From the IMG/VR virus record IMGVR_UViG_3300008954_003300, positions 1 through 35,679 of that record: a stretch of 35,679 bases of DNA; one strand, written 5' to 3'. The position numbers were made by a program, and so were the translations under genes. The notes beneath the pieces were generated by a model. That model saw nothing but the letters and a program-made list of their open reading frames with translations, had not been told where the DNA came from and searched no databases. How positions within the stretch are numbered: the stretch's first letter is position 1; each line of letters begins with the position of its first letter. This document shows, in pieces, positions 1 to 35,679 of this stretch. This stretch comes from a virus.

Positions 1-67
1 GGGATACAATTTGAAAACTATAGTAGACCACAAGTATAAAAATATATTTGTATTGGAAAAGAAATGA
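1..67 (+). CDS. C-terminal end of an upstream gene (partial)
   Basis: The frame beginning at base 2 is open from the window edge and encodes about 21 residues ending in IFVLEKK before a TGA at 65-67. That stop overlaps the ATG of the next gene as ATGA, the junction used repeatedly in this window, which is the main reason to take this frame as the tail of a real gene. A second frame (base 1, stop at 37-39) is also open at the edge, so the choice is not certain. No function can be read from so short a piece. Confidence 0.45.
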   Translation, partial: GYNLKTIVDHKYKNIFVLEKK

Positions 68-396
68 AACTTGATTGGAATAAAATCGTATCAAATGCAG
101 TAACCGTATTGGTTGCAAGCGTATTTGTGGGAGCGGCCGTACAATTATGGAATGGAGTACAAACCATAGACGCCAGAATTGATGCCAATCTAACAGACAT
201 TAAGGCTACTCAAAAAGTCCTTGCCCCTAAGGTTGACGAAATAGAACGTCGGTTGGTTGAGATATTGGCTCACCTAGAATCAGAACATGCAGACGGTATA
301 GACACCTTTAATTTGCCTGACAAAGGGTCATTGGATCTGATAGATGAGCAGAGGATTATGGAGCAAAGGGTTATACCCAGCAACAGAATTAGATAG
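64..396 (+). CDS. Small membrane-anchored coiled-coil protein
   Basis: A 110-residue protein. Residues about 9-30 (SNAVTVLVASVFVGAAVQLW) form one hydrophobic segment that fits an uncleaved N-terminal membrane anchor, after a short positively charged start. Residues about 33-75 are rich in Ile, Leu, Asp, Glu and Lys with heptad-like spacing and probably form an amphipathic helix or coiled coil. There is no lipobox and no enzyme motif. The layout (one membrane segment plus a soluble helix) occurs in phage inner-membrane accessory and lysis-associated proteins, but no lysis partner is visible and I do not assign a role. It is coupled to the preceding frame by ATGA and followed after 26 bases by the cysteine-rich genes. 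Confidence 0.7.
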   Translation: MKLDWNKIVSNAVTVLVASVFVGAAVQLWNGVQTIDARIDANLTDIKATQKVLAPKVDEIERRLVEILAHLESEHADGIDTFNLPDKGSLDLIDEQRIMEQRVIPSNRIR

Positions 397-422
397 TGTA
401 TTAATAATGAAGGCCTATGTTG

Positions 423-815
423 ATGAATAGTAAACTAAATAAAATCATAAGAAAGATGAGGTCTATTGGCGATGTTCCTGTGCCACCGAGTTCCGGAAGC
501 TGCACATGCTCCATGACGAAAACACAGGTTAGCCAAATGAATGACCGAACTAGAATATGTTTGCAGCGCGGGGGAGTACCAACAACTAGGGTATTTGCCA
601 ATAACTGCAACGACGACTGTGACAAAGGAAGTTGCTTTACTCATCTTATATGTAGTGGGTCGCCTCACGCCACCGATCAAAGTACCTACCCTGGAAAGTG
701 TAAAAAAGCAGCTGTAGTAACACCATTTAAATTGGGGGCGTGTTGCATGTCTGATGGGTCGTGTTTGCGAAATACCCAAGCTCAATGCTATGCTGATGGT
801 GGAACTTACATATGA
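423..815 (+). CDS. Cysteine-rich protein with GACC-type motif, ending at an internal TGA
   Basis: A 130-residue protein with 12 cysteines. I choose ATG 423 over ATG 417 because GAAGG at 409-413 is 9 bases from it and because the resulting start MNSKLNKIIRK matches the starts of the two related genes downstream. The middle has C-x-C, then C-x3-GG, then C..C..G-x-C-x2-H-x2-CS, a pattern shared with the next protein. The C-terminus GACCMSDGSC...C...GGTY is the first half of a Cys motif seen in many secreted proteins of marine and planctomycete bacteria, which normally continues GDGTSC.PNPC. Here TGA falls at 813-815, and the same frame continues DDTSCSPDPCEGP for 20 codons to a TGA at 873-875 that overlaps the next ATG. 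So this is a nonsense-truncated gene, a read-through gene or a sequencing error. Its role is unknown; a surface or virion protein is a guess. Confidence 0.7.
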   Translation: MNSKLNKIIRKMRSIGDVPVPPSSGSCTCSMTKTQVSQMNDRTRICLQRGGVPTTRVFANNCNDDCDKGSCFTHLICSGSPHATDQSTYPGKCKKAAVVTPFKLGACCMSDGSCLRNTQAQCYADGGTYI

Positions 816-875
816 GACGACACCTCTTGTTCTCCCGATCCCTGTGAAGGTCCGGTCGAGGAGGAAGAGAAATGA
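816..875 (+). other. In-frame extension beyond TGA that completes the Cys motif
   Basis: After TGA 813-815 the frame stays open for 19 sense codons (DDTSCSPDPCEGPVEEEEK) and stops at TGA 873-875, overlapping the ATG at 872 as ATGA. The residues complete the family motif, and the position occupied by TGA is usually Gly, one base away (GGA to TGA). The final VEEEEK is encoded by the purine-rich ribosome-binding region of the next gene. TGA is a normal stop at many other genes here, so this would be a local event. Confidence 0.55.
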
Positions 876-1195
876 ACAATAAGCTATTAAAAGCACTGAA
901 TAGGAATCTTAAAGCAAAGAGCGATAAGGATGCCCCTAGCCATGCTAACTGCGCATGCTATCAGGTGGGCGGTTATGAGCCTCTATTTGAAGCCCAGCAG
1001 CACTGCCAAGAAGTAGGGGGCTACAGTCAATTCAGAACCGAAAGCCATTGCAATCCTGATGATAATGGAAGGCCTTGTAGGGGAGAGGGAGGCTGGTGCG
1101 CCATTCATTTTAGATGCAGTAAGCCAATCGGTGTCTACGGAGGTCCTTTTTGGGGGGCCTGCCTTGGAGCAATAGGAGTATCAAAAAATGAGTAA
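872..1195 (+). CDS. Small cysteine-rich protein, paralogue of the preceding gene
   Basis: A 107-residue protein with 8 cysteines. It opens with a basic helix-like stretch MNNKLLKALNRNLKAK, then CAC at about residue 27, C-x3-GG, C..C..G...C-x2-H-x2-CS. This order and spacing parallel the protein at 423-815, so I infer the two are paralogues from an old duplication. No signal peptide, membrane segment or enzymatic motif is visible. A strong ribosome-binding region (GAGGAGGAAGAG, 858-869) precedes the ATG, and the ATGA junction couples it to the interrupted frame upstream. The Cys, Gly and aromatic content suggests a small disulfide- or metal-stabilised fold. Function unknown. Confidence 0.7.
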   Translation: MNNKLLKALNRNLKAKSDKDAPSHANCACYQVGGYEPLFEAQQHCQEVGGYSQFRTESHCNPDDNGRPCRGEGGWCAIHFRCSKPIGVYGGPFWGACLGAIGVSKNE

Positions 1196-1352
1196 AAAAC
1201 AAGATAACAGAAGTTTTATAGAAAGAGTAATTGATGAGTTCAATTGCTTTGGGTGGTTTGATGAGCCTAGGGACGACTCCTCCACTAAAGGCACAAATGA
1301 AGCATGTAAAAAAGGCGAGGAGCCTAAGAAGAAAGCCAGAAAGAAGAAGTAA
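1188..1352 (+). CDS. Small lysine-tailed protein (54 aa)
   Basis: ATG 1188 overlaps the end of the preceding gene by 8 bases, and TAA 1350-1352 overlaps the next ATG as TAATG. GGAG at 1175-1178 lies 9 bases upstream. The protein starts MSKKQDNRSFIERVIDEFNC, has a CFGWFDEP segment, an acidic-polar middle, one further Cys and a Lys/Arg-rich tail. It lacks the CxC pattern of its neighbours, so it is probably unrelated to them although in the same transcript. The perfect fit between two flanking genes is the main evidence that it is translated. Function unknown. Confidence 0.6.
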   Translation: MSKKQDNRSFIERVIDEFNCFGWFDEPRDDSSTKGTNEACKKGEEPKKKARKKK

Positions 1353-1858
1353 TGAATAAAGATAAATTTAACAATATATTAAATAATATAGCAAGGGCTA
1401 GAAGCGCATGTCAATGCCTAAGACTGCTGGGCGATTGTTTTTCTGGAGGGTCTTTTGAAGCAACTCCAATATCAAAAAGTGGTTGCCGTGACAGGCAGGT
1501 TCTTATGTTGCAAAAGTGTGGCCAGTGCGCCTCTCGAGAAGAGACTCACAATTGTAGAAAATTGGCTACAATTTCTACTCAAGCCTGCAACAGCAGTCGA
1601 GCCTCTTGCCAAAGGGTACGAGACGCATGTGACGACAATGACCCAAACACAAATCCTGTTAGGGCGAACGCCTGCAATTGCAAGTCTAAAAAATGCGAGT
1701 CTGCCTCTATTTTTGACAAAATAATGTCCGGGGGCGCTTGTATGGACGATGACGGCTATATTGCGTTTCGAAATAAAGTGCGACAACAAAGACATAGAGA
1801 TATAGATAATTGTAGAACTCACTGGGATGCTTGTGCCGAAACGCACCAAGATGAATAA
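1352..1858 (+). CDS. Cysteine-rich protein (16 Cys in 168 aa)
   Basis: The protein begins MNKDKFNNILNNIARARSAC, resembling the basic amphipathic starts of the two upstream Cys-rich proteins, and then has CQC at about residue 20. Fourteen further cysteines follow, many in C-x2-C or C-x6-C spacing, including KCGQC near residues 55-60 and NACNC near 106-109. The C-terminal 40 residues are charged and helical. Length and spacing differ from its neighbours, so common ancestry rests mainly on the N-terminal pattern. No signal peptide, membrane segment or known domain is recognised. It is probably the last gene of this small operon, since a terminator-like hairpin begins 24 bases downstream. Confidence 0.65.
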   Translation: MNKDKFNNILNNIARARSACQCLRLLGDCFSGGSFEATPISKSGCRDRQVLMLQKCGQCASREETHNCRKLATISTQACNSSRASCQRVRDACDDNDPNTNPVRANACNCKSKKCESASIFDKIMSGGACMDDDGYIAFRNKVRQQRHRDIDNCRTHWDACAETHQDE

Positions 1859-1882
1859 ACAATAATTTACAAGAATATGAGT

Positions 1883-1926
1883 AAGCGTGTGCCTAAAATA
1901 ACAGAATGGCACACGTTTATTTTTAT
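1883..1926 (+). terminator. Hairpin plus T-rich tail across the next start codon
   Basis: AAGCGTGTGCC (1883-1893) pairs with GGCACACGTTT (1908-1918), 11 pairs with one G-T wobble, around a 14-base loop. A T-rich run follows to about 1926. The ATG of the next gene (1906-1908) is at the loop-stem border. It could terminate the Cys-rich operon, limit translation of the glycosyltransferase, or both. The T-run is interrupted by A, so the strength is uncertain. Confidence 0.45.
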
Positions 1927-2799
1927 ACGGTAATAGACCCCTCGGGATCTGACAATACCAGTGGAGGCCCGCAGGCCGCCAACTCTATTATTAGAAACAT
2001 AGAAGCGTGTGGATACGAGGTAGAAATAATTACACCTCGTATGGAATTCAAGAGACCAGAAAACTCCGCATTTAATGTTTACCACGACATGTTTAATGAC
2101 CCAGGAGGATCTCCTTGGTTTAACGCCGAAGAGGTCAGACTTCTAAAATACACAGAAACCCCCTATGTATTCTCTGAATGCGCCTATACAGCATGTAACA
2201 CAGCTCCATATGGAGACCTTTCTTCCGGTGGCCAAAGCCTAATCCCCCTAACAGGACATCTAATGAAGAAAGCAGTTAAATTTATAACCGCCAGCCCTTT
2301 GCATGGAGCTACTATAGAAGGCTATTTAGGATCCCGGTTAAGAAATCTGTACCCATATCTTGTCGAAGTTGATACTAATAAATTTAAGAATCTGAATACA
2401 GAGAGAGATATTGAATATATAACGGTTGGGGCGATGAACCCTTGGAAGGGTACACAGATAGCATGCGAGAAATACGGTAAAGATTTAACAGTTATAGGAT
2501 ATGGAGACAACGGACTAGTAGACAACGGCTCTAATTTTGTGGGCAAGATAATGAATAGCGAACTGCCTAGTTGGTATAATAGATCCAAAAATTTTGTACA
2601 CCTTCCCCAATGGAAGGAGTCCTTCAGTATTACTACTGCCGAAGCCTATCTATGTGGATGCAATGTGGTAGTAAATGATAATGTAGGAGCTATGAGTTTC
2701 AATGAAGACCTGTCTGATCCCGACACCTATGTTAAAAGCGTTGAAAAATTACAAGAAATGATTACAGAGGAGTTTGGATATGGACCCAATTACACTTGA
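1906..2799 (+). CDS. Glycosyltransferase, GT4-like (GT-B fold)
   Basis: A 297-residue protein that probably transfers a sugar from a nucleotide-sugar donor. The N-terminus (VYFYTVIDPSG...GGP) resembles the first strand and Gly-rich loop of GT-B enzymes. The C-terminal half has the donor-binding pattern: YITVGAMNPWKG near residue 170, then FVHLPQWKESFSITTAEAYLCGCNVVV at about 225-250, equivalent to the E-x-x-x-C-G element of GT4 enzymes. It is shorter than typical GT4 proteins (350-400 residues). It opens the first glycan cluster and overlaps the next gene. Its ribosome-binding site is poor and its ATG lies in a hairpin, so translation may be regulated. Donor and acceptor are unknown. Confidence 0.75.
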   Translation: MAHVYFYTVIDPSGSDNTSGGPQAANSIIRNIEACGYEVEIITPRMEFKRPENSAFNVYHDMFNDPGGSPWFNAEEVRLLKYTETPYVFSECAYTACNTAPYGDLSSGGQSLIPLTGHLMKKAVKFITASPLHGATIEGYLGSRLRNLYPYLVEVDTNKFKNLNTERDIEYITVGAMNPWKGTQIACEKYGKDLTVIGYGDNGLVDNGSNFVGKIMNSELPSWYNRSKNFVHLPQWKESFSITTAEAYLCGCNVVVNDNVGAMSFNEDLSDPDTYVKSVEKLQEMITEEFGYGPNYT

Positions 2800-3280
2800 C
2801 AAAACAGAACAAGAAATAGCGGAATCTCTAGCTAAACGCAGATACAACGCGGCTAGAAATGCCGGTGTTCAAAACGCCAAAATTGGCCCTCAAAGCAACT
2901 GGCAAACAGACTTAGAGGGCATAGGGTCCGAGTTTGCCTTTTGTAAATTGTTCAATCTGTTTCCCGACCTTACAGTAGGAGCGAGAAAAGGAGGTCACGA
3001 CTGTACGATGTTCACCCACAAAGTTGATGTAAAAGCCACAAAATACAAAACTGGACGACTTCTAGCGCGTACATCTAAAACAATGGAAGACGCTGATTTG
3101 TATGCCTTAATGATTGGGGAATTTCCAACGTATGCCTTCGTGGGATGGGCGTGGAACCATGAACTTCTTAGGGATGAGAATATTATGGACTTAGGACACG
3201 GGGAGGGCTTCGCTCTTTCTCAGGAACAGCTTTGGTCTTCTGATGAATTGTGGCAATGTTCTATTGCGGGTGTTCTATGA
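2780..3280 (+). CDS. PD-(D/E)XK nuclease-like protein
   Basis: ATG 2780 is preferred over TTG 2774 because AGGAG at 2768-2772 is 7 bases upstream; this gives 166 residues. A conserved-looking segment EGIGSEFAFCKLF is followed by GGHDC and VDVKATKY, which fits the E...D...(D/E)-x-K active-site layout of the PD-(D/E)XK nuclease fold. Small phage proteins of this kind are common and mostly uncharacterised. The setting inside a glycan cluster gives no clue to a substrate. It overlaps the glycosyltransferases on both sides (20 bases, and ATGA at 3277-3280). The fold assignment is by motif only. Confidence 0.5.
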   Translation: MDPITLDKTEQEIAESLAKRRYNAARNAGVQNAKIGPQSNWQTDLEGIGSEFAFCKLFNLFPDLTVGARKGGHDCTMFTHKVDVKATKYKTGRLLARTSKTMEDADLYALMIGEFPTYAFVGWAWNHELLRDENIMDLGHGEGFALSQEQLWSSDELWQCSIAGVL

Positions 3281-4296
3281 ATATAATGCATTTTGTAAAC
3301 TTCTTTAACGGAGGTGGTTCTACAAAGACTTGCCTAGAGCATGTCGCTTATATGCCAGAACACAATCATGTGTTTATTGGATCGGACAATGGTGTGTCTA
3401 AACCAATTTTTAAAACATTAGGGCCTACCTATACCCTGTCTAGAGACTCTAATTTTAATTACGCTCCCCACCTATCAAAAAATTTATCCGAAAAACATGA
3501 TATTGACCTTATTCATTTCTATCTGCCTGGGCATGAGAACCCAACCTTCTTGAATCAATTCGATCAGAAAAAGCTATGCACTGTTTTGTGTGGGCAAAAG
3601 ATTGGTTTTGATAAAAAGCTATTTGATCATGTCCGGTTTATATCGGAATATCAAACTAAACTTAATGAAGAAGAGCTGTCTGATTTTGAATCTCACTCAG
3701 TTGTAAGATGTGGATTAGGTCCAGATCAAGCAAAGTTCAGAAACCCTAACCCTGAAGCCAAAACATGTTTTGGTAGAATTTCAGCCTTTTGTCCTTCCAA
3801 GAGAATAATGGACACCGTTCAATGCGCTAAAGTTTTTAACGAAAACCCCTTTATTATTGCAGGGCATATACTAGACACCTCATATTTTGAATCCATAATA
3901 TCATTTATCCGTGACAATAATATGAAAAACGTGCAAATAGAATACAACGTTGACGACTTTCAAAAGGAGGCTATATATGATAAAATTGATGTTCTTCATT
4001 ATCCCACAGAAAACGAGGCTTTTTGCTATTCTATAGTAGAAGGCATGCAAAGAGCCAAGCCCGTCATAAGTTATGATAATTCAGCCATTCCTGAGCTTAA
4101 CATTTTAAACTCTATTGATTTGGTAGAAAGTGGAAATATTGAAGATCTTGTGGAAAAAACAAGAATATATACAGATAATCCTGCTAAAATTCCTAATGCT
4201 GGACTGCTTAACCAAAAAGTGTACGAACAAAACTTTACATCAAGAATTTATACCGAGAATATGAGTCGTCTTTATGAATACGTGCGAAAAAAGTAG
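3277..4296 (+). CDS. Glycosyltransferase family 4-like
   Basis: ATG 3277 forms an ATGA junction with the previous stop and is preferred over an upstream in-frame start; it gives 339 residues beginning MNIMHFVNFFNGGGSTKTC, with the Gly-rich loop after the first strand. The C-terminal donor domain shows FGRISAFCPSKR near 165, a strand reading FIIAGHILD, and YPTENEAFCYSIVEGMQRAKPVISY near 245-270, the E-x7-E type element of GT4 enzymes. It probably acts in the cytoplasm on a nucleotide-sugar donor. It overlaps the next gene by 23 bases, which implies translational coupling. Sugar specificity cannot be read. Confidence 0.8.
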   Translation: MNIMHFVNFFNGGGSTKTCLEHVAYMPEHNHVFIGSDNGVSKPIFKTLGPTYTLSRDSNFNYAPHLSKNLSEKHDIDLIHFYLPGHENPTFLNQFDQKKLCTVLCGQKIGFDKKLFDHVRFISEYQTKLNEEELSDFESHSVVRCGLGPDQAKFRNPNPEAKTCFGRISAFCPSKRIMDTVQCAKVFNENPFIIAGHILDTSYFESIISFIRDNNMKNVQIEYNVDDFQKEAIYDKIDVLHYPTENEAFCYSIVEGMQRAKPVISYDNSAIPELNILNSIDLVESGNIEDLVEKTRIYTDNPAKIPNAGLLNQKVYEQNFTSRIYTENMSRLYEYVRKK

Positions 4297-4666
4297 AAAT
4301 CCTACGATATACGTGGCAGGCCCAATGAGGGGCCACGATGAATATAACTATCCTGCTTTTGACAGGCAGGCTCAGATTTTAGAAAAACAAGGTTGGACTG
4401 TTGTTAATCCAGCCGAAATGGATAGAAGTATATCTTCGCCAGAAAAATGCCCAATGGAGTTTAATCCATCTACAAATTATGATGACCAAGAATTTATGAG
4501 AGAAGCACTGCACAGAGACTTGGACCAGATATGCAACAATTGCACTGCGGTATACATGATGAGCGGGTGGGAAACTAGCAGAGGAGCCAAGGCCGAGTGG
4601 GCTACAGCAAAAGCTATTGGCATTGATATATATTACGAGGCCCCCTTGCCAAAGAATTATGAATGA
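4274..4666 (+). CDS. DUF4406 protein (nucleoside deoxyribosyltransferase-like fold)
   Basis: A 130-residue protein with the hallmark YVAGPMRG near residues 13-20 followed by YNYPAFDRQAQILEKQG and VVNPAEMD, then AVYMMSGWETSRGAKAEWATAKAIG at about 93-117. This is the DUF4406 pattern, common in phages and related in fold to nucleoside 2-deoxyribosyltransferases and SLOG-type nucleotide-binding proteins. The conserved Glu in the AKAEWATA segment is probably part of the nucleotide pocket. A role in nucleotide salvage or nucleotide-derived signals is likely but unproven. It sits inside the glycan cluster, overlapping genes on both sides by 23 and 8 bases. Confidence 0.8.
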   Translation: MNTCEKSRNPTIYVAGPMRGHDEYNYPAFDRQAQILEKQGWTVVNPAEMDRSISSPEKCPMEFNPSTNYDDQEFMREALHRDLDQICNNCTAVYMMSGWETSRGAKAEWATAKAIGIDIYYEAPLPKNYE

Positions 4667-5453
4667 TATAAACAAAGAATTTACCGTCTGTTTCACAATT
4701 GGACCTGGAAGATACTGGGAGTACTACAACGCCCTGTCTTCCATGCTAGAGTTAAGCCCTCCGGTTTTAAACATGCTCCTCGTGTTCAATCCATATAGCG
4801 TATCAGACCACGATGCATTTTTTGATATTGCCGAAGTTAGGCATGCAGATATTATAAAAATGTCTAAATTTTCAAGCTTAGCTAAGTGTTGGAATCAGTG
4901 CATGGCATTTTCTAATACAAGATACGTTTTAATATTAAATGACGACGTAGTTTTTGTAGATCCAGAAGCTTTGGTTAAAATACATGAAAAACATCAAGAG
5001 GGATATAAGATTGTTCATGCTACAGAAAATTGGAGCGGATTTAGTATAGACAAGTCCCTCATTCCTGAGATAGGGTGGTTTGACGAGAGGTTTGCGCATT
5101 CATGGGAAGATGCTGATTATAGGCTCAGAATGAAAAGAGCAGATGTCGCAGACTATCGATTTGACCCACACTTGATTCGCCATACCCGATCCCAAAGAGG
5201 AAGATTCCAGAATCAATGGGACCAAAGTAGCGACCACTTCTTCAAGAAGTGGGGGATCAAAAACATGCTTCAAGGAATGGGGGTAGAGTCTAAGACGCAT
5301 CTTCCCGAGGTTAGAAAGACCCTTTTGATGCAAGGTTTTTTTAATGATGTATTTTATGAAAAAATGTATGATAAGGTAAAAGAAGAAATGCCCACGCCAG
5401 ATTTTTACCCGTCATTAACCGAGGAATACAACGCAGGAAATTACACAGGTTGA
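4659..5453 (+). CDS. Glycosyltransferase family 2-like (GT-A fold)
   Basis: ATG 4659 overlaps the previous gene by 8 bases and leads directly into the first strand (NKEFTVCFTIGPGRYWEYYN), so it is preferred over an upstream start in the same frame; 264 residues. LILNDDVVFVD near 88-98 gives the D-x-D metal-binding element. GWFDERFAHSWEDADYRLR near 138-156 is the GT2 acceptor-side pattern with a catalytic acid. A conserved HTRSQRG follows. It probably uses a nucleotide sugar to extend a glycan or modify a protein. The last 60 residues are specific to this protein. Confidence 0.75.
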   Translation: MNDINKEFTVCFTIGPGRYWEYYNALSSMLELSPPVLNMLLVFNPYSVSDHDAFFDIAEVRHADIIKMSKFSSLAKCWNQCMAFSNTRYVLILNDDVVFVDPEALVKIHEKHQEGYKIVHATENWSGFSIDKSLIPEIGWFDERFAHSWEDADYRLRMKRADVADYRFDPHLIRHTRSQRGRFQNQWDQSSDHFFKKWGIKNMLQGMGVESKTHLPEVRKTLLMQGFFNDVFYEKMYDKVKEEMPTPDFYPSLTEEYNAGNYTG

Positions 5454-5455
5454 GC

Positions 5456-6451
5456 ATGAATATACTAATAACAGGTTGCGCGGGACTTTTGGGTTCTAGG
5501 ATGACGGACTGGATAATTGAAAACCAGCACGATGCGGTCGTGGTTGGAATTGACGATTTGAGCGGAGGTTACTACGACAATATAAATCCCAAAACCTCAA
5601 GATTCTATAGTTTAGATTTATCCAAAGAGGACGACTCAGAACTGAATAAGGTTTTTGACGAGCATCAGCCAGACATAGTCTACCACTTTGCTGCGTATGC
5701 CGCCGAGGGGCTGAGTCCCTTCATTAGAAAGTTTAACTACAGAAATAATCTTATCTCTACAGCGTCCATAATAAACAATTGTATCCGCCATAGCGTTAAC
5801 AAACTAGTCTTTACTTCTAGCATGGCTGTTTACGGAAACCAGACGGCTCCATTTGAAGAGTCCATGCTACGTAAGCCAGTAGATCCATACGGTGTTGCAA
5901 AATCAGCCTGTGAAATGGATATAGAAATAGCTGGCGAACAGCATAATTTAGATTACACCATTATTCGTCCACACAATGTTTATGGAAGAAAGCAAAATAT
6001 ATGGGACAGATACAGAAATGTGTTGGGGATATGGATGAATCAGCATCTTAACAAAAAACCCATGACAATATTTGGTGACGGTAGCCAAAAGAGAGCTTTT
6101 AGCTGTATCGATGATTGCCTTGCTCCAATGTGGAGGGCGGCCATATCTTCTGAAGCCTCTGGAGAAATAATAAACTTGGGAGCAACTGAAGAAGTTACTA
6201 TAATTGAAGCATGTGATACATTGATGAATGTTATAGGCGGTGGCGAAAAAGTTTTCTTGACCCCAAGGCACGAAGTGGATTACGCTTGGTCTTCTTACCA
6301 AAAATCAGTTGATTTGCTGGAGTACGAAGACAAAACAACCCTGTTTGGCGGGCTTAGGGATATGTGGGAATGGGCAAGACATCAGCCAAGAAGAGAAACA
6401 AAAAACATGAATTATGAAATCACAGAAGGAATATATGATTACTGGAAATAA
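5456..6451 (+). CDS. NAD-dependent nucleotide-sugar epimerase/dehydratase
   Basis: An extended short-chain dehydrogenase/reductase of 331 residues. The Rossmann motif TGCAGLLG is at 6-13, DLSGGYYDN follows the second strand, SSMAVYGN lies near 121-128 with the active-site Ser, and YGVAK at 145-149 supplies the catalytic Tyr and Lys. IIRPHNVYG and the RAFSCIDDC segment are typical of UDP-glucose 4-epimerase and UDP-glucuronate decarboxylase relatives. A TTG at 5450 in the same frame makes a TTGA junction with the previous stop and could be the true start, adding two residues. The substrate is uncertain; the neighbours suggest it works on a UDP-sugar or UDP-uronic acid. Confidence 0.85.
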   Translation: MNILITGCAGLLGSRMTDWIIENQHDAVVVGIDDLSGGYYDNINPKTSRFYSLDLSKEDDSELNKVFDEHQPDIVYHFAAYAAEGLSPFIRKFNYRNNLISTASIINNCIRHSVNKLVFTSSMAVYGNQTAPFEESMLRKPVDPYGVAKSACEMDIEIAGEQHNLDYTIIRPHNVYGRKQNIWDRYRNVLGIWMNQHLNKKPMTIFGDGSQKRAFSCIDDCLAPMWRAAISSEASGEIINLGATEEVTIIEACDTLMNVIGGGEKVFLTPRHEVDYAWSSYQKSVDLLEYEDKTTLFGGLRDMWEWARHQPRRETKNMNYEITEGIYDYWK

Positions 6452-7289
6452 AAAAATAGGAGTTATTGGTAACGGGTTTGTAGGAGGCGCAATTTCTTAT
6501 GGATTTGTGAGCAGGGGTGCCGATGTTAAGGTCTACGATCGTGAGCCGGAAAGGTCTCTTGATGCTATTGAGAGTGTCTTGAGCTGTGATTTTGTATTTG
6601 TTTGCTTACCAACACCAATGTTAAGCCCTGAAGGAGGCGATGCAGATTTGTCTATTCTCATAGACTTCTTTGAGCATGCCGTTTCTCTTGAGAAATTAGA
6701 CCCAATTTACATAATAAAATCCACTGTTCCTGTTGGAACTACAGAAATGATTTCCTGTCTTCATAAAGATTTAAAGGTAATCCACAATCCTGAATTTTTA
6801 ACTGCGGCCAATGCTAGAGAAGACTTTATTAATTCAGAAAGAACAGTATTGGGTGGAGATGACTCATTAACCTCCATAGTGTCGGATTTGTACTACGCAT
6901 ATTTTCAGGAAGACCTAACTGTAACAATGTCATCCAAGGCTTCAGAACTAGTTAAGTACACAGCCAATAGTTTCTTGGCCCTCAAGGTTAGTTATTTTAA
7001 TATGGTGTTTGAGTTTGCTAGGAAAAATAATATTAATTTTGGCGATGTGGTTTCAGGAGCCTGTCTAGATTCTAGAATAGGCTTTTCACATACTGGCGTC
7101 CCAGGCCCAGACGGAGATTATGGTTACGGAGGAACGTGTTTTCCTAAAGATATAAACGCCATGATCAACATGTTTGGTAGATCGGAAGTTGATAATTTAA
7201 TTCTTCGATCGTCTTGGGAGTATAATAAAAAAATAAGAAAGAGTTGGGATTGGTCTAATAACCCCTCTGCTGTAAGCTCAGAAAAATGA
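6435..7289 (+). CDS. UDP-sugar 6-dehydrogenase family protein, short form
   Basis: ATG 6435 follows AAGGA (6426-6430) and starts just before the Rossmann strand KIGVIGNGFVGG; 284 residues. CLPTPM at 58-62, KSTVPVGTT at 95-103, HNPEFL at 117-122 and YGGTCFPKD at 231-239 with catalytic Cys235 identify the UDP-glucose/GDP-mannose dehydrogenase family. These enzymes oxidise C6 of a nucleotide sugar to the uronic acid with two NAD. Family members are usually 390-450 residues; here the protein stops soon after the central helix and lacks the C-terminal domain that helps bind the nucleotide. It may be a natural minimal form or rely on a partner. It lies beside genes that use UDP-uronic acids. Confidence 0.85.
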   Translation: MITGNKKIGVIGNGFVGGAISYGFVSRGADVKVYDREPERSLDAIESVLSCDFVFVCLPTPMLSPEGGDADLSILIDFFEHAVSLEKLDPIYIIKSTVPVGTTEMISCLHKDLKVIHNPEFLTAANAREDFINSERTVLGGDDSLTSIVSDLYYAYFQEDLTVTMSSKASELVKYTANSFLALKVSYFNMVFEFARKNNINFGDVVSGACLDSRIGFSHTGVPGPDGDYGYGGTCFPKDINAMINMFGRSEVDNLILRSSWEYNKKIRKSWDWSNNPSAVSSEK

Positions 7290-8161
7290 TACATTTTATT
7301 TATAATTCAGACCCTAGAGATGGGACTACTGGCAATTATCTTCTGGATGCAGCCAAGAGAATAGGTATACCTGTAAGCTGGTCCTCTAAAGGTGTTCCCG
7401 AGGGGCTTAACCCCACTCTAGTTATAAAAGTAGACGATGGTGATATTGACAACACTAATTATTCTGAAATATGTGAATGTCCTACGGCTTGGTGGTTTAT
7501 AGATCCTAACACGGACTTTGAAAGAGGGGCCAGTATAGCACAAAACTTTGATTATACATTTTGCTCTCAAGTCTACGGCGTAGACCCCTTGGTCGAAAGA
7601 GGCATTAATGCACACTGGCTACCCTGCGCTGCTGACCCAGTACACCACAGTACTGTGTGTAATAATTTAGAAGATAGGCCCTTTGATGTAGGGTTTTCCG
7701 GATCAATAGGAGACTGCGGAGGATGGAACCCAGGAAGGCCCGAACTTTTAATCGAAATATCCAACCGATTTAAAAACTCCGTGATAAGGGAGACTACTAA
7801 GGGACAGAATTCCATGTTGTGTGGGTCATGCAAAGTAGTATTTAATGATAACCCTTATAACAACATTAACATGAGACATTTTGAAGCAATAGCAAGCGGG
7901 GCAGTTCTAGTAACCAGAAGAGTAGAAGACAATGGAATGGAAAACATCGCTGTGTCTAATTCTGTATTGTTCTACGACACCCCAGAAGAGGCGATGGACA
8001 GAATAAAATTTGCGCTTATTAATATAAAAAGCCTCGATGATAGCGCAAAACAGTTAGCTGAATTTTATCACCAATACCACTCTTATTCTGCAAGGCTTGC
8101 GCAAATTAACGATATTATAAAAAATGCAGATTCGCTCAATTCTAAGGATTTAGAAAATTGA
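7286..8161 (+). CDS. CgeB-like glycosyltransferase
   Basis: A 291-residue protein coupled to the previous gene by ATGA. The C-terminal half carries DVGFSGSIGDCGGWNPGRPELL near 132-155 and NMRHFEAIASGAVLVTRRVEDN near 192-212, the pattern of the CgeB/Glyco_trans_1_2 group of GT-B transferases (a Glu in place of the GT4 E-x7-E, and ASGA.LVT). The first half has TAWWFIDPN, also typical. Such enzymes are frequent in bacterial and phage glycan clusters, but few have known acceptors. It overlaps the next gene through a TTGA junction. Confidence 0.75.
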   Translation: MIHFIYNSDPRDGTTGNYLLDAAKRIGIPVSWSSKGVPEGLNPTLVIKVDDGDIDNTNYSEICECPTAWWFIDPNTDFERGASIAQNFDYTFCSQVYGVDPLVERGINAHWLPCAADPVHHSTVCNNLEDRPFDVGFSGSIGDCGGWNPGRPELLIEISNRFKNSVIRETTKGQNSMLCGSCKVVFNDNPYNNINMRHFEAIASGAVLVTRRVEDNGMENIAVSNSVLFYDTPEEAMDRIKFALINIKSLDDSAKQLAEFYHQYHSYSARLAQINDIIKNADSLNSKDLEN

Positions 8162-8787
8162 AAAAAGTAGCCGTATTTGGAAAGGGGTCTCTTGCAATAT
8201 CTGTTTGCGAATGTGTTTTGAATTCAAGCAGTCACGAGCTTGTTTGCGTAATTCCTGTTATGCCAGAGCCGGAGTGGACAGATTCTCTTTTTCGATGGTG
8301 TTACGAAAATAAAATAAATGGCGTTTCTGATGGTGACTACAGTCAGGCTGATCCAGAATCCTTTGACCTAGGAATATCTGTATTTTACGACAAGATATTT
8401 TCGTCAGATTATATAGACAGGTGCCAAAGATTAATAAACATACACAATGCCCCTCTTCCCAAATACAGGGGCATGGCTCCTATCAACTGGGCATTAAAAA
8501 ATAAAGAAGTCGAACACGGGGTTACTATACATGACGTTCTTCCGGGGATTGACAATGGGCCAATAATCAGCCAAGTAAAATATTCTATTTTTCACGAAAC
8601 AGAAGAAGTAATAGACGTTTACAAGAAATCATTAAATTTTGCCAACTGCTTATTTAGAAGCACCCTCCATATGATTGACGAAATATCTCCTCGGGAACAA
8701 GATGACAGCTTAGCAACTTATTATTCTATGTCGGATATGAAAAAGCTAGGAGACCGAAGAAGCTTCACTAGAAAAGTGAGCGTGTAA
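8158..8787 (+). CDS. Formyltransferase, Fmt/sugar N-formyltransferase type
   Basis: The start is TTG 8158, which makes a TTGA junction with the previous stop; no ATG occurs before the first strand KKVAVFGKGS. Of 209 residues, NIHNAPLPKYRG at 94-105 and HDVLPGIDNGPI at 125-136 contain the Asn94-His96-Asp132 triad of 10-formyltetrahydrofolate-dependent transferases. Length and lack of a C-terminal tRNA-binding OB domain argue against methionyl-tRNA formyltransferase (about 315 residues) and for a sugar N-formyltransferase such as those acting on dTDP-Qui3N, dTDP-Fuc3N or GDP-perosamine. It probably formylates the amino sugar made by the next two genes. The natural sugar is inferred, not shown. 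Confidence 0.8.
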   Translation: MKKVAVFGKGSLAISVCECVLNSSSHELVCVIPVMPEPEWTDSLFRWCYENKINGVSDGDYSQADPESFDLGISVFYDKIFSSDYIDRCQRLINIHNAPLPKYRGMAPINWALKNKEVEHGVTIHDVLPGIDNGPIISQVKYSIFHETEEVIDVYKKSLNFANCLFRSTLHMIDEISPREQDDSLATYYSMSDMKKLGDRRSFTRKVSV

Positions 8788-9635
8788 TGAAAAACGGATT
8801 GTTGGGATTTGGTTATTGGGGAAAGATTTTATCAAGCAACATAGATTCTTTGACTGGACAAAAGCCAGTCGTGCATGATCCTCAGTGTGGAATTATTAAC
8901 AAGGAAGAGATTGGATTGTGCGATAATATCTTTATTGCTACCCCGGCTATTACTCACGACGAATTAGTATCTGATTTTTTGTCGAAAGGTAAAAATGTTT
9001 TTTGCGAAAAGCCGCTGTGCCTATCGTCCACTATGGCTAAAAATCTATACGAGATAAGCGAGGATAACAATGCGCATCTTTTTGTGGACTGGATATTTAC
9101 TTTTAATGATGCGGTAAATCATATCTCCCATTGCTACGACTCAGGAGAATACGGCAGCATCAGAAGCGTTCGGATGAACAGGCTAAATTCTGGACCAGAA
9201 AGAAAAGACACGTCCTCTAAGTGGGATTTAGCGTCGCACGACGTTTCTATACTTCAATACATATTTGATGAAACTCCCACCCATATAGACTGGAAGCTTT
9301 TCAGGCGCAATGACCGTAGTTTTTTTAGCGATACATGCGTCGGCATCATACAGTACCCATCTTTTGATGCAACTATAAATGCCAGCTGGGAGTATGGAAG
9401 AAAGGACAGGGAATGCGTGTTCGAATTTGATGCAGGATTCCTAACTTGGGACGATACGGTTAACAGCTTGCGTTTTAATGGGCAAGATATAGTTTTTCCT
9501 AAAACAAGATCTCCGCTTGAGAATTCCATAGAAACGTTTCTATCATTAGCAGACAAAGGCGATATGTCGAATCATGCTGCTCTTCAAAAGAAGCTTACAA
9601 CAGTAGTTACGGAGATACTTGAAAATGGAGAATGA
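8787..9635 (+). CDS. Gfo/Idh/MocA oxidoreductase, WbpB/WlbA-like
   Basis: A 282-residue NAD-dependent sugar dehydrogenase joined to the formyltransferase by TAATG. GLLGFGYWG at 4-12 is the nucleotide-binding loop, EKPL at 74-77 has the catalytic Lys75, and KWDLASHDVSIL at 145-156 has the His151/Asp147 pair, a wording typical of UDP-GlcNAc-uronate 3-dehydrogenases (WbpB, WlbA). Such enzymes oxidise C3 of a UDP-uronic acid to a ketone, which a DegT-family enzyme then aminates. It is somewhat shorter than family members (about 315-350). The adjacent aminotransferase and upstream 6-dehydrogenase fit this pathway. Substrate assignment is inference. Confidence 0.8.
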   Translation: MKNGLLGFGYWGKILSSNIDSLTGQKPVVHDPQCGIINKEEIGLCDNIFIATPAITHDELVSDFLSKGKNVFCEKPLCLSSTMAKNLYEISEDNNAHLFVDWIFTFNDAVNHISHCYDSGEYGSIRSVRMNRLNSGPERKDTSSKWDLASHDVSILQYIFDETPTHIDWKLFRRNDRSFFSDTCVGIIQYPSFDATINASWEYGRKDRECVFEFDAGFLTWDDTVNSLRFNGQDIVFPKTRSPLENSIETFLSLADKGDMSNHAALQKKLTTVVTEILENGE

Positions 9636-10800
9636 AATTTTATTTAATAATTTAGGCCTGCAGTGGGAAGCGATATCTGCTCCCGCCACAAGAAGGATTG
9701 ATAATCTTTTTAAATCCTCCTCGTTTATTAACGGACCTGACGTTTCTGAGTTTGAAAACAGCTTTTCTAAATATATAGGAGTTGATCATGCTTGCGGCGT
9801 TTCTAATGGAACAGATGCCATCAAGTTATGCGTACAAGCGCTAATAAACGAAAAATGTATTAATAGTCGGGGGAAGGTTGGGATAATAATTCCCGCCAAT
9901 ACTTTCATAGCAACTCTTCTGGGAGCTGAAATGGCAATTCCTCAGGCTGAATTTATTTTGGTAGATTGTGATGAATACTACCAAATTGATACTGGTCTTC
10001 TGGAAGATGCACTAGTGGAGCATAGAGAGAGTTGGGATGATTGTATTATTATTCCGGTTCACCTTTATGGCCACTCTTGCGATATGGAAAAGGTGATGGA
10101 ACTGGCTGACGATTTTGAATGCTGGGTTGTCGAAGATGGCTCACAGGCCCACGGTACTGTAGCTAGTATAGGACTGCATGAACTTAAGGTCGGATCAATC
10201 GGTCACTTAGCTGCCTTTTCAATGTATCCTGGAAAAAACCTAGGCGCCGCCGGAGATGCAGGGGTAATTACTACTAACAATTCAGCATTGTATGAATCTA
10301 TACAGAAATTAAAGAACTGGGGGTCTAGGGAAAAATATCACTACGATTTTAAAGGGTTCAATAACCGCCTAGATTCTATACAGGCAATAGTAGTAGACGA
10401 AAAATTAAAACACCTAGACCGCTGGAACCATATGAGGAGTCATATAGCCAATAAGTATAGTGAGGGGTTAAAAGACAGCGGAGTTATACTTCCCCAACAA
10501 GCGGACTATTGCCACCAACAAACTCACCATATATACCCCATAAGGATTAGTGTTAGCAATCGCGACAGCCTAATGGAGTTCTTGTCCAGCAATAAAATCC
10601 AATGCGGAATTCATTATCCGATACCCATTGAAGAAACCGACATTTATAAAAATAGTAAATGGCACAATAAAAATACTAGGCTTTTTTCTAGGCAAATGGT
10701 AAGCCTTCCTATGCATCCCTTTATGACTGATGGGGAAATAAACCGCGTAATAGATACTGTAACCCTGTTCTCTTCACCAAGGACCCCTGTCAAAAGTTAG
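9625..10800 (+). CDS. DegT/DnrJ/EryC1/StrS sugar aminotransferase
   Basis: ATG 9625 follows GGAGA (9611-9615) by 9 bases; an in-frame TTG at 9619 is less likely. The 391-residue protein has SNGTDAI near 60-66 for phosphate binding, EDGSQAHG near 170-177, and FSMYPGKNLGAAGDAG with the PLP-binding Lys204. The C-terminal YPIRI and GIHYPIPI elements complete a full-length sugar aminotransferase fold. It would add an amino group from glutamate to a keto nucleotide sugar, here probably the 3-keto product of the preceding dehydrogenase (WbpE/WlbC role). QdtB/FdtB-type chemistry on a dTDP-sugar is the main alternative, but no dTDP-sugar genes are seen. Last gene of the cluster, with 61 bases before the next ATG. 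Confidence 0.9.
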   Translation: MENEILFNNLGLQWEAISAPATRRIDNLFKSSSFINGPDVSEFENSFSKYIGVDHACGVSNGTDAIKLCVQALINEKCINSRGKVGIIIPANTFIATLLGAEMAIPQAEFILVDCDEYYQIDTGLLEDALVEHRESWDDCIIIPVHLYGHSCDMEKVMELADDFECWVVEDGSQAHGTVASIGLHELKVGSIGHLAAFSMYPGKNLGAAGDAGVITTNNSALYESIQKLKNWGSREKYHYDFKGFNNRLDSIQAIVVDEKLKHLDRWNHMRSHIANKYSEGLKDSGVILPQQADYCHQQTHHIYPIRISVSNRDSLMEFLSSNKIQCGIHYPIPIEETDIYKNSKWHNKNTRLFSRQMVSLPMHPFMTDGEINRVIDTVTLFSSPRTPVKS

Positions 10801-10846
10801 TGCGTAAAAATCCACTGATCTCTGTGGAAGCGGATTTTCTTAGGGG

Positions 10847-10852
10847 TATAAT
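10847..10852 (+). promoter_or_regulatory. Candidate -10 element upstream of nrdJ
   Basis: TATAAT lies in the 61-base gap between the aminotransferase and nrdJ, in the context GGGGTATAATACA. No TTGACA-like -35 is present at the usual distance. Its right end is 9 bases before the nrdJ ATG, so a transcript from it would have almost no leader, consistent with the absence of a ribosome-binding site there. Similar elements occur in four other gaps of this window. Confidence 0.45.
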
Positions 10853-10861
10853 ACAACAACC

Positions 10862-12790
10862 ATGTGCGACAAATTACCCACCTTATATCAAGAATTCATT
10901 CATTTATCTAGGTACTCTAGATGGCTTCCCGACAAGAACAGAAGGGAAACCTGGCCTGAAACCGTTGGTAGATATTTTGATTTCTTTTCGGAACATCTTG
11001 AAGAGGAGATGGGCTATAAGGTTAGTCAAAAAGAAAGAGCTGAGCTAGAAAATGCAGTACTCAACCTAGAGGTGATGCCTTCAATGAGAGCGTTAATGAC
11101 AGCAGGTCCTGCTTTAAAGCGTGACAATGTTGCTGGGTATAACTGCTCTTATGTTTCTTCGGCTAGGGTGCGGTCTTTTGATGAAATTCTTTATGTATTA
11201 ATGTGTGGCACAGGGGTTGGCTTTTCTGTTGAGAGAACTTTTGTAGAAAGGCTTCCAACAATTGCCGAAGAGTTTGAGAAAAGTGACACTACGATAGTTG
11301 TTCAAGATTCTAAGATAGGCTGGGCAAAGGCGTATAAAGAACTGTTCAGCCTTCTTATTGGAGGACAAGTCCCTAAATGGAACACGTCAAAAGTTCGCCC
11401 AGCTGGAGCAAGACTAAAAACATTCGGCGGGCGAGCTAGCGGGCCACAGCCCCTTGAGGACCTGTTTAAATTTACGGTAGACGTTTTCAAAAGAGCAAAA
11501 GGGCGAAAACTCACATCAATGGAATGCCATGACATTATTTGTAAAATAGCTGAAGTGGTTGTTGTTGGTGGAGTCAGGAGGTCAGCCCTCATATCGCTCT
11601 CTGATTTAACAGACGACAGAATGCGGGAGGCTAAGAGTGGACAATGGTGGTCTGCTGATCCTCAGAGATCCCTAGCTAATAACTCGGCCTGCTATAAAGC
11701 CAGACCAGAAATAAGCACGTTCATGGAGGAGTGGCTGTCCCTCTACAAGTCAAAAAGCGGAGAGAGGGGTATTTTTAACCGACAGGCAGCCAAAAATCAG
11801 TGCGAAAAATTTGGCAAGAGGGATCCGGGACATGATTTTGGAACGAACCCCTGTTCTGAAATTATATTAAGAGACCGCGAATTTTGCAATCTCACTGAAG
11901 TTGTAATCAGGGAATCTGATACTCCAGACGACTTGATGAGAAAAGTGCGATTGGCTACAATTCTTGGTACTTGGCAATCTACATTGACTAGCTTTAGGTA
12001 TCTGTCTAGTGACTGGAAAAAGAACTGTGAAGAGGAGCGGCTTCTTGGAGTATCTATGACTGGCATTATGGATAATGTTTTTACTAGCGGAAGAAAGGGT
12101 GATATAGAAACCCTGCTAGAGGGGTTGAGGGATCAGGCCGTTTCCACTAACAAAAAGTACGCTAAGACTTTGGGAATAAATAAATCAGCGGCAATAACTT
12201 GTGTCAAGCCCAGTGGAACCGTCTCTCAATTAGTTAATGCGGCCTCTGGCATTCACGCAAGGCACAATCCCTATTACATCAGAACAGTACGAGCTGACCT
12301 AAAGGATCCGTTGTGTCAGTTTATGATTGACAAGGGCTTTCCAAACGAGCCAGACGCAATGAAGCCTCAGCACACCGCAGTGTTTTCATTTCCCATGAAG
12401 GTACACCAGAAATCCATTTGTCGAAAAGACACGACAGCAATTGAGCAATTAGAACTCTGGTTAATTTATCAGCGCCACTGGTGTGAACACAAGCCGTCCG
12501 TTACGATTACTGTTCGTGAACACGAATGGATGGAGGTAGGGGCTTGGGTATGGAAGCATTTTGATGAGGTTTCTGGTATTTCCTTCCTCCCGCTGTCGGA
12601 CCACAACTATAAGCAGGCCCCATATCAAGATTGCTGTGAGTCTGCATATAAAAAACTATCGAGTAAACTTCCAGATAAAATTGACTGGACAGAATTAGGT
12701 AATTATGAGAAAGAAGACAACACTTCCGGTTCCCAGACATATGCTTGTGCTGGAGGATCGTGTGAGGTCGTAGATATAACAAGTGAGTAA
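10862..12790 (+). CDS. nrdJ: Adenosylcobalamin-dependent ribonucleotide reductase (class II)
   Basis: A 642-residue monomeric-type class II enzyme that reduces ribonucleotides to deoxyribonucleotides using B12. RYSRW near the N-terminus and YNCSYVSS (near 92-99) carry the first redox Cys. The active-site loop NPCSEIIL near 329-336 holds the radical Cys and Glu, and the second redox Cys lies in EFCNL. VKPSGTVSQL near 450 is the phosphate-binding loop. The tail CAGGSC supplies the reductant-shuttling Cys pair. The frame is closed by a TAG at 10841, so ATG 10862 is the first possible start, and it has no clear ribosome-binding site. No intein interrupts it. It feeds DNA synthesis without depending on oxygen but requires host B12. 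Confidence 0.95.
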   Translation: MCDKLPTLYQEFIHLSRYSRWLPDKNRRETWPETVGRYFDFFSEHLEEEMGYKVSQKERAELENAVLNLEVMPSMRALMTAGPALKRDNVAGYNCSYVSSARVRSFDEILYVLMCGTGVGFSVERTFVERLPTIAEEFEKSDTTIVVQDSKIGWAKAYKELFSLLIGGQVPKWNTSKVRPAGARLKTFGGRASGPQPLEDLFKFTVDVFKRAKGRKLTSMECHDIICKIAEVVVVGGVRRSALISLSDLTDDRMREAKSGQWWSADPQRSLANNSACYKARPEISTFMEEWLSLYKSKSGERGIFNRQAAKNQCEKFGKRDPGHDFGTNPCSEIILRDREFCNLTEVVIRESDTPDDLMRKVRLATILGTWQSTLTSFRYLSSDWKKNCEEERLLGVSMTGIMDNVFTSGRKGDIETLLEGLRDQAVSTNKKYAKTLGINKSAAITCVKPSGTVSQLVNAASGIHARHNPYYIRTVRADLKDPLCQFMIDKGFPNEPDAMKPQHTAVFSFPMKVHQKSICRKDTTAIEQLELWLIYQRHWCEHKPSVTITVREHEWMEVGAWVWKHFDEVSGISFLPLSDHNYKQAPYQDCCESAYKKLSSKLPDKIDWTELGNYEKEDNTSGSQTYACAGGSCEVVDITSE

Positions 12791-12792
12791 CA

Positions 12793-13245
12793 ATGGTTAA
12801 AAAAGATATAAACGTAGAAATAACCCTCAACCCAGACGCTAAAAAGTTAGGGTACCCTAGGTATGCAACCTCCGGCTCTTCTGGGGTGGATTTAATGTAT
12901 AGCGGAGTTGGCGAGACAATAAAGCCTGGAGAAATAAAGCTTATTAAAACTGGGGTCAGCATGTCAATACCAGAGGGCTTTGAGGGTCAAATAAGGCCTA
13001 GGAGCGGACTGTCGCTCAAGCACGGAATAACTGTTTTAAACTCCCCCGGAACAATAGACAGCGATTACAGGGGGGATATCGGGGTTATATTAATTAATCT
13101 AGGGGAAAATAGTTTTGATTTAACAAATGGAATGAGAGTAGCACAAATGGTGTTCTGCCCCATTGTTTACGCTGATTTTACAGAGAAGGACGACCTGAAA
13201 GAGACCATTAGAAGTAGTGGGGGTTTTGGTCATACCGGACTATAA
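12793..13245 (+). CDS. dut: dUTPase
   Basis: A 150-residue trimeric-type dUTP diphosphatase with all five motifs in order: ATSGSSGVDL (25-34), RPRSGLSLKHG (68-78), GTIDSDYRGDIG (86-97) with the catalytic Asp89, RVAQMVFCPI (115-124) and RSSGGFGHTG (140-149). It hydrolyses dUTP to dUMP and PPi, keeping uracil out of phage DNA and providing dUMP. Its length is normal for the family. It begins 2 bases after nrdJ, forming a nucleotide-supply pair, and its stop codon lies within a TATAAT-like element that may start the next transcript. Confidence 0.96.
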   Translation: MVKKDINVEITLNPDAKKLGYPRYATSGSSGVDLMYSGVGETIKPGEIKLIKTGVSMSIPEGFEGQIRPRSGLSLKHGITVLNSPGTIDSDYRGDIGVILINLGENSFDLTNGMRVAQMVFCPIVYADFTEKDDLKETIRSSGGFGHTGL

Positions 13246-13246
13246 T
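13241..13246 (+). promoter_or_regulatory. Candidate -10 element overlapping the dut stop
   Basis: TATAAT in the context CCGGACTATAATAAG spans the last codons and stop of dut. Transcription would begin near 13253, about 20 bases before ATG 13273. No -35 box is seen. It belongs to the same recurrent set as the elements near 10847, 28751, 29198 and 29537. Confidence 0.35.
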
Positions 13247-13272
13247 AAGTGTATAAACTAACGGGGTTACCA

Positions 13273-13656
13273 ATGAATATAGACACCTACCTCGCATCCA
13301 ACAAGACAGAGCTTCTGTCTTTATTCGGCCAGATACATTCCGGACGTCTTTTAGAGACTTATATAAATCCAGAAAAATACAAAGAGTCTGAGTTTACAAA
13401 GTCATGCTGTTTGGACGCTGTGCTATTTTACAGAAGAAACGGCAACTACTTGGAGTTTCCCATAGAGAATCCGAAAAAGGCGACACCTATAGACAAAAAG
13501 ATTGCGCAGGAGTTGTATATTATAACATTGTGCGAAGAAGAGGTTAAGAAGGGGTCCCTCAAGAGATCTGGGTTTAAATATTCACAGGTTGGTGGCTATA
13601 ATATACCGAATATACCTAGTAAGAGAAAGTATATCATTCCACCTTCTGGATCCTAA
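13273..13656 (+). CDS. Unknown protein (127 aa)
   Basis: The frame is open from a GTG at 13249, but ATG 13273 (MNIDTYLASNKTE) is preferred because the GTG overlaps a possible promoter and has no ribosome-binding site. The protein is mixed alpha/beta by composition, with one CC pair in FTKSCCLDAVLFYRRNG and a basic C-terminal end rich in Lys, Ser and Pro. No membrane segment or known motif is seen. It sits between dUTPase and a zinc-ribbon protein in a run of small genes ahead of uvsX. Function unknown. Confidence 0.65.
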   Translation: MNIDTYLASNKTELLSLFGQIHSGRLLETYINPEKYKESEFTKSCCLDAVLFYRRNGNYLEFPIENPKKATPIDKKIAQELYIITLCEEEVKKGSLKRSGFKYSQVGGYNIPNIPSKRKYIIPPSGS

Positions 13657-13658
13657 TA

Positions 13659-14012
13659 ATGCCCCTATATGATTTTATCTGCAAAGAATGTAATGTGAAA
13701 ACGGAATTTTTCCTAGGAATGGAGGAAAAAAGACCGGCGGATTGTTTGGAGTGTGGTTGCAAAACTTGTTTACAGAGGGATTATTCAGGAATAAATGTTG
13801 TAGAAGATATGAGCAAGCCTAAGACCATAGGCGCTATTGCTGACGCAAACACCGAAAAATTAGTAAAAGAGGGGAAGCTGGATAAAAAAGTATTAGAATG
13901 GGAAGCTAATAAGAAGAAAAAGAATGAGAAAGCGTCTAGAATGAATGAGATAGCGTCTATGAGTCCGACGCAAAAAAGGAACTATATTATGACAGGAAGA
14001 AAAAACGGATGA
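13659..14012 (+). CDS. FmdB-like zinc-ribbon protein
   Basis: A 117-residue protein starting MPLYDFICKEC, the classic opening of FmdB-family zinc ribbons, with C8-x2-C11 and then C29-x2-C32 supplying four zinc ligands (a further Cys, C34, follows in the CLECGCKTC segment). The rest is a Lys- and Glu-rich helix (about 65-105) and a basic tail. FmdB-type proteins are called putative regulators; phage copies are common and may bind nucleic acid or another protein. It ends in an ATGA junction with the next gene. The zinc site is clear from sequence; the role is not. Confidence 0.8.
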   Translation: MPLYDFICKECNVKTEFFLGMEEKRPADCLECGCKTCLQRDYSGINVVEDMSKPKTIGAIADANTEKLVKEGKLDKKVLEWEANKKKKNEKASRMNEIASMSPTQKRNYIMTGRKNG

Positions 14013-14371
14013 GTATTACTAAAAAAGAGTACAATGAAGATGAGTTTAAGGGGGTCATATACACCTTGGTGTGTGACACTACCGGAAATAAGATGCTGGA
14101 TATTCTAGCAAGAGACGAAGATGTGGAAGATGCGCCCGTCACATCGATAGACGTTAAGTGGGTTCCATCTCAGTTAGGCTCCGGCTCGGGACAACACTCC
14201 CTGGCAGGGCTTCTGTCTTATGGACCTGTTGATAGCCAAGGGCAGAAAACAGAAATCCTAGACATGAGTGCGGAAGAAAATGAGGACGGGGAAATGGAGA
14301 TTAGCGTATATGTTTCTCCATCCTTTGAGCCTGAAAAAAATGACGACCAAGAAGGCGAGACGCAATCGTGA
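14009..14371 (+). CDS. Unknown acidic protein (120 aa)
   Basis: ATG 14009 makes an ATGA junction with the zinc-ribbon gene, and the stop overlaps the next gene's GTG as GTGA. The protein has predicted strands in the first 60 residues (FKGVIYTLVCDTTGN, TSIDVKWV), a Gly/Ser stretch QLGSGSGQHSLAG, and a strongly acidic C-terminal 40 residues. The acidic tail could contact DNA-binding partners or other proteins, but no family is recognised. Translational coupling on both sides supports that it is a real gene. Confidence 0.65.
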   Translation: MSITKKEYNEDEFKGVIYTLVCDTTGNKMLDILARDEDVEDAPVTSIDVKWVPSQLGSGSGQHSLAGLLSYGPVDSQGQKTEILDMSAEENEDGEMEISVYVSPSFEPEKNDDQEGETQS

Positions 14372-14667
14372 CTGCGGAGTCTTTATATTTTAATGAGAAG
14401 GGCGAAGAGTGCGATTCTGTTGAAGGATGGGTAGCTAGGAAGGTTGAGTTTTCAGATAGCGGGCGATATTTTATAAGAGCTGATAGGGTAACTAGAAAGC
14501 TGTTTAACCCAAACATTGACCGAGTTATAGACATAGAAGGAAAGAGATCTGGACGCCCTATCTATAACACAGAGGAAGTTTCATCAACATGTTTCAGGGA
14601 CTACCTAGAGTTTCTGGGGACCCACAATGATTTAATGTATAACAAGGCAAATACTTATAGGAGGTAG
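14368..14667 (+). CDS. Unknown protein (99 aa)
   Basis: The start is GTG 14368 in a GTGA overlap with the previous stop; there is no earlier start in frame. The protein reads as a small mixed fold with a single Cys, a charged middle (RADRVTRKLFNPNIDRV) and a C-terminal FRDYLEFLGTHNDLMYN helix. No domain is recognised. A strong ribosome-binding site for the following gene (AGGAGG, 14660-14665) lies within its last codons. Confidence 0.6.
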   Translation: MTAESLYFNEKGEECDSVEGWVARKVEFSDSGRYFIRADRVTRKLFNPNIDRVIDIEGKRSGRPIYNTEEVSSTCFRDYLEFLGTHNDLMYNKANTYRR

Positions 14668-14669
14668 GG

Positions 14670-14984
14670 ATGGCTAGACCAAAAAAACTAACAAAAAACA
14701 AAATAAAGCCCATAGTAGACAAGATCGAAGCAGTTGTTTCAGAATACGTCACGCTGGAGAGCGATATAGAATCTATAGTCAGCTCTATTAGAAGTTCCTT
14801 AAACGAATATATTGAGGCGCAAGACAATATTGGCAACACTGATATTCCAGAGGAAATAGCACAGTTAAGCGGTGTTGTTGATCCAAGTAATCTTGCACGA
14901 ACAGGCGCCTCGAACAACTCTGAGGGATTCTACGTTAGGACAAAAGGCTCATCAGAAAAAGCTGATGGCATAAAGGGTTTATAA
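14670..14984 (+). CDS. Unknown helical protein (104 aa)
   Basis: A basic start (MARPKKLTKNKIKPIV) is followed by a long amphipathic helix at about residues 10-55 (Ile/Val/Leu repeats, probable coiled coil), then a flexible polar tail rich in Ser, Gly and Asn. AGGAGG at 14660-14665 ahead of the ATG is among the best ribosome-binding sites in the window, suggesting high expression. It could be a small structural or nucleic-acid-associated protein. No family recognised. Confidence 0.65.
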   Translation: MARPKKLTKNKIKPIVDKIEAVVSEYVTLESDIESIVSSIRSSLNEYIEAQDNIGNTDIPEEIAQLSGVVDPSNLARTGASNNSEGFYVRTKGSSEKADGIKGL

Positions 14985-15416
14985 TTGAAAAACTACTTAA
15001 GCCCAAACCTAGATAGTGGATGGGTAGTTTCCCTGTCTGACGGTAGGGAGCTTTATGATTGGGACAGAGACACCGAAAGCGGTGGACCTTCCTGGTTTGA
15101 GCTTTCTGATTTAATTAAATCTGACGAGTCCCTTAGGATAGTCTCCATGAGAATCTTTTACAGACCCAACTTCGGGGACGGTGGAGAGTTTGCAGGAGTC
15201 GGAGTCCCAAGGGATAACGCTGAGGGATATTTTTTTTCCAAAAGAGTTTCGGCGGCAGTAGCCGATTTGAATCGTTACGGCGAGAATCTAGGCGTTGGTT
15301 ATCTAGAAAATGAAAAAGTTCGCATAACTTGGTTTAATAATAGAGTCCAAGCACTAGAATCTGAGGTACGCAATCGTGAAGATTGTGGCTTTGGATTAAT
15401 AGTGAATAATGAATAA
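14985..15416 (+). CDS. Unknown protein (143 aa), TTG start
   Basis: The only reasonable start is TTG 14985, immediately after the previous TAA; no ATG occurs in the first 50 codons. The sequence has many strands and turns: WVVSLSDGRELYDWD, RIVSMRIFYRPNFGDGG, FSKRVSAAVADL, VRITWFNNRVQALESEV. It looks like a compact soluble beta-rich fold with a helix near 85-95. No motif is recognised. It overlaps the next gene by 8 bases and is the first of the run leading into uvsX. Confidence 0.65.
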   Translation: MKNYLSPNLDSGWVVSLSDGRELYDWDRDTESGGPSWFELSDLIKSDESLRIVSMRIFYRPNFGDGGEFAGVGVPRDNAEGYFFSKRVSAAVADLNRYGENLGVGYLENEKVRITWFNNRVQALESEVRNREDCGFGLIVNNE

Positions 15417-15870
15417 TAAAGAATTTGACAGTATATTTTCGCCCAAGAAAAAAATCGATATATCCTCTCACATCACTGAGATTGTATTGAATAATAAAAT
15501 AGAATGGGTCAATAAAAAAAACGGACTAGATAATAAGCCTAGGTGTGATTTTTGGTCCAAGGACAAGGCTGACTCAAATCCAGAGTTCAAGCAACTCCAA
15601 AAAGACTTCCGACTAGAAGTCACATACATTAAAAATCTTTTAAAAATATTTAGTTCTGTCACAGTATTGAAATACGTGAAGAGCAGGGGCATAATTACAT
15701 TTCGATACTTAACTCTTGATAAACAAAAGACTGTAATATACAATATGTTTCAAGAAGAGATCAAAAAAATCAAAGAAGAAAAAGCCAACAAAAAAAATAA
15801 AAAGACCTTAAACCCAGAGCTAAACTTCTCAAAGAGGGAGTCTAAGACTACAAACATAAGCGGAATCTAA
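15409..15870 (+). CDS. Unknown lysine-rich protein (153 aa)
   Basis: A strongly basic protein with Lys-rich stretches at both ends (PKKKIDISSH and EEIKKIKEEKANKKNKK). The middle (YIKNLLKIFSSVTVLKYVKSRGIITFRYLTL) has hydrophobic segments suited to a folded core. High positive charge and its place just before uvsX suggest nucleic-acid binding, which is inference only. Its TAA overlaps the uvsX ATG as TAATG, coupling the two. No homologue recognised. Confidence 0.65.
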   Translation: MNNKEFDSIFSPKKKIDISSHITEIVLNNKIEWVNKKNGLDNKPRCDFWSKDKADSNPEFKQLQKDFRLEVTYIKNLLKIFSSVTVLKYVKSRGIITFRYLTLDKQKTVIYNMFQEEIKKIKEEKANKKNKKTLNPELNFSKRESKTTNISGI

Positions 15871-16955
15871 TGGCAAAACAAAGCGAAATAAAACTAGATA
15901 ATTTTTTAATCCCTTCCTCATTCCTTGAGGAGCAGCAAGGGCGAATTTTTAACACCTGTCTATCAATGGACATAGCTCTCTCTGGGGGGATTCCAGAAGG
16001 AATCAGCGTGCTGTTAAGCGGTAAGCCGAAGGTGGGCAAAACTACCCTAGCCTTGCACTACGTGCAAAAGTGTCACATGGATGACCCTGAAAAGAAGTGC
16101 TTTTTCTTTGACGTTGAAGGGAGGCTACGGACAGAGCTTCTTGACTGTTTCCCGCATATAAATAAAGACAATTTAAATATCGTAAGATCCAATGACTCAA
16201 AAATATTAACCGCAGAAGATTATCTTAATTTAATTTATGAAACTCTAAAAGACTATCCGAAGTGCATTTGTATACTGGACTCTGTGGCCGCACTGTGTCC
16301 TGAGGCAGAACTTTCGTCAAACATTGGTGATTCTGTAAAAATGGCTAGCACCGCTACTCTTATGTATAAAATGTTTAGACGCGTTAGCCAAATACTTTCA
16401 GTAACACAATCTACGTTTATTGCGTTGACTCATATGATTTCTAATCCCAATCCTGGAATTGGAAAAAGAAGCTTTTCGGTAGGGGGGAATGCCCCTCAAT
16501 ACGGAGCATCAGTTTGGATCGAAGCGCCTTGGAAGACGGATATAAAAGATAATGCTAACAACAACATTGGCCAAGTTGCCAACTTTACAGTTGTTTCGTC
16601 GGCTCTAGGGCCGCCAGGATCCGTAGTCCCTGTTCCTATAATTTACGGAAGAGGCGTAGATGAGGAAGTAGACCTGTTTAATGTAGCTCAAGATTTTGGG
16701 TTAATAAGCAGGGCTGGAGCTTGGTATTCAATAGAGCCTTCAATACTAGGACTTGACATGGATGACATAAAATTACAAGGACAATCGGCGGTTGTCAATC
16801 TATTAAAAACAAATAGAGAAGTCTACAATGCTATTGATAGACACATACGGTCAATGACAATAACGGAAACAGAACATGAAAGTAAGATCAATACGAAACC
16901 CAGAAATGCTGACGACTTGGGACTTAAAGCCCAGCAAGTGGCCTCTGAAGTCTAA
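15870..16955 (+). CDS. uvsX: RecA/UvsX-like recombinase
   Basis: A 361-residue strand-exchange ATPase. Walker A is GKPKVGKT (51-58), FFFDVEG near 83-89 has the conserved acidic residue after the second strand, CILDSVAAL near 133-141 is Walker B, and LTHMISNP...GNAPQYGASVWIEA near 190-215 covers the loop 2/DNA-contact region. The overall layout fits phage UvsX proteins rather than bacterial RecA. It would form filaments on single-stranded phage DNA for recombination-dependent replication and repair. A nuclease and a UvsY-like protein follow immediately, making a recombination unit. Confidence 0.88.
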   Translation: MAKQSEIKLDNFLIPSSFLEEQQGRIFNTCLSMDIALSGGIPEGISVLLSGKPKVGKTTLALHYVQKCHMDDPEKKCFFFDVEGRLRTELLDCFPHINKDNLNIVRSNDSKILTAEDYLNLIYETLKDYPKCICILDSVAALCPEAELSSNIGDSVKMASTATLMYKMFRRVSQILSVTQSTFIALTHMISNPNPGIGKRSFSVGGNAPQYGASVWIEAPWKTDIKDNANNNIGQVANFTVVSSALGPPGSVVPVPIIYGRGVDEEVDLFNVAQDFGLISRAGAWYSIEPSILGLDMDDIKLQGQSAVVNLLKTNREVYNAIDRHIRSMTITETEHESKINTKPRNADDLGLKAQQVASEV

Positions 16956-17280
16956 GGCTTCATGTCGCTCGTCAATACAACACGAAGTAGGAGCTTTTCT
17001 GTCTGAAAAATTTCCGTTCGATCCGTTGTTGGAGGATGTAACCATCCCAGAAAGCCGCATGTCTTTGGACTTCTTTTTACCCCAAAGAATGATTGCAGTA
17101 GAAGTTCAAGGAGTACAGCATTACCAAATGAACCCATTTTTCCATAAGACAAAGGCAGACTTTCAAAAACAACAAAAGAGAGATCGTGATAAAGTATTTT
17201 TTTGCGAGCTTAATAGCATTAATCTGTTGACGGTACAATCGGTTGATGAACTGCGGAGAGAATTTAATGATTCCAACTAA
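16906..17280 (+). CDS. PD-(D/E)XK endonuclease-like protein
   Basis: ATG 16906 overlaps uvsX by 50 bases; ATG 16876 would overlap by 80, and either may be used. With ATG 16906 the protein has 124 residues. The core reads SSIQHEVGAFL, then RMSLDFFLP and IAVEVQGVQHY near 50-75, giving the E...D...E-x-Q active-site arrangement of small restriction-endonuclease-fold enzymes (Vsr and resolvase-like phage proteins), followed by FFHKTKADFQKQQKRDRDKVFFCE. Being wedged between UvsX and a UvsY-like gene suggests it processes recombination intermediates. Substrate not known; fold by motif only. Confidence 0.65.
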   Translation: MLTTWDLKPSKWPLKSKASCRSSIQHEVGAFLSEKFPFDPLLEDVTIPESRMSLDFFLPQRMIAVEVQGVQHYQMNPFFHKTKADFQKQQKRDRDKVFFCELNSINLLTVQSVDELRREFNDSN

Positions 17281-17722
17281 GGCCGAAATACAAGAGAAGA
17301 TGGCTGAATTTAAAAGAGGCCTGAAACTTGTCAATCTACAGATACCATCAGAAATAGAGTCAATACTAAGCCATGGTAGAGAGTACCTTAAAAAGACTCC
17401 ACGAGAAGACCTTTGTGTAGATTCAGTAAGGCTAGCGCAGTATAGCCTATACCTAAGGTCCGAGATGAACCGGCTTAAATCAAACGTGTATTGGTGCGAA
17501 GCCAATATTAACAGCATCATTGGTCGCGAAACCAACAATACTGAGGGGTATGGCCTAAAAGAAAAATCACTCGTGATAATAAGAAACGACCCCGTGGCTA
17601 GAGATCTTGAGGGAATTAAAACGCTTTGTGAAACACAGCTAATCTCTCTAGAGGACTTAGACAGGAAAGTGGACTTTATATCGTCCTGTATGAAAAATCT
17701 ATCCTTTGAAAGGAGAACATAA
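17267..17722 (+). CDS. Helical protein resembling UvsY recombination mediator
   Basis: ATG 17267 has GGAG at 17254-17257, 9 bases upstream, so the earlier in-frame ATG at 17243 is not preferred; 151 residues. The protein is almost all helical. It matches the order of T4 UvsY: an early [21 protein letters not shown] helix, a [20 protein letters not shown] turn and an [22 protein letters not shown] terminal helix. UvsY loads UvsX onto SSB-coated single strands as a hexamer. Length (T4 UvsY is 137) and the gene's place near uvsX support the call, but sequence identity is low. Confidence 0.55.
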
Positions 17723-18753
17723 TGAATGACCAAGAAACAAAATTAGATTATTGCGACGTACTAATACGGCCTAAGAGGTCAACCCTCTCATCTCGAAAAG
17801 AAGTAGATTTGTCTAGATCCTTTAAATTTAGAAACGGAAAGACTTGGACGGGAGTTCCTATTGTCGCAGCGAACATGGATACCGTTGGCACATTAGAAAT
17901 GGCAAGAGTGCTTACAGAGTATAATATGTTAACCTGCACAAGTAAGCATATCAACGACTGGGAGACAGATGGAGATTTTAAAAATCGTAATATCGCCGTT
18001 TCGTTTGGAATGGGAGAAGATGATGAGCAGTGGTTATTTTCTCATATGCAAGGATCAAAAGACTTCGTACAACATAAAGATTTCTTTTGCCTAGATGTGG
18101 CAAATGGCTACACGCAACGGTTTATTGATTATGTTAAGAATGTTCGTGAGATTTGGCCAGATAAAATTATTATTGCAGGGAATGTAGTAACAGGAGAAAT
18201 GGTAGAAGCCCTTCTTTTGGCAGGAGCAGATATAGTGAAAATTGGCATAGGCCCAGGGAGCGTCTGTACTACTCGCCTAGTAACGGGAGTAGGATATCCC
18301 CAGCTATCAGCGGTCGCAGAATGCGCCGATTCGGCTCATGGCATGGGGGGTTATATCATGGCGGACGGAGGGTGCGTCTGCACAGGAGATGTATGCAAAG
18401 CGTTCGGAGCTGGAGCTGATTTTGTTATGTTGGGGGGCCTGTTATCTGGACACGATGAGTGTGAGGGCGATGTTATTACAGATGCCGATAGCGGAGAGAG
18501 CCATAAGGTTTTTTATGGAATGTCTAGTGAAACAGCTATGAAAAAACACAACGGGGGCGTGGCTGTATACAGGGCATCTGAAGGCAAAACAGTTAAGGTT
18601 AAGTATAAAGGCCCTGTTTCTGACACTATTTCCAGTATACTGGGGGGTCTTCGTTCAGCTTGTACGTATGTTGGCGCTTCAAAAATAAAGTATTTACCCA
18701 AATGCACCACTTTTATAAAAGTTAATAGACAATCAAATGAGGTATACAAATGA
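17722..18753 (+). CDS. guaC: GMP reductase
   Basis: A 343-residue enzyme that converts GMP to IMP and ammonia with NADPH. The whole chain follows E. coli Gua[12 protein letters not shown] (12-22), AANMDTVGT (49-57), [10 protein letters not shown] (151-160), [11 protein letters not shown] with the catalytic Cys182, [35 protein letters not shown]...EGKTVK, and [12 protein letters not shown] near the end. It lacks the CBS domains and length of IMP dehydrogenase. GuaC is not a usual phage gene. Between recombination and helicase genes it may shift salvaged guanine nucleotides toward adenine nucleotides during infection. AAGGAGA precedes the ATG, and TAATG couples it upstream. Confidence 0.95.
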
Positions 18754-19310
18754 ATATTAAAGAAAATTTAAAGATGGCGATAGAATCATCTGACTGGAAG
18801 GGAGTTTGCGAGATTTACCAATCGATGTTTGGTGAAACGATTAATGCTCCTGATGTAAACAATAGCGCTTTAAATAAGCCACTTTTAGAGAGGATAAGCA
18901 AGGGGCTTAGCGATCTTCAAGGCATGGTAGAATTAGATTATTCTGCACAAGAATATGACAGCTTTGTTGTTATAGACGAAGAGGACGAAGTTGACACAGA
19001 GGAAGATCAAGAAAATTTTAATGACCCTTCCGTCGTAGTCTCCTCGTCATCTTCTGAATGGGAAAAGGGCGTAAGCGTTGAGTTTGTGTCTAGCTCCGAA
19101 TTTGTTTTACCTGAAGACAGCTTAGAGGGATACGATGAGGCTTTAAAAAGCCATAACAAAAGAAGCAGGTCTTCTAGGGAGGCCTATAAGGCTAAAATGA
19201 TAAAATGCTCGAAGTGCAGCGTGGAATTTGACTATAATAAAGAATACCCTGTCGGTATGCTAGACTCCTCCAGAGGAATTAGATGCAACAAATGTCGAAT
19301 GGCAACGTGA
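18750..19310 (+). CDS. Acidic protein with C-terminal zinc finger, upstream of the helicase
   Basis: A 186-residue protein joined to guaC by ATGA. Residues about 65-110 are strongly acidic with a Ser run ([14 protein letters not shown] and [10 protein letters not shown]). A basic segment [15 protein letters not shown] follows. The end has CSKC (near 151-154) and CNKC (near 179-182) separated by about 25 residues, fitting a four-Cys zinc ribbon. Overlap with the DnaB-type helicase gene (28 bases) makes a helicase-loading or replisome-adaptor role worth testing, but no loader family is recognised. Confidence 0.65.
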
Positions 19311-20764
19311 AACCAGAAGTTTGCTCTGACGTAATATCAGAAGAGAGCGTCCTGTCGTTTGTACTTCAAAACGGATCTGGGGCAGCTAGTGTCCTAGGGT
19401 TTCAGATAGAGGCCTCCGATTTCACCTCCAGTCTACGTCAATCAGTCTACAAGTGCTGCCTAGACTTGTGTGAAGAATCTGATGTGGATAGCGTTTTAAC
19501 CAACTCTATTCTTTCTAGGGCCAAGTATCTTGGTATAGACAAAATTGTCTGTACGGAAGGTTCTATAGAATATATTGACAACCTAAGGTCTTCTCCTGTT
19601 TCCGAAGGCGAAATGGAATCTATTATTCGCAAGGTAAAGTTTTGGTCAATATCGCGAAGCCTCAAAGATCGACTATCGTCTTCAATAAAGTATATAGACT
19701 CGTTAACAGGAAACGAGGGGGCGCTTGACGTAATATCTAATACAGAAGAGTCGGTGTTCGGCTTTTTGCCTGATTTAATCAAAGGAGAAGACATAGTTAA
19801 TTTGGGCGATTGTGCATTAGAGCATATTGAATACATAGCGCAAAACCCCATGACCCAGGCGGGACTTCCTACTGGATACATGAGGTATGACCAAGCTATT
19901 GGGGGTGGCTACAGAAGAGGCACAGTTAATGTGATTGGTGCCAGGCCCAAGGTTGGCAAGAGTACTTTTTGTCTAAATCTTGCTAAGAATGTAGCGTCTA
20001 ACAATATACCAGTCCTGTACCTAGATACGGAAATGAAAAAAGAAACACAGGCGTCCAAGCTGGTGTCGTTGGTTTCAAAGGTTAGTTTAAATTCTATTGA
20101 AACTGGGGAGTTTGCTACAAAAGAAAACCTAAGTGCTGCTGTATCTAACTCATTAAAGGATATATCGTTGTTGCCTATTAGCCACGTAAGCGCTTCCGGA
20201 AAGAAGCCTGCAGAACTGTTGTCGGTGGTTCGAAGATGGCTAAGCAGCACAGTCGGGAAAGACAAAAACGGACACACTAATGACTGCTTAATTATCTTGG
20301 ATTATCTAAAAACTATGGACATGGGGGACTTGGGTAATAATCAAGAGTATCAATACCTAGGTGACTTTATAACAAAAATGCACAATTTTGCAATTAAATA
20401 CGATGTTCCAATATTGTCCACGGTTCAGTTAAACAGAGATGGAATTAACAGAGAGGATGGGGGAGTGGTATCGGGAAGCGACAGAATCTTGTGGCTTTGT
20501 TCCAGTTTGGCGTTTTTAAAGAAAAAGACAGATGAGGATGTTGCTGCCGGAGATTCAAAGGCCAATGGTGATCGTAAAATGATTGTAATCGATACTAGGT
20601 ATGGATGTGGCATGGATGCTAGTTGTGAATATGTAAATATGCTATGTAATTTAGATAGATGCGAAATGGTGGAGGGAAAGTACAATTACGAAATACTGGA
20701 TAGCGCCAATAGCCTTACGGGAGACGGTTCATATGACGACGACAGCGAATCATTCGAATTTTAA
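19283..20764 (+). CDS. dnaB: Replicative DNA helicase, DnaB-like
   Basis: A 493-residue hexameric 5'-3' helicase. An N-terminal DnaB-type domain spans about 15-125, then a linker and a RecA-like C-terminal domain with Walker A GARPKVGKST (219-228), LYLDTEM near 244-250 (the catalytic acid) and Walker B CLIILDYLK near 337-345. STVQLN and the SDRILWLCSSLAFLKKK segment fit the H3/H4 and arginine-finger regions. The C-terminus is acidic (DDDSESFEF). ATG 19283 has AGAGGA 5 bases upstream. It overlaps the zinc-finger gene before it and the primase gene after it, so the three are probably made together. Confidence 0.9.
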   Translation: MQQMSNGNVKPEVCSDVISEESVLSFVLQNGSGAASVLGFQIEASDFTSSLRQSVYKCCLDLCEESDVDSVLTNSILSRAKYLGIDKIVCTEGSIEYIDNLRSSPVSEGEMESIIRKVKFWSISRSLKDRLSSSIKYIDSLTGNEGALDVISNTEESVFGFLPDLIKGEDIVNLGDCALEHIEYIAQNPMTQAGLPTGYMRYDQAIGGGYRRGTVNVIGARPKVGKSTFCLNLAKNVASNNIPVLYLDTEMKKETQASKLVSLVSKVSLNSIETGEFATKENLSAAVSNSLKDISLLPISHVSASGKKPAELLSVVRRWLSSTVGKDKNGHTNDCLIILDYLKTMDMGDLGNNQEYQYLGDFITKMHNFAIKYDVPILSTVQLNRDGINREDGGVVSGSDRILWLCSSLAFLKKKTDEDVAAGDSKANGDRKMIVIDTRYGCGMDASCEYVNMLCNLDRCEMVEGKYNYEILDSANSLTGDGSYDDDSESFEF

Positions 20765-21794
20765 AGAAGAAGACATAGTCAGGATCAAGGCTATATCAAA
20801 AAAGTTTGATGTAGAAATACTCGAAGCGCTGGGTGTTGATTCGTTTAGTGACAGGGGGGTTCAGGGGTGCTGCCCCGTACATGGAGGAGACAATCCTACC
20901 GCCTTTTGTTATGATACCAGCAAAAAAATCTGGTCTTGTTTTACGCAGCATTGTCAAAAACAATACGGTAATGACATTATAGGATTGATCAGATCCCTAA
21001 AAGAGTTCTCTTTTTCTGAAGCCGTAACTTGGATCGATGAAAAAATCGGAATTAATAACGACATAAAAATAGAAGATATCTATAGTTCGATTTCTATAGA
21101 AGAGTACATGCATCAAAAGCCCGCAGTTAATGAAACTATACCAGAATCCAAGTTGGAAAATTTATCAAAAGACTGTTCCTCTTTATCTGGAAGAAACTTT
21201 AAAAAAGAAACCTTCGAACACTTTTCTGTTGGCCTATGCGAATCTTCCAAAATTATACACCAGAGAGTAATGATCCCAATTAGGGATGCGGATGGAATGA
21301 TAGTGGGTTTTACCGGCAGGTCTATTCACGACCTTAACGCCTCAACAGGAGGGTATCATCCTCCCTCATTTTCGCCGCAGAACAACTCCGGTCGATTCTT
21401 TTCAAAATGGAGGACATATCCTAAGAATTTTAATAAAAGCGTAGAGCTTTATAATTTTCATGAAGCAAAGGCTCACATACAAAAAAGTAACACATGTTTC
21501 ATTGTGGAGGGGCCATTTGACCTGTGGAGAATGTGGGAGATGGGGGCCAAAAACTGTGTGTCAACTCTTGGCACAGGTCTAACAAAATATCAATCAGATA
21601 AACTAATATCTGCTGATTGTATAAACCTTTATATTTTATACGATTCCGACAAGGCCGGAAAAGAAGCGGCAGAAAAAATCTCCGAAAGATTTAATAGTGA
21701 TTTTCATGTGTATAATATAACGCTTCCTGAAAATACAGACCCGGCATCTATGTCACAAGATTTCTTTGACTTAAAAATAAGACCTTTATTATGA
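20733..21794 (+). CDS. dnaG: DNA primase, DnaG-type
   Basis: A 353-residue primase with a CHC2 zinc finger (C47-x2-H50-x18-C69-x4-C74) and a TOPRIM domain: VEGPFDLWRM with Glu259, and LYDSDKAGKEA with Asp304 and Asp306. The VMIPIRDADGMIVGFTGR segment belongs to the catalytic core. It is much shorter than bacterial DnaG (about 580) and lacks the helicase-binding C-terminal domain, a common phage form. It overlaps the helicase gene by 32 bases. It would lay RNA primers for the polymerase encoded downstream. Confidence 0.88.
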   Translation: MTTTANHSNFKEEDIVRIKAISKKFDVEILEALGVDSFSDRGVQGCCPVHGGDNPTAFCYDTSKKIWSCFTQHCQKQYGNDIIGLIRSLKEFSFSEAVTWIDEKIGINNDIKIEDIYSSISIEEYMHQKPAVNETIPESKLENLSKDCSSLSGRNFKKETFEHFSVGLCESSKIIHQRVMIPIRDADGMIVGFTGRSIHDLNASTGGYHPPSFSPQNNSGRFFSKWRTYPKNFNKSVELYNFHEAKAHIQKSNTCFIVEGPFDLWRMWEMGAKNCVSTLGTGLTKYQSDKLISADCINLYILYDSDKAGKEAAEKISERFNSDFHVYNITLPENTDPASMSQDFFDLKIRPLL

Positions 21795-21961
21795 ATGACA
21801 ACGATATTTGCCTAGAATATATAATAACCCAGAAGAACCCACTTCTGTTGTTATGCAGCCAAACACAAGAAATTATTTCCCTAGAATGGGTAGTGGAGTC
21901 AGTTACGAATGAAGAGCAAAGTAATACTAGTGACGGGACGAGCGCAAAGCGGGAAAAATAG
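21791..21961 (+). CDS. Small unknown protein (56 aa) coupled to primase
   Basis: ATG 21791 makes an ATGA junction with the primase stop, and the frame runs 56 codons to TAG 21959-21961, overlapping the dNMP kinase gene by 53 bases. The product starts MNDNDICLEYIITQKNPLLL and ends in a polar, Thr/Ser/Lys-rich stretch. Without it there would be a 114-base gap, which is unusual in this tightly packed region. No homology is recognised, and the long overlap is a point against it. Confidence 0.45.
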   Translation: MNDNDICLEYIITQKNPLLLLCSQTQEIISLEWVVESVTNEEQSNTSDGTSAKREK

Positions 21962-22613
21962 CGCGTGTGAACATATAAAGCTGAGACTAAAGGGCCTTGG
22001 ATTTTCCTCCAAATTATACGCTTTTGCGGACCCCCTTAAGGAAATTTGCGTAGGGCTATTTGGCCTGACTCCGTCTCAGTGTTGGGGAGAAAACAAATAC
22101 AAAGACGAGGAAACGGAGTTCTTTTGGAAAGACTTGCCATTCTCTGGCGAGGCTTTGGCCAAGCTTATGGATGACATGTCAACCGATAAAAAGCTTATAC
22201 GAACAAGCGATAAAATGACTGCTCGGCAAGTCATGCAAGTGTGGGGAACAGACATTTTTAGAAAATTTTACAACAGCTGTTGGGTAAATACCACCATATC
22301 TTCGATAGATAAGGACGGGTTTGACTACGCACTAGTGTGTGACGCAAGATTCCCTAACGAGCTTGATGCATTTAAGAATCGCCAACCTTTGGTGGTAAGA
22401 CTGACTAGAAACATTAAAAATCTATCGCATGACAGCGAAACGCTGTTAGATGATTACGAATGGAACAAATTTAAATTTTATACAATAATAGACAATTCAG
22501 ATATGACAGTAGACGACAAGAATCATTTTGTAGACTTAGCTTTGGAGAACTTCCTTGAAAGTAATGATAACCGGACACCGCCCCAACAAACTGGGCGGGT
22601 ATTCAGCAGATAA
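21909..22613 (+). CDS. Deoxynucleoside monophosphate kinase
   Basis: A 234-residue P-loop kinase similar to phage T4 gp1. GRAQSGKN (10-17) is Walker A. YAFADPLKEI, the TARQVMQVWGTDIFRKF segment and VCDARFPNELDAF are characteristic of the phage dNMP kinase family; the last contains the Asp-Arg pair that binds phosphate. It phosphorylates dNMPs from host DNA breakdown and new synthesis to dNDPs, working with NrdJ and Dut. It overlaps the small gene upstream and the SLOG gene downstream (59 bases); the overlapping C-terminal residues look non-conserved. Confidence 0.85.
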   Translation: MKSKVILVTGRAQSGKNSACEHIKLRLKGLGFSSKLYAFADPLKEICVGLFGLTPSQCWGENKYKDEETEFFWKDLPFSGEALAKLMDDMSTDKKLIRTSDKMTARQVMQVWGTDIFRKFYNSCWVNTTISSIDKDGFDYALVCDARFPNELDAFKNRQPLVVRLTRNIKNLSHDSETLLDDYEWNKFKFYTIIDNSDMTVDDKNHFVDLALENFLESNDNRTPPQQTGRVFSR

Positions 22614-23031
22614 TCCTATAGCTAAAAAAGTACAAGGTGAGATCAGAAATCTGCTGAACAACCTAAATGAAATAGTTCCGGTTACTGGAATAACAGGAAT
22701 GGCTATTGGGTCTGATCAGTATTTTGCTAGGGCTTGTCTAGATCTAGAGATCCCCTATATTTCCTACATCCCATTTGAAGGTCAAGACAATTTGTGGCCG
22801 ACCCCCACTAGGGAGGACTACAACTATCTTATATCTCAATCATTAGATATAGTAAAAGTTAGTGACGGTAATTATACCCCCAAAAAAATGAAACTCAGAA
22901 ATATTGCGATGTCCGATGATGCCGACCTAGCCGTGGCGGTTTGGGATGGGTCTAAAAATGGAGGCACATATCATTGCATTTCATACCTAAGAAGCAAGGG
23001 AAAAGTACCTATAATATTCATCGAGGCATAA
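22555..23031 (+). CDS. SLOG-family protein (DUF1273/YspA-like)
   Basis: TTG 22555 is 7 bases after GGAGA and is probably the start; ATG 22564 in the same frame is the alternative. The sequence MITGHRPNKLGGY, then TGMAIGSDQYFARACL near 47-62, YIPFEGQDNLWP near 72-83, and NYTPKKMKLRN and LAVAVWDGSKNGGT is the standard phage SLOG/DUF1273 pattern, a Rossmann-like fold related to DprA and lysine-decarboxylase-like proteins. SLOG proteins bind nucleotides or nucleotide-derived signals; the phage version's role is unproven. It sits in the replication block between dNMP kinase and a RecB-like nuclease. Confidence 0.8.
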   Translation: MKVMITGHRPNKLGGYSADNPIAKKVQGEIRNLLNNLNEIVPVTGITGMAIGSDQYFARACLDLEIPYISYIPFEGQDNLWPTPTREDYNYLISQSLDIVKVSDGNYTPKKMKLRNIAMSDDADLAVAVWDGSKNGGTYHCISYLRSKGKVPIIFIEA

Positions 23032-23032
23032 G

Positions 23033-24016
23033 ATGAATATAGAATACGTCAGATCGTCGTCAGTAAATACATATGAAGGTTGTCAATTTCAATACTTCCT
23101 GGAATATGTATTAGGAATACCAAGCGCCTCTGGAAAGAAGGCGCTGCTCGGCACCATTGTTCACCATGTTTTGGAAATAATGGCCAGGGCAAAAAAGAAC
23201 AATAGAAAGCACGACTCATATACCGATCACGAAAATCTTCTTCGTATCTGTTGGGATAGATACATGAAGGAAGAGGGGCATAACTATGACATTAAAAATG
23301 CCGACTTGACATTCTGCAAAAAGACACTAAAAAAGGTTATAGACAGCCCGTACAATCCCCTGAATCTAAATGTTATTGATGTAGAAAAAAGATTTCAAAT
23401 TCCATTGACGACAGACGGCTTCAAGTTTGAGTATTACGATATAGTTAACAAGCTACAAAAAAGCGGATTTTATGAAATGAGGGGTACGTCTGATCTTGTT
23501 ACTGAGATTGATAGTGAAACCTTAGAAATAATAGACTGGAAAACAGGTTCCAGGAAAGACTGGAATACGGGCGTTTTAAAGGATTACGAATACCTGTCCT
23601 CAAAAGACATTCAAATAAGGATGTACGATTTGGCAATGTCCCTGATTTACCCTAAATATAAAACTAGGCTACTAACTGTTAATTTTATTAATGACGGGGG
23701 TCCATTTACAGTGACCTTTGATGATCAACAAAGAAAAGAAACCCTAGAAATACTAAGGACTAAAATCAACAAGATTAAATCTAACTGGCTACCAACTCGA
23801 CTAAAAGAAACAAAACCCAAAGATGCTCGGTGGAAATGTAAAAATGTATGCTTTTTTGGAAAAAACAAAACTAGTAGTGGATCGTGTTATTGTGATAACA
23901 TACATTCTTACATGATACATAATGGCATAGAAAAAACCATGGAAAGCGTTGCTAAAATAAGAGGGGAAATTAATGGGGACGGCGTGAAAACCTCTGATAG
24001 AAGGAACGTCTATTGA
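23033..24016 (+). CDS. RecB/Cas4-like PD-(D/E)XK exonuclease with Cys cluster
   Basis: A 327-residue nuclease. It begins SSSVNTYEGCQFQYFLEY with Cys17 in the usual C-x-x-x-F-x-L motif. GTIVHHVLE follows with active-site His44. MRGTSDLVTE (Asp154) and LEIIDWKTG (Asp168, Lys170) form the PD-(D/E)XK core, and QIRMYDLA near 194-201 is the Q-x3-Y motif. C269, C273, C285 and C287 near the end with Cys17 could hold a 4Fe-4S cluster, as in AddB and Cas4. It probably resects phage or host DNA ends during recombination. The stop overlaps the polymerase gene start as TGATG, placing both in one transcript. Confidence 0.83.
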   Translation: MNIEYVRSSSVNTYEGCQFQYFLEYVLGIPSASGKKALLGTIVHHVLEIMARAKKNNRKHDSYTDHENLLRICWDRYMKEEGHNYDIKNADLTFCKKTLKKVIDSPYNPLNLNVIDVEKRFQIPLTTDGFKFEYYDIVNKLQKSGFYEMRGTSDLVTEIDSETLEIIDWKTGSRKDWNTGVLKDYEYLSSKDIQIRMYDLAMSLIYPKYKTRLLTVNFINDGGPFTVTFDDQQRKETLEILRTKINKIKSNWLPTRLKETKPKDARWKCKNVCFFGKNKTSSGSCYCDNIHSYMIHNGIEKTMESVAKIRGEINGDGVKTSDRRNVY

Positions 24017-25899
24017 TGTCATATATCCCAATACATGTACACACTTGCTGGTCTCTGCTTGACAGCACTCTCTTAGTGTCTGACTTGGCCAAGAAGGCGG
24101 AAACTCTCGGGCTTCCAGCAGTTTGCCTAACCGATCACCATAACATTAAAGCGCTGGTGTTGTTTTTTCGGGAAATGAAGAACAGGGGGATAAAGCCCAT
24201 TGTCGGATGCGAACTTAATATCTTTAATGAGGATTCTAGTGGATTTTATACTGCAACTGTGTTGGCTAAAAACAAAAACGGATTAAAAAACATAGTTAAA
24301 TTGGTTTCCTTAGGAAACGAACCGCGTAATATTAGCTTGTTGGGGACGCCGTGCGTGTCTTTTGAAGAAGTCAGGCAGTTCTCTGGAAATCTAGTATGCT
24401 TAATAGGTGATAGCAGAAGCGAACTATATTGTTCTATATACGACAATCCGTCGCTTGCCTTACGAGCAAGCAACGAAGAAAACTGTAGGAAGCTTGTAAG
24501 GGGGAACTGGGAGGAGTGTTTTGATTCAGTACTCAAAAAGTACTCCAGCGTTTTTTCTGATACCCTTATTTTTTGCAATAAAAGCTCTGTTCCGTCTATC
24601 TCTCTTTTTGAAAAATGCGTATCTCATAAGACGGGGGGCGAGTACTTGCCCTCACAAAATATTCACTACCTAAACAAGGAAGATAGGGATCTGCATAGGC
24701 TTATTCTAAAATCGGGACTAGACCTCAAAAGAGAAAGCTGCCCCCTGGAGTCATACGAGGATAATAAAATATTTTTTACGAAGGAGTCTGAATGTCATTT
24801 GCCAGAATCAATAAGCGGAGGTGAAAGAACCCTTCAAATATTAGATCTGATTGAAGATTACGACATCCAAGAGCGACCCATTTTGCCTAAATTTAAAGTC
24901 CAAGGACACGCCATATTAAATGACCACGAATATTTAGTCGAGTCCTGTCGCGAAGGATTCAAAAAGAATGGCCTTGTAAAAGATCTTTCTGGAAACGATG
25001 AGTTAAAGAGGCTTTATTCAGATAGAATATCTTACGAACTAGGTGTTTTTGAAAATGCTGGAATATCTAGTTACTTTTTAATTGTTAAGGATCTAATTGA
25101 ATTTGTTCATGACAAGGGGCTTCCGGCAGACGTTCGTGGCTCTTCGTCGGGATGTATGGCGTCTTACCTGTTGGGCATATCTTCAATTGACCCCATGAAT
25201 CCAGATCCTACGCTGGGATACGCGCAGGAAAGAGAGCTGCCTTTTGAAAGATTTTACAATGAAGGTAGGAACACTGATGGGAATATATCCTTGGCCGATA
25301 TTGATATTGACGTTCCTCCTAATTTTAGAGATAATCTTATAGGCTACGCTCGAGAAAAGTATGGGCATGATTGCGTAGGGCATATAATTACACACTCTAG
25401 GTTCAAGGCTCGCGGGGCCATTAAGGAAGTGTTCAGGCTACTAAAACCATCGTCTAACTACTTTGATATCGCTAACGATATCACCAAGCACATGGTTGAG
25501 GAATCTAAGATTGCAGAAGAAATACTAGAGCGACAGCAAGATGACCCTGACTATGGAATATTGCGATGGAATGTGGATAATATTGAGTCTGTTGGAAACT
25601 ACTACGAAACATATAAAGACGCTTTTGACCTAGCTATGAAATTAGAGCAGATACCAAAAAATGAAAGCGTTCACGCTGCCGGAATAATTATTGCTGACCA
25701 GCCCCTGTATAACCTGTTTCCAATGAGATACTCATCTAAGCTAGACCAGATGATAATCGATATCGAAGGATCGGAAATAGAGTATATTGGCGGCGTGAAG
25801 TTTGATATCCTAGGGCTAGCAGCTTTGGAAAAAATGTATCAAATTGAAGAGATGATAAATAAATCAAAATCTAGTTCGGAGTTTGGAATACATGTCTAA
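24016..25899 (+). CDS. dnaE: DNA polymerase III alpha, N-terminal half (PHP + palm)
   Basis: Start ATG 24016 (TGATG junction; an in-frame TTG at 24013 also exists) gives 627 residues. A PHP domain covers about 1-250, with HVHT (7-10), LTDHHN (38-43) and VGCE (63-66), keeping several metal ligands lost in E. coli. The palm has LADIDIDVPPNF (Asp428/Asp430) and the third catalytic Asp597 in VKFDILGL. RGSSSGCMASYLLGI and HAAGIII are also conserved. The protein ends 30 residues after Asp597, exactly before the part of the fingers found in the gene at 27167. It must work with that half as a two-subunit polymerase. No intein sequence is seen at the break. Confidence 0.92.
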   Translation: MSYIPIHVHTCWSLLDSTLLVSDLAKKAETLGLPAVCLTDHHNIKALVLFFREMKNRGIKPIVGCELNIFNEDSSGFYTATVLAKNKNGLKNIVKLVSLGNEPRNISLLGTPCVSFEEVRQFSGNLVCLIGDSRSELYCSIYDNPSLALRASNEENCRKLVRGNWEECFDSVLKKYSSVFSDTLIFCNKSSVPSISLFEKCVSHKTGGEYLPSQNIHYLNKEDRDLHRLILKSGLDLKRESCPLESYEDNKIFFTKESECHLPESISGGERTLQILDLIEDYDIQERPILPKFKVQGHAILNDHEYLVESCREGFKKNGLVKDLSGNDELKRLYSDRISYELGVFENAGISSYFLIVKDLIEFVHDKGLPADVRGSSSGCMASYLLGISSIDPMNPDPTLGYAQERELPFERFYNEGRNTDGNISLADIDIDVPPNFRDNLIGYAREKYGHDCVGHIITHSRFKARGAIKEVFRLLKPSSNYFDIANDITKHMVEESKIAEEILERQQDDPDYGILRWNVDNIESVGNYYETYKDAFDLAMKLEQIPKNESVHAAGIIIADQPLYNLFPMRYSSKLDQMIIDIEGSEIEYIGGVKFDILGLAALEKMYQIEEMINKSKSSSEFGIHV

Positions 25900-26548
25900 T
25901 AAAAGAAATTTTATAGTATACGATTTAGAGACAAGTGGATTAAATCCAGAAAAGGGCGCTGAAATCGTTCAGATAGGCGCAATGGCATTGCAGTATGGAG
26001 ACTATGAAGTCCACGAAATTGGATCTTTTGAAATAACCGTAAAGCCCCTCAGCCCAGAGAAAGCCGACGATCAGGCAATCAGAGTAATAGGAAACGACCT
26101 TTGGAACAAAGCTCTCAATGAAGGTGTTCATCCAAAGACGGCGCTAAGAAAATTTCATCGTTATATAAGCGATGCGAACTGGTCCGGGAAATATTGGAGC
26201 GCCCCAGTAAGGGTTGGTTTTAATAATAACTCGTTTGACGATAAGTTTATGGAATATTGGATGAAGGAATATAAAATCATAGGGCAGAAGAAGGACGATC
26301 AGCCGTGGGCGCATTTTTCCCTAGATGTATACCCTCTAATGTTTTCTGTATTCGGAAGAGATAATCTTAAAAATAACAAGCTTGATACTTTTGCTGAAAT
26401 GCTTGGGATGGCTCGAGCCTCCAGCACGCATGACGCATTAGAAGACGTAATGATAACCGCTAAAATGTTTCAGAGATACATGAGGTTTTCGAACTTTCAA
26501 ATTAGACCCAAAATCTCACTGAAAAAGGAAAACCAAGATGACGTGTAA
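25892..26548 (+). CDS. dnaQ: DEDDh 3'-5' exonuclease (DnaQ/epsilon-like proofreader)
   Basis: ATG 25892 overlaps the end of the polymerase N-half by 8 bases; a TTG at 25883 is an alternative. The 218-residue protein has FIVYDLETSG (Asp11, Glu13), NNNSFDDKF (acid at 116-117) and STHDALEDVMITA (His180, Asp185), the full DEDDh set for two-metal exonuclease action. It probably removes misincorporated bases made by the split polymerase, as epsilon does for bacterial Pol III. It is embedded between the two polymerase genes, so the three products would be translated together. Confidence 0.9.
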   Translation: MSNKRNFIVYDLETSGLNPEKGAEIVQIGAMALQYGDYEVHEIGSFEITVKPLSPEKADDQAIRVIGNDLWNKALNEGVHPKTALRKFHRYISDANWSGKYWSAPVRVGFNNNSFDDKFMEYWMKEYKIIGQKKDDQPWAHFSLDVYPLMFSVFGRDNLKNNKLDTFAEMLGMARASSTHDALEDVMITAKMFQRYMRFSNFQIRPKISLKKENQDDV

Positions 26549-27164
26549 AATACCGTATCATATGATGATATCTGTTCTAGACCTAGCCCCAAGAGATCGG
26601 GTTTTTAGGGCCGTCCTAAATCCCCTCACATTGCAATATACCCCACTGAACATACTCCAGGTTGGGGCAATTGAGAAATTGGACCTCGCGTTTAAATATG
26701 GAAGTGGGTGGTCAGACATAACGTTTGCTTCCTACAATAGTTTGTTTGGAGGAGAGTTGACAATTGTAGACATCAATAAAGACCATTTAGAAAATTCCAA
26801 AAAGGTATTATCGGGATTTAATGCAAGTCATACTCTGGTGGAGGGGGATGCTCGGGATTTAATCGAAGAGAATTCGTCGTCTTTTGATCTGGTTTATCTA
26901 GATGGGAGTAATGATCCGGCAGAAACGAAAGAGCAGTATGACCTAATTGACAAGGACGCCACGTCGATAATTCTTATAGACGACTATAGCTTGAAGGGCA
27001 AAACTATAGTTCACGACGAAAGGTACTCTGGGCAAATACTGGGAGTGACAGATTTGGGGTTTTATGTTGGGATTAATCATACTGCTATGCAAAAAATAAC
27101 TGAAAAAATAAAAAATCCTGAGCAGAAAGTTATGGACGACTTATCTGTGGAAACCTTTGTATAG
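26538..27164 (+). CDS. Class I SAM-dependent methyltransferase-like protein
   Basis: A 208-residue Rossmann-like protein. NILQVGAIEKLDLAF is a modified motif I (normally E/DxGxGxG), LTIVDINKDHLENSKKVL is motif II, LVEGDARDLI and FDLVYLDGSN near 115-124 are the following acidic and strand motifs, and SIILIDDYSLKG resembles the SAM or metal site of the Methyltransf_24 group. Small-molecule or sugar methylation is likely but the substrate is unknown. It lies between the exonuclease and the second polymerase gene, overlapping the first by 11 bases. Its presence there is unexplained by replication. Confidence 0.68.
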   Translation: MTCKIPYHMMISVLDLAPRDRVFRAVLNPLTLQYTPLNILQVGAIEKLDLAFKYGSGWSDITFASYNSLFGGELTIVDINKDHLENSKKVLSGFNASHTLVEGDARDLIEENSSSFDLVYLDGSNDPAETKEQYDLIDKDATSIILIDDYSLKGKTIVHDERYSGQILGVTDLGFYVGINHTAMQKITEKIKNPEQKVMDDLSVETFV

Positions 27165-27166
27165 CC

Positions 27167-28723
27167 ATGACCTTGAATCTAAATCATATCTCACTAAAAA
27201 ACAAAAAGGCTTGGTCGCTGATCGAAAAGGGTCACACCAGCGGTGTTTTTCAATTAGAAGGCGAACTGGGAAAGCAGTGGGCTTCTAGGATTAAGCCTAG
27301 GAATCTAAATGAGTTGAGTGCCGTGCTAGCTCTTATTAGACCAGCGTGTCTAGAATCTGGCATGGCTGATCAGTATTGCAGGATAAAGAATGGACAAGAG
27401 CCTCCATTTAAATTTAATGATGCCGAGGTGGACAGAATACTAAAACCTACAAATGGGGTGTTGATTTATCAAGAGCAATTAATGAAGTTCGGTGGAGAGA
27501 TAGCGTGGAGCGATCTACCTAAGCTGGAAAGATTGGTTATTGTTGACAAGCTAAGAAAAGGCATAGGAAAAAAGGATTTAAAGATTCTCTCTGAATTAAA
27601 ATCAAAATTTATAGAGGGTTGTGTTCGCAATGGAAGAAGTAAAGATTTGGCCAATAAGCTGTTTTCTATGATTGAAAACGCTGGAAGATACGCTTTTAAT
27701 GATGCTCACGCAAAAAAATATGCCTTAATATCGTACAAAACTGCATATTTAAAAGCCAATTATCCATACGAATTCTATTCTGTCTATCTGACTTATTCTA
27801 GGTCTAGACAAAAGCCCAAGGAAGAGATTAGGAGCTTGGTGGGGGAGGCGAGAATGTTGGGAATAAACATTAACGGCCCCGAGATATCTATGGCCAATAA
27901 AGAGTTCTTGATCGAAAAAAGAGACCAGACGACATCTATATTTTTTGGTCTTTCCCATCTTAAGCAAGTTTCTAATAAAGATGTGGATGTAATGAGCAAC
28001 AACAAAGACCACGTCAGTAGCTTTGCGGGTCTTATTAGATTGCATTTTGATAAGTTGTCTTTTGACAAAAGAATAAGAAGCCTAGCGGTTGAAAGTCTTA
28101 TAAAGTGTGGGGCTTGTGACTCTTATGGTCTATCCAGAAGAGTGATGTTTGAAATATTTACGGTCATAAAATCTCTAACACCCAAAGAAATCGAGTTTGT
28201 AATGGGTTTAATTAAAAACGAGGGGGCTGAAACTGGTGTGGAAATTATATCTTTTATTAAAAAATGCTCCGAAGATCGCTGTGTACCAAAAAGACGCGAA
28301 TTGGTTTATTCGGAAGCAGAATCTATTGACCTCTCCGAAAAAGACTCTTCGGCATCTAGAGTTAGTAGCGAAAGGGATATTGCCGGAATAGAATTTACAA
28401 AGATATTTGCCACGCAAAATCATGGAACCAGCCTTACCTGCCAAGAGTGCTTTAGGCTTTCTAAGAATAGTCGAGGCAAGGCTGGACAAATTGCCGTAGA
28501 CGTTGGAGAGGTGATAACTTTAGTTACTAAAAAGGGAAAAAACCCTGGTAGCGAGATGTGCCAACTGATAGTTTCTGACAATACTGGAACTCTTCGTTTA
28601 GCCTGCTTTCCCGACAAATATAGAAAGTACAAAGACGCCATATCGGAGGGTCAGAAGTATATAATAAAAGTTAAAGGTACGGGTTCTGGCTGGTGTCTAG
28701 AAGATGTCAAAATATTAAAATAA
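27167..28723 (+). CDS. dnaE: DNA polymerase III alpha, C-terminal half (fingers + OB)
   Basis: A 518-residue protein continuing the polymerase chain where the first half stops: KAWSLIEKGHTSGVFQLEG aligns with the E. coli DnaE segment just after the palm. GVLIYQEQLMKF near 98-109, KLRKGIGKKD near 128-137 and YAFNDAHAKKYALISYKTAYLK near 178-199 form the fingers and thumb-adjacent core. A helix-hairpin-helix region follows (ESLIKCGACDSYG near 305-317). The end is an OB fold (EVITLVTKKGK...GTLRLACF) near 440-515. The last 90-odd residues of E. coli DnaE (tau-binding region) are absent. The usual cyanobacterial split-intein site (in the GYAFNDAH segment) is intact here. Confidence 0.92.
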   Translation: MTLNLNHISLKNKKAWSLIEKGHTSGVFQLEGELGKQWASRIKPRNLNELSAVLALIRPACLESGMADQYCRIKNGQEPPFKFNDAEVDRILKPTNGVLIYQEQLMKFGGEIAWSDLPKLERLVIVDKLRKGIGKKDLKILSELKSKFIEGCVRNGRSKDLANKLFSMIENAGRYAFNDAHAKKYALISYKTAYLKANYPYEFYSVYLTYSRSRQKPKEEIRSLVGEARMLGININGPEISMANKEFLIEKRDQTTSIFFGLSHLKQVSNKDVDVMSNNKDHVSSFAGLIRLHFDKLSFDKRIRSLAVESLIKCGACDSYGLSRRVMFEIFTVIKSLTPKEIEFVMGLIKNEGAETGVEIISFIKKCSEDRCVPKRRELVYSEAESIDLSEKDSSASRVSSERDIAGIEFTKIFATQNHGTSLTCQECFRLSKNSRGKAGQIAVDVGEVITLVTKKGKNPGSEMCQLIVSDNTGTLRLACFPDKYRKYKDAISEGQKYIIKVKGTGSGWCLEDVKILK

Positions 28724-28750
28724 TAGCTGTTAAATAGGTGGGCTATCGGC

Positions 28751-28756
28751 TATAAT
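28751..28756 (+). promoter_or_regulatory. Candidate -10 element upstream of ssb
   Basis: TATAAT in the context TCGGCTATAATAAAC, in the 61-base gap between the polymerase C-half and ssb. A start near 28763 would leave a 22-base leader with AGGAG at 28771-28775. No -35 sequence is apparent. A separate ssb promoter makes sense for a protein needed in quantity. Confidence 0.45.
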
Positions 28757-28784
28757 AAACAAAGCCTAAAAGGAGAATTAATCA

Positions 28785-29192
28785 ATGGCGAATTTTAACA
28801 ACGTAACACTACTGGGGAATCTGGTTGCAGATCCGGAATTAAAAGAAATCTCGGACGCAAATCCAGTTTCTAAGTTTAGGCTCGCGGTAAACAGAAAGTT
28901 TACTACAAAAAGCGGGGACAAGAAAAGCGATACACTTTATATCGACTGCGAGATGTGGGGTAAGAGGGCAGAGGCATTGCAGAAATATACCAAAAAGGGA
29001 GATCCTCTTTTGGTAAACGGGTTCTTAAAGCAGGACACTTGGGAAACCAAGGATGGCGAATATAGAAGCAAAATCTTGGTTTCAGTTCAAGACTTCGAAT
29101 TTATTAGTACCAAAGGATCAAGCTCTTCTGACGAGTCCGCAGGGGCATCGCCCGCCAAATCCGAACCTCAGCTTGAGGATGTACCCTTTTAG
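28785..29192 (+). CDS. ssb: Single-stranded DNA-binding protein
   Basis: A 135-residue bacterial-type SSB. The OB fold occupies about 1-105: NNVTLLGNLVADPELKEI, KFRLAVNRKF, LYIDCEMWGKRAEALQKYTKKGDPLLVNG, and SKILVSVQDFEFI. A Ser/Ala/Glu-rich linker leads to the acidic tip LEDVPF, which binds replication and repair partners. It is a bacterial-type SSB rather than a T4 gp32 type, so the UvsX system here works with a different partner than in T4. AGGAG at 28771-28775 precedes the ATG. Confidence 0.95.
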   Translation: MANFNNVTLLGNLVADPELKEISDANPVSKFRLAVNRKFTTKSGDKKSDTLYIDCEMWGKRAEALQKYTKKGDPLLVNGFLKQDTWETKDGEYRSKILVSVQDFEFISTKGSSSSDESAGASPAKSEPQLEDVPF

Positions 29193-29197
29193 TCGGG

Positions 29198-29203
29198 TAT
29201 AAT
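29198..29203 (+). promoter_or_regulatory. Candidate -10 element after ssb
   Basis: TATAAT in the context TCGGGTATAATACAT, 5 bases after the ssb stop. The AGGAG ribosome-binding site of the next gene begins at 29209, about where a transcript would start. The preceding TCGG also precedes the element at 28751. No -35 box is visible. Confidence 0.4.
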
Positions 29204-29219
29204 ACATTAGGAGATTATT

Positions 29220-29483
29220 ATGTCAAAAAGAACCAAAAGAGATCGAGAAGTTATTGAGTTTACGCTTAAGGAGCTAAAGCCTCACTTTAATATTCACCCC
29301 AGTCTTGCCCCTAATCTAATTGAGGCAGTGGATAAGGCATGGGAGGCAGCACAAAATCCTGCTCCAGAGCCTGAAGGAGATGTAAGTCCAGCGGAAGCAG
29401 AAGATTCCCATTACACCGAAGGCGGAGTAGATGACAATAAAGACTCTGGTGGATTTTCAGGCTTTGCAAACGGCGCTAAATAA
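29220..29483 (+). CDS. Small acidic protein (87 aa)
   Basis: The first 40 residues (MSKRTKRDREVIEFTLKELK and a following helix) are helical with a basic start. The remaining half is disordered-looking, rich in Pro, Glu, Ala, Asp and Gly, and ends GGFSGFANGAK. No domain or membrane segment. A good ribosome-binding site (AGGAG, 29209-29213) and a possible promoter precede it, and a clear terminator follows 27 bases later, so it may be expressed on its own or with ssb. Function unknown. Confidence 0.7.
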   Translation: MSKRTKRDREVIEFTLKELKPHFNIHPSLAPNLIEAVDKAWEAAQNPAPEPEGDVSPAEAEDSHYTEGGVDDNKDSGGFSGFANGAK

Positions 29484-29510
29484 CACAAAAACTTAATTTA
29501 AACAAAGCAG

Positions 29511-29534
29511 ACCCCGTTTTTTGACGGGGTTTTT
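29511..29534 (+). terminator. Intrinsic terminator
   Basis: ACCCCGT (29511-29517) pairs perfectly with ACGGGGT (29524-29530) around a 6-base loop, followed by a run of five T (29530-29534). It ends the replication operon after the small acidic gene and separates it from the second glycan cluster. Confidence 0.85.
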
Positions 29535-29536
29535 GC

Positions 29537-29542
29537 TATAAT
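29537..29542 (+). promoter_or_regulatory. Candidate -10 element directly after the terminator
   Basis: TATAAT begins 2 bases after the terminator T-run, in the context TTGCTATAATAAGG. The GTG start of the next gene is only 5 bases from its right end, so a transcript from here would be leaderless or nearly so. TTGACG at 29521-29526 is too close (10 bases) to act as a normal -35. Confidence 0.45.
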
Positions 29543-29547
29543 AAGGC

Positions 29548-31242
29548 GTGAGCAACCAAAAGAAAAGAATACTGCTGGTGGCAGAATTTAGCCAGCTTAA
29601 TACCGGTTTTTCGGTTATGAATAATGACCTGCTTATGAAACTTCATAAGACGGGAAAATACGAGTTGGCCGAATTTGCCAGCTATGTAAATGATGATGAC
29701 CCAAGGATTCATCAAATGCCCTGGAAGGTGTATCCAGTACAGCCATCCGAAAGCAATCAGCAAGAGACAGAAGCATATCAGCAAAACTATCAAACAGCCC
29801 AATTTGGATCCGAGAGGTTTGAAAAAGTTGTATTAGACTTTAAGCCAGATATTGTTTTTTCTTATAGAGACTACTGGCATGATGAGTTTATTACTAGGTC
29901 TCCCTACAGACACCTTTTTCACTATGTCTGGTCGGCATGCATCGATTCTGAGCCTCCGCGAGAAGAGTGGATATCTACTTTTTCTACTGTGGACACGGTT
30001 ACATCCTACACAGATTGGGGATTAAATGTACTACGAAATTATGGACGGGGACGAATTAATTGTGCTGATTTAAATACAATGCCGGGTGTTGACTTGGATG
30101 TATTCAAGCCCATGGATAAGGGGGAATGCAGAGAAAAGCTTGGGCTAGAAGCAAAAGCTAAAATATTCCTTACCGTAATGAGAAATCAGCCTCGAAAACT
30201 CTTTCCTGAAATGATTCGAGCCTTCATGAATGCCATAGATGAGTTATACAGGTCTGGCAAAAAAGAAGAAGCGGACAACTCCTACTTGTACCTACACACA
30301 AGCAACACAGATGTGGGATTTGATCTTGAGAAAGAAGTTATAAAGTATCAAGCTTCCAACAAGGTATTGTTCACGTATATCTGCGATGCTTGCAAGCACA
30401 CTTTCCCCTCCTTTAACAGGGGGCATTTGTGCCACTGCCCGTCATGTGGACAGTTTAATGCTCACACCGCCAACACTTCTGTTGGCCCCGACAGAGAGCA
30501 GATGGCCATTATATATAATTCCGCAGACATGTATCTCCAATCCAGTATAGCTGGGGCCTTGGAAATACCTATTATTGAAGCAAAGGCATGTGGCCTACCA
30601 GTTATCTCTTCTGAATATGCGGCGCCTTATGAGCTTAACTTGATGGGTGGAGTTTTTGGAACACTGCCCATAATAGGATTTAAGCAAGAAAGCGTAAGGG
30701 AGACTGGGCAACTCAGAGCAATAATTGATTGCGACAAAATAACGGACTATATCCTAGAGTATTTTAAGTCTGACCCGTCACATTTAATGCAGTTGTCAAA
30801 AGACAGTCTGGATACTGCCAAAAAGTATCATAATAACGACTTGACAGCAGAAAAGTGGATGTCTATTTTTGACGCAGTTCCTTCGTCTGACTATTCAAGA
30901 TGGACAAGCCCGCCACAAATGATACAAACAAACTTTAGTGAAATACCTCCCAATATGGATGACTCTTCTTTCGTAAAATACTGCTGCGAAAGATATCTAC
31001 CACCAAAGCATCAGCTAAGGTCGCTATACCCAGAAAAAGAAATCCTAAAAGATATGTATCTTAGGGCAGAAAAAAGTGAGCATAATGATGTTAGGCAAAT
31101 GGGTCGACAACATACGGTAAATGTTATTCAATCTGTTGTTGATAGGTATAACCATTTTGAGCAGCACCGATACAACAAATTAGTTTTAGAGCCAAAGCAA
31201 GAGCTTCTTGGGCCTGCAAATAATTATTTTAAGGTTATATAA
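29548..31242 (+). CDS. GT4-type glycosyltransferase with inserted zinc ribbon
   Basis: The start must be GTG 29548, because a TAA lies in frame two codons before and the first strand (KKRILLVAEF) follows directly; 564 residues. The GT-B donor domain has FLTVMRNQPRKLFPEM near 207-222 and ALEIPIIEAKACGLPVISSEYAAP near 337-360. Between them lies YICDACKHTF...HCPSCG, with C279, C282, C295, C297 and C300, a zinc-ribbon-like insert not part of ordinary GT4 enzymes. The last 180 residues are extra and charged. It probably transfers a sugar to a phage or host acceptor, with the ribbon helping recognition. AAGG overlaps the start region. Confidence 0.8.
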   Translation: MSNQKKRILLVAEFSQLNTGFSVMNNDLLMKLHKTGKYELAEFASYVNDDDPRIHQMPWKVYPVQPSESNQQETEAYQQNYQTAQFGSERFEKVVLDFKPDIVFSYRDYWHDEFITRSPYRHLFHYVWSACIDSEPPREEWISTFSTVDTVTSYTDWGLNVLRNYGRGRINCADLNTMPGVDLDVFKPMDKGECREKLGLEAKAKIFLTVMRNQPRKLFPEMIRAFMNAIDELYRSGKKEEADNSYLYLHTSNTDVGFDLEKEVIKYQASNKVLFTYICDACKHTFPSFNRGHLCHCPSCGQFNAHTANTSVGPDREQMAIIYNSADMYLQSSIAGALEIPIIEAKACGLPVISSEYAAPYELNLMGGVFGTLPIIGFKQESVRETGQLRAIIDCDKITDYILEYFKSDPSHLMQLSKDSLDTAKKYHNNDLTAEKWMSIFDAVPSSDYSRWTSPPQMIQTNFSEIPPNMDDSSFVKYCCERYLPPKHQLRSLYPEKEILKDMYLRAEKSEHNDVRQMGRQHTVNVIQSVVDRYNHFEQHRYNKLVLEPKQELLGPANNYFKVI

Positions 31243-31244
31243 GA

Positions 31245-32357
31245 ATGAAAGTAGCATATATTTCAGTATACAGAGACCAGACTGGCTATGGCAATTTTGC
31301 CCAGAATATGATTTTGGCATTAGATGCCGCAGGAGTGCAAGTATGTCCAGTTTGGATTACCTTATCAGGCACACCGAAGTCCTGTCACCCGAGAATAGAA
31401 GAGCTGGAAAGCAACTCCCCAGATAATGTAGATGTGGTAATACAACAGGTATTGCCATCACATTTTTGCAGAATTGAAGGGGTAAAAAATATTGGATTAT
31501 TCTTCTGGGAAACCACTCATTTTCGAGGGTCGGGATGGCAAGCGTCTTGCAATTTAATGGATGAGATATGGGTTGTTACCGAAGAGCAAAAGGACGCCTG
31601 TGAAAAATCAGGAGTAAGGGTTCCAGTAAAAGTAATAGACTCTCCAAAAGACTTTTCTGTTTACGAAAAAGAATATGACAAGCTGAGTATCGATACTTTT
31701 GTTGACGACACTTTTAAGTTTTATACAATATCAGATTTTAGTTACAGAAAAAATGTATTTGGATTAATCAACTGCTTCTTGTCGTCGTTTACATCGCAAG
31801 ACAATGTCTCTCTAATTATAAAAGGATTTGTTACCGGTCAGACATATGACGATTCTTTTAATTATCTAAAGTCGGCTATTCAAGAAATAAAAACCGGACT
31901 GAGAAGACCCGAGTGGTCTTACCCGCGAATTGTATTCGTTAACAAGAGATTCTCGGAAGCTGAAATGTGTTCTTTTCATGGCACATGCGACTGTTTTGTC
32001 AGCGCTTCAAGAGGAGAGGGAGATGGAATCCCCATGGTAGATGCGGCGGGATTTAATAATATAACGATTTCGCCAGGATGGAATGGACCAAAGAAGAACT
32101 TTGCAGATACGGACCACATATTGATAGATAGCTTAATAGAGAAGGGGGTGACTGGAATGTCTCACCAAATTGCTGGATTGTACAACTGGGACGAGACTTG
32201 GTTTGAGCCTTCGTCTTCCGATATAAGCTCTAAGATGAGGGAGGTTTATGAAAACCAAGACAAGTTTAAAGAATTGGCTGTGTCGTCCTATCCTAAACTC
32301 AAAAAAAGGTTTGATTTAGGTAAGGTAGGAAAAGATTTACTGGAGGCCATGTCTTAA
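31245..32357 (+). CDS. Glycosyltransferase family 4-like
   Basis: A 370-residue GT-B enzyme. VAYISVYRDQTGYGNFAQN gives the N-terminal Gly-loop. NIGLFFWETTHF near 82-93 and VVTEEQKDACEKSGV near 109-123 are typical of phage and bacterial GT4 members. The donor site has FKFYTISDFSYRKNV near 160-174, and VSASRGEGDGIPMVDAAGFN near 255-275, the equivalent of the E-x7-E element. It starts 2 bases after the previous gene and ends just before the next glycosyltransferase, so three transferases are made in series. Donor sugar unknown. Confidence 0.8.
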   Translation: MKVAYISVYRDQTGYGNFAQNMILALDAAGVQVCPVWITLSGTPKSCHPRIEELESNSPDNVDVVIQQVLPSHFCRIEGVKNIGLFFWETTHFRGSGWQASCNLMDEIWVVTEEQKDACEKSGVRVPVKVIDSPKDFSVYEKEYDKLSIDTFVDDTFKFYTISDFSYRKNVFGLINCFLSSFTSQDNVSLIIKGFVTGQTYDDSFNYLKSAIQEIKTGLRRPEWSYPRIVFVNKRFSEAEMCSFHGTCDCFVSASRGEGDGIPMVDAAGFNNITISPGWNGPKKNFADTDHILIDSLIEKGVTGMSHQIAGLYNWDETWFEPSSSDISSKMREVYENQDKFKELAVSSYPKLKKRFDLGKVGKDLLEAMS

Positions 32358-32358
32358 T

Positions 32359-33387
32359 ATGGACAACATAAGAATTATTACATCTAAAATAAACAGAGAA
32401 CCCAAAAAGAAAAAGTACAAAATACTGACCTTTCCAACCCATGAGGGCTATCAAACTCTATTGGATAAAACAGGACACACGTTTTATCTACTAAGTCTTC
32501 AGGGAAGAAAAGTGTGGGAGACAAAATATCGTCCGGTTCCAGATAACCATGAGGTGGTGCCGATTATATATGACGAATTAAGCGATGTAGACTTTATTTT
32601 TTCCCATGAGCGCTTTGGCCAACTTCAAACGGCAATGGAGATATCACAAAGAACAAGGCTTCCCATATTACACATGGAGCATGTCGAGCCTCAGGATGAT
32701 CGATGGTCTGAAGAGGATTCCAAGAATTTGAGATTGATGCATGGGGACATCAATATTTTTATAACTAACCACAATCGGAAAAGCTGGGGTTTCGAAAATG
32801 ACGGCCTAGTCATTCCTCATGGAATAGACACTGATGTGTTTTCCGGATGGTCTGGTTCAGATAAAAAATATGTTCTATACGCAGTAAACCAGCTTAAAGA
32901 CAGGGATTATTTTTGTGGTCATAAGAAATGGGAAGAGGTTCGAAATATAGTGCAAAAGTCTATGCCAAACGTAGAGTTTAGGCTGGTTGGAGATAACCCA
33001 GGCATAAGTAGGCCGATATCTGATGTTAATAATTTAGTAGAACAGTACAACAAATGCTCATGCTATATAAACACTTCTCAGCTTTCCCCTGTACCCATGA
33101 CTCTTCTCGAAGCGATGTCATGCGGATGTCCCGTAGTAAGCTCCGCTAAGCAGGAAATACCATCAATATTAAATGGGGATAATGGATTCTGCAGCAACGA
33201 TACTGAGGCAATGGCCAATAAAATAATAGAAATTCTAAATGATAACGAATATGCAAAAAGAATAGGAAACTCCGCACGGGAAACGGCGAAGCAGAGATTT
33301 TCTCTTGATTCCTTTGTGGATAACTGGAATAATATTTTTGATAAAGCTTACGACATTAGATTTGGTAAAGGAATAATTAATGATTAA
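32359..33387 (+). CDS. Glycosyltransferase family 4-like
   Basis: A 342-residue GT-B enzyme. After a basic start (KINREPKKKKYKILTFPTHEGYQ), HMEHVEPQDDRW and IFITNHNRKSWGF precede the typical VIPHGIDTDVF at about 151-161 that marks the start of the donor domain. YVLYAVNQLKDR, and CYINTSQLSPVPMTLLEAMSCGCPVVSSA at about 234-262, carry the E-x-x-x-C-G donor-binding pattern. The C-terminal helix ARETAKQRFSLDSFVDNWNNIF is standard. It overlaps the next gene by 8 bases. Probably acts on the same glycan as its neighbours. Confidence 0.85.
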   Translation: MDNIRIITSKINREPKKKKYKILTFPTHEGYQTLLDKTGHTFYLLSLQGRKVWETKYRPVPDNHEVVPIIYDELSDVDFIFSHERFGQLQTAMEISQRTRLPILHMEHVEPQDDRWSEEDSKNLRLMHGDINIFITNHNRKSWGFENDGLVIPHGIDTDVFSGWSGSDKKYVLYAVNQLKDRDYFCGHKKWEEVRNIVQKSMPNVEFRLVGDNPGISRPISDVNNLVEQYNKCSCYINTSQLSPVPMTLLEAMSCGCPVVSSAKQEIPSILNGDNGFCSNDTEAMANKIIEILNDNEYAKRIGNSARETAKQRFSLDSFVDNWNNIFDKAYDIRFGKGIIND

Positions 33388-33829
33388 AGTAAATTTACAT
33401 TGTGGCGAAAAAACTAGAGACAGATACCAAAACATGGACACAAGAAGTATTGAGTCTGATAACCTTAATTTGGTAGATGATTACTCTCTCTTGAAATACG
33501 GAGATGGAAGCGTAGAAGAAATTGTGGCGCATCCGGGTTGTCTTGAATCGACCCCTAGGGGTCAGATCGTGGACCTCGTTAAATCTTGGCACCGAAAAAT
33601 ATCTACAGGCGGAGTATTGAAGGTTAGCTTTTTGGATCTAAAAAAACTGACCAACGCATACTGCTATGATAGGGTCCAGACATCGGAAATGGAAAATGCA
33701 ATTGTAGGAATGCGTTCGTTTCATGACATGTTTGAAATCAGGACAGTGTTGATTTCACTGGGCTTCAGATTAAAGTATTGCGACTTTTCTATAGAGGACT
33801 TCATAGGAACTATTCATGCAGAAAAATAA
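33380..33829 (+). CDS. Degenerate methyltransferase-like protein
   Basis: A 149-residue protein patterned on small SAM-dependent methyltransferases found beside glycosyltransferases: VNLHCGEKTRDRYQNMDTR replaces the usual LNLGCG...NVD motif I region, LLKYGDGSVEEIVAHPGCLES replaces F.D.S.DEI...LEH, and SWHRKISTGGVLKVSFLDL matches W...L.PGG.L.I..PDL. The Gly-rich SAM loop is reduced (LHCGEK), so SAM binding may be weak or lost. It could be a shortened active enzyme or a scaffold. Overlaps of 8 and 14 bases tie it to its neighbours. Confidence 0.6.
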   Translation: MIKVNLHCGEKTRDRYQNMDTRSIESDNLNLVDDYSLLKYGDGSVEEIVAHPGCLESTPRGQIVDLVKSWHRKISTGGVLKVSFLDLKKLTNAYCYDRVQTSEMENAIVGMRSFHDMFEIRTVLISLGFRLKYCDFSIEDFIGTIHAEK

Positions 33830-34337
33830 AACACTTCCAATCTTTCTCCTAGACTCTGCTCCTGACTCCGACGAACTCAACAGCTTGTCCGCGCTTGAGT
33901 CGGACAGGGTTGTAGTTTTTGGTTTGTACGGAATAGAAGAGTCTTTTAAAATGGAGTCCATGTTGGAGGAAAAGCATAAAAATAAGGTATTCTTTGTTCA
34001 CATGTCCGATTCAGCATTTAAAAGAGCTAAGGCTGAGGAATTTTCTGACAAAGTAGACTTCTCTTTTTATCACTTTTTTTACGACATATTTAAGGTTGAC
34101 AAATTTAATTTTAAAAAGTCTGGCTTTACTCACTTGTCTTGGGTCAAGGGGTTAGATTTAGATAAAATGAATAAGATTATCAACACGACAGCTATAGCTG
34201 ACAAAGAAACTAGTCTTATTATAGATAACCCCGAGTCGCCCAACAGTGGGGGGTCTCTCATGGTGGGATCATTTGAACGTGTAATGGATAAGAATATCTT
34301 TGCAAGTAAAGATGAGGTAGTAACAAATGGCAATTGA
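33816..34337 (+). CDS. Unknown protein (173 aa)
   Basis: A mixed alpha/beta protein with strands LPIFLLDSAP, VVVFGLYG and VFFVHMS near 7-16, 32-39 and 58-64, which could be the start of a Rossmann-type or GT-like fold, followed by aromatic-rich FSFYHFFYDIFKVDKFNF and a C-terminal LIIDNPESPNSGGSLMVGSF. No catalytic pattern is recognised. It lies between the methyltransferase-like gene and a GT2 gene, overlapping both, so a part in glycan assembly is the likely setting. Confidence 0.6.
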   Translation: MQKNKTLPIFLLDSAPDSDELNSLSALESDRVVVFGLYGIEESFKMESMLEEKHKNKVFFVHMSDSAFKRAKAEEFSDKVDFSFYHFFYDIFKVDKFNFKKSGFTHLSWVKGLDLDKMNKIINTTAIADKETSLIIDNPESPNSGGSLMVGSFERVMDKNIFASKDEVVTNGN

Positions 34338-35052
34338 TGTAAGTATTGTGATTACTAATTATAATCATGAAAACATAATCGAAAAAGCCATAAAAAGCGC
34401 TATGAGTCAGGATTATCCAGAAGATATCTTTGAAATTGTAGTGGTTGATGATGGCAGCTCAGACTCCTCTGTATCGAGGATAAGGGAATGTGTACAGAGG
34501 CACAACGAAAGGGGCATATCGTTCTCCCTTATTGAAAAAGAAAACGGGGGTACTGCTTCAGCTAGAAATTGTGGGGTACAAAGCAGTCAGGGGAGATATA
34601 TAGGATTTTTGGATGGAGACGATGAGTATCTACCACAAAAAACAAAAATGTCCGTAGAAGCGCTAGAGTTTGGACCTAATATAGGTATTGCGTATTCTGA
34701 TTATATTACCAAGTGGAATGAGAACGAGCATAGTTTAACGATGAAGTTTCCTTATTCGTGGAATATGCTTTTGCATGAATGTATAATATCAACCAATTCT
34801 TTCATAACCAGAAAGGCTTGGGAGGACGTTGGGGGATTTGACGAAGAGATTAAAATTATAGAAGATTATGATTTATGGTTGAGAATTTGCTCCAAGGGGT
34901 TTATGGCTAGGCATATACCTCAGCACCTATTTATATACAACGAAAGCCCAAACAATAAAACGAACACAGAAAAAGCAAATGGAATGAAATTGTTTAATAA
35001 GGAATCTAAGCAGATAATCGAAAGAGCCTTATCGGGGCAATATTATGTATAA
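34327..35052 (+). CDS. Glycosyltransferase family 2
   Basis: A 241-residue GT-A enzyme. DVSIVITNYNHENIIEKAIKS (4-24) is the family opening, VVVDDGSSDSS (38-48) binds the nucleotide, GGTASARNCGV near 77-87 and FLDGDDEYL near 97-105 give the D-x-D metal site, and GGFDEEIKIIEDYDLWLRI near 173-191 carries the catalytic base region. It is inverting-type by family and probably extends a surface or protein-linked glycan. No membrane segment, so it acts in the cytoplasm. It overlaps both neighbours (11 and 8 bases). Confidence 0.92.
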   Translation: MAIDVSIVITNYNHENIIEKAIKSAMSQDYPEDIFEIVVVDDGSSDSSVSRIRECVQRHNERGISFSLIEKENGGTASARNCGVQSSQGRYIGFLDGDDEYLPQKTKMSVEALEFGPNIGIAYSDYITKWNENEHSLTMKFPYSWNMLLHECIISTNSFITRKAWEDVGGFDEEIKIIEDYDLWLRICSKGFMARHIPQHLFIYNESPNNKTNTEKANGMKLFNKESKQIIERALSGQYYV

Positions 35053-35626
35053 TTTACCAAAAAACGTAGTGGAAAATGGGTTTTTGTCAGAGGTCTACAC
35101 TGATAGAAAGTCCCTGGCAATTATAATTGATAGGCCCAAGGGAAGCCAATTATCTTACGATGCAATAAGGGCGGTTCAAAATTATCTTCCAAGTAGTACT
35201 GAAGTGTGCTTCTTTATCCAAGAAATATCACAGTTGCCACTAACTCCTACTACAGGATTGTATTATACTAATAATTTGTTTACATACAAAGGAAATGTGA
35301 TGGCCTCCTCGATATCCTCTGTTCATGACGCTATGAGGTCTGGCTGTGGCGGAAGAATTATATATTACATAAGAGATTTAAGTGACTTGTCAATTCATTC
35401 CGAAGAGCTGGTGTTGGGCATACTGGGTTCCCCAGAAATAATAAAGGTATGTGCTTCAGAAAATTACAAGAAATTTATTATACAGAACTATCCCAGTGCT
35501 ATAATTAACCAAAGGATTGTTAAGGACTTTAACATATCCGATATTTGTGAAATAATATTTGGAGAAAACGATGGCGTACAAAAACAAGAATCAAATGATA
35601 GAGGAACTAGTCTCGAGAGGGTTTGA
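35045..35626 (+). CDS. Unknown protein (193 aa)
   Basis: An alpha/beta protein with strands SLAIIIDRP, TEVCFFIQEI and GRIIYYIRDL, and helices between, arranged like one half of a Rossmann-type fold. IIKVCASENYKKFIIQNYP near 145-163 resembles the segment of GT-B transferases that reads back a name or position of the acceptor, but there is no donor-binding motif. The tail (QKQESNDRGTSLERV) is polar and overlaps the next gene by 56 bases. Probably part of the second glycan cluster. Function unknown. Confidence 0.6.
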   Translation: MYNLPKNVVENGFLSEVYTDRKSLAIIIDRPKGSQLSYDAIRAVQNYLPSSTEVCFFIQEISQLPLTPTTGLYYTNNLFTYKGNVMASSISSVHDAMRSGCGGRIIYYIRDLSDLSIHSEELVLGILGSPEIIKVCASENYKKFIIQNYPSAIINQRIVKDFNISDICEIIFGENDGVQKQESNDRGTSLERV

Positions 35627-35679
35627 CATGAATGAAGTGGAAGACTTAAAAAGAGATGATTTGGTAGGGCTTATGAAAA
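35571..35679 (+). CDS. Start of a gene running off the window
   Basis: ATG 35571 has GGAG at 35561-35564, and the frame stays open to the window end. The 36 visible residues (MAYKNKNQMIEELVSRGFDM, then a Glu/Asp/Lys-rich helix ending LVGLMK) look like a small charged helical domain, but the rest is missing. Overlap with the preceding gene is 56 bases, longer than most here, so the start may be further in. Confidence 0.5.
   Translation, partial: MAYKNKNQMIEELVSRGFDMNEVEDLKRDDLVGLMK

What the first reader, a model, noticed from the sequence alone, without database searches (positions are those of the whole stretch)
24016..28723. DNA polymerase III alpha split into two genes with a proofreader and a methyltransferase-like gene between them
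Seen: the N-part (24016-25899) has PHP, DID and the third catalytic Asp (VKFDILGL), and stops 30 residues later. The C-part (27167-28723) starts at the next conserved block (SGVFQLEG), includes fingers and OB fold, and the two tile onto one DnaE with no obvious missing segment. Between them lie a DEDDh exonuclease and a class I methyltransferase-like gene. Known: cyanobacterial DnaE is split by an intein at another site (inside the segment reading YAFNDAH here), which is intact. Inference: the halves assemble without splicing, and the break lies between palm and fingers, so active-site assembly depends on subunit contact.
Basis: partly seen in the sequence, partly recalled or inferred. Interest (0 to 1): 0.8.

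Follow-up and report, generated by a model that had tools for sequence, protein, structure and literature searches.

The report
Phage DNA polymerase made in halves
A large group of uncultivated phages copies its DNA with a bacterial-type replicase whose gene is cut in two between the catalytic palm and the fingers, usually with a proofreading gene in between, so the enzyme must be assembled from two proteins rather than made as one.

Summary
Window 24016-25899 (N, 627 aa) matches E. coli Pol III alpha 3-577; 27167-28723 (C, 518 aa) matches 584-899 plus an OB fold. Nothing conserved is missing.

The split is not an assembly error. Both halves are separate open genes in 72 virus locus pairs (42 after removing near-copies); in 70 of them a DEDDh exonuclease gene lies between the halves, just before C. 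The uncultivated split polymerases form one clade (SH-aLRT 100). All 80 bacterial DnaE loci checked are single genes.

In close relatives N and exo-C lie 4-10 kb apart with opposite-strand genes between them, so one message or recoding cannot join them. No intein fits at either edge and no Rfam intron was found; true split inteins at another site in some of these viruses serve as a positive control.

No PolA, PolB or beta clamp was found in 22 records up to 244 kb. The most likely reading is a two-subunit DnaE plus a separate proofreader; assembly itself is inferred.

Precedents exist: a minimal split Pol III alpha in jumbo phages (PMC7824862) and the same loop break in isolate phiT1. Hence a new variant of a known kind. 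The methyltransferase-like gene is an occasional passenger.

The parts
24016..25899 (+). DnaE-N: PHP, palm and thumb, with all three catalytic Asp (428, 430, 597 of the protein)
   Evidence: Pfam PHP and DNA_pol3_alpha; E. coli alpha 3-577; AF2 pLDDT 87.3, Foldseek to Pol III alpha, best E 1.4e-39
25892..26548 (+). DEDDh 3'-5' exonuclease, presumed proofreading subunit; start ATG 25892 overlaps the DnaE-N stop
   Evidence: PF00929 6.7e-16; PHROG_192 DNA polymerase exonuclease subunit; lies just before C in nearly all relatives
26538..27164 (+). Class I methyltransferase-like gene; occasional passenger, not part of the conserved arrangement
   Evidence: PF13578 3.2e-6; homologues between exo and C only in L005, L010, L020
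27167..28723 (+). DnaE-C: fingers, HHH and OB fold
   Evidence: Pfam DNA_pol3_finger 4.6e-34 and HHH_6; E. coli alpha 584-899; AF2 pLDDT 89.7, Foldseek to Pol III alpha, best E 1.3e-21
28785..29192 (+). Single-strand DNA-binding protein, conserved neighbour downstream of DnaE-C
   Evidence: PF00436 2.7e-27; directly downstream of C in all close relatives

Best explanation
A family-C (DnaE-type) replicase encoded as two separate subunits in an old lineage of tailed phages. DnaE-N carries PHP, palm and thumb with the three metal-binding Asp; DnaE-C carries the fingers, HHH and OB fold. The break lies in a loop between the last palm helix and the first fingers helix. Shown: the sequence anatomy, conservation of the split and of the N-exo-C order, absence of intein and known intron signatures, and absence of another recognisable replicase. 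Inferred: the two proteins associate non-covalently through the natural palm-fingers interface to form one active polymerase, and the exonuclease encoded between them joins as proofreading subunit, probably on the PHP domain as epsilon does on alpha in E. coli.
For: Exact tiling on one DnaE. Invariant catalytic Asp in 46 N homologues. 72 locus pairs with complete separate halves, 70 with the exonuclease, 42 non-redundant. One clade, SH-aLRT 100 and 99. Halves 4-10 kb apart with opposite-strand genes between in close relatives. N and C distances strongly correlated, Pearson 0.958 over 42 pairs and 0.950 within the close family (shared ancestry alone also gives this). Both halves fold confidently as the matching parts of Pol III alpha. 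No PolA, PolB or beta clamp in 22 records.
Against: No direct evidence of association: no complex model, no biochemistry. The canonical clamp-binding motif was not seen in most C halves, so how the enzyme gains processivity is unknown. The records are incomplete, so another replicase could be missed.
Confidence: 0.85

Rival explanations
1. The halves are joined after all, by protein splicing (split intein), by RNA trans-splicing or by an intron, giving one ordinary DnaE chain.
For: Split inteins do occur in relatives: L177-L180 and L191 have clear intein halves at the GPGRG/SAAG motif. Introns in phage polymerase genes are known; Bacillus phage Jayan's break at the PDID motif looks like one.
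Against: At the palm-fingers break N ends about 8-25 residues after its last palm helix and C starts a few residues before the fingers in most members, too short for intein halves. No Rfam intron in the window or in 22 other loci. In close relatives opposite-strand genes lie between the halves. The break is in a variable loop, not in a conserved motif where such elements usually insert.
Confidence: 0.05
2. The halves are not one enzyme: N acts alone (for example as a PHP-palm regulator) and C binds DNA, or one half pairs with the host DnaE.
For: Association of N and C has not been shown; in some members the genes are far apart.
Against: All three catalytic Asp and the fingers are conserved together in every pair; one N and one C per record; no other recognisable replicase.
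Confidence: 0.08
3. Assembly error or decayed gene in one contig.
For: Fragmented DnaE genes in bacterial genomes have been attributed, at least in some cases, to sequencing or assembly errors (PMC3919608).
Against: Same break in tens of independent contigs with intact frames, invariant active sites and a gene between the parts, and in a complete isolate genome, Rossellomorea phage phiT1.
Confidence: 0.01

Closest known systems
Minimal split DNA polymerase III alpha of group 2.2 jumbo phages (PMC7824862)
   Same: A phage Pol III alpha encoded as two separate proteins thought to reassemble
   Different: As described there: core catalytic and template-binding parts only, no PHP, cut inside the catalytic domain between the NTP-binding and Mg-binding parts, genes distant, and accompanied by a family-B polymerase. 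Here: full alpha with PHP, cut between palm and fingers, exonuclease gene between the halves, no PolB found
Rossellomorea phage phiT1 gp20/gp18 (PV767480)
   Same: Separate dnaE genes broken in the same palm-fingers loop
   Different: A 49-codon ORF, not an exonuclease gene, lies between; sits outside the clade in the trees, though a common origin is not rejected (p-AU 0.357)
Cyanobacterial split DnaE (split intein)
   Same: dnaE in two genes
   Different: Cut at the YCFN site and rejoined by a split intein; here that site is intact and no intein is present at the break
Split family-A polymerase of OM43 phages (PMC10580990) and intein-bearing split PolB of phage MIJ3 (PMC6892783)
   Same: A phage replicase gene in two ORFs
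   Different: Other polymerase families; an intron was suspected for the first and an intein reported for the second
E. coli Pol III core (alpha-epsilon) and PolC
   Same: Same alpha domains and a DEDDh proofreader acting with the polymerase
   Different: Alpha is one chain in both; in PolC the exonuclease is inserted in the PHP domain, whereas here its gene sits between the two alpha genes

Membership tests
Family-C DNA polymerase (DnaE type) | PHP plus Pol III alpha palm with three catalytic Asp | tested here: met
   Pfam PF02811, PF07733; Asp 428, 430, 597 invariant in 46 rows
Family-C DNA polymerase (DnaE type) | Fingers, HHH and OB fold | tested here: met
   PF17657, PF14579; Foldseek to Pol III alpha; the OB match is below its Pfam cut-off (22.9 of 27 bits) but is seen in the model
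Family-C DNA polymerase (DnaE type) | All of these on one chain | tested here: not met
   Two separate genes here and in 72 locus pairs
Split-intein DnaE | Intein halves at both edges of the break | tested here: not met
   Edges too short and without intein motifs; intein halves are seen at another site in L177-L180 and L191
Minimal split Pol III alpha of jumbo phages | No PHP, cut inside the catalytic domain, alongside PolB | tested here: not met
   PHP present, cut at palm-fingers; no PolB in 22 records. Those jumbo phage proteins themselves were not aligned here
DnaQ-like proofreading exonuclease | DEDDh active-site motifs | tested here: met
   PF00929; motifs read from the sequence and seen in the aligned close homologues
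DnaQ-like proofreading exonuclease | Physical association with the polymerase | not testable with these tools
   Only gene order supports it

The most novel reading that the evidence does not exclude
An old, widespread phage lineage replicates its DNA only with a three-piece replicase core (DnaE-N, exonuclease, DnaE-C) in which the two halves of the polymerase are obligate, separately encoded subunits. This could allow regulated assembly, subunit exchange or proofreading control at the palm-fingers joint.
Probability: 0.6. Interest if true: 0.7.

Novelty: new variant of a known kind. Interest (0 to 1): 0.58.

Why it matters
Replicative family-C polymerases of bacteria are single chains apart from intein-split ones. 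A stable, deeply conserved two-chain version shows that palm and fingers can be separate subunits of a replicase, marks a natural cut site for structural and split-polymerase work, and makes assembly of the Pol III active site directly testable. It also warns that annotation pipelines may call such genes fragments.

Tried and rejected
Direct pattern search with the N protein alone found nothing; the alignment search did. Intein, intron, recoding and assembly-error readings were tested and rejected. The methyltransferase-like gene as a subunit was rejected for patchy presence. I first counted L162-L169, L187-L189, L191, L201 and L177-L180 as further simple splits. Closer reading showed split inteins in L177-L180 and L191, a break at the PDID motif with an extra N-terminal domain in L163, L187 and L178, and a probable intron in Bacillus phage Jayan; they are not the same thing. 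A beta clamp, clamp loader, PolA or PolB was looked for and not found. Whether phiT1 shares the origin of the split is unresolved (p-AU 0.357). No host could be assigned. Joint complex modelling was not possible because the tool folds one unchanged window or locus protein at a time.

Full report
What is in the window. The window is an IMG/VR virus record of 35,679 bases. It carries a replication module on the + strand: UvsX/RecA-like recombinase, DnaB-like helicase, primase, deoxynucleotide kinase, PD-(D/E)XK nuclease, DnaE-N (24016-25899), DEDDh exonuclease (25892-26548), a methyltransferase-like gene (26538-27164), DnaE-C (27167-28723) and SSB (28785-29192). From the nuclease gene to DnaE-C neighbouring genes overlap or nearly touch, as in one operon.

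The halves. DnaE-N aligns to E. coli Pol III alpha 3-577 and DnaE-C to 584-899, with an OB fold after that. PHROG_405 is covered at 42-618 and 623-1078. N holds PHP, palm and thumb and all three catalytic Asp; C holds fingers, HHH and OB (domain boundaries from established knowledge of Pol III alpha). In AF2 models (N pLDDT 87.3, C 89.7) the break lies in the loop between the last N helix (602-615) and the first C helix (13-20). Both models find Pol III alpha structures first in the PDB. PHP metal-ligand positions vary across the clade, for example His at positions 7 and 9 in 19 and 24 of 46 rows, so proofreading more likely rests on the separate exonuclease (inference).

Conservation. Nineteen viral contigs carry a C half at 48-55% identity. 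In 13 of 18 records searched whole, a single N half exists as a separate gene of 50-57% identity without internal stops; in the other five the contig ends upstream of C. Alignment-based searches added many more. In all, 72 locus pairs have complete N and C as separate genes, 70 of them with the exonuclease; 42 pairs remain after removing near-copies. The exonuclease gene lies between the halves, just before C. The uncultivated split polymerases form one clade (SH-aLRT 100 in 75 rows, 99 in 30 rows), apart from single-gene phage and bacterial DnaE. All 80 bacterial loci fetched have both parts in one ORF. The trees are unrooted, so they do not show by themselves that the split is derived. The two most distant split members, L156 and L160, lack the exonuclease and have other genes between the halves.

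Not spliced. In close relatives N and the exo-C pair are about 4-10 kb apart, with several genes on the opposite strand between them, so a common message or a frameshift cannot join them. N ends shortly after its last palm helix and C starts a few residues before the fingers in most members, leaving no room for an intein; some lineages carry a longer C head without intein motifs. Rfam finds no intron in the window or in 22 other loci. Inteins are visible when present: L177-L180 and L191 show clear split-intein halves at the GPGRG/SAAG motif, and L177-L180 also have the bare palm-fingers break.

Role. No PolA, PolB or beta clamp domain was found in 22 virus records up to 244 kb, and no clamp-loader delta-prime domain in 18. 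A terminase family match is present in 12 of 17 records searched, in line with tailed phages. The split DnaE is thus the only recognisable replicase, within the limits of incomplete records.

Prior work. A minimal split Pol III alpha in group 2.2 jumbo phages, without the other Pol III domains and alongside PolB, was described in PMC7824862. Split PolA genes are reported in OM43 phages (PMC10580990) and a split PolB with an intein in MIJ3 (PMC6892783). A survey of bacterial Pol III alpha mentions intein-split cyanobacterial sequences and fragments partly ascribed to errors (PMC3919608). The isolate phiT1 has dnaE cut in the same loop. I found no description of the present arrangement in the held library, which lacks most subscription journals.

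Verdict. It is a new variant of a known kind: a full-length, PHP-bearing, two-chain DnaE with its proofreader gene between the halves. Subunit assembly is inferred, not shown.

Noticed in passing
L177-L180 (for example L177 2459-4730); L191 2596-7473: Clear split-intein halves inside DnaE at the GPGRG/SAAG motif, in viruses outside the close family; in L177-L180 this coexists with the bare palm-fingers split.
   Followed up: partly
L162-L167, L169, L187-L189, L178 3106-3984: DnaE broken just before the catalytic PDID motif, with an extra N-terminal domain of about 80-110 residues on the second part; resembles the cut described for jumbo phage minimal Pol III.
   Followed up: partly
L065-L081, L082, L086, L088 (C half N-terminus): A conserved Cys-containing extension (F[DPS]CGC.F) before the fingers in some split lineages, possibly metal-binding.
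   Followed up: no
L034-L041, between DnaE-N and exo: A variable 4-10 kb cassette, partly on the opposite strand, including long genes with a weak (below cut-off) tropism-determinant N-terminal match.
   Followed up: partly
L290 2986-6393 (Bacillus phage Jayan PQ299153): dnaE annotated as two genes, broken at the PDID motif with about 270 bases between; looks like an intron but no Rfam match at the curated threshold.
   Followed up: partly
window 10862-12790 and 17722-18753: Phage-encoded ribonucleotide reductase (B12-dependent type by a weak insertion-domain match) and an IMP dehydrogenase/GMP reductase family gene (PF00478, 2.7e-70).
   Followed up: no
window 29548-35052 and 3250-10800: Clusters of glycosyltransferases, a nucleotide-sugar epimerase and an aminotransferase flanking the replication module.
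   Followed up: no
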